Positions 1 to 64,000 of a stretch of DNA of 64,000 nt are shown piece after piece. The stretch lies in contig NZ_AVCJ01000001.1 in assembly GCF_000743535.1 (NCBI RefSeq), positions 372,001-436,000 of the forward strand. Reading direction: 5' to 3'. The position numbers and the translations under genes were made by a program. Source of the stretch: Arenimonas donghaensis DSM 18148 = HO3-R19. Lineage in GTDB: Bacteria > Pseudomonadota > Gammaproteobacteria > Xanthomonadales > Xanthomonadaceae. The stretch's first letter is position 1; each line of letters opens with the position of its first letter. A model generated the notes under the pieces. It had not been told where the DNA came from and did no database searches. It saw nothing but the letters and a program-made list of their open reading frames with translations.

Positions 1-1977
1 GAGGTTCTTCCGGAATCACTTCATACCCGGTTCTGCGGCGTGCATTTCTTCAACCCGCCGCGCTACATGCACTTGGCCGAGCTCATCCCCTGCGCGAAGA
101 CTGACCGCGAAGTGCTTGAAGGGCTTGAGGAATTCCTGGTAACGACCCTGGGCAAAGGGGTGGTCTATGCCAAGGACACCCCGAACTTCATCGGCAACCG
201 CATTGGCGTGTTCTCGATCCTCGCCACGATGCACCACACTGCCGAGTGCAAGCTGGGCTTCGACGAGGTCGACGCCCTGACCGGCCCGCTGCTGGGGCGC
301 CCGAAGTCGGCGACCTACCGCACCTCCGACGTGGTCGGCCTCGACACCATGGCCCACGTCATCAAGACCATGGCCGACACCCTGCCCGACGACCCCTGGC
401 ACAAGTACTTCAAGACCCCCGACTGGCTCAAGGCCCTGATCGACAAGGGTGCCCTGGGCCAGAAGACCGGCGCCGGCATCTTCATGAAGAAGGGCAAGGA
501 GATCCAGGTCCTGGACCTCAAGGCCCAGGACTATCGCCCGGCCACCGGCACCGCTGATCCCGAGCTGGTGGCGATCCTCAAGCACAAGAACCCGGCCGAG
601 AAGTTCGCCCAGCTGCGCGCCAGCGAGCATCCGCAGGCGAAGTTCCTGTGGGCGATGTTCCGCGACCTGTTCCACTACAGCGCCTACCACCTGTCCTCGA
701 TCGCCGACACCGCCCGCGACGTCGACCTGGCCATCCGCTGGGGTTACGGCTGGAAGCTGGGCCCGTTCGAGACCTGGCAGGCCGCCGGCTGGAAGCAGGT
801 GGCCGAGTGGATCGCCGAGGACATCGTGGCCGGCAAGGCCATGTCCAGCGCGCCCCTGCCCGACTGGGTCTTCGACGGCCGCGACGGCGTGCACGCCGCC
901 GAGGGCAGCTTCAGCCCGGCCAAGGGCGAGAAGCTGCCGCGCTCGAACCTGGCCGTGTACAACCGCCAGCGCTTCCCGGACCCGGTGCTGGGCGAACGCG
1001 CCAGCCCGGGCGACACGGTGTTCGAGACCGACGCGGTGCGCATGTGGCACGACGGCGACGGCATCGCGGTGCTGAGCTTCAAGACCAAGATGCATACCGT
1101 CAACGACGGCGTGCTGGCCGGCGTCCAGGAGGCCATCGACCGGGCCGAGAAGGATTTCCGCGGCCTGGTGATCTGGCAGCCCAGCGAGCCTTTCTCCGCC
1201 GGCGCCGACCTCGCGGGGGCCCTGGGCTCGCTGCAGGCCGGCAAGCTCGACGAGTTCGACGCCATGGTGGCCAACTTCCAGGCCACCAGCCAGCGCATCA
1301 AGTATTCGCTGGTGCCGGTGGTGGCCGCCGTGCGCGGCCTGGCCCTGGGCGGCGGCTGCGAGTTCCAGATGCACGCGGCGCGCAGCGTCTTCGCGCTGGA
1401 AAGTTACGTCGGCCTGGTCGAGGCCGGTGTCGGCCTGCTGCCGGCCGGTGGTGGCCTCAAGGAAATCGCCGTGCGCGCCGCCCAGGCGGCCGGCCCGGGT
1501 GGCGACGTCTTCGCCCAGCTCAAGCCGATGTTCGAAGCCGTGGCCATGGGCAAGGTGGCGACCTCGGCCTTCGAGGCCAAGGAGCTCGGACTGGCCCGCG
1601 AGTCCGACCGGGTGGTCTTCAACGCCTATGAGCTGCTGCACGTGGCCAAGGCCCAGGCCCGCGGCCTGGCCGAGTCGGCCTACCGCCCGCCCCTGCCCGC
1701 CCGCGCCATCCCGGTGGCCGGCGACGTCGGCATCGCCACCTTCCGGATGATGCTCGAAAACATGATCGAGGGCCGCTTCATCTCCGAGCACGACTACGAG
1801 GTGAGCAAGCGCATCGCCACCGTGATGTGCGGCGGCGAAATCGACCGTGGCGCCCTGGTGGACGAGGCGTGGCTGCTCAGGCTCGAGCGCGAGCACTTCG
1901 TGGCCCTGGCCCAGATGCCCAAGACCCAGGAACGCATCGCCCACATGCTCAAGACCGGCAAGCCGCTGCGTAACTGA
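1..1977 (+). CDS. 3-hydroxyacyl-CoA dehydrogenase / enoyl-CoA hydratase, 5' end outside window
   Basis: This is the C-terminal 658 residues of a bifunctional beta-oxidation enzyme, open from base 1, so the true start lies upstream. The visible part begins inside the dehydrogenase Rossmann domain (RFCGVHFFNPPRYMHL, near base 31-80). The dehydrogenase C-terminal helical domains follow. A crotonase domain then occupies roughly visible residues 345-540, with the oxyanion segment FSAGADL, the GGGCEF glutamate and the second glutamate in VEAGVGLLP. The dehydrogenase-first, hydratase-last order is that of Bacillus FadN, the reverse of E. coli FadB. It would hydrate 2-enoyl-CoA and oxidise 3-hydroxyacyl-CoA in the cytoplasm. 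The thiolase starts 20 bases downstream, so the two form an operon. A GTG at base 40 lies inside the domain and is not the start. Confidence 0.93.
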   Translation, partial: EVLPESLHTRFCGVHFFNPPRYMHLAELIPCAKTDREVLEGLEEFLVTTLGKGVVYAKDTPNFIGNRIGVFSILATMHHTAECKLGFDEVDALTGPLLGRPKSATYRTSDVVGLDTMAHVIKTMADTLPDDPWHKYFKTPDWLKALIDKGALGQKTGAGIFMKKGKEIQVLDLKAQDYRPATGTADPELVAILKHKNPAEKFAQLRASEHPQAKFLWAMFRDLFHYSAYHLSSIADTARDVDLAIRWGYGWKLGPFETWQAAGWKQVAEWIAEDIVAGKAMSSAPLPDWVFDGRDGVHAAEGSFSPAKGEKLPRSNLAVYNRQRFPDPVLGERASPGDTVFETDAVRMWHDGDGIAVLSFKTKMHTVNDGVLAGVQEAIDRAEKDFRGLVIWQPSEPFSAGADLAGALGSLQAGKLDEFDAMVANFQATSQRIKYSLVPVVAAVRGLALGGGCEFQMHAARSVFALESYVGLVEAGVGLLPAGGGLKEIAVRAAQAAGPGGDVFAQLKPMFEAVAMGKVATSAFEAKELGLARESDRVVFNAYELLHVAKAQARGLAESAYRPPLPARAIPVAGDVGIATFRMMLENMIEGRFISEHDYEVSKRIATVMCGGEIDRGALVDEAWLLRLEREHFVALAQMPKTQERIAHMLKTGKPLRN

Positions 1978-1997
1978 GCCGCGACGAGGACAAACAC

Positions 1998-3194
1998 ATG
2001 ACCAAGCAAATCCAGGACGCCTACATCGTCGCCGCCACCCGCACCCCGGTGGGCAAGGCCCCGCGCGGCGTCTTCCGCAACACCCGCCCCGACGAAATGC
2101 TGGCCCACGTGCTCAAGGCCGTGGTCGAACAGTGCCCGGGCATCGACACCAGCCGCATCGACGACGCCATCATCGGCTGCGCCATGCCCGAGGGCGAGCA
2201 AGGCATGAACGTGGCGCGCATCGGCGTGCTGCTGGCCGGCCTGCCCGACGTGGTGGCCGCGCAGACCATCAACCGCTTCTGCTCCTCGGGCCTGCAGGCC
2301 GTGGCGCTGGCGGCCGACCAGATCCGGCTCGGCAACGCCGACCTGGTGCTGGCCGGCGGCACCGAATCGATGTCCATGGTGCCGATGATGGGCAACAAGG
2401 TGGCCATGAGCCCCAAGGTCTTCCAGGACGACAACGTGGCGATCGCCTACGGCATGGGCATCACCGCCGAAAAGGTCGCCGAGGAATGGAAGGTCAGCCG
2501 TGAAGACCAGGATGCCTTCGCCCTGGCCTCGCACCACAAGGCGCTCGCCGCGCAGGCGGCCGGTGCGTTCAAGGAAGAAATCTCGCCCTACGGCGTGATC
2601 TCGCGCCAGCCGGTGCTGGCCGGCAATACCGTGCAGCTGCGCGAGATGCTCGTCGAGCACGACGAGGGCCCGCGCCCGGACACCAGCGCCGAAGGCCTGG
2701 CCAAGCTGCGCGCGGTCTTCCGCAACGGCGGCTCGGTGACGGCGGGCAACAGCTCGCAGATGTCCGACGGTGCCGGCGCGGTGATGCTGGCCTCGGAATC
2801 GGCGATCAAGCAGTACGGCCTGACCCCGCTGGCGCGATTCGTCGGCTTCTCGGTCGCCGGCGTGCGCCCGGAAGTGATGGGCATCGGCCCGATCGCGGCG
2901 ATTCCGAAGGTGCTCAAGCAGGCCGGCATCAGCCAGGACCAGCTCGACTGGATCGAACTCAACGAAGCCTTCGCGGCCCAGGCCCTGGCGGTCATCCGCA
3001 CCTGCGAACTCGACCCGGCCAAGGTCAATCCGCTCGGCGGCGCCATCGCCCTGGGCCACCCGCTGGGCGCCACCGGCGCGATCCGCACCGCGACCATCGT
3101 GCATGGCCTGCGCCGCCAGAAGCAGAAGTACGGCATGGTCACCATGTGCATCGGCACCGGCATGGGCGCCGCCGGCATCTTCGAAGCACTCTGA
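1998..3194 (+). CDS. fadA: acetyl-CoA C-acyltransferase (3-ketoacyl-CoA thiolase)
   Basis: A 398-residue thiolase, the usual family length. It cleaves 3-ketoacyl-CoA with CoA to acetyl-CoA and a shortened acyl-CoA, completing beta-oxidation. The nucleophile is Cys95 in NRFCSSGLQA. The NEAFAAQ motif, the GHPLGATGA histidine near residue 350 and the second cysteine in CIGTGMG near residue 385 are all present. The ATG follows a GAGGA ribosome-binding site, 20 bases after the dehydrogenase/hydratase stop, as expected for partner subunits of one complex. A strong hairpin lies just after the stop. Confidence 0.95.
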   Translation: MTKQIQDAYIVAATRTPVGKAPRGVFRNTRPDEMLAHVLKAVVEQCPGIDTSRIDDAIIGCAMPEGEQGMNVARIGVLLAGLPDVVAAQTINRFCSSGLQAVALAADQIRLGNADLVLAGGTESMSMVPMMGNKVAMSPKVFQDDNVAIAYGMGITAEKVAEEWKVSREDQDAFALASHHKALAAQAAGAFKEEISPYGVISRQPVLAGNTVQLREMLVEHDEGPRPDTSAEGLAKLRAVFRNGGSVTAGNSSQMSDGAGAVMLASESAIKQYGLTPLARFVGFSVAGVRPEVMGIGPIAAIPKVLKQAGISQDQLDWIELNEAFAAQALAVIRTCELDPAKVNPLGGAIALGHPLGATGAIRTATIVHGLRRQKQKYGMVTMCIGTGMGAAGIFEAL

Positions 3195-3205
3195 GCCGCG
3201 CAACC

Positions 3206-3232
3206 GGGGACGGACCCACCGGGTCCGTCCCC
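3206..3232. terminator. hairpin between convergent fadA and tRNA-binding gene
   Basis: A perfect 12-bp stem (3206-3217 with 3221-3232) closes a 3-base loop in the 46-base gap between convergent genes. There is no T-run on the plus strand. It could act as a bidirectional terminator or as a 3'-end-stabilising structure. Confidence 0.55.
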
Positions 3233-3240
3233 TCCCCGCC

Positions 3241-3594
3241 CTAGGCCATGCGGGTGCCGTTGGGGACCGGGCGCTCGAGCGTGGTGATGACCACGCCTTC
3301 GTCGGTCGGGAAGCCGGTGAGCAGGAATTCGGAGCGCACCGGGCCCACCTGCTTGGGTGGGAAGTTGATGACGCCCACCACCTGGCGGCCGACCAGGTCC
3401 TCGGCGGTGTAGAGCGCCTTGACCTGGGCGCTGGTCTTGCGCACGCCATGCGGGCCGAAATCCACCCACAGCTTCCAGGCCGGCTTGCGCGCCTCGGGGA
3501 ACTCCTCGACCCGCTGCACCGTGCCGGCACAGAGCATCACCTTCTCGAAATCAGCCCAGCTGATCAGCCCGGCCTGTTCGTCTGCTTCGTTCAT
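3241..3594 (-). CDS. CsaA/YgjH-like tRNA-binding protein
   Basis: A 117-residue protein that is essentially one EMAP-II/Trbp111-type OB fold. It has the family signatures [36 protein letters not shown] and the C-terminal RPVPNGTRM. CsaA and YgjH proteins bind tRNA as dimers, and B. subtilis CsaA also has chaperone-like activity on secretory proteins. Which role applies here cannot be told. The ATG overlaps the stop of the upstream oxidase in an ATGA, so the two are co-translated, although no functional link is known to me. Confidence 0.85.
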
Positions 3595-4877
3595 CGTCTT
3601 TCCTGCCAGTCCTTCCAGGCGTCCCGCGCCTGGTACCACCAATAGCTTAGCTGGGCGCCGAGGAAACCGGCAGGCTTGAGCGCCGAGACCAGGCCATAGT
3701 CCGACATCTCCCGCCAGCGCGGGTCGCCGTGGGCGATCGCAGAAGCCAGCAGTTCCCCGGCGAAGGTGGTCGGCGCGACCCCGTGGCCGCCGAAGGCCTG
3801 GGCCAGCCACAGGCCGTCTTCGACTTTGCCCACCTGCGGCATCTGGTGCCGGGCATAACTCATCAACCCGGACCAGGCGCGCTCGATGCGCAGCCCATGC
3901 AGCTGCGGGAATACCCGCAGCAGGTCCCGGCGCAGCAGCCGCCGTACCGCGTCGGGCGAGCGATCGCGCACGGAGATGCGACCGCCCCAGAGCAGGCGGG
4001 TGTCCGGCAGCGGGCGGTAATAGTCGAACGCGAAACGGCTGTCGTAGATCGCCGCCGGCGTGCGCAGCACGTCCTGCAGGCGGGCACCCAGGGGCTCGGT
4101 GACCATCACGTAGGTGGCGATGGGCATCACCCCGGCGTCCACCTCCCGGCGCAGGCCGGCGAGGTAGCCGCCGCAGGCCAGCACGACATGGCGCGCCATG
4201 ACCTCCCCGCCTGGCGTGCGCACCCGCCAGCCGCCGCCGTGGCGGTCGAGCGCGATGGCCGGACTCGACTCATGGATGCGCACGCCCTGCCCGGCGGCCA
4301 CGTCGGCCAGGCCCCTGGCGTAGGCGAGCGGATCGAAATGCAGTGCGTTGGCTTCGAACAGGCCCTCGCCGTAGCGATCGCTGGCGATGCGATGGGCCAT
4401 TTCCCCGCGGTCGAGCCATTGCCAGTGAATGCCGAAGTTTTCCGCCAGCAGCTGCTGGCGGTGCCGCAACACCGAGGCGTCGCGAAACCAGTTCGCCCAG
4501 ATCACCCCGGCATCGGTGGCGTCGCAGGCGATCGCGTGGCGCGCGATGCGCCGGCGGATCAACTCGACCGCGTCCACCGTGCCCTGGTAGAGCGCCTGCG
4601 CCCGCTGCCGGCCGAGTTCGGCCAGCAGCTCGGCCTCGCCCCGGGAAAAACCGCCGAACACGAAGCCCCCATTGCGCCCGGAGGCGCCATGGCCGATATC
4701 CTTCGCTTCGAGCACCAACACGTCGCCGCGGCCGCGTTCGGCCAGGCCCAGGGCGGTGTTGAGACCCGCGAATCCAGCGCCGACCACGCAGGTGTCGGCC
4801 TCGTGCCGTCCGGACAGTGCGGCGCGGGCCGGCGGCGCCGGCGCGCGGGCGCGATAGAAATTGCTGGTGGCATCCAC
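3591..4877 (-). CDS. FAD-dependent amine oxidase of the PuuB/DadA family
   Basis: A 428-residue flavoprotein with an N-terminal dinucleotide-binding motif ([19 protein letters not shown], about residues 31-49), then [13 protein letters not shown], and a C-terminal [17 protein letters not shown] segment typical of D-amino-acid oxidase-like (COG0665) enzymes. The closest recognisable type is gamma-glutamylputrescine oxidoreductase (PuuB), which oxidises a secondary or primary amine and yields an aldehyde, ammonia and hydrogen peroxide. The substrate cannot be read from the sequence. The agmatine-to-putrescine genes lie 28 kb away, so a polyamine substrate is possible but unproven. The start is GTG; there is no in-frame ATG nearby. 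galU ends 18 bases upstream on the same strand. Confidence 0.82.
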
Positions 4878-4895
4878 GCCGGGCGCCCGCGGGCT

Positions 4896-5774
4896 TCAGC
4901 GCGCCAGCGCGGCGCGCATGTACGCGCGGGCCGGCTCGGCCAGGTCCTCGTGGTCCAGCGCGAATTCGATCGTCGCCTCGACCAGGCCGATGCGGCTGCC
5001 GCAGTCGAAGCGGCGGCCCTGGAAGCGATAGGCCAGGGTGCGCTTGTCCGCCATCAGGCTGGCGATGGCGTCGGTGAGCTGGATCTCGCCACCGGCGCCG
5101 GGCCGGGTCTTGCGAAGCAGGTCGAAGATGCTGCCGTCGAGCACGTAGCGACCCACCACGGCCAGGGTGCTGGGCGCATCCTCGGGCCGGGGCTTCTCCA
5201 CGATCGCCTCGATGTCGCCATGCCGGCCGGAAAAGTCGCGGGTCGCGACGATGCCGTAGCTGCCGCTCTGCTCGCGCGGCACGTCCTGCACGGCGATCAC
5301 GCTGGCGTCCTCGGCTTCGGCCAGGTCGGCCATCTGCTTCAGGGCGCCGGGGCCCTTGTTCCAGATGAGGTCGTCGGGCAGGACGACGGCAAAAGGCTCG
5401 TTACCGATCACCGGTTCGGCGCACAGCACGGCGTGGCCCAGGCCCAGGGCCTCGGCCTGGGTCACGAAGACCGCCCGCACGTGGCTGGGCAACACGTCGC
5501 GGATCAACGACAGGAGTTCGGACTTGCCCTTCTTCTCGAGCTTGTGCTCGAGCTCGTAGGCCTTGTCGAAATAGTCCGCCACCGCGTGTTTGTATCGGTT
5601 GGTGATGAACACCAGGGTGTCGCATCCGGCCTCGATCGCCTCATCGACGGCGTACTGGATCAGCGGCTTGTCCACCACTGGCAGCATTTCCTTGGGCACG
5701 GTCTTGGTCGCCGGGAGGAAACGGGTGCCCAGGCCGGCGACGGGGAAAACAGCCTTTCTGATTCGGGAAGTCAT
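4896..5774 (-). CDS. galU: UTP-glucose-1-phosphate uridylyltransferase
   Basis: A 292-residue nucleotidyltransferase that makes UDP-glucose from UTP and glucose-1-phosphate for surface polysaccharides and trehalose or glycolipid synthesis. The N-terminal signature PVAGLGTRFLPATKTVPKEM (from residue 11) and the central VVLPDDLIWN are diagnostic of the GalU family. The chosen ATG is preceded by ACGAGAGACGA. It lies 10 bases after the stop of the WbpM-like dehydratase, so it belongs to the same minus-strand polysaccharide unit. The length and motifs are complete. Confidence 0.95.
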   Translation of the reverse strand: MTSRIRKAVFPVAGLGTRFLPATKTVPKEMLPVVDKPLIQYAVDEAIEAGCDTLVFITNRYKHAVADYFDKAYELEHKLEKKGKSELLSLIRDVLPSHVRAVFVTQAEALGLGHAVLCAEPVIGNEPFAVVLPDDLIWNKGPGALKQMADLAEAEDASVIAVQDVPREQSGSYGIVATRDFSGRHGDIEAIVEKPRPEDAPSTLAVVGRYVLDGSIFDLLRKTRPGAGGEIQLTDAIASLMADKRTLAYRFQGRRFDCGSRIGLVEATIEFALDHEDLAEPARAYMRAALAR

Positions 5775-5784
5775 TCGTCTCTCG

Positions 5785-7674
5785 TCAGTCGGGTTCAAGG
5801 TCCGCCGGGTACGGGTCGTCGCCCGCGCCCAGGCGGGTTTCGGGCCGGTAGTCCGGCACCGCCTCGCGCAGCAGTTCAAGCAGCGCGTCGCTCGCGCCCG
5901 GGTCGGCCAGCAGTGCATCCAGTTTCGCCAGCAATTGGCGCAGGTGTCCGGTGCCGATCTCGCGCGGCTGGGCCTGCAGGATGCGTGGGTGGCGGGTGCG
6001 CTGGTAGCGCTCCTGCGGATGGAAAAGGATTTCGTGCAGCTTTTCCCCCGGGCGCAGGCCAGTGTAACTCACGGCGATGTCGATGCCCGGACGCTTGCCG
6101 CTGAGCCGGATCATCTGCTCGGCCAGCTCGCGGATCGCCACCGGCCGGCCCATGTCCAGGGCGTAGACCGCGCCGTTCTCGCTGGCCAGGCTGACCGAGT
6201 GCAGGATCAGCTGGCAGGCCTCGGGGATCGTCATGAAATAACGCGTCACCTCGGGATGGGTGACGGTGACCGGGCCGCCGGCGGCGATCTGCTGGCGGAA
6301 CAGCGGCACCACGGAACCGGCCGAATCGAGCACGTTGCCAAAGCGCACGACCGAAAGCCGGACCGCACTGCCCTCGAGCTCCGTCTGGCAGGCCAGTTCG
6401 GCGAACCGCTTGCTGGCGCCCAGGACGTTCACCGGGCAGATCGCCTTGTCGGTGGAAATGAGCACGAAGTTCTCGACGCCGGCCTCGCGGCAGGCGCGGG
6501 CCAGCACCGCCGACGCCGCTACGTTGTTGCGCAGCGCTTCGCGCACCTGCGATTCAAGCAAGGGCACCTGCTTGCATGCCGCCGCGTGGAAAACGAAATC
6601 GACCTTGCCGGCCAGCGCCATCGCGCAGGCCACCGGGTCGCCGCAATCGGCCAGCAGGGACACCACCGGCACGTCCGGGAACTTTCGCGCCAGCTCTTCG
6701 GTGATTTCGCACAGGGGCAGTTCGGCACGTTCGAACACCAGCAACTCGGCCGCGCCCGCCGCCGCGCACTGGCGCGCCAGCTCCGAACCAATCGAGCCGC
6801 CGGCGCCGGTCACCAGCACGCGCTTGCCCGCCACCCAGCCCAGTCCCAGCGAAGGATCGAACTGGACCGGCGGCCGCCCCAGCAGGTCTTCGATGCGGAC
6901 CTCGGAAAGCTCCAGCCGCTGCGGGCGGCCGGCCAGCACGTCGGTCAGCCGCGGTGCGGCCCGGAACGGCAGCCCGGTGTCGTCGCACAGCTCGACCACG
7001 CGCTGCATCTCGCTGGCGCTGGCCGACGGCATCGCGATCACCAGCAGGTTGGGCGCGGTGTCCTGGGCGATGTCGGCCAGCTCGCTGATGGTGCCCAGCA
7101 CCGGCACGCCGCGGACCTTGGCACCCTTGAGCGCCGGATTGTCGTCGAGCAGGCCCACCGGCGAATAACGCCCGTCGCTGTCGAGTTCGCGCAGCAGGTT
7201 CTCGGCCGTGCGCCCGGCACCCAGCACCAGAACGCGCTTGGCATCGGCATGGGTGGTGCGCTGCCGCGAGTCCTTCCAGAGCCGGTAGAGCACGCGCGGC
7301 AGCCCCAGCATCACCACCAGCGCCACCGGGTAGGGAAACAGCACGCGCCGCGGGACGTCGGGCAGCAGGCCCATCAGGAACAGGATCGCGACGATCAGCA
7401 GCACGCCAACCAGGGCACCGCGCACCAGGTTGGCCAGGTCGGGCACGCTGGCGAACCGCCAGAGCCCCTGGTAGAGGCCGACCATTTGCAGCACGAGGCC
7501 CTGGGTGAGGACCGCGATCACCAGTTCGGTGCCCAGCGACGGTGCCGGCGGTGCGCCCGCCACCGAAGCCAGCCAGCGCAGGCCCACCCAGACGGCAACG
7601 ATCATCGCCAGGTCGTGCAGGACGATCAGCAGCCGGGGCAGCAGGCTGGTGAGGTTTCGGAACGCGGGTGTCAT
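5785..7674 (-). CDS. membrane nucleoside-diphosphate-sugar 4,6-dehydratase (WbpM/CapD/FlmA family)
   Basis: A 629-residue protein. The N-terminal ~135 residues contain about four membrane segments. A first Rossmann-like domain follows (VLVLGAGRTAENLLREL), then the catalytic SDR domain from about residue 290 (VLVTGAGGSIGSELARQ). Such enzymes convert UDP-GlcNAc to UDP-4-keto-6-deoxy-GlcNAc, the precursor of diamino- or amino-deoxy sugars in O-antigen. The active-site loop reads STDKAICPVNVLGASKR: the Ser and Lys are present, while the position usually occupied by Met or Tyr is Leu. The ATG overlaps the upstream WbpL-like gene (ATGA), the classic wbpL-wbpM pairing of pseudomonads. Confidence 0.9.
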   Translation of the reverse strand: MTPAFRNLTSLLPRLLIVLHDLAMIVAVWVGLRWLASVAGAPPAPSLGTELVIAVLTQGLVLQMVGLYQGLWRFASVPDLANLVRGALVGVLLIVAILFLMGLLPDVPRRVLFPYPVALVVMLGLPRVLYRLWKDSRQRTTHADAKRVLVLGAGRTAENLLRELDSDGRYSPVGLLDDNPALKGAKVRGVPVLGTISELADIAQDTAPNLLVIAMPSASASEMQRVVELCDDTGLPFRAAPRLTDVLAGRPQRLELSEVRIEDLLGRPPVQFDPSLGLGWVAGKRVLVTGAGGSIGSELARQCAAAGAAELLVFERAELPLCEITEELARKFPDVPVVSLLADCGDPVACAMALAGKVDFVFHAAACKQVPLLESQVREALRNNVAASAVLARACREAGVENFVLISTDKAICPVNVLGASKRFAELACQTELEGSAVRLSVVRFGNVLDSAGSVVPLFRQQIAAGGPVTVTHPEVTRYFMTIPEACQLILHSVSLASENGAVYALDMGRPVAIRELAEQMIRLSGKRPGIDIAVSYTGLRPGEKLHEILFHPQERYQRTRHPRILQAQPREIGTGHLRQLLAKLDALLADPGASDALLELLREAVPDYRPETRLGAGDDPYPADLEPD

Positions 7675-8687
7675 GCCTTGGGGATTCCGTGGGGGGCGCT
7701 GCCTGTGGCGGGCGGCCTGGGCCAGGCCCGCCCCAGGAGCGAATACGCAATGATGCCAAAGACCAGCCCCGCTACGCTGCCCGGCAGTGACCACGCCGGG
7801 TCTTGCCGGGCCAGCCAAAGCGCCAGGGCGATGGCGGCCAGGCTCCAGCCGGCATAAAGCGCGCAAATCCCGGCATGGCTCCAGCCATGGGCGACGGCGC
7901 GCTGGTAGAGGTGTTCCCGATGCGCCCGCCACACCACCTGCCGGCGCCGCGTGCGCGAGAGCAGGGTCAGGCCGGCGTCGAGCACCATCGCCGACACCGG
8001 CAACACCAGCAGCCAGGCCCGCGGCCCGGCGGGCGTGGCCGCCATCAACAAAAGGGCCGCCAGCGCATACCCCAGGACATGGCTGCCGACGTCGCCCAGG
8101 AACAGGCGCGCGCGGGGGAAATTCAGCGGCAGGAAGCCCAGGCAGGCGGCCGCCAACGCCACCGCCAGCCAGGTCACCGACGCCGCCGCGGGCACCAGCG
8201 CGGCCAGTCCGAGCGCGGCCAGCATCGCCTGGCTGGTCGCCAGGCCGTTGCTGCCGTCCATGAAGTTCCAGAAGTTCACCAGCACCAGCACCAGCACCCA
8301 GGCCAGCAGGTGGCCCAGGGCCACGCCCCAGAGTTCGGGCAGCAGCGGGAAACCGGCGGCCAGGCAGGCGGCGCCCAGGGCCTGCAGCAGCCCCTTGGCC
8401 AAAGGCGGCAGCGGCCGGATGTCGTCGATCAGCCCCGCCCCGCCGCACAGCACCAGGCCGGCCACGAACCAGCCGCGGCCGTCACCGAGCCAGGCCGCGG
8501 CGACCAGCAGCACCAGGGCGATGCCGATGCCGCCGCCGCGGGGCGTGGGGGTGTCATGCAGCCGACGGTCGTCGGGCGCGTCGAGCACGCCGCGTCGGAT
8601 CGCCCAGGCGCGCCAGACCAGGGCCAGTGCGAAGGCCACTGCCAGCGACAGGCTCGCCAGCAGCCAGGTCGGCGGCATCGTGCTCAC
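7671..8687 (-). CDS. WecA/WbpL-like UDP-sugar undecaprenyl-phosphate sugar-1-phosphate transferase
   Basis: A polytopic inner-membrane protein of about 338 residues in the MraY/WecA (GT4-type) family. It would start a lipid-linked glycan by moving an N-acetyl-sugar phosphate onto undecaprenyl phosphate. Motifs seen are the early APDDRRLHDTPTPRGGG segment, GAGLIDDIRPL, NFWNFMDGSNGLA, FLGDVGSHVLGY and the late HREHLYQR. The start is probably the GTG at 8687, which overlaps the lapB stop (GTGA); ATG 8678 is the alternative, three codons later. It is coupled to the WbpM-like gene by a 4-base overlap, so the two probably supply the first sugar and its precursor for O-antigen. Confidence 0.88.
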   Translation of the reverse strand: MSTMPPTWLLASLSLAVAFALALVWRAWAIRRGVLDAPDDRRLHDTPTPRGGGIGIALVLLVAAAWLGDGRGWFVAGLVLCGGAGLIDDIRPLPPLAKGLLQALGAACLAAGFPLLPELWGVALGHLLAWVLVLVLVNFWNFMDGSNGLATSQAMLAALGLAALVPAAASVTWLAVALAAACLGFLPLNFPRARLFLGDVGSHVLGYALAALLLMAATPAGPRAWLLVLPVSAMVLDAGLTLLSRTRRRQVVWRAHREHLYQRAVAHGWSHAGICALYAGWSLAAIALALWLARQDPAWSLPGSVAGLVFGIIAYSLLGRAWPRPPATGSAPHGIPKA

Positions 8688-9856
8688 TCGCTGACCGCGC
8701 CGTGCACGGGTTTGATGCTGCCCCAGCTCTTGCAGCCCGGACACTGCCAGTGATGCGCGCGCGCCGAGAATCCACAGCGTTGGCAGCGATAGCCCGGCGT
8801 GCGGACCACCAGTTGTTCGGTGATCTGCTTGAGCGTCTTGAGCGCCACCGCCGGGTCGGAATCGGCGTCGCGCAGGCTCAGTTCGATGTAGGCCGCCTCG
8901 CCCCGCACCGAGGGGCGCTGGCGCAGCTGACGGGAGAGGAACTCCAGCGCCGCGCCCTTGCCTTCCTCGCGCTCGATCATCCGGGCCAGGGCCAGCACCG
9001 GGGACACGCCCGGGTAGTGTTCGGTCATCTCGAGCAGGAAACCGCGGGCACGGGCGGACTCGCCGCGACGCTCGTAGCAGGCCAGCAGCGGCTGCAGGAT
9101 TTCCGGCAGGAATTCGATGTCATGCCGCGCAACCCGCTCGAAGGCACGGATGGCCGCGGCGTCGTTGCCTTCGGCCAGCTCCAGCCGGGCCTCGACCAGG
9201 CCGGCGCGTACCGAATGGCTGTCGGCGGCGTAGGCTTCGGCGACATGCTTGCGCGCCTCGTCGAGCTTGCCGTCCAGGCGGGCCATTTCGGCCAGTTCGC
9301 AGTGGAACTGCGCCACCAGTTTTCCCATTGGCTCGCCGCCGGCGTTTTCCAGCTGCCTTGCGTGCTCGATGGCCTTGGCCCAGTCGCGTTCGGCCTGGTA
9401 GACCGAAATCAGGTGCCGCAGCGCCTGGGGCGCCAGCACGCCCATGCGGACCAGGTCGGTGAACAGGGTTTCGGCCCGGTCCAGCAGGCCGGCGCGCATG
9501 TAGTCCTCGCCCAGCGCGAGCACCGCGCGGGTCTTTTGCTCGTCGCTCAGGCCCGGGCGCGCGACCAGGCTCTGGTGCAGGCGGATGGCACGGTCCACTT
9601 CACCGCGCCGGCGGAACAGATGGCCCAGGGCGAACTGGGTCTCGACCGTGTCCTTGTCCACGGCGGCAATCTGCAGGAAGACCTCGATCGCCTTGTCCTG
9701 CTGTTCGTTGAGCAGGTAGTTGAGCCCGCGGAAATAGGTGTTGGACAGCCGCGAGACGCGTGCCCCGCCCCGCCTTTCACCGCCGCGGCGACCGGCCAGC
9801 CAGCCACCACCCGCCGCCACCGGCAGCAGCAGCAGGAACCAGGCCAGTTCACTCAT
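8684..9856 (-). CDS. lapB: LPS assembly protein B, TPR and rubredoxin-type zinc ribbon
   Basis: A 390-residue protein with one N-terminal membrane anchor (residues ~5-22), an array of TPR helices through about residue 350, and a C-terminal rubredoxin-like zinc knuckle (YRCQRCGF then WQCPGCKSWGS). In E. coli LapB (YciM) works with the FtsH protease and YejM/PbgA to tune LpxC degradation and LPS synthesis. All four zinc cysteines are present. It overlaps lapA by 8 bases and is followed in a 4-base overlap by the WbpL-like transferase, tying LPS quality control to O-antigen initiation in one transcript. Confidence 0.94.
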   Translation of the reverse strand: MSELAWFLLLLPVAAGGGWLAGRRGGERRGGARVSRLSNTYFRGLNYLLNEQQDKAIEVFLQIAAVDKDTVETQFALGHLFRRRGEVDRAIRLHQSLVARPGLSDEQKTRAVLALGEDYMRAGLLDRAETLFTDLVRMGVLAPQALRHLISVYQAERDWAKAIEHARQLENAGGEPMGKLVAQFHCELAEMARLDGKLDEARKHVAEAYAADSHSVRAGLVEARLELAEGNDAAAIRAFERVARHDIEFLPEILQPLLACYERRGESARARGFLLEMTEHYPGVSPVLALARMIEREEGKGAALEFLSRQLRQRPSVRGEAAYIELSLRDADSDPAVALKTLKQITEQLVVRTPGYRCQRCGFSARAHHWQCPGCKSWGSIKPVHGAVSE

Positions 9857-10121
9857 GGTGTTCCTGGCCGGGGGCCTGGGAAGCTTGCGCGGACTTGCCG
9901 CGGCGCAGGCGATGCCGCAGCGGCCAGACCACCGAAGCGGTCAGCACGAAGCCGGCAAGCACCGCGCCCACCAGGACGGCGAGCAGCAGGCTGGTGCCCA
10001 GGGAGATCGATTGCAGTTGCCAAAGGCCCAGGTCGATGCTGACCGGGTCGCGATTGAGCGCGCCGAAAAGCACGCCGAATCCGACGAACAACAGTGCAAG
10101 CAAAGCCTTGATCAGTCGCAT
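9849..10121 (-). CDS. lapA: LPS assembly protein A domain (DUF1049) membrane protein
   Basis: A 90-residue protein with two membrane segments (about residues 3-21 and 43-66) around a short periplasmic loop with the conserved NRDPVSIDLGLW stretch. A basic and then glutamine/histidine-rich tail follows. It partners LapB in the inner membrane. Order and overlap match the lapA-lapB pair of E. coli, where it also sits in the same genomic region as ihfB and rpsA. The ATG is at 10119-10121, and ihfB ends 57 bases upstream. Confidence 0.92.
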   Translation of the reverse strand: MRLIKALLALLFVGFGVLFGALNRDPVSIDLGLWQLQSISLGTSLLLAVLVGAVLAGFVLTASVVWPLRHRLRRGKSAQASQAPGQEHHE

Positions 10122-10177
10122 GCGCGAGATTCCCGGTGCCGTTCGGCGGCAAGCTTAGCCCATCCGGGCCGGCGGGC

Positions 10178-10510
10178 TCAGCCTTCGGCGTGCGGGAGGG
10201 CAGCCGGAGCGGCCGGAGCGTCGGGCGCGTTGCGGGCGTTGACCCGATCGCGCAGCTCCTTGCCAGGCTTGAAATGCGGAACGTACTTGCCGGGCAGCGC
10301 CACGGACTCGCCGGTCTTGGGGTTGCGACCCAGGCGCGGCGGACGGAAATGAAGGGAGAAACTGCCGAAGCCGCGGATTTCGATCCGCTCACCCTGGGTC
10401 AGGGCGCCGCTCATCATCTCGAGCAGGGTCTTGACGGCCAAATCCACGTCGTCGGCCTTCAGGTGGGCCTGGCGCCGCGAAAGCACCTCGATCAATTCGG
10501 ACTTGGTCAT
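10178..10510 (-). CDS. ihfB: integration host factor subunit beta
   Basis: A 110-residue HU/IHF-fold DNA-bending protein. It carries the family core [20 protein letters not shown], including the DNA-intercalating proline arm, and starts [10 protein letters not shown] as IHF-beta does. It is slightly long because of an Ala/Pro tail of about 15 residues after NARNAPDA. The alpha subunit must be encoded elsewhere. Its place downstream of rpsA and upstream of lapA is the conserved gammaproteobacterial order. The ATG at 10508-10510 abuts GGAG. Confidence 0.95.
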
Positions 10511-10545
10511 CTCCGGGCGGTCCCTCGGTGTTCTTGGGGTGGCGA

Positions 10546-10571
10546 CGTGGCCCGGGCGAACCCGGGCCACG
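10546..10571 (-). terminator. hairpin downstream of rpsA
   Basis: An 11-bp perfect stem (10546-10556 with 10561-10571). On the transcribed minus strand the tetraloop reads TTCG. It lies between the rpsA stop and the ihfB start. No U-tract follows, so it may attenuate rather than fully terminate, or stabilise the rpsA mRNA end. Confidence 0.55.
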
Positions 10572-10590
10572 CGCCGATCTTGCAGGGGGC

Positions 10591-12273
10591 TTATTCGCCC
10601 TTGTTCAGCTGCTCACGCAGCAGCGCACCGAGCTTGGTGGTGCCGGCGGCCGCATCGGACGCCTTGTTGACCTCGGCCAGGGAATCGGCCAGCTCGGCCT
10701 CGTCCTTGGCGCGGATCGACAGCTGCATGGTGCGGCCCTTGCGGTCCATGCCCATGAAGCGGGCTTCGACGGCGTCGCCAACCTTGAGGTACTGGGTGGC
10801 GTCGTCGACGCGCTCCTTGGCGATGTCGTTGGCACGCACGTAACCTTCCACGCCGCCTTCGAGCTCGATGGTGGCGCCACGGGCGTCGACTTCCTTGACG
10901 GTGCCGTTGACGATGCTGCCCTTCTGGGTGCCGGCCATGTACTGGCCCACCGGATCCTGCTCGAGCTGCTTGACGCCCAGCGAGATGCGCTCGCGCTCGG
11001 GGTCCACGGCCAGCACGACGGCTTCCAGGTCGTCGCCCTTCTTGAAGTTGCGCACGACGTCTTCGCCGGTGGTGTTCCAGGAGATGTCGGACAGGTGCAC
11101 CAGGCCGTCGATACCGCCGTCCAGGCCGATGAAGATGCCGAAGTCGGTGATCGACTTGATCTGGCCGGAAACCTTGTCACCCTTCTTGTGCAGGGCCGAG
11201 AAGGCCTCCCACGGGTTCGGGGTGCACTGCTTGATGCCCAGCGAGATGCGGCGGCGTTCGCCGTCGACGTCGAGCACCATCACTTCCAGTTCGTCGCCCA
11301 GCTGGACGACCTTGGACGGGTTGACGTTCTTGTTGGTCCAGTCCATCTCGGACACGTGCACCAGGCCTTCCACGCCCGGCTCGATCTCGACGAACGCGCC
11401 GTAATCGGTGACGTTGGAGACCTTGCCGAACAGGCGCGAGCTGGTCGGGTAACGGCGGGCGATGTTGTCCCACGGATCGTCACCCAGCTGCTTGAGGCCC
11501 AGCGAAACGCGGTTGCGCTCGCGGTCGAACTTCAGCACGCGGACGTCCAGCTCGTCGCCGACGTTGACCACTTCGGACGGGTGGCGCACGCGCTTCCAGG
11601 CCATGTCGGTGATGTGCAGCAGGCCGTCGATGCCGCCCAGGTCCACGAACGCGCCGTAGTCGGTGAGGTTCTTGACGACACCCTTGATCACGGCACCTTC
11701 CTGCAGGCGCTCCATCAGCTGCTCGCGCTCGACGCTCGACTCGGACTCGACCACCGCACGGCGGGAGACCACGACGTTGTTGCGCTTGCGATCGAGCTTG
11801 ATGATCTTGAACTCGAGTTCCTTGCCTTCCAGGTAACCCGGGTCGCGGACCGGACGCACGTCGACCAGGGAGCCCGGCAGGAACGCGCGGACGTCGCGGA
11901 TGTCGACGGTGAAGCCGCCCTTGACCTTGCCGGAGATGCGGCCGGTGACGATCTCGCCAGCTTCCATGGAAGCCTCGAGCTCGTCCCACACCATGGCGCG
12001 CTTGGCCTTCTCGCGCGACAGCACGGTCTCGCCGAAGCCGTTCTCGAGGTATTCCAGGGCGACCTTGACGGTCTCGCCCACGGACACTTCAAGCTCGCCC
12101 TCTTCATTACGGAACTGCTCGATCGGAATGATGCCCTCGGACTTGAGGCCGGCGTTGATCACGACCACGTCGTTGCGGATCTCGACCACGGTGCCGGAGA
12201 CGATGGCACCCGGCTTGAGCTTGGACAGCGCGCCCTGGCTCTGCTCGAACAGTTCAGCGAAAGATTCAGTCAT
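10591..12273 (-). CDS. rpsA: 30S ribosomal protein S1
   Basis: A 560-residue protein made of six S1 OB-fold repeats, the standard length for gammaproteobacterial S1. It binds mRNA 5' regions and brings them to the 30S subunit. Repeats are recognisable by recurring motifs such as [19 protein letters not shown] and [20 protein letters not shown]. The ATG at 12271-12273 follows a 150-base gap after cmk with its own leader, consistent with separate expression. A C-terminal tail of about 35 residues follows the last repeat. Confidence 0.97.
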
Positions 12274-12297
12274 TGTTGGATACTCGGTTGGACATAC

Positions 12298-12321
12298 GGG
12301 TCGGCGGCTCCGCCGCGACCC
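12298..12321 (-). promoter_or_regulatory. GC-rich hairpin in the rpsA leader
   Basis: Two arms, GGGTCGGCGG (12298-12307) and CCGCCGCGACCC (12310-12321), form a stem with a small bulge about 25 bases upstream of the rpsA ATG. E. coli S1 represses its own translation through a structured leader. This hairpin is a candidate for the same role, but no primary-sequence match was tested. The rest of the 150-base gap shows no gene. Confidence 0.4.
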
Positions 12322-12423
12322 ACCTGTTGGCGCTTGATGCGCGTGGATTTAACCCGTGCCTTCCGGCCCGGGAGCTGGTTTCTGCCTGGGAAGTCGCGCC
12401 GTTGCGGGCGGATGCGCCGGGGA

Positions 12424-13116
12424 TCAGGCCTGTCGTGGCTGGCGGGATTTTTCCGGCAGCACCGACAGCACGCGCTCGATCACCTCGGTGATGGGCGTGC
12501 CGGTGGAGTCCACGACAACCGCGTCATCCGCGGGCTTCAGGGGCGCCACCGCACGCCCGGCATCGCGCTCGTCACGAGCGGCGATTTCGTGCAGCAGACT
12601 GTCAAGATTAACCGAAACCCCTTTTTCCTTCAACTGCTTATGGCGCCTTTTGGCCCGTTCCTCGGCGCTGGCGGTCAGGAAGACCTTGTAGGGGGCGTCC
12701 GGGAAGATGACGGTGCCCATGTCGCGGCCGTCGGCCACCAGGCCCGGCAGCCTGCGGAACCGGTGCTGCAGCTCCACCAGGGCGGCCCGGACCGGCGGGT
12801 GGGCGGCAATGGCCGAAGCCGCCGCGCCGGCGGTTTCCATGCGCAGCTGGCGGGTGGCGTCCTTGCCGTTGACGATGACATGGGGTTCGCCGGACCCCTG
12901 GGTTTCGAAGCGGATTTCGGTGCGGGCGGCGCACTGGGCCACGGCTTCGGGGTCGCTCAGGTCCACCCCCTCCCAGGCCGCCGCCAGGCCCACGGCCCGG
13001 TAGATGGCGCCCGAGTCCAGGTAATGCCAGCCCAGGCGTTCGGCCACGGCCCTACTGATGGTGCCCTTGCCGGAGCCGGAGGGCCCATCGATGGTGAGTA
13101 TGGGGATGCGAGGCAT
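12424..13116 (-). CDS. cmk: cytidylate kinase
   Basis: A 230-residue P-loop kinase phosphorylating CMP and dCMP with ATP. The Walker A motif GPSGSGKGT lies at about residues 10-18, and the CMP-binding signature [12 protein letters not shown] is near residue 128. ATG 13116 is chosen because [14 protein letters not shown] then begins where the family does; longer forms would extend into the aroA end. It lies 10 bases downstream of aroA and upstream of rpsA, the widespread aroA-cmk-rpsA order. Confidence 0.96.
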
Positions 13117-13126
13117 GGCCGGGATT

Positions 13127-14452
13127 CTAGCCGACCGGCTGCCGGACCTGCAGGCCGAAGCCCAGCCCACGGGCTAGCGCCTCGAATCCGGGGAAGGAGG
13201 TGGCGACATTGGCGCAGTCGCGGATCCGGACCTCGCCGCCGGCGCACTGGGCCGCCACCGCCAGGGCCATGGCGATGCGGTGGTCGCCATGGCTGTCGGC
13301 GTCCCCGCCGCGCAGCCGGCCGCCGCGGATGATCGCGCCGTCCGGGGTTTCGTGGATGTCGGCGCCCAGGGCCTGCAGCGCGGCCGCCATGGTGGCGATG
13401 CGGTCGGATTCCTTCACCCGCAGCTCGGCCGCGCCGGAGACGCGGGTCTCGCCCTCGGCCAGGGCGGCGGCCACGAACAGCGCCGGGAACTCGTCGATCA
13501 TGTCCGGCACCAGGGCCACCGGGACGTCGATGCCGCGCAGGCGGGCGTGGCGCACGCGCAGGTCGGCCACGGGCTCGCCGCCCTGCTCGCCGGCCTCAGC
13601 CACCGTGATATCGGCCCCCATCGCGCGCAGCGCATCGAGCAGGCCGGTCCGGCGCGGATTCATCCCGACCTGGCGCAGGCAGAGGTCGGAACCGGGTACC
13701 AACGACGCAGCGACCAGGAAGAACGCCGCCGACGAGAAGTCGGCCGGCACCCGGACCGGGATGGCGCGCAGGCGATGCCCGCCGTCGAGGCTGGCCTCGC
13801 CGGGACCAAAACGAACCGGCCAGCCGAACGCCGCGAGCATGCGCTCGGTGTAATCCCGGGTCGGATGGGGCTCGCTGACCCGGGTCGTCCCGCGGGCATA
13901 CAGACCGGCCAGCAGCACCGCTGACTTTACCTGGGCGCTGGCCACGGGAGATTTAAAATCAATGCCTTGCAGTGTTTTCTTACCGTGGATTCTAAGAGGC
14001 GGCCGTCCCCCTTCGCCCGCTTCGATCGCGGCGCCCATGGCCTGCAGCGGCGAGATCACCCGGGCCATCGGACGACGCGACAGGGACGCGTCGCCCACCA
14101 GTTCGCTGTCGAAGCCCTGCCCGGCCAGCAGCCCGGCCAGCAGGCGCATGCCGGTCCCGGCATTGCCGCAGTCCAGGACCCCGGCCGGGGCCTGCAGGCC
14201 GTGCAGGCCGACGCCATGCACGATGCGCCGGCTGGCCGAAGGTGCCTCGATGCGGACGCCCAGGTTCGCGAAGATCGCCGCGGTCGCCCGGGTGTCCTCG
14301 CCCTCCAGGAAGCCTTCGATCTCGCAGCGGCCCTCGGCCAGGGCACCCAGCATCACCGCGCGGTGCGAAACCGACTTGTCGCCGGGGACCTGGACCTCGC
14401 CGGTCAGCGCGCTCCCCGCCGAGGCCTGCCAATCCAGGGTCGGGGCGCTCAC
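13127..14452 (-). CDS. aroA: 3-phosphoshikimate 1-carboxyvinyltransferase (EPSP synthase)
   Basis: A 441-residue shikimate-pathway enzyme joining phosphoenolpyruvate to shikimate-3-phosphate. Motifs are [12 protein letters not shown] near residue 20, [10 protein letters not shown] near residue 95 and the late VKESDRI loop. The start is taken as GTG 14452, which overlaps the hisC stop as GTGA; the open frame runs further upstream but without family sequence. It sits in a four-gene amino-acid operon serC-pheA-hisC-aroA followed by cmk. Confidence 0.95.
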
Positions 14453-15564
14453 GCCAGCACCTCGTCCAGCGCCTGCAGCAGCTTCCGGTTCTGGTCGCGC
14501 AGCCCGACCGTGATGCGCAGGCATCCGGGCAGCCCGTAACCCGCCATCGGTCGCGGCACCACGCCGCGGGCCACCAGGCCCTGCTCCACCGCCGCCGCGT
14601 CGGCGCCGAACCCGACCAGCAGGAAGTTGGTCTGCGACGGGGACACGGCCAGCTCGCGCGCGCGCAGCGCGTCGGCCAGCGCCTCGCGTTCGCTGGCATT
14701 GGCCTGGCGCACCCGTTCAACGTGTCCGGTGTCGGCCAGGGCGGCCTCCCCGGCGGCCAGCGCCGGCCCGTTGACGTTGAAGGACTCGCGCAGGCGCTCG
14801 AGCACGGCAACCAGGCCGGGCGCGGCCAGCAGGTAACCCAGGCGCAATCCGGCCAAGCCATGCGCCTTGGAGAACGTCCGGGTCACCACCAGGTTCTCGA
14901 ACCGCGCCAGCAGGCCAACCGCCGAAACCAGGCCCGGCTCGGTGGCGTATTCCATGTAGGCCTCGTCCACCACCACCAGCACCGTCGGCGGCAGGCGGGC
15001 GAGGAAGGCCTCCAGGGCCGTGGCCGGGACCCAGGTGCCGGTCGGGTTGTTGGGGTTGGCCAGGTAGACCAGGCGCGTTCGCGGACCCACGGCGGCGGCC
15101 ATCGCGTCCAGGTCGTGGCCGCGGGCCATGGCGTGTCCGGCCGGCAGGGCCGGCGCCTGCACCAGGTCGGCGCCGGCGGCGCGGGCGGCCAGTGCGTAGA
15201 CCGCGAACCCGAACTGCGAGGCCAGCACGTCCAGGCCCGGCCCGGCGAAGGTCTGGCCGAGCATCATCAGCAGCTCGTGCGAGCCATTGCCCAGCATCAG
15301 TTGCCCGGGCGACACGCCATGGTGCGCCGCCAGGGCACGCTTGAGCCCGCCACCGATCGGATCGGGATAACGGTGGGCGTCATCGAGGGCGGCGACCGCG
15401 GCGGCGACCGCGGCGGGACTGGGGCCCAGCGCGTTTTCGTTGGAACCCAGTTCCACCAGGCCCGGGTGGGCCTGGCGCAGGGCCACCAGGTCCAGCCCCG
15501 GGTCGTAGGCCCGCAGGCGCTGCAGGCCCGGCTGGGCCAGGGCGGAAAAGGCCGCTTCGTCCAT
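14449..15564 (-). CDS. hisC: histidinol-phosphate / aromatic aminotransferase
   Basis: A 371-residue fold-type I PLP aminotransferase. It shows SNENALGPSP near the N-terminus, NPNNPTGT, DEAYMEY and the PLP-lysine segment RTFSKAHGLAGLRLGY. HisC enzymes convert imidazole acetol phosphate to histidinol phosphate, and many paralogues act on phenylpyruvate or prephenate. Placement between pheA and aroA, away from the other his genes, favours an aromatic amino-acid role, as with HisC2-type enzymes. That role is inferred from context. It starts with ATG two bases after pheA. Confidence 0.9.
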   Translation of the reverse strand: MDEAAFSALAQPGLQRLRAYDPGLDLVALRQAHPGLVELGSNENALGPSPAAVAAAVAALDDAHRYPDPIGGGLKRALAAHHGVSPGQLMLGNGSHELLMMLGQTFAGPGLDVLASQFGFAVYALAARAAGADLVQAPALPAGHAMARGHDLDAMAAAVGPRTRLVYLANPNNPTGTWVPATALEAFLARLPPTVLVVVDEAYMEYATEPGLVSAVGLLARFENLVVTRTFSKAHGLAGLRLGYLLAAPGLVAVLERLRESFNVNGPALAAGEAALADTGHVERVRQANASEREALADALRARELAVSPSQTNFLLVGFGADAAAVEQGLVARGVVPRPMAGYGLPGCLRITVGLRDQNRKLLQALDEVLA

Positions 15565-15566
15565 GC

Positions 15567-16757
15567 TCAGAGCAAGGCCACGGGGTACGCCCCGAGGATG
15601 CGGATGTCGGCGGCGAATTCACCCAGTTCGGCCAGCGCGGCGGCCACCGGGCCGTCCTGGGCATGGCCACCGACGTCGATGAAAAACGCGTACTGCCAGC
15701 GGCCCGTGTGCGCCGGGCGCGACTCGATGCGGTTCATGCTGACGCCGTGGCGCGCGAACGGGCTGAGCACCTTGTACAGCGCGCCGGGCTGGTCACGCAC
15801 GAAGACCATCAGCGACGTCCGGTCATGCCCGCAGGGCGGAAGCAGTTCGCGCCCCAGCACCAGGAAACGGGTGGTGTTGTCGGGCCGGTCCTCGATCGGG
15901 CCGGCGAGGGTCTTGAGGCCGTAGACGTGGCCGGCGTTTTCGCCGGCGATCGCGGCCGAATCGTCGGCATTGCGGGCCCGGCGGGCGGCTTCGGCATTGC
16001 TCGAGACCGGGATTTTTTCGGCCTTGGGCAGGTGGTGGCGCAGCCAGGTCTTGGCCTGGGCCAGCGACAGCGGATGCGAATAGACGCGTTCGATGTCCTC
16101 CATCCGGCCGGTGCGCGACATCAGGAACTGGTGCACGGCCAGCTCGACTTCGCCGCAAATCTTCAGCGGCGAAGTGAGGAACATGTCCAGCGTGGACTGG
16201 ATGGTGCCCTGCCCCGAATTCTCGACCGGAACGATGCCGAAGTCGGCGTGGCCGGCCTCGACCTCCTGGAATACCTCTTCGATGCTGCCCAGGGGCAGGC
16301 CCTTGGCCGAATGGCCGAAGTGCTTGTGCAGCGCCTGCTGGGAAAACGTGCCTTCCGGCCCGAGGAAACCGACCTTCAGCGGCTCCTGCTGGGCCAGGCA
16401 GGCCGACATGATTTCGCGGAAAAGCCGGAGCAGCACCTCGTCGTTGAGCGGCCCGTCGTTGCGGTCAAGCACCCGGCGCAGCACCTGCGCCTCGCGCTCG
16501 GGCCGGTAGTAATCGATCGCCGCCCGCAGCGGACCCTTGGCCTTGCCGACCTGGTGCGCCCAGCGGGCACGTTCGGCGATCAGGTCCTGGATCTGGCGGT
16601 CGATGCCGTCGATGCGTTCGCGCACCTGCTCAAGGTCGGGCCGGGCGGCAGCGGGCTTGCCGGAAGCCGGCCTGGCCGCGGCGGGTTTCGCCGCCGCGGA
16701 CTTGCCCTTCGCAGGCTTGCGCGTGGCCACTTCAGCCGTGCCGCCGGGCGAAATCAC
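15567..16757 (-). CDS. pheA: bifunctional chorismate mutase / prephenate dehydratase (P-protein)
   Basis: About 396 residues: a Lys/Ala/Pro-rich leader of ~40 residues, an AroQ chorismate mutase helix bundle (about 42-130), a prephenate dehydratase domain opening with GFLGPEGTFSQQAL, and a C-terminal ACT domain. The ACT domain holds the ESRP motif that binds phenylalanine for feedback inhibition. It converts chorismate to phenylpyruvate. The open frame starts with GTG 16757 inside the serC end; GTG 16730, one base after the serC stop, is an equally good start and would give VATRKPAKG as the N-terminus. Confidence 0.93.
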   Translation of the reverse strand: MISPGGTAEVATRKPAKGKSAAAKPAAARPASGKPAAARPDLEQVRERIDGIDRQIQDLIAERARWAHQVGKAKGPLRAAIDYYRPEREAQVLRRVLDRNDGPLNDEVLLRLFREIMSACLAQQEPLKVGFLGPEGTFSQQALHKHFGHSAKGLPLGSIEEVFQEVEAGHADFGIVPVENSGQGTIQSTLDMFLTSPLKICGEVELAVHQFLMSRTGRMEDIERVYSHPLSLAQAKTWLRHHLPKAEKIPVSSNAEAARRARNADDSAAIAGENAGHVYGLKTLAGPIEDRPDNTTRFLVLGRELLPPCGHDRTSLMVFVRDQPGALYKVLSPFARHGVSMNRIESRPAHTGRWQYAFFIDVGGHAQDGPVAAALAELGEFAADIRILGAYPVALL

Positions 16758-17817
16758 CCATGAAATCCACCAGCGCCTGCACGCCGGCCTCGGGCATCGC
16801 GTTGTAGATCGAGGCCCGCATGCCGCCCAGGGCCCGATGGCCCTTCAGGCCGACCAGGCCGGCGGCCTTGGCCTCGGCGAGGAAAGCCTGCTCGCGGGTT
16901 TCATCGGGAAGGAAGAACGGCACGTTCATCCACGAACGCGCCGGAGCCTGGACGTTGTTGCGGTAGAAGCCGCCGGAGCCATCGATGGCCGCGTAGAGGT
17001 TTTCCGCCTTGCGCCGGTTGACCTCGCCCATGGCGGCGGCGCCACCCTGGGCCTTGAGCCACTGCAGCACCAGCCCCAGCACGTACCAGCCGAAGGTGGG
17101 CGGCGTGTTGAACATCGAGTCGTTGCGGGCCTGGTTCTGCAGTTCGAAGATCGGCGGCAAGGCGCGGCCATGCCGCCCGAGCAGGTCCTTGCGGATGATG
17201 GCGATGGCCAGGCCGGACGGGCCGAGGTTCTTCTGGGCGCCGCCGTAGAGCACGCCGAACCGCGAGACGTCCATCGGCCGCGACAGCACGTTCGAACTGA
17301 TGTCCGCGACCAGCGGCACGTCGCCCACGTCCGGGATGTCGTGGAACTCGACGCCGTGGATGGTTTCGTTGGGCGTGTAGTGCACGAAGGCGGCGCCGGG
17401 CGTGAGCTGCCAGCCGGAGGGGTCGGGAATGCCGGTGTAGCCATCGCCCTTGCCGCTGGCGGCGACGTTCGCCTTCACCGAAGCGGCGATGTTGTCCAGC
17501 GCCTTTTCGCCCCAGTGGCCGGTCAGCACGACGTCCACGGCCTGGTCCGGACCCGCCAGGTTCAGCGCCAGCAGCGCCGAAAGCGTGGTGGCGCCGCCCT
17601 GCAGGAACAGCACGTGGTAGTCGTCGGGAATCGCCATCAATTCGCGCAGGTCGGACTCGGCACGCGCGGCGCACTCGACGAAGGCCTTGCCGCGGTGGCT
17701 GACCTCCATCACCGAGGCGCGTTCGCCCTGCCATTCCAGCATTTCGTCGCGGACCTGCCGCAGGACCGGTTCGGGCAGCGCGGCCGGGCCGGCACTGAAA
17801 TTGTAGGCGCGTGTCAT
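16732..17817 (-). CDS. serC: phosphoserine aminotransferase
   Basis: A 361-residue PLP enzyme that transaminates 3-phosphohydroxypyruvate to phosphoserine and also acts in pyridoxal synthesis. It begins YNFSAGPAALPEPVL, the family hallmark, and carries the PLP-lysine segment YGGAQKNLGPSGLA near residue 195. Its ATG has a good GAGGAAATCC ribosome-binding site. It is the first gene of the serC-pheA-hisC-aroA unit. Confidence 0.96.
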   Translation of the reverse strand: MTRAYNFSAGPAALPEPVLRQVRDEMLEWQGERASVMEVSHRGKAFVECAARAESDLRELMAIPDDYHVLFLQGGATTLSALLALNLAGPDQAVDVVLTGHWGEKALDNIAASVKANVAASGKGDGYTGIPDPSGWQLTPGAAFVHYTPNETIHGVEFHDIPDVGDVPLVADISSNVLSRPMDVSRFGVLYGGAQKNLGPSGLAIAIIRKDLLGRHGRALPPIFELQNQARNDSMFNTPPTFGWYVLGLVLQWLKAQGGAAAMGEVNRRKAENLYAAIDGSGGFYRNNVQAPARSWMNVPFFLPDETREQAFLAEAKAAGLVGLKGHRALGGMRASIYNAMPEAGVQALVDFMGDFARRHG

Positions 17818-17853
17818 GGATTTCCTCGGAAAGCGTTCGTCGGCAAATTAGCA

Positions 17854-17871
17854 CGGGGCCGCGAAGCCCCG
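17854..17871 (-). terminator. weak hairpin after the GGDEF/EAL gene
   Basis: A 6-bp CGGGGC/GCCCCG stem with a 6-base loop lies 8 bases past the stop of the cyclic-di-GMP gene and before serC on the same strand. It is too short and lacks a T-run, so it is only a possible terminator. Confidence 0.3.
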
Positions 17872-17879
17872 GAAGGTGT

Positions 17880-20800
17880 TCAACCGACGATGCCCTCGGT
17901 TCCCGAGAGCATTTGCTCGAACTGCTCCGGCGGCAGTGCCCGGGCGAACAGGAAGCCCTGGCCGAACCGGCAGCCGATCTCGCGCAGCGCGTCGCGCTGG
18001 CCGGTGGTTTCGATGCCTTCGGCGGTCAGCGTCAGGTCCAGTTCGCCGGCGAAGCTGTTGATCGTCCGGGCAATCGCCCGGTGCCGGGCATTGGTCTGGA
18101 TGTCGCGCACGAACACCTGGTCCATCTTCAGGGCGTCGAAGGGTGAGGCCGCGAAGGACTCGAGCGACGAGTAGCCGGTGCCGAAATCGTCCACCACCAG
18201 CCCCACGCCCAGCGCCTTGAGCGCCATCAGCCGCTGCTCGGCCTGTCCGCGACCGCCGCGGAAGGCGGTTTCGGTGACCTCCAGCCGCAGGCAGTCCGGC
18301 GGCAGCCGGTGCTTGCGCAGCAGCGACAGCACTTCGTCGACGATGCCGGGCGAAACCATCTGGCGCTCGTCCACGTTGACGTTGATCGACAGCCCGGACA
18401 GGGCCGGGTACGCCTGGCGCCACTGCGCCAGCTGGCCACAGGCCTGGCGCAGGACCCAGGCATCGAGCTCCATGATCAGGCCGGTTTCCTCGGCCAGGGG
18501 CAGGAACTCGGCCGGTGCCAGCAAGCCGCGACGCGGATGTTGCCAGCGCACCAGGGCCTCGGCGCCCACCAGCTGGCCGCTGGCCAGTTCCACGATGGGT
18601 TGGTAATGCACCCGGAACTCGGCGCGTTCGAAGGCCAGGCGCAAGTCGGTTTCCAGCTGCAGCCGGCTGAGCGCCTGTTCGTGCATGCCGGCGTCGAAAA
18701 CCACGTAGCCGGACTTGCCGGCCGACTTGGCCCGGTACATGGCGGTGTCGGCATCGCGCAGGACCTGGTCGGGTGACTCGTAGTCGCCGCCGCCCAGGAC
18801 GATGCCGATGCTGGCCGAGGAAAACACCTGCTGGCCCCCGATGTCGAAAGGCAGTTCGAACAGCGCGATCACCGCCTCGGCGATCCGGCGGGCCCGGTCG
18901 GCGTCGCAGGCGCCGTCGGGCAGCAAGGTGAACTCATCGCCCCCGTAGCGTGCGATCAGCACGTCGGCCAGCAGGCTGTCTTCCAGCCGCCGGGCGATCT
19001 GCACGAGCAGCCGGTCGCCGGCGCCGTGGCCGAGGCTGTCGTTGACCCACTTGAACCCGTCCAGGTCCAGGAACAGCACCGCGTAGGGCGTTCCGCCGGC
19101 ACGGCTGGCGCCAAGCATCGCCGCCGCCAGCCGCTGGTTGAACATCATCCGGTTGGGCAGCCCCGTGAGCGGGTCGTGGGTGGCGTGGAAACGCAGCCGG
19201 TCCTCGGCCTCGCGCTGGCGGGAGATGTCGAGCACGGTGCCGGTGAGGTGCTGGGCACCGTCGATCTGCACCGGCCCGATGTTCACGCGGACATGAACCC
19301 GGTGGCCGTCGCGGTGCAGCAGGCAGGTCCCGAAGTCCGGGCTCACGCCCTCCCCGGCCTCGCGGTCGCGGTCGCGGCGCTCGGACTGGGCAATCGCCTC
19401 GGGCGCCATGATGTCGCGATAGCTCAGCCCCACCAGCTCCGGCTCGCGATAGCCCAGCATCCGGGCGAAGGCGGCGTTGACGTAGGTATAGCGTTCGCCC
19501 TGCATCACGAAGACGCCGACCTGGCTGTCCTCGACCAGGGTCCGGTACTTGTTCTCCGAACGGGCCAGCGCCAGCCTCGCTTCCTGGCGTTCATTGATGT
19601 CGAGCACCGAGCCGGTGAAGTGCAGCGGCTGCCCCTGCGCGTCATGCACGACGCGGACGCTGGCGCTGACCCACTTCGCGCTGCCATCGCGGCAGCGAAC
19701 CCGGGTCTCGTAGTGGTCGAAGGACCCGTGCCTGAGCGCCTGTTCGACCAGCAGCCTGCGCTCGCCGACCTCGACGTACAGCGACTGGATGTCGCTGGCC
19801 GACTCGCGAAGCTGCGCGACGCTGTCGTAGCCCAGGATCCGGGCGAGCATCGGGTTCACTTCCATGATCTGGCCGTCGATGGTGGTGCGGAACAGACCGG
19901 CCGGCGAATTTTCAAACAGCTCGCGGTAGCGCAACTCGGCTTCGGCCACCGCGTCCTGGCGGGCACGGTCCTCGGTAACGTCGCGCAGGGTGCCGGTGGA
20001 GGCGATGTCGCCGTCGTATTCCACGGCGTCGGCACGCACTTCGCACAGGATGACCTGGCCGTCGCGCCGGCGCAGGCGGATCTCGTAGACCTGGGGCTCG
20101 GCCGAACCGGCCTCGCGCGCCGCCCGCCGGGCCATCTGGGCGTCGAGGTCGCCCGGATCGACCAGCGACATGTATTCGATGCCGCTCAGCTCCGCGACCG
20201 TGTATCCCAGGATGTCGGCCAGCGCCTGGTTGGCGAACGCGACCAGGCCCCGCTGGATCAGGAAAACGCCATCACGGCTGTTTTCCACCAGCACCTGGTA
20301 GAGCGTTCGCGATTGCCGCAACGCCTGCTCGGCCTCGACCTGGGCGGTGATGTCGACCAGCGAGCCTTCGTAGAACAACACCTGGCCCTGGTCGTCGTAG
20401 ATGGCACGGGAGTTCTCGCTGACCCAGATGATGCTGCCGTCGCGCCTGCGGACGCGTGCGCGCACCCCGTCCAGGCGCTGGCCCGCCTGCAGCAGGGCAT
20501 GGCTCTGGGCGGCCTGTTCGGCGTCCTCGTAGAGGGCGGACGCGCAGCGCGCGGTTTCGGCCAGCATCTGCGCCGGCGAGTCATAACCCAGGATGCGGGC
20601 CATGGCGGGATTGACGTCCAGGAACCCGCCGCCGGGCAAACTGCGATAGATGCCCTCGGAGGCCGCCAGGTACAGGGCGCGATAGAAACCCGCCGGGCGT
20701 TCCGGCGCGGGGGGCTGCGACCCCTCGTTGCCGGGCGGGTCCCGGCCGCCCAGGTGCAAGAGGCAGAAGACCACCGTGCCCTCGTCGGGATCCTGGGCGA

Positions 20801-21083
20801 ACTCCACGCTCAGCCGCGCCGGTTCCAGCCGGCCATCGGCAAAGCGCACCCGGGTGGACACCGACACGGCCCGGTGTTCGGCCCGCAGCACGCTCCAAAT
20901 CTGTGCCCGGAAACCCGGCTCGGCCCAGAGCCCGATCTCGTTCGGGATCTTCCCTATCACCTGGTCGCGACGGTAGCCGGTGCTACGCTCGAAGGCAGCA
21001 TTGACCCCGAGGAACACCCCGTCGCTGGCGCGCATCACCGCAACCACGCTGGTGGATGAATCGAAAGCCTCGACCAGGCGCAT
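17880..21083 (-). CDS. multi-PAS GGDEF-EAL cyclic-di-GMP protein
   Basis: A 1067-residue soluble signalling protein. Five successive PAS domains can be recognised by recurring VNxxxxRILGY/FxxxLGY signatures (roughly residues 5-110, 135-255, 260-375, 395-505 and 510-625). A GGDEF domain follows with an intact RYGGDEF near residue 712, then an EAL domain with GAEALVRWQHP near residue 840. Both active-site motifs are intact, so it could make and degrade cyclic-di-GMP. There are no membrane segments. ATG 21083 is preferred over the more upstream start because AGAGAGGAAATGG precedes it and the longer form would run into the divergent msrP. It is divergent from msrP across 76 bases. Confidence 0.92.
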   Translation of the reverse strand: MRLVEAFDSSTSVVAVMRASDGVFLGVNAAFERSTGYRRDQVIGKIPNEIGLWAEPGFRAQIWSVLRAEHRAVSVSTRVRFADGRLEPARLSVEFAQDPDEGTVVFCLLHLGGRDPPGNEGSQPPAPERPAGFYRALYLAASEGIYRSLPGGGFLDVNPAMARILGYDSPAQMLAETARCASALYEDAEQAAQSHALLQAGQRLDGVRARVRRRDGSIIWVSENSRAIYDDQGQVLFYEGSLVDITAQVEAEQALRQSRTLYQVLVENSRDGVFLIQRGLVAFANQALADILGYTVAELSGIEYMSLVDPGDLDAQMARRAAREAGSAEPQVYEIRLRRRDGQVILCEVRADAVEYDGDIASTGTLRDVTEDRARQDAVAEAELRYRELFENSPAGLFRTTIDGQIMEVNPMLARILGYDSVAQLRESASDIQSLYVEVGERRLLVEQALRHGSFDHYETRVRCRDGSAKWVSASVRVVHDAQGQPLHFTGSVLDINERQEARLALARSENKYRTLVEDSQVGVFVMQGERYTYVNAAFARMLGYREPELVGLSYRDIMAPEAIAQSERRDRDREAGEGVSPDFGTCLLHRDGHRVHVRVNIGPVQIDGAQHLTGTVLDISRQREAEDRLRFHATHDPLTGLPNRMMFNQRLAAAMLGASRAGGTPYAVLFLDLDGFKWVNDSLGHGAGDRLLVQIARRLEDSLLADVLIARYGGDEFTLLPDGACDADRARRIAEAVIALFELPFDIGGQQVFSSASIGIVLGGGDYESPDQVLRDADTAMYRAKSAGKSGYVVFDAGMHEQALSRLQLETDLRLAFERAEFRVHYQPIVELASGQLVGAEALVRWQHPRRGLLAPAEFLPLAEETGLIMELDAWVLRQACGQLAQWRQAYPALSGLSINVNVDERQMVSPGIVDEVLSLLRKHRLPPDCLRLEVTETAFRGGRGQAEQRLMALKALGVGLVVDDFGTGYSSLESFAASPFDALKMDQVFVRDIQTNARHRAIARTINSFAGELDLTLTAEGIETTGQRDALREIGCRFGQGFLFARALPPEQFEQMLSGTEGIVG

Positions 21084-21159
21084 CCATTTCCTCTCTGGAC
21101 GACTCTTGTCGGGAGTATAGCCACGTGATTCGCCCCCGCGCCGCCAACGGAGCCACGCC

Positions 21160-22121
<962 letters not shown>

Positions 22122-22125
<4 letters not shown>

Positions 22126-22736
22126 GCGGGCGTCCCGTGCCATGGCGCTGGGTCGGCTTGAAGACCCTGGCGCATGCCCTGGCCCTGCTGCCGTTCGCGT
22201 TGCTGGTGCGCGGCGTGGTGCAGGACAGCCTGGGCGCCGACCCGGTCGCCGAGATCACCCACGCCACCGGCACCTGGGCCCTGCGCTTGCTGCTGCTGGG
22301 CTTGGCGCTGACGCCGCTGCGGCGACTGACCGGCCAGACCTGGCCGATCCGGTTCCGGCGCCTGGTCGGGCTGTACGCGTTCTTTTATGCCTGCCTGCAC
22401 CTGGCGACCTGGCTGGCGCTGGACCTGGGCGGATTCTGGACGCAGGTCTTCGCCGACCTGGCCAAACGGCCCTACATCATGTTCGGCTTCGCCGCCTGGT
22501 TATGCCTGCTGCCCCTGGCCCTGACCTCGACCCGGGGCTGGATGCGCCGCCTGGGCCGGCGCTGGGGCCAGCTGCACAAGCTGGTGTACGGCGCCGCGGC
22601 GCTGGCGGTCGCCCACTACCTGTGGCTGGTGAAGGCCGACCTGCGCGAGCCGCTGGTGTACGCCGCGGTGCTCGCCGTGCTGCTGGGCCTGCGCGTGTTC
22701 TGGTACCTGCACAAACGCCGGGCTCAGGGCGCGTAG
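22122..22736 (+). CDS. msrQ: MsrQ haem-binding membrane subunit
   Basis: About 204 residues with five to six membrane segments of the ferric-reductase-like family. It passes quinone-pool electrons to MsrP. Histidines likely to ligate haem are in [20 protein letters not shown] and VAHYLWL. The start is probably TTG 22122, overlapping the msrP stop; GTG 22137 is the alternative. Its 3' end overlaps the convergent FHA gene by 13 bases. Confidence 0.92.
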
Positions 22737-23587
22737 ACCAGCAGCATCGTCAGCGACGCCGCCAGGATGGTGGCGGCGGCGATCAGCCACCACAGGCTGT
22801 TGGGATCCCGGGTGCGCGGCTGGCCCGGGGCCGGTGCCTCCTCCGGTGGCGGATCGTCGGCCACCGGCACGTCCACCGCCCGCATGGTCTGGGTATGGGG
22901 CGTCGCGGCGGACTTGCCCAGCGCGTCCTGGCCACGCAGCGGCAGGCCGGGCGCTTCGAGCACGAAGCGGTGCTGTTCCACCACCAGCTGGTCGCCGGGT
23001 GACAGCACCGCATCGCGGACCGGCACGCCGTTGAGCCAGGTCGCGTCCTTGCCCGGCGCGAGGGCGCGCAGCACGACGCGGTCGCCGTGCAGCTCGACCA
23101 CCGCATGGCGGTCGGCGATGGCAGGGTCGTCCAGGCGGATGTCGGCCGCCGACGAACGTCCCAGCAGGCGGGGTTCGACCAGCGTGTGCGATCGCCCGAA
23201 ATGCGGGCCGCTCAGTCCGCGCAGCACCACCCGCGAGGCAGCGACGCGCTGCGCCTCGCCAAGGCTGGCCGGCGCGGCGGACGGGATGCGGGTTTCTATG
23301 GCCGGCTGGTCGCTGCCCTTCACCACCACGCGCAGCTTGTCCAGGCAGACCAGGTCGCCCGCGCGCAGCAGGGCCAGGCGCTGGACCGGGCGGGCGTTCA
23401 GGTGGACGCCGGGCGCACCGTTGGGCACGCGAAGCCACAGGCCCCGTCGGTCGCTGATGAAGCTGGCATGGTGGGCCGCCAGGCCGCTGCCGGGCAGGCT
23501 GATCCGCAGCCCCGGGCGGCTGCCCACGGCCACTTCGCCCTGCAGGGGCACGTTGGGGTGTTCGCCATTGGGGAACGTCAGTTGCAT
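22724..23587 (-). CDS. twin FHA-domain protein with C-terminal membrane anchor
   Basis: A 287-residue protein. Two FHA-like regions are visible (about residues 15-85 and 135-215); the second has LLGRSSAADIRLDDPAIADRHA, the first a more degenerate SRPGLRISLPGSGLAAHHA. An acidic/proline linker with TQTMR follows, and one membrane segment lies at about residues 263-284, leaving the FHA domains in the cytoplasm. FHA domains usually bind phosphothreonine, but the Ser of the canonical SRxH is replaced by Asp or Ala here. No kinase, phosphatase or type VI secretion gene is nearby, so the partner is unknown. It overlaps msrQ tail to tail. Confidence 0.8.
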   Translation of the reverse strand: MQLTFPNGEHPNVPLQGEVAVGSRPGLRISLPGSGLAAHHASFISDRRGLWLRVPNGAPGVHLNARPVQRLALLRAGDLVCLDKLRVVVKGSDQPAIETRIPSAAPASLGEAQRVAASRVVLRGLSGPHFGRSHTLVEPRLLGRSSAADIRLDDPAIADRHAVVELHGDRVVLRALAPGKDATWLNGVPVRDAVLSPGDQLVVEQHRFVLEAPGLPLRGQDALGKSAATPHTQTMRAVDVPVADDPPPEEAPAPGQPRTRDPNSLWWLIAAATILAASLTMLLVYAP

Positions 23588-23685
23588 CCGGCCTCCTCCG
23601 GCCGCGAATCTAGCATGGGCGCCGCGGACGGCCTGCTTGGTGGATACGGCGAAGCCACGCAGAATAGGCCGTCCAGGAGGAAACC

Positions 23686-23961
23686 ATGTCCCATATCGAC
23701 ATCCGCCGCACCCACGGTCGCCCGCTCAAGGAAGCCAAGGCGGCGATCGAACGCGTCGCCGAGCACCTGGCCGAGAAATTCGACGTCGAATACGGCTGGG
23801 AAGGCAATACGCTTGCCTTCACCCGCGGCGGCGTCGACGGCCACATCGCCGTTTCCAGCAAGGAGGTGCACGTCACCGCCCAGCTGGGTTTCCTGCTGGG
23901 CGCGATCAAGGGCCCGATCGAGCGCGAGATCCACCAGTACCTCGACCGCGAGTTCGGCTAG
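23686..23961 (+). CDS. polyhydroxyalkanoic-acid system family protein
   Basis: A 91-residue protein with an excellent AGGAGG ribosome-binding site seven bases upstream of its ATG. It resembles the small proteins called 'putative polyhydroxyalkanoic acid system protein' (PHA_gran_rgn), with an N-terminal RTHGRPLKEAKAAIERVAEHLAEKF-like helix and a C-terminal LGFLLGAIKGPIEREIHQYL segment. The molecular function of the family is not established. Its 3' end overlaps the convergent gene at 23906-24679 by 56 bases. A phasin lies 2.2 kb away. Confidence 0.78.
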   Translation: MSHIDIRRTHGRPLKEAKAAIERVAEHLAEKFDVEYGWEGNTLAFTRGGVDGHIAVSSKEVHVTAQLGFLLGAIKGPIEREIHQYLDREFG

Positions 23962-24679
23962 GCGGCGAGTTGCCGAAGGGATCGGGATCGCCGGCGAACA
24001 GCCGGCGTGACGCCTCCCGCTCGCGATGACCGATCGCTTCCAGGAAGTCCCCGGCCCCGCCCAGGGCGTCGAAGGCGCTGAAGCCCCGCTCCAGGAAGCC
24101 CTGCAGCTCCGATAGCCCGGCCGCCCTGGCCGGGAAGCGCGAGGCGCGCAGGATCTTGTAGATGCCGTGTTTTTTCACCGCGGCGTCCAGGGTCCAGCCC
24201 ACGCCGAGGATCATCTCGATCTGTCGTCGACGCAGGCGCGGACAGCCGACGGCGCGGTAGGCCTGCCCGTAGTCCGCCAGGGTGATGGGCGCCTGCGGTT
24301 CGGGGCGCCCGGCAAGGGCTTCGGCCATGCGCAGGTCGAAGGCATGGCTGAGCACCGCCAGCCCGATGGCGTCGGCGGCGGCCACCAGCAGGCTGTCCGG
24401 CAACAGCCGGGACATCAGCGGCATCACCTTGGCGACGTCGCGGTCCCGGCCGGAGAAGTCGCGCTCGCCGTACAGGTCGGTCAGGAAAAATTCCGCCGCC
24501 GGGCGCATGCGGGCGTTTTTCTTGAAGTCGGTGAAGCTGCCGGCCAGTCGCTGCGCCTGCCAGGCCTGCAGGGCGGCCAGCTGCGGCAATCGGTTGCGCG
24601 GATCGCGCACCGGATCGTAGACGGCCTTCTGCCAGGCCAGGCGCCGGGCCAGGCGCTCGCGCAGCAGGGCCTGGCTCAT
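23906..24679 (-). CDS. conserved hypothetical protein, FFLEELY-motif-like
   Basis: A 257-residue predicted cytoplasmic protein. It carries FFLTDLYGERDFSGRDRDVAKV near residue 65, which resembles what is annotated in proteobacteria as 'FFLEELY motif protein', a family of unknown function. I recall this name but cannot check it. It is rich in Arg and Ala, with no membrane segment or signal peptide. Its last ~19 codons run antisense to the end of the small PHA-system gene, and the tail (SPPSRTRGRGTGG) looks non-conserved, so the overlap may reflect stop-codon drift. It is divergent from the patatin gene across 111 bases. Confidence 0.65.
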   Translation of the reverse strand: MSQALLRERLARRLAWQKAVYDPVRDPRNRLPQLAALQAWQAQRLAGSFTDFKKNARMRPAAEFFLTDLYGERDFSGRDRDVAKVMPLMSRLLPDSLLVAAADAIGLAVLSHAFDLRMAEALAGRPEPQAPITLADYGQAYRAVGCPRLRRRQIEMILGVGWTLDAAVKKHGIYKILRASRFPARAAGLSELQGFLERGFSAFDALGGAGDFLEAIGHREREASRRLFAGDPDPFGNSPPSRTRGRGTGGSRARSGP

Positions 24680-24790
24680 CGCTTCACCCGCCGGGGACGG
24701 TGGGAAATCGGTACATGCAAGCGGTTCACACTGGGCTGGGTCGTCATCCGGCTACAATCGCGGCGCCAATTCACTGGAGTCGCCCCTAGC

Positions 24791-26041
24791 ATGCTCGTTC
24801 TTCAACCCGCCCGAAAGCGCAAGGCACCCAGCGAGGGCCGGATCGGCCTGGCCATCGCCGGCGGCGGGCCGATTGGCGGCATGTACGAGCTGGGCGCGCT
24901 GCGCGCCCTGGACGTGGCCATCGAGGGCCTGGACCTGACCCGCCTCGAGGTTTACGTCGGCGTCAGCTCCGGCGCGTTCCTGGCAGCGGGCCTGGCCAAC
25001 CGGCTCGATACCGCCGAGATGTGCCGGATATTCATCAGCGGCGACAGCGACCAGGTCAAGTTCCATCCGCAGATGTTCCTGCGCCCGGCCTTCATGGAAT
25101 ACGTGCGCCGCGCCTCGTCGGTGCCACGACTGGCCTTTGACTGGTGGAAGGACCTGCTGACCGACCCCACCGGATCGCACCTGAGCGAACTGGTCGGCCG
25201 CTTCGGCGGGGTGATCCCGACCGGCCTGTTCGACAACCGCGGCATCGAACGGTTCCTGCGCAAGGTGTTCACCATCCGCGGCCGCAGCAACGACTTCCGT
25301 GAACTGGCGGCCAAGCTCTACGTCGTCGCGGTGGACCTCGACAGCGGCGAAGCGGTGCGCTTCGGCAGCCCCGGCTGGGACGACGTCAGCATCTCGCGCG
25401 CGGTGCAGGCCAGTTCGGCCCTGCCCGGCCTGTATCCGCCGGTGGACATCCGGGGCCACCATTTCGTCGACGGCGCCCTGCGCCGGACCATGCATGCCTC
25501 GACCGTGCTCGACCACGGCATCGACCTGATGCTGGGCGTCAACCCCTTCGTTCCCTTCAACGCCAAGACCGCCGGACGACCGCCCGACGGCATGAACATG
25601 CTCAGCGAGGGTGGCCTGCCGGTGGTGTTGTCGCAGACCTTCCGCACCTTGCTGCAGTCGCGCATGCGCGTGGGCCTGGAGAAGTACGCCGAACAGTACC
25701 CGGACGTCGACCAGGTGGTGTTCGAGCCCAACGAAGACGACGGCGAGATGTTCTTCACCAACGTGTTCAGCTACTCCTCGCGCCAGCGCGTCTGCGAACA
25801 CGCTTTCCGTTCCACGCTCAACGACCTGCGCCGTCGCCGCACCGAACTTGCGCCGGTGCTGGCCCGCCACGGCCTGACGCTCAGGACCGAGGTGCTCGAC
25901 AACCCGGCCGCGTCGATCATGGACGGCCTGGGGACGCCACGACGCCCGACCGAAACCACGGCGCGTCTGCGGCGGGCGCTGGACGACGTCGACCTGGTGC
26001 TGCGCGATCGCCAGCGTCCGGCAGGCCGGCGCCGGCGCTGA
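24791..26041 (+). CDS. patatin-like phospholipase
   Basis: A 416-residue patatin-fold lipid acyl hydrolase. The oxyanion motif GGGPIGG is at about residues 23-29, the nucleophile serine lies in YVGVSSGAFLAAG, and the dyad aspartate in HFVDGALRR. There is no signal peptide, so it should act in the cytoplasm on phospholipids or neutral lipids. ATG 24791 is chosen because the family begins shortly before GLAIAGGG; it has GGAG upstream and a TACAAT -10-like element at 24753-24758. The phasin gene follows after 119 bases. Confidence 0.9.
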   Translation: MLVLQPARKRKAPSEGRIGLAIAGGGPIGGMYELGALRALDVAIEGLDLTRLEVYVGVSSGAFLAAGLANRLDTAEMCRIFISGDSDQVKFHPQMFLRPAFMEYVRRASSVPRLAFDWWKDLLTDPTGSHLSELVGRFGGVIPTGLFDNRGIERFLRKVFTIRGRSNDFRELAAKLYVVAVDLDSGEAVRFGSPGWDDVSISRAVQASSALPGLYPPVDIRGHHFVDGALRRTMHASTVLDHGIDLMLGVNPFVPFNAKTAGRPPDGMNMLSEGGLPVVLSQTFRTLLQSRMRVGLEKYAEQYPDVDQVVFEPNEDDGEMFFTNVFSYSSRQRVCEHAFRSTLNDLRRRRTELAPVLARHGLTLRTEVLDNPAASIMDGLGTPRRPTETTARLRRALDDVDLVLRDRQRPAGRRRR

Positions 26042-26160
26042 GGCGACGGCGGCGGCCACCCCGGCGACCGCTCGCCTATGGTGTGAAAACTCTAGACAGA
26101 CGGCCCAGATTGGCGCCACTCGGCCTCCGTGCCCAAACCGAACAGATGGAGTAACGAAGC

Positions 26161-26838
26161 ATGGCCAAGCTCAAGAAGAATGCCCGCGCCAAGGCCTCTG
26201 CCAAGCGCGCCCCGTCCGCCGCTTCCGCCGCCGACCTGCAGGCCCGCGCCGAGCAGGTGTCGCGTTCGATCGTCGGCTCCGCCCAGCAGATCTGGATGGC
26301 CGGCATGGGTGCCTTCCATCGCGCCCAGGGCGAAGGCTCGAAGCTGTTCGAAGCCCTGGTCAGCGAAGGCATGAACATCGAGCAGAGCACCCGCAAGCTG
26401 GCCACCAGCCGCGTTGACGCCGTGCGCGACGCCGTCGAGGACCGCGTCGGCGTGGCCCGCGAACGTGCCGTGGATACCTGGGACCGCCTGGAGAAGGTGT
26501 TCGAGGACCGCGTGCAGCGCGCGCTCAACCGCCTCGGCGTGCCCAGCCGCGAAGACCTCACCGAACTCAACCAGCGGGTCCATGAGCTCAACGGCGAGCT
26601 GCGCAAGCTGTCCAAGCCCTCGGCCAAGGCCGGTGCGGCCAAGGCGCGCAAGGCGCCGGCGGGCAAGAAGCCGGCGGCGAAAAAGGCCGGCAAGAAGGCC
26701 GCGACCAAGACCTCGGCACCGCGCAAGGCGAGCAAGAAGCCGGCGGCCCGCAAGGCCGCCAAGCCGGCGAAGTCCGCCAGCAAGCGCCGTCTGCCCAAGT
26801 CGCCCAAGCCGGTGGCCCCGCAGGCCCCTTCGGCCTGA
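26161..26838 (+). CDS. PhaF-like phasin with histone-like tail
   Basis: A 225-residue two-part protein. Residues ~20-145 are an alpha-helical, heptad-patterned phasin domain (SRSIVGSAQQIWMAGMGAFH, later DTWDRLEKVFEDRVQRALNR). Residues ~150-225 are a Lys/Ala/Pro tail with repeated KKPAAKKA and ARKAAKPAK units. This is the PhaF architecture of pseudomonads, in which the phasin part coats polyester granules and the basic tail binds DNA, segregating granules. No PHA synthase is in the window, and some phasin-domain proteins exist in non-accumulating bacteria, so the granule role is an inference. Confidence 0.82.
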   Translation: MAKLKKNARAKASAKRAPSAASAADLQARAEQVSRSIVGSAQQIWMAGMGAFHRAQGEGSKLFEALVSEGMNIEQSTRKLATSRVDAVRDAVEDRVGVARERAVDTWDRLEKVFEDRVQRALNRLGVPSREDLTELNQRVHELNGELRKLSKPSAKAGAAKARKAPAGKKPAAKKAGKKAATKTSAPRKASKKPAARKAAKPAKSASKRRLPKSPKPVAPQAPSA

Positions 26839-26846
26839 ACCCCTTC

Positions 26847-26910
26847 CCGTCCGCCAGCCAGTCGGGACCCCGCTTGCTCCCTCCCCTTGCGGATCCCGGC
26901 TGGCGGACGG
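26847..26910 (+). terminator. long stem-loop after the phasin gene
   Basis: Arms CCGTCCGCCAGCC (26847-26859) and its exact complement (26898-26910) enclose a 38-base loop eight bases after the phasin stop. There is no T-run beyond ATTTG. It may terminate or protect the abundant phasin mRNA. Confidence 0.5.
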
Positions 26911-26950
26911 ATTTGAAGACCCCTGCCTGATCCCCAGGCAGGCAATCGAG

Positions 26951-26973
26951 ATGGCCCGGCATTGCCGGGCCAT
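26951..26973 (+). terminator. second hairpin after the phasin gene
   Basis: A 10-bp perfect stem ATGGCCCGGC/GCCGGGCCAT with a 3-base loop, 112 bases after the phasin stop and before the membrane Mrr-like gene. It is followed by TCGCGTT rather than a pure T-run. It is a plausible terminator. Confidence 0.5.
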
Positions 26974-27053
26974 TCGCGTTCAGGGCCAATGCCGCCGACT
27001 TTCCGCGTTATCCTCTGGCAGCTTCCCCCACCCCCCAGAACCGGAGTCACCGG

Positions 27054-28112
27054 ATGTTCGGCCTCAGCCCCCTCGTCGCTGCCCTCGTCGCCACCATCGC
27101 CGCGCTGCTTGCCAGCACCTGGTGGTTTGGCGTGCATCGACGCCGGCTTGCCGAGACCCAGGCCGGCGTCCAGGCCCTGGCCGGGATGAAGTGGCGTGAG
27201 TGCGCTGGCCTGGTGCTCCAGGCCATGGAAGAAAAGGGCTTCAAGGAACTGCCCTCCAGCCGCCAACCGGGTGACGGTGGCGCCGAGTTCCTGCTGATCA
27301 AGGGCGACGAACGCTGCCTGCTTGGCTACAAGCACGGCACCGCCTACCGGCTGGGCGAAGCCAACGTGCGCGATTTCGCCAATGCGGTGCAGCTCCAGGG
27401 TGCCGATTCGGGAATGCTGGTGACCCTGGGCAGCGCCGAGGGTTTCGCCCGCGACCTGGCGCGCCGCTACGGCGTCGACCTCACCGACGGCCGCAGCCTG
27501 TGGCCGCAGGTCGAACCCTTCGCCGCGCCGCAGATGGTCGAAGCGATCCGGAAGCAGGCGGCCAGCGAAATCCACAAGGGCCAGCGCCTGGGCATGGTCG
27601 CCAGCGTCGCGCTGGGCCTGCTGGTTTTCGCCGTCGGATACGCCATGCAGCCCTCCGAACCAGAGCCGGCGAACACCCCGGCCGTCGCGGCACCGGCACC
27701 GACCGCCGGTCCGGAAGCCCCGGCATCACCTGCCGGCGCAGCCACCGACGCCCCGGCCAGCGCCGGAGCCGATGCGCCGCCGCCCTCGCGCTTCACCGAC
27801 GACGCCTCGCGCCAGGCCGACGAGGCCCTGCGGGAGCTCGAGGAAGTCGCCAAGCTGACCGAACAACAGCGCATCGAGCGCCGCCTGGCGGCCGCCGCCG
27901 AGGTGGGTGAACTGGAAGCCGCGGACACCGCCACATGGTCGACCCAGTCGACCCTGGTCGTGCGCATGAACCGCCCGGACGGCATCGACACCGGCCTGGT
28001 CAACCAGGCCTGCGGCGTGCTCGTCCAGTACGAAGAGCTGCGCTATACGCGCCTGCAGCTCGAGCCCCCGGCCGGCGGAACCGGCCAGGTGCGCTGGCGC
28101 CAGTGCCAGTAA
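27054..28112 (+). CDS. membrane-anchored Mrr/restriction-endonuclease-like protein
   Basis: A 352-residue protein. It has an N-terminal membrane segment (residues ~5-25), then a cytoplasmic domain (about 45-165) resembling the Mrr-type PD-(D/E)xK fold: KWRECAGLVLQAMEEKGF, PGDGGAEFLLIKGDERCLLG, YKHG, then a MLVTLGSAEGFARDLARRYGVDL helix-strand. A second membrane segment follows (about 182-201), then a Pro/Ala linker and a C-terminal domain ending in a cysteine-containing RWRQCQ. In active Mrr domains the last strand carries QxK; here it is GYK, so the Gln/Glu is missing. A structural or sensing role is as likely as nuclease activity. No methylase is adjacent. Confidence 0.6.
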   Translation: MFGLSPLVAALVATIAALLASTWWFGVHRRRLAETQAGVQALAGMKWRECAGLVLQAMEEKGFKELPSSRQPGDGGAEFLLIKGDERCLLGYKHGTAYRLGEANVRDFANAVQLQGADSGMLVTLGSAEGFARDLARRYGVDLTDGRSLWPQVEPFAAPQMVEAIRKQAASEIHKGQRLGMVASVALGLLVFAVGYAMQPSEPEPANTPAVAAPAPTAGPEAPASPAGAATDAPASAGADAPPPSRFTDDASRQADEALRELEEVAKLTEQQRIERRLAAAAEVGELEAADTATWSTQSTLVVRMNRPDGIDTGLVNQACGVLVQYEELRYTRLQLEPPAGGTGQVRWRQCQ

Positions 28113-28115
28113 GTC

Positions 28116-30104
28116 CTACCAGTGCACGCCGCGCATCAGCGCGGCGAAGGCAACCTGTTCGTTGGTGGGCTTCTCGTCCTTGAGCGCCTTGCGGTCGCCC
28201 TTGGCGGCCGCCGAGTCGGGGAACATCTCGAAGGCCGTGTTCATGATCACCTCGTAGGCTTTCGGCGCCACGGCATTGAGCGTGGCGGCGAAGATGCCCA
28301 TGCGGGTGGCGACGCGGCTCGGCCGTTCGATGATCGCCTTGACCACCAGGTCGGCGGCTTCCTCGGGCGACAGCGTCGGAACCGAGTCGTACATCTTGGT
28401 CGGCGCGATCATCGGCGTCTTCACCAACGGCATGTTGACGGTGGTGAAGGTGATGTTCTTGCCGCTGAACTCGGCCTGGGCGCAGCGGCTGAAAGCATCG
28501 AGCGCCGCCTTCGAAGCCACGTAGGCCGAGAACCGGGCCGAACTGGCGAGCACGCCGATCGAGCTGATGTTGATGATGTGGCCGCGACGGCGCTGGGTCA
28601 TCATCGGCAGGAAACCCATGATCAGGCGCAGGCAACCGAAGTAGTTGAGCTGCATGGTCCGTTCGTAGTCGTGGAAGCGGTCGTAGCTGAGCTCCACCGA
28701 ACGCCGGATCGAACGGCCGGCGTTGTTGACCAGCACGTCCACCGCCTTGTGTTCCGCCAGTACCGTCTTGACCAGGGCGTCGCAGCTCGAGAGGTCGGTC
28801 AGGTCGCAGGTGTAGGCCCAGCACTTGCCGCCGGCCGCGAGGATTTCGTCGCGGGTACGGAAGAGCTCTTCCTCGCCACGCGCGACGATGATGACCTTCG
28901 CGCCGGCATCGGCAACCTTGATCGCCGTGGCCTTGCCGATGCCCGAGGAACCGCCGGTGATCAGCACCACCTTGTTGGTGACGTGGCCACGCAGGGTGCG
29001 GTCGACGAACAGGTCGGGGTCGAGGTGACGCTCCCAGTAGTCCCAGATGCGCCAGGCGTAGGCGTCGAGCTCGGGCACTTCGATCTTGCTGCCCTTGAGC
29101 GCCCGCTCGACCACGCGCGTGTCGAACTTGGTCGGGTAGGTGATGAACGACAGCGTCGCCGGCGGCAGCTTCAGGTCACGCAACAGCATGGAGGTGAAGC
29201 GTTTCACCGGCGGCAGGTTGGTCACCGCGCTGCGCACGGCGCCGGGCACGACGGCCAGCATGCGCGCGTCCAGGCGCATGGTCATCTCCGGCGCGTGGGC
29301 GGCGCGGCAGAAGGTGTTCATCAGCTCGCCGAAACGCTTGGGCTCCGGGTCGACCAGGTGGAAACACTGGCCGTCCAGGCCCCGCTTGTGGGCGATGTGG
29401 TCCATGGCGTCGGCGACGAAGTCCACGGGCACCACGTTGATGCGGCCACCTTCGATGCCCAGGGTCGGCACCCACTGCGGCAGCGCCTGGCGCATTTTCT
29501 TGATCAGGGTGAACAGGTAGTAGGGACCGTCGATCTTGTCCATTTCGCCGGTTTTCGAGTGGCCGATGACCATCGACGGGCGATAGATGCGGAACGGCAC
29601 CTTGCATTCGTTGCGCACGATGCCTTCGGACTCGTGCTTGGTGCGCAGGTAGGGGTCGCGCAGGCCCTCGGCCTCCTCGAACATGTCTTCGCGGAACACG
29701 CCCGGGTACAGGCCGGCCGCGGCGATGGAACTGGTGTGGTGGAAACAGCCGGCCTTGATGGCCGCGGCCAGCTCGATGGCGTGGCGGGTGCCGTCGATGT
29801 TGGCGACCTGCTGGGAGGCGGCATCGGCCGACAGGTCGTAGATGGCCGCCAGGTGGAAGAAGTGCTTTACCTTGCCGCTGAGCGCCTTGATCTTCGCCGG
29901 CGCCAGGCCCAGGCGCGGCTTGGACAGGTCGCCGGTGACCACGACGATGCGCTTGCGGTCCCAGCCCATCGACGTGGCGATGGCGTCGAGCTTCTTTTCC
30001 GAGCCCTTGCGCAGCAGCACGTGGATCGTGCCCTTGCGCTTGAGCAGGTTGCTGACCAGGAAGCGCCCGATGAAACCGGTGGCGCCAGTGACGAAATAAG
30101 ACAT
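28116..30104 (-). CDS. fatty acyl-CoA reductase (alcohol-forming), two-domain
   Basis: A 662-residue enzyme. The N-terminal half is an extended SDR of the male-sterility/NAD-binding-4 type (GATGFIGRFL at residues 6-15, HHTSSIAAAGLYPG, EDMFEEAEGLRDPYLRTKHE). The C-terminal half (from about 385) is a classical SDR with TGGSSGIGKATAIK and the catalytic YVASK. Length, order and sequence match the Marinobacter bifunctional reductase (Maqu_2507 type), which uses NADPH to take fatty acyl-CoA through the aldehyde to the fatty alcohol. Fatty alcohols feed wax esters. ATG 30104 gives the family N-terminus MSYFVTGATGF. It is divergent from the acyl-CoA-binding protein gene, whose product could deliver substrate. 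Confidence 0.86.
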   Translation of the reverse strand: MSYFVTGATGFIGRFLVSNLLKRKGTIHVLLRKGSEKKLDAIATSMGWDRKRIVVVTGDLSKPRLGLAPAKIKALSGKVKHFFHLAAIYDLSADAASQQVANIDGTRHAIELAAAIKAGCFHHTSSIAAAGLYPGVFREDMFEEAEGLRDPYLRTKHESEGIVRNECKVPFRIYRPSMVIGHSKTGEMDKIDGPYYLFTLIKKMRQALPQWVPTLGIEGGRINVVPVDFVADAMDHIAHKRGLDGQCFHLVDPEPKRFGELMNTFCRAAHAPEMTMRLDARMLAVVPGAVRSAVTNLPPVKRFTSMLLRDLKLPPATLSFITYPTKFDTRVVERALKGSKIEVPELDAYAWRIWDYWERHLDPDLFVDRTLRGHVTNKVVLITGGSSGIGKATAIKVADAGAKVIIVARGEEELFRTRDEILAAGGKCWAYTCDLTDLSSCDALVKTVLAEHKAVDVLVNNAGRSIRRSVELSYDRFHDYERTMQLNYFGCLRLIMGFLPMMTQRRRGHIINISSIGVLASSARFSAYVASKAALDAFSRCAQAEFSGKNITFTTVNMPLVKTPMIAPTKMYDSVPTLSPEEAADLVVKAIIERPSRVATRMGIFAATLNAVAPKAYEVIMNTAFEMFPDSAAAKGDRKALKDEKPTNEQVAFAALMRGVHW

Positions 30105-30254
30105 GACCTCTCCCCTGCCCTTGACCCCGGGACCGGCCGCGATAGCCGGCAATGGGGTTAAGTTGCCAGACCCCGGCGCGGGCGGCAAACCCTTCGTTGA
30201 ACTTCCACGGGGGCCGTGCTATCACCGGGGCTTCGAACGCGGGAACCCCAGACG

Positions 30255-30512
30255 ATGGCCGACCTCAAAGCCGACTTCCAAAAAGCCTCCAAGGACGTGA
30301 TGGACCTGGCCGAGCGGCCGGACAACGACACCATGCTGCGCCTGTACGCCCTCTACAAGCAGGGCTCCGAGGGCGATGTCAGCGGCCCCAAGCCCGGTTT
30401 CTTCGATTTCGTCGGCACCGCCAAGTACGAGGCCTGGGAAAAACTGGCCGGCATGAAGCCCGAGGAAGCCATGAAGAAGTACGTGGCCCTCGTGAAGACG
30501 CTTCGTAACTGA
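30255..30512 (+). CDS. acyl-CoA-binding protein
   Basis: An 85-residue four-helix ACBP, complete against the family length of about 85-90. The hallmark YALYKQGSEGDVSGPKPGFFDF region and the KYEAWEKLAGM helix are present, carrying the tyrosine and lysine residues that hold the CoA moiety. It binds long-chain acyl-CoA and would buffer or deliver it to the divergent acyl-CoA reductase. ATG 30255 is chosen to give MADLKADF. The TetR regulator follows 9 bases after the stop. Confidence 0.92.
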   Translation: MADLKADFQKASKDVMDLAERPDNDTMLRLYALYKQGSEGDVSGPKPGFFDFVGTAKYEAWEKLAGMKPEEAMKKYVALVKTLRN

Positions 30513-30521
30513 CGGCCCCCG

Positions 30522-31148
30522 ATGGCCAGGCAAACCCGCCAGCGCATCCTTGATGCCTCGCTCGCCATGTTCAACGAGCAGGGCGAGCCCAACGTCACGA
30601 CCAACCATATCGCCGACGAGCTCGAGATCAGCCCGGGCAACCTGTACTACCACTTCCGCAACAAGGACGACATCATCGAGCAGCTGTTCGCGCGCTACGA
30701 GGAGCGCATGGACACCGCCCTGGTGGCCCCCGAGGGCCGCCTGCGCGACCTGGAGGACATCTGGCTGCAGCTGCACCTGGTGTTCGAGGCGATCTGGGAC
30801 TACCGCTTCCTCTACCGCGACCTGGTCGACATCCTCAGCCGCAACCGCCGCCTGCGCCTGCGCTTCGCCCGCATCCTCAAGCGGGCCGCCGACAACGCCA
30901 CCTCGGGCATGCGCGGCCTGGTCCAGGCCGGGGTGATGCGGGCGTCCGCCGCCGAGGTCGAGGCCACGGCCACCAATATCCTGGTCCTGGCCACGTTCTG
31001 GCTCAACTACGCCTCGGTCCGGGGCGACAAGGACGAAAACGAGGCCATCCGGCGCGGCATCGTCCAGGTGATGATGCTGCTCTCGCCCCTGCTCAGGGAC
31101 GCCGAGCGCCTGCACCTGAACACCCTGACCCAGGCCTACCTGCGCTGA
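30522..31148 (+). CDS. TetR-family transcriptional regulator
   Basis: A 208-residue regulator with an N-terminal HTH (TRQRILDASLAMFNEQG then NLYYHFRNKDDIIEQLF) and a C-terminal ligand-binding helical domain with tryptophan- and leucine-rich helices. Co-transcription with the acyl-CoA-binding protein and divergence from the fatty acyl-CoA reductase suggest an acyl-CoA-responsive repressor of this locus. I could not pick out a convincing operator palindrome in 30105-30254. Confidence 0.87.
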   Translation: MARQTRQRILDASLAMFNEQGEPNVTTNHIADELEISPGNLYYHFRNKDDIIEQLFARYEERMDTALVAPEGRLRDLEDIWLQLHLVFEAIWDYRFLYRDLVDILSRNRRLRLRFARILKRAADNATSGMRGLVQAGVMRASAAEVEATATNILVLATFWLNYASVRGDKDENEAIRRGIVQVMMLLSPLLRDAERLHLNTLTQAYLR

Positions 31149-31159
31149 AAGCCTCAAAA

Positions 31160-31185
31160 GCTTCGGGGCTGAAGCCCCTCCCACA
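31160..31185. repeat. half copy of a CCCTCCCACA palindromic repeat
   Basis: GCTTCGGGGCTGAAGCCCCT followed by CCCACA closely matches the right arm of the 50-base palindrome at 35026-35075. It sits in the gap after the TetR gene. The left arm is missing, so it looks like a decayed copy. Confidence 0.55.
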
Positions 31186-31200
31186 GGCCAAACGCTTGTA

Positions 31201-31229
31201 TTGCAAGCCGTTTTGGACTCCGCTATAAT
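31201..31229 (+). promoter_or_regulatory. sigma-70 promoter of rpmJ
   Basis: TTGCAA at 31201-31206, a 17-base spacer, and a perfect TATAAT at 31224-31229. This is the best consensus promoter I see in the window. It lies 40 bases upstream of the rpmJ ATG, fitting a highly expressed ribosomal gene. Confidence 0.8.
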
Positions 31230-31268
31230 CCCGCTTCTTTATCGCCCCAAACCCTTTGAGGAACTACC

Positions 31269-31394
31269 ATGAAAGTGCTCTCGTCCCTGAAGTCGGCGAA
31301 GACCCGCCATCGCGACTGCAAGGTCGTGCGCCGCCGTGGCAAGGTCTTCGTGATCTGCAAGTCCAACCCGCGTTTCAAGGCCCGCCAGCGCTAA
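31269..31394 (+). CDS. rpmJ: 50S ribosomal protein L36 (41-residue, type B)
   Basis: A 41-residue basic protein, [18 protein letters not shown] at the N-terminus and a [17 protein letters not shown] end, typical of the longer L36 variant in xanthomonads. It keeps two cysteines rather than the full zinc-binding set of the C+ form. A GAGG ribosome-binding site lies at 31257-31260, with a near-consensus promoter upstream and an intrinsic terminator downstream, so it is a monocistronic unit separate from the main ribosomal protein operons. Confidence 0.95.
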
Positions 31395-31420
31395 GCGCGG
31401 CAGCCAGGTTGGAAGCGACG

Positions 31421-31443
31421 ACGCCGGCGAAAGCCGGCGTTTT
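31421..31443 (+). terminator. rho-independent terminator of rpmJ
   Basis: A perfect 8-bp stem ACGCCGGC/GCCGGCGT with a GAAA loop, ending in four Ts (31440-31443), 27 bases after the rpmJ stop. The tetraloop and T-run make this convincing. Confidence 0.85.
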
Positions 31444-31544
31444 CGTATCCGGGCCCGGCAGCCGGCCCGGCGATGGCGCGTTCAGGCCGGTTTTGCGATG
31501 ATTCCCGGCCTACCCGTCATCCCGACGACCTGCGGAGGTGTTCC

Positions 31545-31883
31545 ATGAAGGCGACCCACCTTTCCCTGGCCCTTGCCCTGGCCACCGGCCTGCTGGTGCA
31601 GGCGTCCCCGGCGACCGCCGACATCCTCCTGGTCGAGCGCGTGCAGACCGAGTCCGCGGCGCTGCCGGCCCGCGGCCAGTCCATGAGCCAGGTCGAAGCG
31701 GCCTACGGCGCCCCGGCACGCAAGCACGCCCCGATCGCCGGTCCGAACTCGCGCGAGCACAACCCGCCGATCACCCGCTGGGACTACCCCGGTTTCTCGG
31801 TGTACTTCGAGTACAGCCACGTGGTCGACGCGGTCGCCGCGAAGAGCCGGCCGGAAGAGATCGGCCCCAAGCCCATCCAGTAA
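31545..31883 (+). CDS. small periplasmic hypothetical protein
   Basis: A 112-residue protein with a clear Sec signal peptide (MKATHLSLALALATGLLVQA, cleavage probably after ATA at about residue 25). The mature part has GQSMSQVEAAYGAPARK, resembling the short BamE/SmpA-like GMSxxxVxxxxGxP turn, and a YPGFSVYFEYSHVVDAV strand pair. It has no cysteine, so it is not a lipoprotein. The function is unknown. ATG 31545 has a GGAGGTG site just upstream. aguA begins 6 bases after its stop, so it may lead that operon. Confidence 0.72.
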   Translation: MKATHLSLALALATGLLVQASPATADILLVERVQTESAALPARGQSMSQVEAAYGAPARKHAPIAGPNSREHNPPITRWDYPGFSVYFEYSHVVDAVAAKSRPEEIGPKPIQ

Positions 31884-31889
31884 CGCCAA

Positions 31890-32921
31890 ATGTCTGAAAT
31901 CCTTCGCTTCCCGGCGGAATGGGAACCCCAGTCCGCCGTCCTTGTCGCGTGGCCGCACGAAGGCACCGACTGGGCCGACCGCCTCGCCCAGGTCGAACAG
32001 ACCTATGTCGGCCTGGTGGCCGCCATCACCCGCTTCCAGCCGGCCCTGGTCTGCGTGGCCAGCGCCGCCCTGCGCGAGCGCGCCGCCGCGCAGCTGGCCT
32101 CGGCCGGGGTCGACCCGGGCCAGGTTCGGTTCTTCGAAGTGGACTATGACGACACCTGGCTGCGCGACTCCGGGCCGATCACCCTGCGCGAGGGCGCGGG
32201 CTTCCGCCTGCTCGACTTCCACTTCACCGCCTGGGGCGGCAAGTTCGAAGCCGGCCGCGACGACCAGCTGGTCGCGAAACTGCATGCCGCCGGCCTGTTC
32301 CGTGACGCACGCCACCGGCGCGTGGACTTCGCGCTGGAAGGCGGCGGCATCGAAACCGACGGCCGCGGCACCCTGCTCAGCACCTGGCGCTGCCTGCACG
32401 AGCGCCATCCGGGCAAGTCGCGGGCCGAGATCAGCGCCCTGCTCGAAGGCGAGCTGGTGCAGGACCGCACGCTCTGGCTCGAGCACGGCTACCTCGAGGG
32501 CGACGATACCGACGCCCACATCGACACCCTGGCGCGTTTCGCCGCGCCCGACGCCATCGTCTTCCAGGCCTGCGACGACCCGGCCGACAGCCACCATGCC
32601 GAACTGCAGGCGATGGCCGCCGAACTGGCCGGGCTGCGCACCGCCGACGGCCAGCCCTACCGGCTCTTCCCCCTGCCCTGGGCCCGCCCGGTGCTGGACG
32701 ACGGCCGCCGGCTGGCCGCGTCCTATGCCAACTTCCTGATCATCAACGGTGCCGTGCTGATGCCGGCCTACGGCGACCCGGCCGACGCCGCCGCCGCCGC
32801 GGTGATGGCGCAGGCGTTCCCGGACCGTGAGATCGTGCCGGTGAACTGCCGTCCGCTCATCTGGCAGAACGGCAGCCTGCACTGCGTCACCATGCAACTA
32901 CCCCAAGGCCTGCTGGCATGA
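31890..32921 (+). CDS. aguA: agmatine deiminase
   Basis: A 343-residue peptidyl-arginine-deiminase-family enzyme hydrolysing agmatine to N-carbamoylputrescine and ammonia. It opens with FPAEWEPQSAVLVAWPHEGT and carries DYDDTWLRDSGP (about residue 90), EGGGIETDGRGTLL, and the catalytic cysteine Cys332 in GSLHCVTMQLP. It overlaps aguB by 4 bases (ATGA). Together they form the bacterial agmatine route to putrescine. Confidence 0.95.
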   Translation: MSEILRFPAEWEPQSAVLVAWPHEGTDWADRLAQVEQTYVGLVAAITRFQPALVCVASAALRERAAAQLASAGVDPGQVRFFEVDYDDTWLRDSGPITLREGAGFRLLDFHFTAWGGKFEAGRDDQLVAKLHAAGLFRDARHRRVDFALEGGGIETDGRGTLLSTWRCLHERHPGKSRAEISALLEGELVQDRTLWLEHGYLEGDDTDAHIDTLARFAAPDAIVFQACDDPADSHHAELQAMAAELAGLRTADGQPYRLFPLPWARPVLDDGRRLAASYANFLIINGAVLMPAYGDPADAAAAAVMAQAFPDREIVPVNCRPLIWQNGSLHCVTMQLPQGLLA

Positions 32922-33802
32922 ACAAAAAATCCCTCCGCATCGCCCTGGTTCAGGACCGCGACCACGGCAGCGTCGAGTCCAACCTGGCCAACATCGAGGC
33001 CCGCGTCGCCGAAGCCGCCGCCGCGGGCGCCAGGCTGGTGCTGCTGCAGGAACTCCACAACGGCGCCTACTTCTGCCAGCACGAGGCCACGAGCGAATTC
33101 GACCGCGCCGAACCGATCCCGGGCCCCAGCACCGCGCGCCTGGGCGCGCTGGCCAAGAAGCACGGCGTGGTCCTGGTTTCCTCGCTGTTCGAGCGTCGGG
33201 CCGCCGGCCTGTACCACAACACCGCGGTGGTCTTCGAAACCGACGGCAGCATCGCCGGCAAGTACCGCAAGATGCACATTCCCGACGACCCGGGTTTCTA
33301 CGAGAAGTTCTACTTCACCCCCGGCGACCTGGGCTTCGAACCGATCGACACCTCGGTCGGTCGCCTCGGCGTGCTGGTGTGCTGGGACCAGTGGTACCCG
33401 GAAGCCGCGCGCCTGATGGCCCTGGCCGGCGCCGAACTGCTGCTCTACCCCACCGCCATCGGCTGGGATCCGGACGACGAGCAGGCGGAAAAGGACCGCC
33501 AGCGCAACGCCTGGATCCTCAGCCACCGGGGCCACGCCGTCGCCAACGGCCTGCCCGTGCTCAGCTGCAACCGCGTCGGCCATGAAACCTCGCCGCTCGA
33601 TACGTCCGGCATCCGCTTCTGGGGATCGAGCCACGTGCTGGGCCCCCAGGGTGAATTCCTGGCCGAAGCCGGCGACGAGGCCGAAGTCCTGGTCACCGAC
33701 ATCGACCTGGCCCGCAGCGAGGACGTGCGCCGCATCTGGCCCTTCCTGCGCGACCGCCGCATCGACGCCTACGGCGACCTGCTCAAGCGGTACCGGGATT
33801 GA
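32918..33802 (+). CDS. aguB: N-carbamoylputrescine amidase
   Basis: A 294-residue nitrilase-superfamily amidohydrolase producing putrescine, CO2 and ammonia. The Glu-Lys-Cys triad is visible: Glu in LLQELHNGAYF, Lys in KYRKMHIPDD and Cys155 in VCWDQWYPEAARL. Its ATG overlaps the aguA stop and its own stop overlaps the TTG start of the next gene, giving a tight three-gene run. Confidence 0.95.
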   Translation: MNKKSLRIALVQDRDHGSVESNLANIEARVAEAAAAGARLVLLQELHNGAYFCQHEATSEFDRAEPIPGPSTARLGALAKKHGVVLVSSLFERRAAGLYHNTAVVFETDGSIAGKYRKMHIPDDPGFYEKFYFTPGDLGFEPIDTSVGRLGVLVCWDQWYPEAARLMALAGAELLLYPTAIGWDPDDEQAEKDRQRNAWILSHRGHAVANGLPVLSCNRVGHETSPLDTSGIRFWGSSHVLGPQGEFLAEAGDEAEVLVTDIDLARSEDVRRIWPFLRDRRIDAYGDLLKRYRD

Positions 33803-35013
33803 ACGCCGCCCAGGACGCCGTCCCGGACGGCCTGCACGACCAACCCCATGCCATCGTCGAACGCGACGGCGTGCGCTACACCCTGCTCGGCACCGCCCAC
33901 GTGTCCCAGGCCAGCATCGACGCGGTCGAAGCGGCCCTGGCCAGTGGTCGCTACGACACCATCGCCGTGGAGCTCGACGCCCAGCGCCACCACGCCCTGA
34001 CCGACCCGGACGCGCTCAAGAAGCTGGACCTGTTCCAGATCCTGCGCGAGGGCAAGACCGGCCTGGTCGCGGCCAACCTGGCCCTGGCCGCCTACCAGCG
34101 CCGGCTGGCCGAGCAGCTCAAGGTCGAACCCGGCGCCGAACTCAAGGCCGCCGCCGTCGGCGCCCAGGCCCGCGGCCTGCGCCTGGCCCTGGTCGACCGC
34201 GATGTCGGCATCACCCTGCGCCGCGCCTTCGGCGCGCTGGGCTTCTGGGGCCGCACCAAGCTGATCGCCGGGCTCGGCGCCAGCCTGCTGGCGGACGAGT
34301 CGGTGGAAGAAGACGAAATCGAGCGGCTGAAGAAAGGCGATTTCCTGGAAGCCAGCTTCGGTGAGTTCGCCGCCGGCAGCCCGCCGCTCTACCAGGCGGT
34401 GATCGCCGAACGCGACCAGTTCATGGCCCATCGATTGAGGCAGGTCGGCGCCGAGGGTGCGAACGAGGTACTGGCGGTGGTCGGTGCAGGCCACCTCAAG
34501 GGCCTGGCCGAGCACCTGCGCGAGGACGATGCCGCCCCGCAGCCGGCGATCGACGCACTCAACGAACTGCCGCGCTCGTCCAACACCCCCTGGTTCACCA
34601 TCGCGCTGGCGGTCTTCCTGCTGGGCGGTTTCGCCTGGGGTTTCTGGCAAGGCGGCGCCGAACTGGGCGGCGAGCTGGTGCTGCAGTGGGCCCTGATCAC
34701 CGCCATCGGCGGCGCCCTGGGCTGCCTGGCCGCAGGCGGCCATCCGCTGAGCATCCTGGCCGCCGCGGTGTCGTCGCCGCTGACCCCCCTGCACCCGGCC
34801 CTGGCGTCGGGCACGGTCAGCGCCGCGGTCGAAGCCTGGGTGCGCAAGCCGACCTATGCCGACTTCCTGCGGCTTCGCGACGACACCGGCCATATCAGCG
34901 GCTGGTGGAAGAACCGCGTCGCCCGCGTGCTGGTCAACTTCTTCCTGACCAGCCTGGGCACCGCCATCGCCGTCTGGGTCGGCGGCGCCACCCTGCTCAG
35001 CAAGCTGGCCTGA
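33799..35013 (+). CDS. TraB/PrgY-family membrane protein
   Basis: A 404-residue protein. The N-terminal TraB/GumN-type domain (about 20-240) has the first-strand GTAHVS, VELDAQRHHAL, and the closing VVGAGHLKGLAEHL. Two to four hydrophobic segments follow (about 260-330 and 380-400). Enterococcal TraB/PrgY limits pheromone export, while the wider family is regarded as putative metal-dependent peptidases. The bacterial role here is unknown. The start is TTG 33799, inferred from the TTGA overlap with aguB and correct domain spacing. The stop codon forms the loop of a terminator hairpin. Confidence 0.83.
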   Translation: MNAAQDAVPDGLHDQPHAIVERDGVRYTLLGTAHVSQASIDAVEAALASGRYDTIAVELDAQRHHALTDPDALKKLDLFQILREGKTGLVAANLALAAYQRRLAEQLKVEPGAELKAAAVGAQARGLRLALVDRDVGITLRRAFGALGFWGRTKLIAGLGASLLADESVEEDEIERLKKGDFLEASFGEFAAGSPPLYQAVIAERDQFMAHRLRQVGAEGANEVLAVVGAGHLKGLAEHLREDDAAPQPAIDALNELPRSSNTPWFTIALAVFLLGGFAWGFWQGGAELGGELVLQWALITAIGGALGCLAAGGHPLSILAAAVSSPLTPLHPALASGTVSAAVEAWVRKPTYADFLRLRDDTGHISGWWKNRVARVLVNFFLTSLGTAIAVWVGGATLLSKLA

Positions 35014-35025
35014 GGCCGGCTTTTT
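35004..35025 (+). terminator. intrinsic terminator whose loop is the TraB stop codon
   Basis: GCTGGCC (35004-35010) pairs with GGCCGGC (35014-35020) through seven pairs including one G-U. The loop is TGA, the stop codon itself, and TTTTT follows. It ends the aguA-aguB-TraB operon. Confidence 0.75.
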
Positions 35026-35075
35026 GTGGGAGGGACTTCAGTCCCGAGAGCTTTCGGGACTGAAGTCCCTCCCAC
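35026..35075. repeat. 50-base perfect palindromic repeat
   Basis: A 22-base arm (35026-35047) is exactly complementary to 35054-35075 around a 6-base GAGCTT loop. It sits between convergent genes, as xanthomonad intergenic palindromes commonly do. A related half copy is at 31160. Confidence 0.9.
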
Positions 35076-35087
35076 AGCGGTAATGCA

Positions 35088-38000
35088 TCAGCTTTCTGCA
35101 ACCGCGCGACCCAGCGGCGCCTTGGCGCGGGCCTGGGCGATGCGGCGGGACACGGCCAGGCTCATGTCGTCCAGGATCGCGTAGATCGTCGGCAGGAACA
35201 GCAGGCTGACCAGGGTCGAGAACGCCAGGCCACCGGCGATCGCACGCGCCATCGGGTAATACGGCGGGCCGCTGCCGGCCATCTGGGTGGTGCTCAGCGC
35301 GATCGGCACCATGCCCAGGATCGCCGTGCCCATGGTCATCAGGATCGGCCGCAGTCGGTCGCGGCTGCCCTGCACCAGGGCGGTCGTGCGGTCCATGCCC
35401 TTGCGCCTGAGCGTATTGATGTGCTCGACCATCACGATGCCGTTGTTCACCACCACGCCCATCAGCACCAATATCCCGATCGACGCCATGATCGTGAACA
35501 CCGTCCCGGTGATCCAGAACAGCCAGAACACCCCGAAGATCGAGAACACGATGCTCGACATGATCGCCGCCGGGAACAGCAGCGACTCGAACACGGCCGC
35601 CATCACCACGTAGATCATCAGCAGCGCGATCAGCGTATTGAACGCCATCTGGGCGCCGGCCTCGTCGTTGCGGCGGAAGACGCCGTCGAAGCTCCAGTGG
35701 TAGCCCGGCGGCAGGCTCAGCGCGCTCAGGGTCTCTTCCATCGCCTTGCGCGCATCCGGCGCGGTCACGCCTTCGCCCAGGTTGGCCTGGATGTTGAGCG
35801 TGGTCCGGCGGTTCTGCCGGAAAATCTGGGTCGCGGCCGCCTGGGTGTCCACCCGCACCAGGGCCAGCAGCGGGATGGCGGTGCCGTCAGGTGCCCGCAG
35901 CGTGAAGCCGGCCAGGTCCTCGACGCCGAACTGCTCCGAGCCCTCGAAGCGCACCCATACCGGTACCTCGGTCTCGCCGCGGCGGAATTCACGCAGCGGC
36001 GTGCCGCGCAGGGCGGTGCCGACGTAGCGGGCCACTTCCTCGGCGCTGAAGCCGTAGGTCAGGGCCTTGTCGCGATCCACGCTGATCGCCAGCTCGGAGT
36101 TTTCGTCGCCGGTGTCCACCCGGACGTCGCGCAGCTCGTCGCGCCGGTCCAGGCGCGGCACGATTTCCTCGGCCAGCTGCTTGAGCTGCTCGGAGGAGTC
36201 GCCGATCAGCGATACCTGCACCGTGTCCTGGCCGCCTCCCTGCCCGCCCTGCTGGCCGCCCTGCTCGAAGCCGACGGTCGCGCGGGCGGATTTGGGCATT
36301 TCCTTGCGGATCTGTTCCATCACTTCCAGCGGATCGCGCAGGCCGCCGCCTTCGCTGCGCAGGGTGACCTTGGTGCCGGCCCAGCCCTGCTCACTGAACC
36401 ACGAATAGATCTGCTCGATCTGCAGTTCTTCCCGGTTCTGGTCCAGATAGCGCTCGACCCTGAGCACTTCCTCGGAGATCTGCGGCAGCGAGTAGGCGCC
36501 GTTCCAGCGGTAGAACATGTCCAGCTCGCGGCCCGGCTCCTGGTAGAAGAAATCGGTCTTGGTCTGGGTCATCGGCACCATGCTGACCGCGACGATGAGC
36601 AGGATGCCGCCGACGCTGGTCCAACGGTGGCGCAGGGTCCAGTCCAGGAAGCCGGCGTAGCGGTCCTGCATGCGCGCGATCATGCCGGTGCGCGAAGTGG
36701 CCGCCGGCGGCGTCTTCATGCGCGCCGAGAGCATCGGAATCAAACTGATCGCCACCAGCCAGGAGGCCAGCAGCGACACCGTGATGGTCACCGCGATCTG
36801 CACCATGAAGATGCTGATCTGGTTGGTCTCACCGAACAGGTTGGGCACGAAGACGATGCAGTGGCACAGGGTGCCGGCCGACAGCGCGATCGCCACCTGT
36901 TTGGTGCCGATGATCGAGGCGTAACGGGGATTGCCGGGATGCTTCTCGCGCTCCTGGTAGATGCTTTCCACCACCACCACGGCGTTGTCCACCAGCATGC
37001 CGACCGCCAGCAGCAGGCCCATCATGGTCAGCACGTTGAGCGTGACGCCCAGGAAGTGCATGAAGCCCAGGGTCATGATGAAGCAGATCGGGATCGCCAG
37101 GCTCACCATCAGGGTCGAGGGCCAGTGGCGCAGGAAGAAGAACAGCACCGCCACCGAGAGCACCAGGCCGATGATGCCGGCCTCGGTCAGCTCGAGCAGC
37201 GAGCCGGTGACGTTGTCGCCCTGGTTGTCGATCAGGATCATGCGCACGCCCTGGAACTCGGACTCCTCGCCGATGCGCCCGATCTCGGCCAGGGCCGTGC
37301 GCGAAACGTCGACCAGGTTGGCGTTGCGCTCCTTGAAGACGTCGATGCCGACGGCCGGGCGTCCTTCCAGGCGGCGGCCGTAGTTCATGCGCTGGGGCTT
37401 GAGCCGGACGTCGGCCACTTGCTCCAGGCGCAGGCCGTTGGCGCCGATCACCAGTTCGCGCAGCTCCTGCACGTCGCGCAGTTCGCCCACCGGCTGCACC
37501 CGCAGGCGACGCTCGCCGTCCTCGATGGTGCCGGCGGAGACGGAGAAATTGACGCCCTGCAGGGTGCGGGCGAGTTCGTTGAGGCTCAACCCGTGCGCGG
37601 CAAGGCGGTCGGGGTCGATGGCGACCTCGACTTCGCTGGGGGTGGCGCCGGAAATTTCGACGCGGGCCACGCCCGGCATGCGCTCGAGCCGGCGCTTGAG
37701 GTGCAGGTCGATCAGGTCGTATTCGTTGGTCAGGTCGCGTTCGCTGGCGAGGCGCACGCGCAGGACCGGCTCGTCGCTGGTCGAGAACTTCATCACCCGG
37801 TAGCGCTGGAAGTCGTCCGGCAGCTCGTCGCGGATGGCGTCGATGCGCTCGCGGGCCTCGGAAGCCAGCACCTCGACATCGCGGTCCCAGTCCGAGAACT
37901 CGATCCAGACGCTGCCGCCGTCGGCGCGGCTCATCGAATTGAGGTTCTTGATGCCCTGCAGCGTGGACAGCGCCTCCTCGACCGGCCGCACCAGGCCCTG

Positions 38001-38180
38001 CTCCACTTCGTCCGGGGTCGAGCCCGGGTACGGCAGCTCGACCGCGATGAAGGGGGCGTTGAGATCCGGGAACTGCTCAAGCGGCAGCCGGAAGGCGGCG
38101 ATCAGGCCGATGACCACCATCGACACGAAGAACATGATCGCCGACACCGGCCGGCGCAGGCTGAGCTCGGCGATGGTCAT
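35088..38180 (-). CDS. RND-family efflux permease (second of pair)
   Basis: A 1030-residue inner-membrane RND transporter of the AcrB/MdtBC class, close to the usual ~1030-1050. It opens ELSLRRPVSAIMFFVSMVVI, has LEQFPDLNAPFIAVELPYPG, and in TM4 has GMLVDNAVVVVE, where one of the two family aspartates is Asn. The C-terminal repeat has ILVLMGVVVNNGIVMVEH. It starts in a 4-base overlap with the other permease, so both subunits are made from one mRNA and might form a heterotrimer as MdtB and MdtC do. Substrates are unknown. An outer-membrane channel gene is not in the window. Confidence 0.9.
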   Translation of the reverse strand: MTIAELSLRRPVSAIMFFVSMVVIGLIAAFRLPLEQFPDLNAPFIAVELPYPGSTPDEVEQGLVRPVEEALSTLQGIKNLNSMSRADGGSVWIEFSDWDRDVEVLASEARERIDAIRDELPDDFQRYRVMKFSTSDEPVLRVRLASERDLTNEYDLIDLHLKRRLERMPGVARVEISGATPSEVEVAIDPDRLAAHGLSLNELARTLQGVNFSVSAGTIEDGERRLRVQPVGELRDVQELRELVIGANGLRLEQVADVRLKPQRMNYGRRLEGRPAVGIDVFKERNANLVDVSRTALAEIGRIGEESEFQGVRMILIDNQGDNVTGSLLELTEAGIIGLVLSVAVLFFFLRHWPSTLMVSLAIPICFIMTLGFMHFLGVTLNVLTMMGLLLAVGMLVDNAVVVVESIYQEREKHPGNPRYASIIGTKQVAIALSAGTLCHCIVFVPNLFGETNQISIFMVQIAVTITVSLLASWLVAISLIPMLSARMKTPPAATSRTGMIARMQDRYAGFLDWTLRHRWTSVGGILLIVAVSMVPMTQTKTDFFYQEPGRELDMFYRWNGAYSLPQISEEVLRVERYLDQNREELQIEQIYSWFSEQGWAGTKVTLRSEGGGLRDPLEVMEQIRKEMPKSARATVGFEQGGQQGGQGGGQDTVQVSLIGDSSEQLKQLAEEIVPRLDRRDELRDVRVDTGDENSELAISVDRDKALTYGFSAEEVARYVGTALRGTPLREFRRGETEVPVWVRFEGSEQFGVEDLAGFTLRAPDGTAIPLLALVRVDTQAAATQIFRQNRRTTLNIQANLGEGVTAPDARKAMEETLSALSLPPGYHWSFDGVFRRNDEAGAQMAFNTLIALLMIYVVMAAVFESLLFPAAIMSSIVFSIFGVFWLFWITGTVFTIMASIGILVLMGVVVNNGIVMVEHINTLRRKGMDRTTALVQGSRDRLRPILMTMGTAILGMVPIALSTTQMAGSGPPYYPMARAIAGGLAFSTLVSLLFLPTIYAILDDMSLAVSRRIAQARAKAPLGRAVAES

Positions 38181-41100
38181 GCGCGCGCTCCCTCGGCCTC
38201 GCCGTCGTCGGCTTCGATGACGATGGGCTTGGCGCGGGCGACGTAACTTTCATCACTGCGCCGGTCGAGCAGGTTGTACACCACCGGGATCACCACCAGG
38301 GTCAGCAGCGTCGACACCGCCAGGCCGCCGATGACGGTCGCGGCCATGGGCGCGCGCACCTCGGCACCTTCGCCGGTGGCCAGCGCCATGGGCAGGAAGC
38401 CCAGCAGCGCCGTCAGCGAGGTCATCGCGATCGGCCGCAGGCGCGAGGACGCACCCTGCAGGATGGCCTCGTGCTTGGGCACGCCGGCGATGCGCAGCTG
38501 GTTGACCTTGTCGATCAGGATGATGGCGTTCTTGACCACGATGCCGACCAGCAGGATCAGGCCGATGAAGACCACCACCGACAGCGACGAACGGGTGATG
38601 AACAGCGCCAGCACCGCGCCGACCAGGGCCAGCGGGATGGTGAACATGATGACGAAGGGGTGCAGCAGCGATTCGAACTGCGAGGCCATCACCAGGTAGA
38701 CCAGGAAGATCGCCAGGCCGAAGGCAAAGACCAGCGAGGCCACCGACGCGGCGAGTTCTTCGCCCTGGCCACCGATGCGCATGCCGACGCCGCTGCCCAG
38801 CGGGTTCTCGGCGACCAGGCGCTCGACTTCCTCGACCGCGCTGCCCAGGTCGCCGTAGGCCAGGGCCGAGGAAACCACGGCGACGCGGCCCTGGTTGGCA
38901 TGGCGGATCTCGCCCGGGCCGGTGGTCTGGATGACGTCCGCGACCGCGTCCAGGGTCACCGGTACGGCGGCCTCGGGATTGACGATCAGCTTGCGGATGT
39001 CCTGCACGGACGCCCGGTCGGTGGCCTGCGAACGCACCAGCACGTCGATCTTGCGGTCATTGAAGCTGTAGCGGGTCGCGACTTCACCGCGGACCTTGCG
39101 CACGACCTGGTCGGCGACCTGGCGGGTGCTCATGCCCAGGGCGGCGGCGCGCTCCTGGTCGAAGCGGATCTGGATCTCGGGGTAACCCTCGGCGACGGAC
39201 GACTTGATGTCCACGAACCGATCCGAGCCCTCCATCAGGGCCACCAGGCGCTGGCCGGCCTGCTCGAGCTGACCCAGGTCGGCGCCGTGCAGCTCGATCT
39301 CCAGCGGCGTCGAGAAGCTGAAGATCTCGGGCCGGCCGAAGCTGACTTCGGCGCCCGGGAAGCGCTGTTCCATGGTCCGGCGCAGGCTGCGGGTGGCCGC
39401 CGCTTCGGTTTCGCTGTCGTAGCCCTCGCCGAGCACGACGGTGAGCGTGCCGATGTTCTCGCCCGATTCGGTCGGGCTGGCGTCGAGCCGCGTGCCGGTG
39501 CCGCTGACGCCGTAGAGGGCGCGCACGCCGGGTTCTTCGGCATGCTGTTCCTGCACGCTGCGCATCACCGCGTCGGTGTCGCGCAGTTGGGTGCCGGCGG
39601 GCAGCTTCACGGTCATCTCGAAGCGGTCCTGGGCGAGCTGCGGGATCATGTCCAGGCCCAGGGTCGGCACCAGGGCCAAGGCCACGGCGAAGGCCAGCGC
39701 CGCGAAACCAAGCACGCGTCCCGGTCGCGCCAGCGCCGCCGGCAGCAGGCTCGCGTAACGACGCTCGGCCCAGTAGTAGGGAATCATCACCCAGCCACCG
39801 ATCCAGGCCAGGACCTTGCCGGTGGGCACGACGATGCCGCGGAACACGGTGAACGCGAGCCAGGAGAGTCCGAGCACGATCCAGCCGACCAGCGTCGCCA
39901 GGCCGTGGCGGACGAACGCCACCGCCTTGAGGCCCCTGTTGGCCGGCTGCCACCGGGGCGCCGGCGCTTCGTCGGGATAGCCCATGGGCGACTTGGCCTT
40001 GAGCGAGGACAACATCGGGATGAGCGTCAGCGACACCACCAGCGACATCAGGATGGCGATCGAGATCGTCAGCGCCTGGTCCTTGAACAGCTGTCCGGCC
40101 ACGCCCTCGACGAACACCAGCGGCAGGAACACCGCGACATTGGTCAGCGTCGAGGCGACCACCGCCATGCTCACCTCGCGGGTGCCGGCCACGGCGGCCT
40201 CGACGATGCCCAGGCCGCGCTCGCGGGCCTTGGCGATCGATTCGAGCACGACGATGGAATCGTCGACCACCAGTCCCGTCGCCAGCGCCAGGCCGCCCAG
40301 GGACATCACGTTCAGGCTGAGGCTGAACTGGTCCATGAAGAAGAAGGTCGCGATCAGCGAGATCGGCAGCGACAGCGAGATGACGAAGGTGCTCCAGCCA
40401 TCACGCAGGAAGAAGAAGATCAGCAGGATCGCCAGGCCGCCGCCGAAAAGCGCGTCGAAGCGCACGTCGGCCAGGGCCTGGCGGATGAACACGGCCTGGT
40501 CGTCGACCACGGTCAGTTCGATGCCGTCGGGCAGTTCCTCGCGCAGGCGGCCGAGGTTCTCGTGCACGGCGTCGGCGACGCTGACGGTGTTGGCATCGCC
40601 TTCCTTGTAGATCGCCAGTTCGACGGCTTCGTTGCCGGCCAGGCGGATGATCGACTCGCGTTCCTTGAACCCCTGGGTGACCGTGGCGATGTCGCGCAGG
40701 CGGATCGCCTGGCCGCCGCCGGCGGCGTTGCCGCCACCCGAGGCGGCGCTCTGCGCCGACGCCGACGCCGCCAGGGCCTCGGCCGAACCAGTCAGCGCCG
40801 CCACCCGGGCGGCCGCCGCGGCGGCTTCCTGCGCCGCGGAATTGCCGCCGCCGTTGCTGCGCGCGGTGACCAGCAGGTCGCGGATCTGGCCAACGTCGGC
40901 GAACTGGTTGACGGTGCGCACGAGGTAGCGCTGGGTGCCGTCCTCGATGCGGCCGCCGGAGATGTTGACGTTCTCGGCGCCGAGCCGGTCGATGACCGTA
41001 CCGATGCCCAGGTTGAGCTGGGCCAGCTTCTGCTGGTCGATCTCGACCTGGATTTCATCTTCCAGGCCACCACCGGCCTTCACCGCGGCCACGCCTTCGA

Positions 41101-41611
41101 CCGGCTCGAGCTGCTTCTTGAGCTCCTCGTCGGCATAGCGGCGCAGCCGGACCAGGGCCGCGTCGGAGCTGCCCTGGTTGGCGTCGGAGAGCACGAGGCG
41201 CATCACCGGCTCGGTGGACGGGTTGAAGCGCAGCAGTACCGGCTGCTCGGCCTCGAGCGGCAGGTTCAGGGTCTCGAGCTTGTCGCGCACCTCGAGGCCG
41301 GCGCGATCCATGTCGGTGCCCCAGGCGAACTCGAGCACCACGTCGCTCTGGCCGGTGCGCGAGACCGACTTGAGCTTGCGCAGTCCCTTGACCACGCCAA
41401 CGGCCTCTTCCACCGGCTCGCTGATCAGGGTCTCGATTTCGGCCGGCGCGGCACCGGTGTAGTCGGTGCGCACCGTCAACGTCGGGTAGCTCAGGTCCGG
41501 CAGCAGGTTGACCGGCAACGCGCCGAACCCGATCAGTCCGAACAGCACGAAGGTCAGCGTCACCATCAGCACGGTGACGCGACGGCGTACGGAAAACTCG
41601 GCCAGGCTCAT
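38177..41611 (-). CDS. RND-family efflux permease (first of pair, enlarged)
   Basis: A 1144-residue RND transporter, about 100 residues longer than typical. The core is normal: FSVRRRVTVLMVTLTFVLFG, LLPDLSYPTLTVRTDYTG, and TM4 GLVVDDSIVVLE with both aspartates. Two insertions explain the excess: an Ala/Ser/Gly-rich block at about residues 250-304 near the end of the docking-domain region, and an extended segment at about 560-615 between TM6 and TM7 containing extra hydrophobic stretches. ATG 41611 gives MSLAEFSVRRR and lies one base after the adaptor stop. Confidence 0.9.
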   Translation of the reverse strand: MSLAEFSVRRRVTVLMVTLTFVLFGLIGFGALPVNLLPDLSYPTLTVRTDYTGAAPAEIETLISEPVEEAVGVVKGLRKLKSVSRTGQSDVVLEFAWGTDMDRAGLEVRDKLETLNLPLEAEQPVLLRFNPSTEPVMRLVLSDANQGSSDAALVRLRRYADEELKKQLEPVEGVAAVKAGGGLEDEIQVEIDQQKLAQLNLGIGTVIDRLGAENVNISGGRIEDGTQRYLVRTVNQFADVGQIRDLLVTARSNGGGNSAAQEAAAAAARVAALTGSAEALAASASAQSAASGGGNAAGGGQAIRLRDIATVTQGFKERESIIRLAGNEAVELAIYKEGDANTVSVADAVHENLGRLREELPDGIELTVVDDQAVFIRQALADVRFDALFGGGLAILLIFFFLRDGWSTFVISLSLPISLIATFFFMDQFSLSLNVMSLGGLALATGLVVDDSIVVLESIAKARERGLGIVEAAVAGTREVSMAVVASTLTNVAVFLPLVFVEGVAGQLFKDQALTISIAILMSLVVSLTLIPMLSSLKAKSPMGYPDEAPAPRWQPANRGLKAVAFVRHGLATLVGWIVLGLSWLAFTVFRGIVVPTGKVLAWIGGWVMIPYYWAERRYASLLPAALARPGRVLGFAALAFAVALALVPTLGLDMIPQLAQDRFEMTVKLPAGTQLRDTDAVMRSVQEQHAEEPGVRALYGVSGTGTRLDASPTESGENIGTLTVVLGEGYDSETEAAATRSLRRTMEQRFPGAEVSFGRPEIFSFSTPLEIELHGADLGQLEQAGQRLVALMEGSDRFVDIKSSVAEGYPEIQIRFDQERAAALGMSTRQVADQVVRKVRGEVATRYSFNDRKIDVLVRSQATDRASVQDIRKLIVNPEAAVPVTLDAVADVIQTTGPGEIRHANQGRVAVVSSALAYGDLGSAVEEVERLVAENPLGSGVGMRIGGQGEELAASVASLVFAFGLAIFLVYLVMASQFESLLHPFVIMFTIPLALVGAVLALFITRSSLSVVVFIGLILLVGIVVKNAIILIDKVNQLRIAGVPKHEAILQGASSRLRPIAMTSLTALLGFLPMALATGEGAEVRAPMAATVIGGLAVSTLLTLVVIPVVYNLLDRRSDESYVARAKPIVIEADDGEAEGARA

Positions 41612-41612
41612 G

Positions 41613-42776
41613 TCAGCGTCCGGCGGCGTTGGCGTCGGCGACCTGGGCGACATCCACGGCCGTGGCACCCGCCGGGGGATTGAGCACCTCTACGACGGCA
41701 CCGTCACGCAGCGCGACCTTGCCGGCGGTGACCACCTGCTCGCCTTCCTCCAGGCCCTTGCGGACCTCGGCCAGGTCACCGCTGAGGTGGCCGAGCTCGA
41801 TCGGCACGCGCACGGCCTTGCTGTCGCGCACGGAGAACACGGCGGTTTCGCCGGCGTCCTGCAGCAGCGCCGAACGCGGCACGGTCAGGGCGTCGTTGCG
41901 CTGGTCGTAGACCACTTCGATGCGGCCGAACATGCCAGGACGCAGGCCTTCGCCGCCGGGGAAAGCCGTGACCACGCGGAAGGTGCCGCTGCCGGCGTCG
42001 ACCACCGGGCTGACGCGGTCGATGCGGCCCTCGAAGGTCCGGCCCGGCATGGCATCGGCGGTCATGCGGACCGCCAGGCCTTCCTTCATCGTGGCCAGGT
42101 CGCGCTCGGGCACGTTCAGTACGGCCTCCAGGCGGGAGTCGTCGACGATGCGGAACAGGCTGGAATTGAGCTGGATGAGGTTGCCGGGCTTGACCGCGCG
42201 GGCGGCGATGACGCCGTCGATGGGCGCGACGATATTGGTGTACGACAACTCAAGCTGGGCCATCTGGTAGACGGCGCGCGCGGCTTCGAGGTCGTAGCGG
42301 ATCTGGTCGCTGGCCTCGGCGCTGACGAGCTTGGACTCGAGCAGCTCCTGCGAGCGACGGTAGTTGTTCTCCAGCTTGCGCACGTTGGCGCGGGCACGCT
42401 CCATCTCCAGGCGCGGACGCTCAGGGTCGATGCGGGCCAGGACCTGGCCGGCCTTCACCTGGTCGCCCTCTTCGACCAGCAGTTGGAGCAGGACGCCGGA
42501 GGTCTTGGCGACCACCTGCGCCTCGCCCGGGGCTTCGAGGTTGGCGGTGCCGGAGAAGCTTGCCGCGATCGGTCGGCGCGCCACGGCGGACACTTCCACG
42601 GGCACGGCCTCGACCTTCTTGTCGTCGGTCTTCTTGCCATCGGCCTGGGCCGTGGCGTCGTCGCCGGCCCCTGCCGTCTCGGGCTCGCCGCCGCTGCAGC
42701 CCGCCAGCGCCAGGGAGATCGCCAGTGCCAGGACGGCAAGGGAGCGGGTCATCGGGGCTTTGCTGGGAGTCTTCAT
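41613..42776 (-). CDS. RND periplasmic adaptor (membrane-fusion) lipoprotein
   Basis: About 387 residues. The lipobox is LALAGC, preceded by the hydrophobic MTRSLAVLALAISLA stretch, so the mature protein is lipid-anchored in the periplasm. A Lys/Asp-rich linker, the lipoyl halves (GTANLEAPGEAQVVAKTSG and YTNIVAPIDGVIAARAVKPG), a helical hairpin and beta-barrel domains follow in the usual MFP order. ATG 42776 is used; the internal ATG 42752 (MTRSLAV) would give a tighter signal peptide. It is first in the adaptor-permease-permease operon, divergent from a cytochrome gene across 207 bases. Confidence 0.92.
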   Translation of the reverse strand: MKTPSKAPMTRSLAVLALAISLALAGCSGGEPETAGAGDDATAQADGKKTDDKKVEAVPVEVSAVARRPIAASFSGTANLEAPGEAQVVAKTSGVLLQLLVEEGDQVKAGQVLARIDPERPRLEMERARANVRKLENNYRRSQELLESKLVSAEASDQIRYDLEAARAVYQMAQLELSYTNIVAPIDGVIAARAVKPGNLIQLNSSLFRIVDDSRLEAVLNVPERDLATMKEGLAVRMTADAMPGRTFEGRIDRVSPVVDAGSGTFRVVTAFPGGEGLRPGMFGRIEVVYDQRNDALTVPRSALLQDAGETAVFSVRDSKAVRVPIELGHLSGDLAEVRKGLEEGEQVVTAGKVALRDGAVVEVLNPPAGATAVDVAQVADANAAGR

Positions 42777-42983
42777 TGGGGGCACTTCTGGCTGGGGTGT
42801 TGTAGTTGAATAGAACAGTACAGGAGGGCTCGCGGCGTCCGTATGTGCCGGAAGTCGGGATGCCCTCCGGGAAGCCCGCCCTGCGGCGGCCTCGCACCGG
42901 CCCCCTCGTCTCGGGAAGGATGCTCCGGCTATACTTTCGGTTTACGCCGCCCGTCCGACCCTTTCGAGCCGGAAAAAACACTG

Positions 42984-43310
42984 ATGAAGCGAATCCTCCT
43001 GCCCGCCGCCAGCCTGGCGCTTGCCCTCGCCGCCTTTCCCGCCGCCGCCAAGGGCGACGCCGAGAACGGCAAGGCCCTGTTCTATACCTGCACCGGCTGC
43101 CACGGCATCGAAGACTACAAGAACGCCTACCCGACCTACCGGGTCCCGAAGGTGGGTGGCCAGAACGAGGCCTACCTCGTCGCGGCGCTGAATGCCTACA
43201 AGAAGGGCGAGCGCAAGCATCCGACCATGCAGGCCCAGGCCGAGTCCTTCTCCGACCAGGAGATCGCCGACATCGCCGCCTACCTGTCCAGTGTGAAGAA
43301 CGAGAAGTGA
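42984..43310 (+). CDS. mono-haem cytochrome c (class I)
   Basis: A 108-residue periplasmic protein with a signal peptide (MKRILLPAASLALALAAFPA, cleaved about residue 22-24), one CTGCH haem site near residue 36, and the axial methionine probably in HPTMQAQAESFSDQEIADIA. A C-terminal ADIAAYLSS helix closes the fold. It is of the c4/c5 half type. A TATACT at 42930-42935 may be its -10. The second cytochrome starts 11 bases after its stop. Confidence 0.92.
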   Translation: MKRILLPAASLALALAAFPAAAKGDAENGKALFYTCTGCHGIEDYKNAYPTYRVPKVGGQNEAYLVAALNAYKKGERKHPTMQAQAESFSDQEIADIAAYLSSVKNEK

Positions 43311-43321
43311 GGGCCGCGCCA

Positions 43322-43675
43322 ATGAACCACATCCGTACCCTCGCCGCGCTCTGCGCGCTGGCCCTTGCCGCCCCGGTGCTTGCCGCCGGCCCGAAGGGCA
43401 ATGTCGCCGCCGGCCAGGAAAAGTCCAAGACCTGCGCTTCCTGCCATGGTCCGACCGGCAACGAATCGCTGGACCCGAGCTACCCGAAGCTGGCTGGCCA
43501 GTACCCGGAGTACCTGGCCAAGGCCCTGCACGACTACCGCTCGGGCGAGCGCGGGAACGCCATCATGGCCGGCATGGCCGCCGCGCTGACCGACGAGGAC
43601 ATCGACGACCTGTCGGCGTTCTACGCGGCCCAGGCGGGCGACCTGCAGGACCTGAGCGACGTCAAGCAGCGCTGA
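43322..43675 (+). CDS. mono-haem cytochrome c (class I), second copy
   Basis: A 117-residue periplasmic cytochrome with a signal peptide (MNHIRTLAALCALALAAPVLA), one CASCH haem motif near residue 41, YPKLAGQYPEYLAKALHDYR, and a methionine ligand in NAIMAGMAAALTDEDI. It is homologous to but clearly distinct from the preceding cytochrome. Together they look like a split di-haem cytochrome c4, and are probably electron carriers to a terminal oxidase. They form a two-gene operon ending at a strong hairpin. Confidence 0.92.
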   Translation: MNHIRTLAALCALALAAPVLAAGPKGNVAAGQEKSKTCASCHGPTGNESLDPSYPKLAGQYPEYLAKALHDYRSGERGNAIMAGMAAALTDEDIDDLSAFYAAQAGDLQDLSDVKQR

Positions 43676-43699
43676 TCACCACAGCCAGTTCGAGTTCCA

Positions 43700-43724
43700 G
43701 AGGCCCCGCCCAGTGCGGGGCCTC
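43700..43724. terminator. bidirectional hairpin terminator
   Basis: A perfect 10-bp stem GAGGCCCCGC/GCGGGGCCTC with a 5-base loop between the convergent cytochrome and Pro-Glu protein genes. GTCGTT follows on the plus strand. Confidence 0.7.
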
Positions 43725-43737
43725 GTCGTTCCGGGGC

Positions 43738-45210
43738 TCAGCCGGGCGGCATCCGGTCGACCGCCGGCGGCTTGCGGCACTCTATTTCGTAAAGTGCGCG
43801 CGTCCGGCGCCAGGCGGCGTGGCTTTCGGGATCGACGATCTGCTCCCACCACTGCTGGCATTGCTGCTGCTCTTCCGGGCTGAGCGTATTGGGGTCGTCG
43901 CCGGCGTTGACCACCGCATCGTTGTCATTGGCATTGACGATGCCGCAGCCACCGCCGGCCGCCAGCACGACGACGCCGCAGCGCAGTTTCGAACCCGGAC
44001 TGCCCGGGATCGGGATGTCGACGTACATGGTCGAGGCTTCGACCGCTTTTTCCAGCAGTTCGGTCAGCAGGTCGGTTTCCGGCCGCCAGCTGGCATCGAA
44101 CCGCGTGGGTTCGTACTCGAGGACCTTGCGTCGTTTCATGAACTCCGCCGACTCCTCCAGACCGGGCTGGCGGAAGCCGAAACGACGGTCATCGCCGCTG
44201 GATTCGGCCAGTTGCTCACGCACCTCGTCGGGCAAGGCCAGCGAGCCGTCGGGGTTGTAGAGCGATAGCGAACCAGCGCCGGGCGAGGCCTCGACCGCCT
44301 GCAGCGCCTGGGAACCGGCGCGGGGCTGCGGCGCCCAGACATCCGCGGCCTGCTGGCCCGGAGACGGCGGCGGGGGTGGCACCGGCTCGCCGCCCACGGC
44401 TTCGTCGATTTCGATCGGTTCGAGCGTGATCGGATCGATCACGATGCGCGTTTTTTTCTTCTTGTCCGGATCCAGGGGCTCGAACTCGACCATCGGCCGG
44501 GCGCGTTCGGGTTCGGTGACGTCGATCACCGGCGCCAGCGCAACCGCCGGGGTCGGGCTGGGCGGCGCGGTCTGCGGCGCAGGCTCGAGAGTCGGCGCAA
44601 CGGCTTCGATCCGGGCCAACTCCGGAGGCGGCGGCGCGTCGTCGACGGCGATGTCCACCGTGACCGGTGAAGGCCGGGGCACCGGTGAATCGAACACCGG
44701 TTCGGTGACTTCAACCGCCTCGAGCACGGGGCGATCGATCGTCGGCCGCTCGAGTTCGATCTCGGGCTCGGGTTCGGGTACGGGCTCGGGCTCTGGTTCC
44801 GGCTCTGGTTCCGGCTCTGGTTCCGGCTCTGGTTCCGGCTCTGGTTCTGGTTCCGGTTCCGGTTCCGGTTCCGGTTCCGGCTGAGGCTCAGACTCGGGCT
44901 GAGGCTCCGGTTCGGGCTCGGGCTCGGGCTCGGGCTGAGGCTCCGGTTCGGGTTCGGGCACAGGCTCGGGTTCGGGCAGCGGCAGCGGCTCGAGCAACAC
45001 CAGCGTCGTTTCGCGCTGTGGTGGCAGCGGATCCACCCAGCGACCGGAATCGAGCACCCAAAAGGCCAGCAGGTGGCCACCGGTGATGATCAGCCACAGG
45101 CCGATGCGCAGTCGCATCGGCATCGGATCGGCGTCGGGGATCGGACGCCAGGGGTGGTCGGCATCCACCAGGACCTGTGCGGGATCGGGGGTCTCGATGT
45201 CTTCGCTCAC
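43738..45210 (-). CDS. inner-membrane protein with long Pro-Glu repeat
   Basis: A 490-residue protein. The start is GTG. A short cytoplasmic N-terminus precedes one membrane segment ([20 protein letters not shown], about residues 35-54). About 75 residues of nearly pure Pro-Glu dipeptides follow, then a Pro-rich acidic region, a KKKK patch near residue 240 and a C-terminal domain with four cysteines ([15 protein letters not shown] and further on). The layout is that of TonB-like periplasm-spanning proteins, but I do not see a TonB C-terminal domain and no exbB/exbD genes are adjacent. The Pro-Glu segment is encoded by tandem 12- and 6-base repeats. Function unknown. Confidence 0.75.
44791..44880. 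repeat. tandem repeat array encoding Pro-Glu units
   Basis: CTCTGGTTCCGG is repeated five times (44791-44850, the fifth with one change), then TTCCGG five times (44851-44880). Less regular copies continue to about 44990. Units are multiples of three, so copy changes keep the frame and alter only the length of the periplasmic spacer. Confidence 0.92.
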
Positions 45211-45257
45211 AGGCCACGCGCAGGTGAAGGGCCCGCAGAGACTAACGGCCCCCCCTG

Positions 45258-45279
45258 AAAAAAATCGGTTAAGGCACCG
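45258..45279 (-). terminator. possible terminator after nfuA
   Basis: On the minus strand CGGT-GCCTTA-ACCG is followed by ATTTTTTT. The stem is only four pairs but the seven-base T-run is the longest in the window. It would separate nfuA from the Pro-Glu gene. Confidence 0.4.
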
Positions 45280-45297
45280 TTCGGTCGCGGCTGGCGT

Positions 45298-45885
45298 TCA
45301 GCCCCGGGCTATGTAGGGCGCGCTGCCGGTGCTGTGGTCGGTGGCGTCGCGCACCGCCGTGACTTCGGGGAAACGGGCCATCATCGTCTTCTCGATGCCC
45401 TGCTTGAGCGTCACGTCGGCCATGCCGCAGCCGTGGCAGCCGCCACCGAAGCGCAGGTAGACCACGCCGTCGGCATCGATCGATTCCAGCGCCACCTGGC
45501 CCTTGTGCGACGCCAGCTGCGGGTTGATCTCGGTTTCGATCAGCCAGCGCACGCGCTCGACCAGGCTGGCCTCCGAACCCGGCGTTTCACCCTTGATGCG
45601 CGGCGCCTTGATGGTCAGCTGGCCACCGGTGGCGTGGCTGGCGTAGTCGATTTCCGCCGAATCCAGGTAGGGCACGCTGGCGCCGTCGACGAACAGCGTG
45701 AAGCCTTCGCAGTCGATGGCCCATTCGTCGCCGAGCAGGTCGCCGTTGTCGCAAAACTCCAGGCGCGCATCCGCGCGCGGCGTGCCGGGCTCGACGGCGG
45801 ACAGGCGGATGCCAACGGCGTCGCCGCCCTGGGTTTCGAGCAGGCGGCGGAAATAGGTCTGGGCGTTCGCGGACAGGTTGATCAT
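45298..45885 (-). CDS. nfuA: Fe-S cluster biogenesis protein NfuA
   Basis: A 195-residue carrier that holds a 4Fe-4S cluster across a dimer and passes it to client enzymes. The N-terminal degenerate A-type domain ([32 protein letters not shown]) and C-terminal Nfu domain with [20 protein letters not shown] are both present. Start MINLSANAQ at 45885 is preferred over ATG 45894 by comparison with E. coli NfuA. It is divergent from phhB. Confidence 0.95.
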
Positions 45886-45942
45886 GGCGTGCATTCTAAC
45901 GCCCGGCCCTATACTTGGCTGCCCATGCACCGGAACGCTGTC

Positions 45943-46281
45943 ATGACCACGATCAATGAACTCGCCGACCGCGACTGCCAGCCCCTGAAGGGGCCGCAGC
46001 ACCAGCTCGACGCCGATGCCGTGGCCGCGCGCCTGGCCGCCCTGCCCGGCTGGGAGCTGGCCGACGAAGGCAAGGCCATCACCCGCACCTTCCGTTTCAA
46101 GGACTACTACCGGACGATGGCCTTCGTGAACGCCCTGGCCTACGTCGCCCACGCCCAGGACCACCATCCCGACCTGGGCGTGCACTATGACCGGGCGGTG
46201 GTGCGCTATTCCACCCACGACGTCGGCGGGCTGAGCGAGAACGACTTCACCTGCGCCGCCAAGGCCGAACAGCTGGCCTGA
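45943..46281 (+). CDS. phhB: pterin-4a-carbinolamine dehydratase
   Basis: A 112-residue protein of the PCD/DCoH family that dehydrates 4a-hydroxytetrahydropterin to recycle the cofactor of phenylalanine hydroxylase. Conserved features are [19 protein letters not shown], the [20 protein letters not shown] active-site region and [11 protein letters not shown] 45943 fits better than ATG 45925 because a TATACT -10-like element at 45910-45915 would place the transcript start near 45922. No phhA is adjacent. Confidence 0.93.
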
Positions 46282-46291
46282 CACCCCTTCC

Positions 46292-46370
46292 TGTAGGAGC
46301 GCCTTCAGGCGCGAATCTTTTGACTTTGCCTTTGGCAAAGAAGGGATTCGCGCCTGAAGGCGCTCCTACA
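46292..46370. repeat. GTAGGAGCGCC palindromic repeat
   Basis: TGTAGGAGCGCCTTCAGGCG and its complement frame a 79-base inverted repeat with an inner CTTTGCC/GGCAAAG stem. It lies between the ends of convergent phhB and rluC. A second member is at 62022-62099. Confidence 0.9.
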
Positions 46371-46377
46371 AGATTGT

Positions 46378-47340
46378 TCAGGCCAGGCGGTCGAGCACGG
46401 CCTTGAGGTCGTCGGGCAGCGGCGCGTTGATCAGGTAGGGCTTGGCGCCGTTCTCGAGCGCGAACTCGATCGACGCCGCGTGCAGGAACAGCCGGCGCAG
46501 CCCGGCCTGTTCGACCAGGCGCTTGTTGGCGTCACGGTCGCCGTATTTTTCGTCGCCCGCCACCGGATGGCCCAGGTGCGCGGCATGCACGCGGATCTGG
46601 TGGGTACGACCGGTTTCGATGCGCACCTCGCAGAAGCTGTGGCCGCCGCGGCGCTCGAGCACCTTGACGTGGCTGATCGAGGGTTTGCCCGACGGATCCA
46701 CGCGGACCATGCGCTCGCCGCCCTGGAGCACGGATTTCTGTAGCGGCGCGTCGACGGTCAGCGTGCCGTTGGGCACGCGCCCGACCAACAGGGCCAGGTA
46801 GCGCTTGGCCGGCCCTTCGTCGTCCTCGCCGGCGCGCATCAGGCGCTGCAGCTCCAGCAGGGCCGAACGCTTCTTGGCCAGCACCAGCACCCCGGAGGTG
46901 TCCCGGTCGAGCCGGTGCACCAGCTCCAGCGGCTCGCCCGGGCGCAGCGACCGCAGCGCCTCGATCACGCCGAAACTGATGCCGCTGCCACCGTGGGTGG
47001 CGATGCCGCTGGGTTTGCTGATCGCCAGCAGGGCCTTGTCCTCGAAGACGATGCTCGCTTCCAGGCGTTCGAGCATGCCCTTGGGCGGTGCCTTCACCTC
47101 GCCCGGCTCGGCCAGCCGGACCGGCGGGATGCGCACCTCGTCCCCCCCGGCCAGGCGGCTGTCGGCCTTGGCCCGCTTGCCGTTGATCCGGACCTGGCCA
47201 CTGCGCACGAGCTTGTAGACCAGGCTTCGCGGGGCCCCCTTGAGCTGCAGCAGCAGGAAGTTGTCCAGCCGCTGGCCCTCCCGGTCCTCGGGGACCCGGA
47301 CCAGTCTCACGCCGGTCGAGACGTCTTGGTTTGCCGCCAT
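46378..47340 (-). CDS. rluC: 23S rRNA pseudouridine synthase RluC
   Basis: A 320-residue enzyme with an N-terminal S4 domain (EGQRLDNFLLLQLKGAPRSL) and an RluA-type catalytic domain. The catalytic aspartate is Asp145 in VHRLDRDTSG, and ETGRTHQIRVHAAHLGHPVAGD follows. RluC modifies U955, U2504 and U2580 of 23S rRNA in E. coli. Head-to-head placement with rne is the conserved gammaproteobacterial arrangement and supports RluC over RluD. Start ATG 47340. Confidence 0.94.
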   Translation of the reverse strand: MAANQDVSTGVRLVRVPEDREGQRLDNFLLLQLKGAPRSLVYKLVRSGQVRINGKRAKADSRLAGGDEVRIPPVRLAEPGEVKAPPKGMLERLEASIVFEDKALLAISKPSGIATHGGSGISFGVIEALRSLRPGEPLELVHRLDRDTSGVLVLAKKRSALLELQRLMRAGEDDEGPAKRYLALLVGRVPNGTLTVDAPLQKSVLQGGERMVRVDPSGKPSISHVKVLERRGGHSFCEVRIETGRTHQIRVHAAHLGHPVAGDEKYGDRDANKRLVEQAGLRRLFLHAASIEFALENGAKPYLINAPLPDDLKAVLDRLA

Positions 47341-47360
47341 GGGGGTTGCCCCTATACAAT
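47331..47360 (+). promoter_or_regulatory. candidate rne promoter
   Basis: TTGCCG (47331-47336), an 18-base spacer and TACAAT (47355-47360), overlapping the start of divergent rluC. This predicts a transcript start near 47367 and an rne leader of about 340 bases. Confidence 0.55.
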
Positions 47361-47705
47361 CACTGCGCGAGATAACGTCCTGATTTCGAAGGGGCTCCCC
47401 GGCCAAAAGCCGACCCCTGCGAATCCCGAGGAACCGCTACCACACCCCACGGGGGTGACCATGTTAGCCGGTGCCGAAGGCGGACGGATATTGCCGCAGG
47501 CCTGAATGCCTGCGAACACCGGACGCCGCGCGGCGGGGTCCGGGCCCTAAGACCGAACAAAACAAACAAGCGCTCCCGTGGGTTCGCCCAAGGTCTGTAG
47601 CGCTGGAAGTTCCTGCCAGGCCCGGGCGCGCCATGCGCCCCGGGCCAGTTACATCGGGCGCGGACCCCGGCGTTCCTCGCGGTACGAGCGCGTGAGGAAT
47701 CCACC
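47361..47705 (+). promoter_or_regulatory. structured 5' leader of rne
   Basis: A 345-base gene-free stretch upstream of the RNase E ATG. It holds several stem-loops: CACCCC/GGGGTG (47443-47457); an outer CCGGTG/CACCGG (47468-47522) enclosing CGCAGGC/GCCTGCG (47495-47514); and a long GGCCCGGGCGC..GCGCCCCGGGCC stem with one bulge (47619-47646). An A-rich single-strand-like GAACAAAACAAACAAG lies near 47560. In E. coli the rne leader lets RNase E cut its own mRNA and autoregulate. The length, position and layout here suggest the same mechanism, but sequence homology to the enterobacterial element was not tested. Confidence 0.6.
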
Positions 47706-50700
47706 ATGAAGCGTATGCTGATCAATGCCACGCAGGCTGAAGAATTGCGCGTGGCGATCGTCGATGGCCAGAACCTGTACGACATCGACATCGAGCAGCC
47801 CTCGAAGGAACAGAAGAAGTCCAACATCTACAAGGGCCGCATCGTCCGGCTCGAACCCTCACTTGAAGCCGCCTTCGTCGAATACGGCGGCGAACGACAC
47901 GGGTTCCTCCCGCTCAAGGAAATCTCCCGCGACTACTTCGTCCCCGGCGTCGACCCGAACAAGGCCGGCCTGAAGGAATTCCTGCGCGAAGGCCAGGAAG
48001 TCGTGGTCCAGGTCGAAAAGGAAGAACGTGGCAACAAGGGCGCTGCCCTGACCACCTTCATCTCGCTGGCCGGCCGCTACATGGTGCTGATGCCCAACTC
48101 GCCCTCCGCCGGTGGCGTTTCGCGCCGGGTCGAGGGCGACGACCGCGCCGCGCTGAAGGAAGCGATGGATGCGCTGACCATTCCCGAGGAAATGGGCGTG
48201 ATCATCCGCACCGCCGGCGTTGGCCGCGCCGCCGACGAGCTGCAGTGGGACCTCGATTACCTGCTCCAGGTCTGGAAGTCGATCACCGACGCCGCGCTGT
48301 CCAAGCCGGCGCCCTTCCTGATCTACCAGGAATCGCGCCTGATCATCCGCGCCCTGCGTGACTACCTGCGCGCCGACGTCGGTGAAATCCTGGTCGATAC
48401 GCAGGAGATGTACGACGAGGCCCGCGACTTCATGCAGTCGGTGATGCCGCAGAACCTGCGCAAGCTCAAGTTCTACGAAGATCCGACCCCGCTGTTCAAC
48501 CGCTACCAGATCGAGTCGCAGATCGAAGGCGCCTACGAGCGCCAGGTGCGCCTGCCCTCGGGCGGCTCGATCGTGGTCGACCAGACCGAGGCGCTGACCG
48601 CCATCGACGTCAACTCGGCGCGCGCCACCAAGGGCAGCGACATCGAGGACACGGCGTTCAACACCAACCTGGAAGCCGCCGACGAAGTGGCCCGCCAGAT
48701 GCGCCTGCGCGACCTGGGCGGCCTGGTGGTCATCGACTTCATCGACATGGCCTCGGGCAAGCACCAGCGCCAGGTCGAGGAACGCCTGCAGGTCGCCCTG
48801 AAGCAGGACCGCGCCCGCGTGCAGATCGGCCGCATCTCCCGCTTCGGCCTGCTCGAAATGAGCCGCCAGCGCCTGCGCCCGAGCCTGGGCGAGTCCAGCC
48901 AGGTGGTCTGCCCGCGCTGCGAAGGCCACGGCCGCATGCGCAGCGTCGAATCGCTGTCGCTGTCGATCCTGCGTCTGGCCGAAGAGCACGCGATGAAGGA
49001 AAACACCGGGCAGGTGCTGGTCCAGGCGCCGCCGGAAATCGCCAACTACCTGCTCAATGAAAAGCGCCGCGCCCTGGTCGAGATCGAGACCCGGCACGAC
49101 GCCCCGGTGGTGGTGGTCGCCGACGACCAGATCGAGACGCCGCACTTCAACATCACCCGCCTGCGCGACAACGAGCTGGGTGAAGAGTCGGGCAAGCCCA
49201 GCTACCACCGCACCAGCCCGCGCAAGCAGGCCGTGCATGCCCTGACCAAGTCGCACATCAACGTGCCTGACCTGCCGTCGGTCACCGCCGTGCGCCCGCC
49301 GAACCCGGCGCCGGTGCGCGAAGAGGCGCCCGAACCGGCACCGCTGCCGGCGGCAATCAAGGAACCGGCGGCCAAGCGTGGCTTCTTCGCCCGGCTGGCG
49401 GCCCTGTTCAGCGGCGACGACACGCCCGCCGAGGCGCCGGCCAGGGCCAAGCGCAACGATCGCGGTGACCGATCCGAACGCGGCGAGCGCGGCGAACGGG
49501 GTGAGCGCAACGAACGCGGCGGTCGCCGTGAACGTGGCGGTCGCCGCGAGCGCATCGAGCGCGACCGCGGCGGCAAGCCGGCCCAGGCCGGCAAGCAGAA
49601 GGCCCCCAAGCCCGAGCGCACCGAAGAACAGAAGCAGCAGGACGAGGCCAAGCGCGCCGAGGCCCAGAAGCGCCGCGAGGAAAACCAGAAGAAGGACGCC
49701 GAGCGTCGCGAGCAGCAGCGCCAGGAAAACCTCAAGCGCGAGCAGGAGCGCCGCGAGGCGCGCGAGGCACGGCAGCAGGCCGCGGCCGCTGGAGGCGCAG
49801 GTGCTTCCGCGGCCGATGCCGCCGACGAGGCCGACCTGGAGCGGACGGACGCGGCCCTGGCCAGCCAGGAAGGTAGCAGCGAGGACACGGCGAATGATTC
49901 GTCGGCCTCGACCGAGGGCACCGGCCGTCGTCGCCGTGGCCGTCGCGGCGGTCGCCGCCGCCGTCGTTCGGAAGCCGGTGCCGAGACGAGTACCAACGAG
50001 GACTCGGGTGACGAGGGCGAAGAGTCCGCTGGCGCCGACGACGGCCAGGGCGGCGGCAAGTCTGCGGAAGCCAGCACATCGGCCGTGACCGCGGCAGAGT
50101 CGGATTTCGAGGACCTGGCGCCGACGCCGGCCGTCGTGCCGGTCGTGGCGACGTCGGCCGCCGCCGTTGTGACGGTGGAGCCGCCGGCTCCGATGCCGAA
50201 GCCGGAGCCTGAGCCCTCGGTGCAGGCCGTGGCCATCGACACCACGCCGGTGCCGGTGGCGGCGCAGCCCGCCGCGGCGGAAGCGGTCGCGCCCGGCAAG
50301 GACGATGCGAAGCCCGAGGTCACCGCCAACGCGGAGCCGGCTGCGCCCGTCGCCGAGGCCGTGGCGGCCGAAGCACCGCCGGAAGCCACCAAGGCGGACG
50401 CGGTCGCCGACGCGGCTCCGCCGAAGCCCGAGCCGACGCAAGCGGCGAAGCCCGCCCCCGCGCCGAAAGCCGAGCCCCAGCCGGAAGCGAAGCCGGAGCC
50501 CGAGGCCACGCCCGCGCCCAGCCAGCGCGCGGCCCAGCCGACGCAGCCGAGCCTGATTCCGGAGCAGGACCCGGTCAATCCCTACCTGCGGACCCAACCG
50601 GCACAGTTCGACAGCCCGCCGCGCCCGCAGACCCAGGAAAAGCCTGTCGAAGCCCCCGAGGCTCCGGACTGGTCCCTGGCTGATCCTGACGCGTCCAAGC

Positions 50701-50726
50701 AGGCGCAGGACGACAAGGCCAGCTGA
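47706..50726 (+). CDS. rne: ribonuclease E
   Basis: A 1006-residue endoribonuclease, the core of the RNA degradosome. The catalytic half has the S1 domain (from YKGRIVRLEPSLEAAFVEYG), the metal-binding Asp301 (LTAIDVNSAR) and Asp344 (VVIDFIDM), and the zinc-link CPRCEGHG at Cys402/Cys405. After about residue 515 the protein is disordered scaffold: an amphipathic membrane-targeting helix (AAKRGFFARLAALFSG, about 553-570), an Arg/Glu/Gly block (about 582-625), a Lys/Glu/Gln coil (about 640-690), then Ala/Pro/Glu-rich sequence ending in EQDPVNPYLRTQPAQF and a short tail. Translation starts after a GAGGAATCCACC site. Confidence 0.97.
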   Translation: MKRMLINATQAEELRVAIVDGQNLYDIDIEQPSKEQKKSNIYKGRIVRLEPSLEAAFVEYGGERHGFLPLKEISRDYFVPGVDPNKAGLKEFLREGQEVVVQVEKEERGNKGAALTTFISLAGRYMVLMPNSPSAGGVSRRVEGDDRAALKEAMDALTIPEEMGVIIRTAGVGRAADELQWDLDYLLQVWKSITDAALSKPAPFLIYQESRLIIRALRDYLRADVGEILVDTQEMYDEARDFMQSVMPQNLRKLKFYEDPTPLFNRYQIESQIEGAYERQVRLPSGGSIVVDQTEALTAIDVNSARATKGSDIEDTAFNTNLEAADEVARQMRLRDLGGLVVIDFIDMASGKHQRQVEERLQVALKQDRARVQIGRISRFGLLEMSRQRLRPSLGESSQVVCPRCEGHGRMRSVESLSLSILRLAEEHAMKENTGQVLVQAPPEIANYLLNEKRRALVEIETRHDAPVVVVADDQIETPHFNITRLRDNELGEESGKPSYHRTSPRKQAVHALTKSHINVPDLPSVTAVRPPNPAPVREEAPEPAPLPAAIKEPAAKRGFFARLAALFSGDDTPAEAPARAKRNDRGDRSERGERGERGERNERGGRRERGGRRERIERDRGGKPAQAGKQKAPKPERTEEQKQQDEAKRAEAQKRREENQKKDAERREQQRQENLKREQERREAREARQQAAAAGGAGASAADAADEADLERTDAALASQEGSSEDTANDSSASTEGTGRRRRGRRGGRRRRRSEAGAETSTNEDSGDEGEESAGADDGQGGGKSAEASTSAVTAAESDFEDLAPTPAVVPVVATSAAAVVTVEPPAPMPKPEPEPSVQAVAIDTTPVPVAAQPAAAEAVAPGKDDAKPEVTANAEPAAPVAEAVAAEAPPEATKADAVADAAPPKPEPTQAAKPAPAPKAEPQPEAKPEPEATPAPSQRAAQPTQPSLIPEQDPVNPYLRTQPAQFDSPPRPQTQEKPVEAPEAPDWSLADPDASKQAQDDKAS

Positions 50727-50749
50727 CGCTGCTGCACGAGATATCGGAC

Positions 50750-50772
50750 AAGGGCGCCTTCGGGCGCCCTTG
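50750..50772 (+). terminator. rho-independent terminator of rne
   Basis: An 8-bp AGGGCGCC/GGCGCCCT stem with a TTCG loop (50751-50770), then TGTTCGTT, 24 bases past the rne stop. It lies between convergent genes and may act in both directions. Confidence 0.75.
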
Positions 50773-50791
50773 TTCGTTCCGGACCGGGGTT

Positions 50792-51442
50792 TCAGGCGCT
50801 GAGCGCGGAGGCGGGGTCGGAAACGCCGTGCTGCCCGGCCAAGCGGGCCAGCGAGATGGCGTCCCGGATGCCCAGTTTCTCGAACAACCGGTATTTGTGC
50901 GTGGCCACGGTTTTTCCGCTCAGGCTGAGCCGACGGCCGATTTCTTCCATGCGCAGTCCCTGGCAAAGCAGGCGCGCCACTTGCAGTTCCCGCGGGGACA
51001 GTGCGTCGAAAGGCGATGACTGGCCACCAAACCCGTCCAGGGCCATGCGCTGGGCGACGTCGCTGGCCAGGTAGCGACGACCGCGGAATACGTCGCCGAC
51101 GGCACGCACCAGTTCCTGCGGGTCGCAGCCCTTGCCCAGGTAACCCGACGCACCCGCTTCGATGAGCCGGCGCGGCATCGGCCCGTCTTCCTGTATCGAG
51201 ACGATGATCACGCGCGTGCCCAGGTCGGCACGCACGACGCGCTCGGTGACGTCCAGCCCGCTGATCCCGGGCAGGTGCAGGTCGCAAAGCACCACGTCTG
51301 GCTGCAGCCGGCGCACCAGCGGCAGCGCCTCTTCGCCGGTGGCCGCTTCGCCGATGATCTCGATGCCGCCGGCCTGCTCGAGGATGAGGCGGTAGCCGGT
51401 GCGCACGAGCGCGTGGTCGTCGACGATGAATACTCGGATCAT
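50792..51442 (-). CDS. GacA/UvrY-like response regulator (NarL family)
   Basis: A 216-residue two-domain regulator. The receiver domain has the acidic pair VDDHALVRTG, the phospho-acceptor aspartate near residue 54 (VVLCDLHLPGISGL), the threonine position as serine (IIVSIQEDG) and the lysine in GYLGKG. The LuxR-type HTH follows (LSPRELQVARLLCQGLRMEE and SGKTVATHKYRLFEKLGI). Overall spacing, including SPFDALSPRE and the KYRLFEKL end, is closest to GacA/UvrY, which control CsrA-titrating small RNAs. No histidine kinase is adjacent, and the usual uvrC neighbour is absent. It has a strong GGGGAGGGA ribosome-binding site. Confidence 0.87.
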   Translation of the reverse strand: MIRVFIVDDHALVRTGYRLILEQAGGIEIIGEAATGEEALPLVRRLQPDVVLCDLHLPGISGLDVTERVVRADLGTRVIIVSIQEDGPMPRRLIEAGASGYLGKGCDPQELVRAVGDVFRGRRYLASDVAQRMALDGFGGQSSPFDALSPRELQVARLLCQGLRMEEIGRRLSLSGKTVATHKYRLFEKLGIRDAISLARLAGQHGVSDPASALSA

Positions 51443-51707
51443 GTGTGTCCCTCCCCAGGGTTCGCGTTCCACGCTAGGCGAGCGAGCGCCGACGCGACAA
51501 GGGCAACTTGCCGCCATTTCGCTAGGTTATTTCCTACCCGGGGGTCAATGGCACGAACCCTGTTATCGGTGCCTGACAAGTTGCGCGGATGCCTGCCTGC
51601 GACGGGCCGATCACGCGGAAAATGACTACGACACCCAGCGATGGCGGACGACAGACACCGTGGCGACGCGACCGGACACTGGGCACCTTCCACCGGGTTG
51701 AACCGAC

Positions 51708-52694
51708 ATGTCGCCTTCCCAACTCCTGCAGCGCCTTGGCCTGCTCGGACTCTCGCTGCTGCTGCCGGCACTGCTGCTGGGCCTGGCGGCCACGTGGATG
51801 TTCGCGCTCGACAAGCTGGGCCACCACGACCGCGTCCTGGCCTGGGTGCAGGGCACGCCGGCCCAGCTTCAATCGCTGCAGGCCCGCGTCACCCGCCACC
51901 CGGTGTTCGCGGACGGCGAGTTCGTTCCCGACGGTTTCCCCGACCATCGTCCCGAAGAATGCGCGGGCCTGGACGTCGCCGTGGGCTTCTCGCGCCTGCG
52001 CACCTTCGAGCTGTCGGCGGCGAGGACCACGCTGCAGGACCTCGTGCGCGCCTCCGGCGTCCGCAGCTGCGAAGCGCACGCCACCGTCTACAACGACCTG
52101 CCCAGCCCCTTTGATCCCGAGGCCTGGGACGATTCCCTGGTGACGGCGCTGCTGATGCTGGTGGTGCCCACCGGCACGCTGCTGATCGCCTATTGGGGCT
52201 TCGGCGTTGGCTTCAGGCTGCCCTCGCCCTTCGCCCTTCCCCGCCCTGTCTGGCCTGCCTTGGGCATCGCTGTCGCCGCGGCCGTGGCCGGCGTGGCCGC
52301 CGTGCATCTCATCGACGGCTTGAGCCGCCTGGTCTGGCCCGGCAGCGGCATGGGCAGCGACGCCATCCTGGGCATGGACGCGGACGCGCCGTGGTGGCCG
52401 ATGTTCCTGATCGTCGGCCTTTACGCTCCCTTCCTGGAGGAACTGGCCTTCCGCGCCTGGCTCATCCCAGTCGCCGAGCGCGCCGTGGGCCTGTTGCCCG
52501 CGTGCGGGCTGTCGGTGCTGGCGTTCACCGCCGTGCACCTGCCCTTCGTCGGCCCGGAGCTTCCGGGCACGGTCGTGCTGGCCGCCATCTTCTCCGCGGT
52601 CTACGCCCTCACCCGCTCCCTGCCCGCCTGCCTGGTCGCGCACGGCGGCTACAACGTGCTGGCCCTGGCCCTGCACGCCGCCTTTTCAGGATAA
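51708..52694 (+). CDS. CPBP-family intramembrane glutamic protease
   Basis: A 328-residue membrane protein. It has an N-terminal hydrophobic segment (about 8-30), a ~110-residue periplasmic domain containing two cysteines, then about six membrane helices carrying the CPBP (CAAX protease/bacteriocin-processing, Abi) motifs: EELAFRAWL (EExxxR), AFTAVHLPF (FxxxH) and the last-helix HGGYNVLAL. These match catalytic Glu, Arg, His and Asn positions of Rce1-type proteases. The substrate is unknown. The large N-terminal periplasmic domain is unusual for the family. The 265-base gap upstream shows no other gene. Confidence 0.85.
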   Translation: MSPSQLLQRLGLLGLSLLLPALLLGLAATWMFALDKLGHHDRVLAWVQGTPAQLQSLQARVTRHPVFADGEFVPDGFPDHRPEECAGLDVAVGFSRLRTFELSAARTTLQDLVRASGVRSCEAHATVYNDLPSPFDPEAWDDSLVTALLMLVVPTGTLLIAYWGFGVGFRLPSPFALPRPVWPALGIAVAAAVAGVAAVHLIDGLSRLVWPGSGMGSDAILGMDADAPWWPMFLIVGLYAPFLEELAFRAWLIPVAERAVGLLPACGLSVLAFTAVHLPFVGPELPGTVVLAAIFSAVYALTRSLPACLVAHGGYNVLALALHAAFSG

Positions 52695-52704
52695 GACCGG
52701 GAGA

Positions 52705-52794
52705 TGGCGGAAGAGGTGGGATTCGAACCCACGGAAGGTTTGACCCTTCGCCGGTTTTCAAGACCGGTGCCTTAAACCGCTCGGCCACTCTTCC
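52705..52794 (-). tRNA. tRNA-Ser (anticodon UGA)
   Basis: The minus strand reads GGAAGAG at the 5' acceptor and CTCTTCC-G-CCA at the 3' end, with the CCA encoded (52705-52707). The D-arm has GTGGCCGAG, the anticodon stem-loop CGGT-CTTGAAA-ACCG gives UGA, a long class II variable arm follows (GCGAAGGGTCAAACCTTC), and the T-arm is GTGGGTTCGAATCCCAC. It is complete at 90 nt. Confidence 0.97.
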
Positions 52795-52814
52795 GAAACT
52801 GTTGCAAGTCGCGG

Positions 52815-55096
<2,282 letters not shown>

Positions 55097-55212
55097 TTAT
55101 CGCGCCCCGGCCGACGCCCCTGCAACGAAAATCGTGGCCATTCCGCGGCAGCTGGCGCATGCTTGCCGCCGCCGGGCCGCGCATCCGCGTGGCGGCACCA
55201 CGGAGCATGACC

Positions 55213-55320
55213 ATGGCCAAGGGCCTGAACCAGAAAAAGAACGAAAAAAAGAAGCCGGAGAAGACCCCGAAGGAAAAACGCGCGGAAAAGGACCTCAAGA
55301 AGGCCGCCCGCAAGTCATGA
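55213..55320 (+). CDS. 35-residue lysine-rich peptide gene
   Basis: A short frame encoding MAKGLNQKKNEKKKPEKTPK and a similar basic remainder, of which nearly half is Lys or Glu. It ends in an ATGA overlap with the pseudouridine-synthase-like gene, which argues that it is a real translated cistron. GGAGC lies 10 bases upstream. Similar tiny K-rich proteins are annotated as hypothetical in gammaproteobacteria. The function is unknown; an RNA- or ribosome-associated role is only a guess from charge. Confidence 0.6.
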   Translation: MAKGLNQKKNEKKKPEKTPKEKRAEKDLKKAARKS

Positions 55321-56039
55321 CCGAACCCGTCCGCCTGGCCCGCCGCGTGGTCGAGATCACCGGCTGCACCCGCAGCGAAGCCGAGCGCTACGTGCAGGGC
55401 GGCTGGGTCACGGTGGACGGCGTGGTCGTCGAGGCACCGCAGCACCCGGTCACTGATGAAACGGTGGCCCTGCTGCCCGATGCCGCCGCGGAAGCCGCCG
55501 AGCCGGCGACGATGCTGCTGCACAAGCCCGCCGGCTTCGACCCCGGGGCCGGCGACAATCCGGCCGCGAAGCTGCTGGTGCGCGACAACCGCTGGGAAGA
55601 CGACCCGTCTGGCTGGCGCCTGCTCCAGCGCCACTTCCCGCGCCTGGAGCCGGCGATGCCGCTGCCTGCCGAAGCCAGCGGCCTGATGGTCTTCAGCCAG
55701 GACGGCCGGGTGCTGCAAAAGCTCAGGCAGGACGGCGAGCGCCTGGAACAGGAATTCAACGTCGATGTCGAAGGCGAACTCGCGCCCTACGGCTGGAGCC
55801 GGCTGACCGGCGGCACCACCTACCAGGGCTGGCCGGTCGCCCCTTTCCGGGTCAGCTGGCAAAGCGAACAGCGCCTGCGTTTCGCCATCAAGGGCGTACG
55901 CCCCGGCCTGCTCGAACACCTTTGTGCCGAAGTCGGCCTCAAGGCCACGGCGGTGCGCCGCCTGCGCATTGGCCGGGTCGGCCTGGCCAAGATGCCGGTC
56001 GGGCAATGGCGCTACCTGCCGGTGCTGGAACGCTTCTGA
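55317..56039 (+). CDS. RsuA/RluF-family pseudouridine synthase-like protein, catalytic Asp absent
   Basis: A 240-residue protein. The N-terminal S4 RNA-binding domain (VRLARRVVEITGCTRSEAER) is normal, and LLHKPAGFDP and FNVDVEGELA mark the synthase fold. However the strictly conserved GRLDxxTSGL loop reads MPLPAEASGL, so the catalytic aspartate is replaced by proline, and only a Glu two residues on could substitute. The frame is intact. It may be an inactive RNA-binding paralogue or use a shifted acidic residue. It overlaps the Lys-rich peptide gene. Confidence 0.78.
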   Translation: MTEPVRLARRVVEITGCTRSEAERYVQGGWVTVDGVVVEAPQHPVTDETVALLPDAAAEAAEPATMLLHKPAGFDPGAGDNPAAKLLVRDNRWEDDPSGWRLLQRHFPRLEPAMPLPAEASGLMVFSQDGRVLQKLRQDGERLEQEFNVDVEGELAPYGWSRLTGGTTYQGWPVAPFRVSWQSEQRLRFAIKGVRPGLLEHLCAEVGLKATAVRRLRIGRVGLAKMPVGQWRYLPVLERF

Positions 56040-56046
56040 AACCGGT

Positions 56047-56436
56047 TCAGACCGGCCGCAGCCAGCCGGCCAGCCGCGCCCCGGCCCAGACCAGGGCCAG
56101 GCCGCCCACCAGGGTGACCGCCAGGTAGCCCAGCATCAGCCCGGGCTTCGCCGTACGCGCGAACACCAGGCATTCGAGCATCAGCGCCGAATACGTCGTC
56201 AGCCCGCCGAGCACGCCAACGACCAGGAAGGCGCGGGCGTAAAGCGCCCCGGATCCGCGGTCTTCCAGCCAGACCAGCAGGAAGCCCGCCAGCAAGCTGC
56301 CGGCCAGGTTCACCGCCAGCGTGCCCCAGGGCATGCCGTCGCCGAGCTGGCGCAGCAGCCAGCCGCCCACCAGGTGCCGTCCGCCGGCGCCGATCGCGCC
56401 GCCGGCCATCACCAGCCAGAGCAGGGTCCAGTTCAC
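56047..56436 (-). CDS. crcB: fluoride ion channel CrcB
   Basis: A 129-residue four-helix membrane protein of the Fluc/CrcB family, which exports fluoride. It carries GAIGAGGRHLVGG, GTLAVNLAGSLLAGF (the Asn pore residue) and GVLGGLTTYSALMLE. The GTG start directly abuts the rarA stop (TGAGTG), so it is expressed from the rarA transcript, and no fluoride riboswitch can lie in between. Order rarA-crcB-serS is conserved in related genomes. Confidence 0.93.
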   Translation of the reverse strand: MNWTLLWLVMAGGAIGAGGRHLVGGWLLRQLGDGMPWGTLAVNLAGSLLAGFLLVWLEDRGSGALYARAFLVVGVLGGLTTYSALMLECLVFARTAKPGLMLGYLAVTLVGGLALVWAGARLAGWLRPV

Positions 56437-57780
56437 TCAGCCCTCCCCGCGCGCCTGTTCGCGCGACGCCCGCAGGCGATCGAGTTTTTCCTTGAGCTTT
56501 ATTTCCAGGCCGCGCTCGACCGGCCGGTAATAGACCCGCTCACCCATGGCCTCCGGGAAGGCGGTCTGGCCCAGGGCGATGCCCTCGGGCGCGTCGTGGT
56601 CGTACTGGTAGCCGCTGCCGTAGCCCAGCGACTTCATCAGCTTGGTCGGCGCGTTGCGCAGGTGCAGCGGCACGTCCAGCGTGCCGGCCTCGCGGACATC
56701 GGCCTGGGCCGCCTTGAAGGCGACGTAACCGGCGTTGGATTTGGCGGTGCTGGCCAGGTAGATCACTGCCTGCGCCAGCGCCAGGTCGCCTTCGGGGCTC
56801 CCCAGGCGGTCGTAGGTGTCCCAGGCTTCGACGCAGATCTGCAGGCCACGCGGATCGGCCAGGCCGATGTCCTCGACCGCCATGCGGGTGATGCGCCGGG
56901 CCAGGTAGGCCGGGTCGCAGCCGCCGTCGAGCATGCGCGCGAACCAGTACAGGGCGCCGTCGGGGTTCGAACTGCGCACGGACTTGTGCAAGGCCGAAAT
57001 CTGGTCGTAGAACTGCTCGCCGCCCTTGTCGAAGCGGCGGGTGCGGTCGGCCAGCACCTGGGCCAGCGTGGTTTCGGTGATGCGGCCGCCTTCGTCCGCG
57101 GCCAGTTCGGCGGCGATCTCGAGCAGGGTCAGCGCCCGCCGGACATCGCCGTCGGCCGCGCCGGCGATGTCGCGCAGGCGCGCGGCGTCGACCTCGATGC
57201 CCTGCCCGCCCAGGCCGCGTTCGCCGTCGTCCAGCGCCCGCTGCAGCGCCGCGACGATGTCGTCCACCGACACCGATTCGAGCACGTGCACGCGGCATCG
57301 GGAGAGCAACGCGGAATTGAGTTCGAAGCTGGGATTTTCGGTGGTGGCGCCGACGAACAGGATGCTGCCGCGCTCGATGTGCGGCAGGAAGGCGTCCTGC
57401 TGGGTCTTGTTGAACCGATGCACCTCGTCCACGAACAGCACCGTGCGACGACCCTCGGCAAACCGCGCCTCGGCCGCCGCCAGCACCTCGCGCACCTGCG
57501 GCAGGCCCGAGAGCACCGCCGAAATCGCCACGAACTCGGCTTCGGCATAACGCGCCAGCAGCAGCGCCAGCGTGGTCTTGCCGCAGCCCGGCGGGCCCCA
57601 GAGGATCATCGAATGCACCCGCCCGGATTCAACCGCGCGGCGCAGTGCCGAGCCCGACGAGAGCAGCCGGCGCTGGCCGACCATGTCGTCCAGGCTGGCC
57701 GGGCGCATGCGTTCGGCCAGCGGCTTGAGGGCCTCGGGCGGGGCGAACAGCGGGGGCGTGGCGGGGGCTTTGCGGCTCAC
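56437..57780 (-). CDS. rarA: replication-associated recombination protein A (MgsA) AAA+ ATPase
   Basis: A 447-residue AAA+ protein related to clamp-loader subunits and eukaryotic Mgs1/WRNIP1, acting at stalled replication forks. It has Walker A GPPGCGKTTLALLLA (near residue 60), Walker B VLFVDEVHRFNK, the sensor GATTENPSFELNSALLSR, and the C-terminal tetramerisation domain with AHKSVRSSNPDGALYWFARM-like sequence. The GTG start is at 57780, 21 bases after lolA. Confidence 0.95.
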   Translation of the reverse strand: MSRKAPATPPLFAPPEALKPLAERMRPASLDDMVGQRRLLSSGSALRRAVESGRVHSMILWGPPGCGKTTLALLLARYAEAEFVAISAVLSGLPQVREVLAAAEARFAEGRRTVLFVDEVHRFNKTQQDAFLPHIERGSILFVGATTENPSFELNSALLSRCRVHVLESVSVDDIVAALQRALDDGERGLGGQGIEVDAARLRDIAGAADGDVRRALTLLEIAAELAADEGGRITETTLAQVLADRTRRFDKGGEQFYDQISALHKSVRSSNPDGALYWFARMLDGGCDPAYLARRITRMAVEDIGLADPRGLQICVEAWDTYDRLGSPEGDLALAQAVIYLASTAKSNAGYVAFKAAQADVREAGTLDVPLHLRNAPTKLMKSLGYGSGYQYDHDAPEGIALGQTAFPEAMGERVYYRPVERGLEIKLKEKLDRLRASREQARGEG

Positions 57781-57801
57781 CGCGACAGTGTAACGGCTTG
57801 G

Positions 57802-58449
57802 CTAATCCGCCAGCGGCATGACCTCGGCAGCCTGCGCCTTCTCGCCCACCACCTCGGTGCCTGGCGGCGGGGTGAAGCGGAAGGTGTCGGCCGCCACGGC
57901 CGGGTTGCGCTGCCAGTCGCTGAAGCGCACCTGGGTACGCTGGCCCAGGCCATCGTGCATTTCCATCACGACCAGGCCCTTGGCGTCGAAGCCCAGGCGG
58001 GCCTTCTCGAACGGCGACTCCGCGGGCTTGACCGGATCCAGGTCCAACCAGGCCAGGCCGTCGGCCTGGCCGGCTTCGCTGACCTTGAACTGGCGCTCGA
58101 GCTCGGTCGGGTCCACCAGCACCGACAGCGGGCTGCCCTGCTCTTCATGGCTCTGGATGCGCACGGTGACCTGTTCCAGGTCCGGGTCGTGGATCCAGAC
58201 GTGGGTGCCATCGGCGACGATCAGCTGCGGGAACGGCTCGACCACTTCCCAGCGGAACTGCCGCGGCGCGCGCAGCTGCAGCTTGCCGCTGGACGACTCG
58301 AGCAGTTCGCCGTCCGGGTCGTAGACCCGCTGCCGGAAGTCGGCGGCCATGCCCTGCATGCCGGCGCCGAAGGCGTCGAGTTGGTCGCGCGCACCGGCGT
58401 TGGCCAGCGGCGCGGCGAGGGCGAGCATCAGCAATACGAAAAGGCGCAT
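57802..58449 (-). CDS. lolA: outer-membrane lipoprotein carrier protein LolA
   Basis: A 215-residue periplasmic chaperone moving lipoproteins from LolCDE to LolB. The signal peptide MRLFVLLMLALAAPLANA is cleaved at about residue 18. The mature part has FRQRVYDPDGELLESSSGKL, PRQFRWEVVEPFPQLIVADG and a C-terminal FRFTPPPGTEVVG, matching the family. Order ftsK-lolA-rarA is conserved from E. coli. Confidence 0.94.
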   Translation of the reverse strand: MRLFVLLMLALAAPLANAGARDQLDAFGAGMQGMAADFRQRVYDPDGELLESSSGKLQLRAPRQFRWEVVEPFPQLIVADGTHVWIHDPDLEQVTVRIQSHEEQGSPLSVLVDPTELERQFKVSEAGQADGLAWLDLDPVKPAESPFEKARLGFDAKGLVVMEMHDGLGQRTQVRFSDWQRNPAVAADTFRFTPPPGTEVVGEKAQAAEVMPLAD

Positions 58450-58550
58450 CGAAAAAACCTCGTGGGCAATTGCGGGCCAGTGTGGCGTGGCTTGGCTGAA
58501 CGGCGGATGCGGGCCTTGAACGGTGGCTTAAACCCTTGGGCCCTGCCGCT

Positions 58551-60872
58551 TCAGCGCGGCGGTGGCGGCGCGATCACCTGGCGGTCGCCGTTGTGTTCGG
58601 GCGGCGTGACGATGCCGGCGGCCTCCATGGCTTCGATCAGGCGGGCGGCGCGGTTGTAGCCGATCTTCAGGCGCCGCTGCACGCCGGAAATCGAGGCGCG
58701 CCGGGTCTCGGTGACCACCTTGACCGCCTCGTCGTAGAGCGGGTCGGACTCGTCCCCCGACGACGCGCCAGACTCGGGCAGGCCGGTCGGGCCGATGACC
58801 ACGCCGTCGCCCATGGACTGCACATCCTCGAGCACGCCCTCGATGTAGTCCGGTCCCTTGCTGTTCTGGCGCAGGTGCGCCACCACGCGGTGCACTTCCT
58901 CGTCGCTGACGAAGGCGCCGTGCACGCGCTCGGGCATGGCGGTGCCCGGCGGCAGGTAGAGCATGTCGCCGTTGCCCAGCAGGGTCTCCGCGCCGGACTG
59001 GTCGAGAATCGTGCGCGAGTCGATCTTCGAGCTCACCTGGAAGGCGATGCGGGTCGGGATGTTGGCCTTGATCAGGCCGGTGATCACGTCCACCGAGGGC
59101 CGCTGGGTGGCCAGGATGAGGTGGATGCCGGCGGCGCGGGCCTTCTGCGCCAGGCGCGCGATCAGTTCTTCGACCTTCTTGCCGACGATCATCATCATGT
59201 CGGCGAATTCGTCGATGAACACGACGATGTACGGCAGCGCCTCGAGCGGCCGCGGCACTTCGTCCAGGTCCGGGTTGGGCCGGAACAGTGGATCCATCAG
59301 CGGCTGGCCGGCGTCCTGGGCGTCCTTGACCTTGCGGTTGAAGCCGGCCAGGTTGCGCACGCCGACCGCGCTCATCAGCTTGTACCGGCGCTCCATCTCG
59401 GCCACGCACCAGCGCAGGCCGTTGGCGGCCTCCTTCATGTCGGTGACCACCGGCGCCAGCAGGTGCGGGATGTTCTGGTAGACCGACAGCTCCAGCATCT
59501 TGGGGTCGATCATCAGCATGCGCACGTCCTTGGCGCTGGACTTGTACAGCAGGCTGAGCACCATCGCGTTGACGCCGACCGACTTGCCCGAACCGGTGGT
59601 GCCGGCGACCAGCAGGTGTGGCATGCGCGCCAGGTCCACCACCACCGGGCGTCCGCCGATGTCCTTGCCCAGCGCCATGGCCAGCGGCGAGGCAACCTTG
59701 TCGTATTCCTTCGAGCGCAGGATCTCGCTGAGGTAGATCATCTCGCGGTGCGAGTTGGGGATTTCCAGGCCCACCACGGACTTGCCCGGGATCACGTCCA
59801 CCACGCGCACGGACTTGACCGACAGGCCGCGGGCGATGTCCTTGTCCAGGGAACTGATCTGGCTGCCCTTGACGCCCGGCGCCGGCTCCATTTCGAAGCG
59901 CGTGATCACCGGGCCCGGGTAGGCGCCGACCACCTGCACCTCGACGCGGAAGTCCTTGAGCTTGAACTCGATCTGGCGCGACAGGGTTTCCAGTGTCTCC
60001 TCGGAATAGCCCTTGGGCTGTTCCTTGGGGTCGTCGAGCAGGGACAGCGGCGGCAGGCCCTCGCCGCCACCGACGTTGAACAGCGGGATCTGCTGCTCGC
60101 GCTGGGCGCGTTCGGATTTTTCGATGACCGGTTTGGCCGGCGGTTCGATCCGCACCGGCTCGCGCTTGGCGCGCTTGGCGGTGTCGACCTTGCGTACCTC
60201 CTCGCGTTCCTCGCGCATCGCGCGGGCGCGCTGCCATTCGGCGGCCTCGCGGGTGCGGGTTCCCAGCCGGGCGAACAGCGCCAGCACCTTGCCGCCGATC
60301 CAGTCCATCAGCGCGAACCAGCTCAGGCCGGTGGCCAGGGTGACCGACATCAATACGACGGCCAGCAGGAACAGGTTGCCGCCCATGCCCCCGAACACCT
60401 TGCGCATGGACGCGCCGACCAACTCGCCCAGGATGCCGCCGGAGCCGTTGGGCAGGTCCAGGGCCGCACCGCCAAGTACATGGGCCAGGCCGCAGGCCGA
60501 AACCAGGAAGCCGACGATGCCGACCAGGCGCAGCGCCGGCCCGAAGTCCACGCGCCCGTCGCCGTCCGGATCGAGCCCGAAAAGCGCGATCCAGGCCACG
60601 CCACCGAGCAGCACCGGCAAGGTGTAGGCCACGAAGCCAAAGACCCAGAACGCCAGGTCGGCCAGGTAAGCGCCCACCAGGCCACCGACGTTGTTCAGCG
60701 GCCCGGCGACGGAGCCGGTGCGCGACCAGCCTTCGTCGTTCGGGTTGTAGCTCAGCAGGCTCGCCAGCAGGTACAGCAGCAGGGGCGCGAGCGCGACCAA
60801 GGCGAGTTCGCGCCAGAGCTTCTGGCGGCGGTCGATGCCGGCATTGGAGCTTCGATCTGGAGTGCGCGCCAC
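58551..60872 (-). CDS. ftsK: DNA translocase FtsK
   Basis: A 773-residue septal DNA pump. The N-terminus has four to five membrane helices (about 20-185). A comparatively short linker (about 190-290, Arg/Glu-rich) follows. The RecA-like motor has Walker [17 protein letters not shown] and Walker [16 protein letters not shown], and the C-terminal gamma winged helix (from [20 protein letters not shown]) recognises KOPS sites and activates XerD. The linker is much shorter than in E. coli FtsK, as in many other bacteria. The GTG start is at 60872. It is divergent from trxB. Confidence 0.95.
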
Positions 60873-60903
60873 CGAGAGAAAAAGCCTCAGAAAGTCGTTA
60901 TAG

Positions 60904-62010
<1,107 letters not shown>

Positions 62011-62021
62011 CCTGCTGCCCC

Positions 62022-62099
62022 GTAGGAGCGCCTTCAGGCGCGAATTCCTTCCTTGCCCAAGGCAAAGGCAAAAGATTCGCGCCTGAAGGCGCTCCTACA
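62022..62099. repeat. GTAGGAGCGCC palindromic repeat, second copy
   Basis: GTAGGAGCGCCTTCAGGCGC and its complement bound a 78-base inverted repeat, with an inner TTGCC..GGCAA segment differing from the copy at 46292. It sits immediately after trxB and 8 bases before the next ATG. Confidence 0.9.
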
Positions 62100-62107
62100 G
62101 GCTCGGG

Positions 62108-63256
62108 ATGAGCCTGCAGCTCCGCCTCCACGAACGGCTCGACGACATTCCGGCGCAGGCCTGGGACGCGCTGCACGATGGCGCCAACCCCTTCCTCGCC
62201 CATGCCTTCCTGGCCGGGCTCGAACGCCACGGCTGCCTGCGCCCCGCCTGGGGCTGGACACCCCGACACGCCAGCCTCTGGCGGGATGGGGAAATGGTCG
62301 CGGCGGCACCGGCCTACCTGAAGGGCAACTCACACGGCGAATTCGTCTTCGACCACGCCTGGGCCCAGGCCCACCAGCGCCTGGGCCTGGCCTACTACCC
62401 GAAATGGCTGGTGGCGGTGCCCTATTCGCCCGTCACCGGCCCGCGCCTGCTGGCGCGCGAAACCAGCGACCGCCGGGCATTGCTCCAAGCGATGCGCGAA
62501 CGCGGCGACCGCGACGGCCTGTCCTCGCTGCACGTCAATTTCCATCCGTCCACGGAGTCGGCCGCCTTCGGCGACGGCTGGCTGCAGCGCGACGACATCC
62601 AGTACCACTGGCGCAACCGGGACTGGCCCGACTTCGACGCCTTCCTGGCCGACCTGCAGCCGCGCAAGCGCAAGAACATCCGCCAGGAACGCGCCCGCGT
62701 CGCCCGCGACGGTTTCCGGCTGCGCTGCGTGCACGGCGACGAGGCCAGCGAGGTCGAGCTCGAGGCGATGTACTACTTCTATTGCCGCACCTTCGCCGAC
62801 TACGGCAACCACCCGGCGCTCACGCTTGAATTCCTGCAGCACCTGGCCCGGGTGATGCCGCGGCAGCTGGTGCTGGTGTTGGCAGAACGCGAGGGCGAGA
62901 TCGCCGCCGGTGCCTTGTGCCTGCGCGGCGGCGACACGCTCTACGGCCGCTATTGGGGCTCGGTGGAGGCCTCGCCCGGGCTGCACTTTGAAACCTGTTA
63001 CTACCAGGGCATCGAATATTGCCTTCGCGAGGGCCTGGCGGTCTTCGAGCCCGGCGCCCAGGGCGAACACAAGGTTCCGCGCGGTTTCCTGCCGGTGCGC
63101 ACGAGCAGCCACCACCACGTCGCCGAACCGGCTTTTGCGCAGGCCCTGGCGCAGTGGTGTGCGCAGGAGCGCCAGGCCGTGGCCGAGCACCAGGCGCTGG
63201 TGCTCAGGCATCATCCCTATCGTGGCCTTCCTGCCGATACCTCCGCTGGACCCTGA
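62108..63256 (+). CDS. FemAB/GNAT-like acyltransferase (peptidogalycan-biosynthesis family, DUF482)
   Basis: A 382-residue protein resembling the DUF482/'peptidogalycan biosynthesis' branch of the GNAT fold. It shows NPFLAHAFLAGLE, YYPKWLVAVPYSPVTGPRLL, SSLHVNFHP, QPRKRKNIRQERARV and a C-terminal LYGRYWGSVEASPGLHFETCYYQG plus FEPGAQGEHKVPRGF. These signatures are widely shared, but the substrate is not known. It has no signal peptide or membrane helix. The next gene aat starts within its last 35 bases. FemAB and Aat both use aminoacyl-tRNA, so a related donor is conceivable. Confidence 0.8.
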   Translation: MSLQLRLHERLDDIPAQAWDALHDGANPFLAHAFLAGLERHGCLRPAWGWTPRHASLWRDGEMVAAAPAYLKGNSHGEFVFDHAWAQAHQRLGLAYYPKWLVAVPYSPVTGPRLLARETSDRRALLQAMRERGDRDGLSSLHVNFHPSTESAAFGDGWLQRDDIQYHWRNRDWPDFDAFLADLQPRKRKNIRQERARVARDGFRLRCVHGDEASEVELEAMYYFYCRTFADYGNHPALTLEFLQHLARVMPRQLVLVLAEREGEIAAGALCLRGGDTLYGRYWGSVEASPGLHFETCYYQGIEYCLREGLAVFEPGAQGEHKVPRGFLPVRTSSHHHVAEPAFAQALAQWCAQERQAVAEHQALVLRHHPYRGLPADTSAGP

Positions 63257-63968
63257 GCAACCGGCGTGGTTCCCGCCGGCCTCGCAGGCGCTGGCCGACC
63301 CGAACGGCCTGCTGGCCTGGGGCGGCGACCTGTCCCCCGAACGCCTCAGGGCGGCCTATGCACGCGGCATCTTTCCCTGGTACAGCCCGGGCCAGCCACC
63401 CCTGTGGTGGTGCCCGGACCCACGCGCCGTCTTCGACACGCGACGGATACACCTGTCGAGCCGGTTCCGGCGGCGCCTGCGGTCGAGCAACTGGATCGTC
63501 CGCGCCGACACCTGCTTCGACGCCGTGGTCCAGGCCTGCGCCAGCGCGCCGCGGCCCGGACAGGACGGCACCTGGATCCTGCCCGCCATGCGCGAGGCCT
63601 ACGGCGAGCTGCACCGGCTCGGGCACGCCCACAGCATCGAGGTGTTCGATGGCGATCGCCTGGTGGGCGGCCTTTACGGCGTGGCCTCGGGCGAAATGTT
63701 CAGCGCCGAGAGCATGTTCAGCGCGGACCCGGGGGGATCCAAGGTGGCGCTGGCGGCGCTGGGCCACTGGCTGGCCGGCTGGGGCTGGCCGCTGGTGGAC
63801 GCACAGATCACCAACCCACACCTGGTGTCGCTGGGGGCCCAGGCGATTTCGCGCGGGCACTACCTGGCGCGGCTAAAAGTGCTGGCGGCCGCCGCCGGAC
63901 GCCCCGGCAGCTGGTCGGGACTGGCCGCGCTGCCGGCAGCAAGTTTGGCCCCGGTCATTCCCGATTAA
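63222..63968 (+). CDS. aat: leucyl/phenylalanyl-tRNA-protein transferase
   Basis: A 248-residue N-degron enzyme that adds Leu or Phe from aminoacyl-tRNA to proteins with N-terminal Arg or Lys, marking them for ClpAP. Diagnostic sequences are GLLAWGGDLSPERLRAAY, GIFPWYSPGQPPLWWCPDP, and GEMFSAESMFS. The start is GTG 63222, giving MAFLPIPPLDPEQPAWFPP; this overlaps the preceding gene by 35 bases, which implies coupling. Confidence 0.94.
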   Translation: MAFLPIPPLDPEQPAWFPPASQALADPNGLLAWGGDLSPERLRAAYARGIFPWYSPGQPPLWWCPDPRAVFDTRRIHLSSRFRRRLRSSNWIVRADTCFDAVVQACASAPRPGQDGTWILPAMREAYGELHRLGHAHSIEVFDGDRLVGGLYGVASGEMFSAESMFSADPGGSKVALAALGHWLAGWGWPLVDAQITNPHLVSLGAQAISRGHYLARLKVLAAAAGRPGSWSGLAALPAASLAPVIPD

Positions 63969-63995
63969 CCAAATTTTTGCAACTGGGGCAAGGAG

Positions 63996-64000
63996 ATGGC
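63996..64000 (+). CDS. start codon of the next gene, expected to be infA (initiation factor IF-1)
   Basis: An AAGGAG site immediately precedes ATGGC at the last five bases. Only Met-Ala/Gly is visible, so identity rests on synteny: aat is followed by infA in E. coli and relatives, and IF-1 begins Met-Ala. This is an inference, not a sequence call. Confidence 0.4.

Follow-up and report, generated by a model that had tools for sequence, protein, structure and literature searches.

Probable wax-ester synthesis and storage module around a fused acyl-CoA reductase gene in Arenimonas donghaensis and related Lysobacterales

Gene content of the locus

In the genome of Arenimonas donghaensis DSM 18148, genes bearing the names of a polyhydroxyalkanoic acid (PHA) storage system lie beside genes for an acyl-CoA reductase (FAR) and an acyl-CoA-binding protein (ACBP), which raises the question of whether these genes form one system and which neutral lipid it serves. 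The analysed stretch of 64,000 nucleotides of contig NZ_AVCJ01000001.1 is referred to below as the window, and the genes in question occupy its positions 23686-31148.

The leftmost gene (23686..23961, + strand) encodes PHA_gran_rgn, a putative polyhydroxyalkanoic acid system protein (PF09650, 8.4e-29; TIGR02610, 2e-24), and its 3' end is overlapped by the gene of an FFLEELY-motif protein on the - strand (23906..24679; NF047641, 1.1e-64). Three genes on the + strand follow, encoding a patatin-like lipase (24791..26041; PF01734, 1.3e-25; motifs GGGPIGG, GVSSG and DGA), which we propose as a putative neutral-lipid hydrolase, a phasin with a basic PhaF-like tail (26161..26838; PF05597, 7e-44; TIGR01837, 2.3e-35) and an Mrr_cat-domain protein (27054..28112; PF04471, 3.7e-14). 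The fused FAR is encoded on the - strand (28116..30104; NF005539, 999 bits against a cut-off of 549; PF07993 and PF00106) and is separated by the divergent control region (30105..30254) from the + strand genes of the ACBP (30255..30512; PF00887, 3.7e-30) and, 9 bp downstream of it, of a TetR-family regulator (30522..31148; PF13972, 1.5e-41). All genes that the first-pass annotation had named in this stretch are present, each with a profile match, and its estimate of at least four transcripts is consistent with the five strand blocks of genes. The FFLEELY-motif and Mrr_cat-domain genes were unnamed in it.

The FAR is a fusion of NAD_binding_4 and SDR parts with both cofactor and YxxxK motifs (GATGFIG, YLRTK, TGGSSGIG and YVASK), and is 94% identical to that of A. 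metalli. The fused layout defines the MAQU_2507 type of alcohol-forming FAR; MAQU_2507 itself, we presume, is built in the same way. We propose that the window protein is a putative alcohol-forming acyl-CoA reductase. The phasin matches PF05597 with 149 bits (cut-off 28.8) and ends in a Lys/Ala-rich tail of 74 aa with a pI of about 12, which makes it a PF05597 protein of the PhaF type.

Conservation of gene order

The neighbourhood was compared with the FAR loci of 80 relatives (the named loci), of which only 56 have full 10-kb flanks, so that all per-gene counts for this set are lower bounds. As in the window, TetR-ACBP is divergent from FAR in 73 of the 80; the order FAR>phasin>patatin is kept in 64, and all seven genes without Mrr_cat stand in the window order in 55. 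TetR was found in 74 named loci, the phasin in 71, the patatin in 65, and the FFLEELY-motif gene and PHA_gran_rgn in 61 each. The cluster also occurs in other families, where 20 regions contained TetR (20/20), the patatin (11/20), the FFLEELY-motif gene (9/20) and PHA_gran_rgn (5/20), the last being a peripheral member of the cluster. These 20 regions were picked largely for a WS/DGAT or phasin on the contig of FAR, which biases their WS/DGAT and phasin counts and leaves those of TetR and ACBP unbiased. When the 169 window ORFs of at least 120 aa were used as a control, matches in over 3 of these 20 regions were confined to cluster genes and frames overlapping them. Among the 100 genomes with both genes, ACBP is divergent from FAR at less than 700 bp in 90; ACBP occurs without FAR in 35 genomes. 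The gene grouping is more than chance, and the lack of conserved linkage that the first-pass annotation had set against its own reading did not occur.

Two further genes were considered as core members and rejected. We regard the Mrr_cat gene as a passenger: it is present in 46 of the 80 named loci and was matched in none of the 20 other-family regions. For the FHA gene left of the cluster (22727-23587) the counts are 59 of 80 and 0 of 20. The beta-oxidation genes that had been noted at the window start are there, a 3HCDH/ECH gene running off the start and ending at 1977 and a thiolase gene at 1998-3194; their distance from the module, about 20 kb to its left, kept them out of it and exceeds the 10 kb from FAR that the named loci span at most.

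In regions of families f3, f7, f9 and f11 the cluster includes WS/DGAT, linked to FAR, ACBP and TetR, and of the 41 FAR genomes in which a WS/DGAT among the matches listed shares the contig of FAR, at least 27 carry it within 15 kb of FAR. Inside the named loci, that is, within 10 kb of FAR, it was found in 2 of 80, and linkage of the synthase is thus no feature of most Lysobacteraceae. Outside the order, 11 FAR regions were compared; nine of these had no further cluster gene, and three of the nine stop early at contig ends.

Distribution of WS/DGAT and PHA synthase

The statement that the window holds neither PHA synthase nor wax-ester synthase proved correct. The single PF03007 match of the genome lies outside it, and neither PF07167 nor TIGR01836 has a match genome-wide, so that no class I or III synthase, our mark of a PHA storage system, was detected in the genome. 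The one WS/DGAT (G000:C1:504696-505481) is on the same contig about 104 kb from FAR, and is not linked to FAR, ACBP and TetR in this genome. It scores 428 bits against TIGR02946 (cut-off 310), contains PF03007 and PF06974, carries the HHxxxDG motif as HHCYADG at residue 138, is a full-length member of its family, and over most of its length is similar to the solved WS/DGATs 7nxg (9.5e-39) and 6chj (3.7e-30). We propose it as the predicted enzyme that esterifies alcohol with acyl-CoA. A genome with neither synthase, the other outcome named beforehand as adverse, was therefore not what the search returned.

Within the genus, WS/DGAT is present in 27 of 27 genomes and TIGR01836 in 0 of 27. The clustered type of WS/DGAT occurs in 25 of the 27; G009 and G017, the remaining two, yielded solely a WS/DGAT type that shares 26-30% identity with it. 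In the order sample (180 genomes, leaving out G033 with a completeness of 89; FAR matches taken at E up to 1e-120), class III PhaC was over cut-off in 94, FAR was found in 103 and WS/DGAT in 107, and FAR was always accompanied by WS/DGAT (103/103). WS/DGAT stands without FAR in G137, G157, G168 and, below cut-off, G193. The lineage had been described as one not usually discussed for wax esters; the programme is in fact common across the order, with FAR and WS/DGAT combined in 103 of 180 genomes. In the class sample (370 genomes) FAR was found in 13, WS/DGAT in 20 and both in 10; three of the 13 FAR genomes (G211, G387 and G535) had no detected WS/DGAT, so FAR may serve another product in some lineages.

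Association of the phasin with WS/DGAT

A basic tail (at least 20 aa, K+R at least 20%, pI at least 11) is present in 64 of the 71 phasin-bearing named loci. In raw counts that ignore phylogeny, the phasin accompanies WS/DGAT in 106 of 106 genomes of the order, including 61 of 61 where PhaC was undetected; it is present in 27 of 65 genomes with PhaC only and in 0 of 9 with neither synthase. For these counts WS/DGAT was scored when over cut-off, with G193 dropped, and PhaC when TIGR01836 was over cut-off or when a class I-like match of 110-160 bits was picked by hand, matches of about 20 bits being excluded. The phasin was scored as present in the 133 genomes with the best matches, the same number as were over cut-off, and 18 genomes with weaker matches, most of them of family f12, were scored as lacking it. 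By hand tally, f12 has the phasin over cut-off in 5 of 5 WS/DGAT genomes against 1 of 35 with PhaC only, and 24 of the 27 phasin-bearing PhaC genomes without WS/DGAT belong to the family of the window. The window genome itself has a single match each for WS/DGAT and PF05597 and none for PHA synthase, which suggests that the proteins labelled as PHA granule coat here coat wax droplets. For the order as a whole, we lean somewhat towards regarding the PF05597/TIGR01837 phasin of the Lysobacterales as primarily a protein of wax-ester or triacylglycerol droplets, which in most Lysobacteraceae would be tethered to DNA by its tail. The coat would then have been inherited with WS/DGAT and FAR and not with PHA synthase, and the PHA names of the phasin and PHA_gran_rgn would mislead order-wide.

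Proposed function and alternative explanations

The stretch 23686-31148 is in all likelihood the larger part of a conserved module for wax-ester synthesis and storage. The first-pass annotation had suggested a dispersed neutral-lipid programme, for either wax esters or PHA. Its neutral-lipid linkage stands and is joined by the WS/DGAT of the genome, and of its two options wax ester is preferred to PHA, no PHA synthase having been matched in any of the 27 congeners; 'dispersed' fits Arenimonas, but WS/DGAT is clustered with the other genes in some other families. We infer product, droplet coat, lipase substrate, and target and ligand of the regulator as follows. The ACBP would bind the acyl-CoA pool, from which FAR would make fatty alcohol, and the distant WS/DGAT would link alcohol and acyl-CoA to wax ester, and possibly form triacylglycerol too. 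The phasin would cover the droplets, which its basic tail may anchor to the nucleoid, and the patatin lipase would release the stored lipid. The TetR protein would act on the promoter region shared by FAR and the divergent ACBP-TetR pair, and might sense acyl-CoA.

Of the alternatives, the most plausible, though still improbable, is that the module mainly makes triacylglycerol, with WS/DGAT acting mostly as DGAT, or fatty alcohol for other uses such as ether lipids. WS/DGAT enzymes yield triacylglycerol besides wax ester, according to the part of PMC4520822 drawn on here, and the three class genomes with FAR and no detected WS/DGAT also fit; FAR, however, is needless for triacylglycerol, yet is present in 103 of the 106 genomes of the order with WS/DGAT over cut-off. 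We give distinctly less credence to the possibility that the PHA-labelled genes are leftovers of a PHA system, or still serve one, with FAR and the lipase just as neighbours. It would account for the family names of the phasin and PHA_gran_rgn, for the frequency of class III PhaC in the order (94/180), and for the phasin kept in 27 of 65 PhaC genomes without WS/DGAT (24 from the family of the window), but it is at odds with the lack of TIGR01836 matches in the genus (0/27), with the phasin in all 61 WS/DGAT genomes lacking detected PhaC, and with the 5/5 versus 1/35 distribution in f12. That the neighbourhood is one of chance, held together by general synteny within one family, is extremely improbable. 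Some left-flank genes do remain near FAR (16735-17817 in 49 of 80 named loci, 21160-22733 in 46), but 17883-21161 does so in only 11, the genes right of TetR to 35010 are common to only 7 to 11 of 80 against 74 for TetR, and in the 20 other-family regions flank genes are lost and cluster genes kept.

Control region between FAR and ACBP

The best solved relative of the TetR protein is 3nnr (E 1.1e-37). Candidate control elements in the region are TTGCCAGA at 30163-30170, GGCAAAC at 30184-30190 and, directed toward ACBP, TTGAAC-17-TATCAC at 30197-30225. From the 134 FAR|ACBP gap sequences taken, 112 were distinct, and TTGCCAGA is present in 60 of these 112, in 47 of the 73 named gaps and in 0 of the 19 gaps of other-family regions; it is missing in six congeners (L020-L025) and in L026-L028 and L031. 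The notion of an invariant TetR operator was rejected, because the block is invariant only in an alignment of 18 gaps chosen by eye, from which rows lacking it, including L020-L025, L026-L028 and L031, had been left out. The TTGCCAGA block is a candidate operator, or it may belong to the FAR promoter. Control of WS/DGAT by the TetR protein is unsupported: three gap patterns gave 0 of 30 each upstream of the WS/DGAT genes of the genus, a weak search since the patterns match only 24, 35 and 22 of the 134 gaps, with eight genes of the 26-30% identical type among the 30.

Relation to known systems

The two enzyme steps are the same as in Marinobacter aquaeolei VT8, where FAR MAQU_2507 acts with WS/DGAT; clustering of phasin, ACBP, TetR and patatin with FAR is a feature of the window. 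The part of PMC10351704 (2023) used here cites MAQU_2507 as the reductase from which wax esters receive their fatty alcohol. It also describes metagenome scaffolds of Burkholderiales and Gammaproteobacteria that resemble the window: WS/DGAT has an ACBP and an SDR like MAQU_2507 as neighbours, two scaffolds encode a 'PHA system family protein', and a further one encodes a phasin. One of its clusters of WS/DGAT sequences is affiliated with Chromatiales and Xanthomonadales. The same part contains no phasin-WS/DGAT co-occurrence count, no divergent TetR-ACBP|FAR core and no PHA-synthase-free genus, and precedent in print for the wax-ester module is, to that extent, partial. A full-text search returned, among the matches listed, no title that combined wax esters with Arenimonas, Lysobacter or Xanthomonas, and the sole match to Arenimonas and wax ester was a paper on crayfish spoilage.

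If PHA-named genes package wax esters, then PHA capacity would be overestimated, and wax-ester storage underestimated, throughout a large bacterial order. PhaF of Pseudomonas putida has a phasin domain and a basic, histone-like tail that binds DNA and aids granule location and segregation (PMC5658603, in the part considered here), an architecture shared by the window phasin. PhaF is found on PHA granules and its gene beside PHA synthase genes, whereas the window phasin has FAR and ACBP as neighbours in a genome with no PHA synthase detected, which makes this Arenimonas a clean test organism for the role of a phasin without PHA and for the tethering of droplets to DNA.

Organisation and conservation of the gene cluster

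The stretch 23686-31148 is filled by eight genes, encoding PHA_gran_rgn, FFLEELY-motif, patatin, phasin and Mrr_cat-domain proteins, a fused fatty acyl-CoA reductase (FAR), an acyl-CoA-binding protein (ACBP) and a TetR regulator. ACBP and TetR are spaced by 9 bp and are divergent from FAR across a 150-bp gap, while the 3' end of FAR lies against the convergent Mrr_cat gene. The best match of FAR among named genomes is from Arenimonas metalli (94%), which assigns the window to Arenimonas.

The window proteins were searched by tblastn in 80 named FAR loci reaching up to 10 kb from FAR, with full flanks in only 56, revealing TetR and ACBP (74/80 each), phasin (71/80), patatin (65/80), and FFLEELY and PHA_gran_rgn (61/80 each). 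The TetR-ACBP|FAR layout is kept in 73/80 loci, and the window order of the seven genes without Mrr_cat in 55/80. Since these loci represent the closest relatives of FAR, general synteny could account for part of this conservation; FAR regions from other families of the order are a stronger test of the grouping. Among 20 such regions FAR and TetR were found in all, ACBP in 19, patatin in 11, FFLEELY in nine and PHA_gran_rgn in five. Phasin (20/20 at E up to 0.01, 16/20 at E up to 1e-15) and the wax-ester synthase WS/DGAT (16/20) were also present, although these counts are not frequencies because the regions were chosen largely for WS/DGAT or phasin on the contig of FAR. The first-pass annotation had described an acyl-lipid or storage-granule neighbourhood here, and both sets of loci confirm that this grouping is real. 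Its boundaries also correspond closely to the conserved cluster: among 169 window ORFs of at least 120 aa, none from outside the cluster recurs in more than three of the 20 regions at E up to 1e-15, leaving aside frames that overlap a cluster gene, and to the right of TetR the genes up to 35010 are found in 7-11 of the 80 named loci, compared with 74 for TetR.

In many Lysobacteraceae (46/80 named loci) the restriction endonuclease-like Mrr_cat gene (27054-28112) separates phasin from FAR, and it was found in 0/20 other-family regions. A gene for an FHA-domain protein (22727-23587) adjoins PHA_gran_rgn and occurs in 59/80 and 0/20, respectively. FAR is also carried by Xanthomonas bonasiae (L097), where TetR-ACBP was not found within 10 kb of it, and by X. 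albilineans (L099), where TetR-ACBP lies about 9 kb away.

Control region

TTGCCAGA shows no variation in an alignment of 18 chosen FAR|ACBP gap sequences, which range from Arenimonas to Pseudoxanthomonas, and these usually have a promoter-like TTGA-N-TG.TAT pair facing ACBP. Overall, TTGCCAGA occurs in 60 of 112 distinct gap sequences, being absent from six congeners and from 19/19 gaps of other-family regions. Common control of WS/DGAT and this gap is unsupported, since TTGCCAGA precedes 0/30 WS/DGAT genes.

Wax-ester and PHA synthases

The genome encodes one WS/DGAT (G000:C1:504696-505481), located on the same contig 104 kb from FAR. It contains both Pfam domains and an HHCYADG motif, scores 428 bits with TIGR02946 and is similar along most of its length to the solved structures 7nxg and 6chj. 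A WS/DGAT match was found in 27/27 genomes of the genus, with at least one of this type in 25; in the other two (G009 and G017) the sole WS/DGAT found is of a second type, 26-30% identical to the first. The gene at 504696 follows a gene that we take to be photolyase-like, and has a promoter-like TTGACG...CAT[CT]CT pair, present upstream of 14/30 WS/DGAT genes of the genus.

TIGR01836 had no match in the 27 genomes of the genus, and PF07167 none in the genome itself. Outside the genus, the same TIGR01836 search (E up to 0.001) also yielded matches below the cut-off in roughly 600-aa frames, which were taken for class I-like synthases; thus, the lack of matches in the genus extends beyond class III.

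In regions from families f3, f7, f9 and f11, WS/DGAT stands within the cluster. Together with phasin it occupies one side of TetR-ACBP|FAR, and patatin and FFLEELY, where present, the opposite side; the two f3 regions lack the latter two genes. The clustered enzymes share 51-62% identity with that of Arenimonas, against 26-30% for the second type of the genus, which makes the remote Arenimonas gene the counterpart of the clustered WS/DGAT. Among the named loci, mostly Lysobacteraceae, WS/DGAT was detected near FAR in only two of 80 (L102 and L109). Of the 103 FAR genomes in the order sample, at least 27 have a listed WS/DGAT match no more than 15 kb from FAR; the listed matches are farther away on the same contig in 14 and on other contigs only in 48, with no position for 14. 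The f7 regions L179, L180 and L184 have two or three successive phasin-like matches, one of which bears an extension that is long and less basic; in L179 and L180 these sit between WS/DGAT and TetR.

Co-occurrence in the order

Across 180 genomes of the order, FAR is present in 103 (E up to 1e-120), all of which have WS/DGAT, itself found in 107 (106 over cut-off). ACBP occurs in 135 genomes, and in 90 of the 100 with both genes it is divergent from FAR at a distance of up to 700 bp. Class III PHA synthase (PhaC) is over cut-off in 94 genomes and phasin in 133. In raw counts that ignore kinship, and with 18 genomes with sub-cut-off matches scored as lacking phasin, it accompanies WS/DGAT plus PhaC in 45/45 genomes, WS/DGAT only in 61/61, PhaC only in 27/65 and neither in 0/9; thus, phasin tracks WS/DGAT better than PHA synthase. 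By hand tally, family f12 has phasin over cut-off in 5/5 WS/DGAT genomes versus 1/35 PhaC-only genomes. Among the matches listed for the 103 FAR genomes, phasin lies within 10 kb of FAR in at least 56, farther on the same contig in three and on other contigs only in 36, with no position for eight.

The first-pass annotation left a dispersed programme for either wax esters or PHA in view; the conserved cluster, the WS/DGAT in the genome, the phasin tracking it and the lack of a PHA synthase match support the wax-ester form. ACBP would probably buffer acyl-CoA, FAR form fatty alcohols and WS/DGAT wax esters, with phasin probably coating the droplets, patatin releasing acyl groups and TetR adjusting the divergent promoters. 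The catalytic motifs of these enzymes are well kept: both YxxxK motifs are present in 99/99 FARs, with the glycine motif in 97 N-terminal and 95 C-terminal parts; HHxxxDG is found in 48/48 WS/DGATs of both types, and a GxSxG-type motif in 73/76 patatins. By the threshold used here, the phasin tail is basic in 64/71 named loci versus 8/27 phasin matches from other families, so that the idea of a nucleoid tether applies first to Lysobacteraceae.

The passages of PMC10351704 consulted here report that, on Burkholderiales and other scaffolds, WS/DGAT is neighboured by ACBP, SDRs like MAQU_2507 (the Marinobacter aquaeolei VT8 reductase), a PHA-system protein and phasin; they also mention Xanthomonadales-affiliated WS/DGAT sequences. 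Neither there nor among the listed results of the literature searches did we find the order-wide conserved cluster, its split form in Arenimonas, a genus in which no PHA synthase is detected or the phasin-WS/DGAT link. The phasin result is the part that would surprise a specialist.

Distribution beyond the order

In a class sample of 370 genomes, 13 have FAR and 20 have WS/DGAT, 19 of the latter over cut-off; ten have both genes and three FAR alone. FAR is strongly associated with WS/DGAT here but, unlike in the order, not without exception. Nine of the 11 FAR regions outside the order had only FAR-type matches and no further cluster gene, three of these stretches ending at contig ends. Cluster genes occur in the other two. 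Genome G387 carries TetR-FAR-PHA_gran_rgn-phasin-FFLEELY (L231, 8096-12654) with no WS/DGAT detected, and possibly has an overlooked or different synthase; the arrangement in G292 is FAR-phasin-patatin-TetR.
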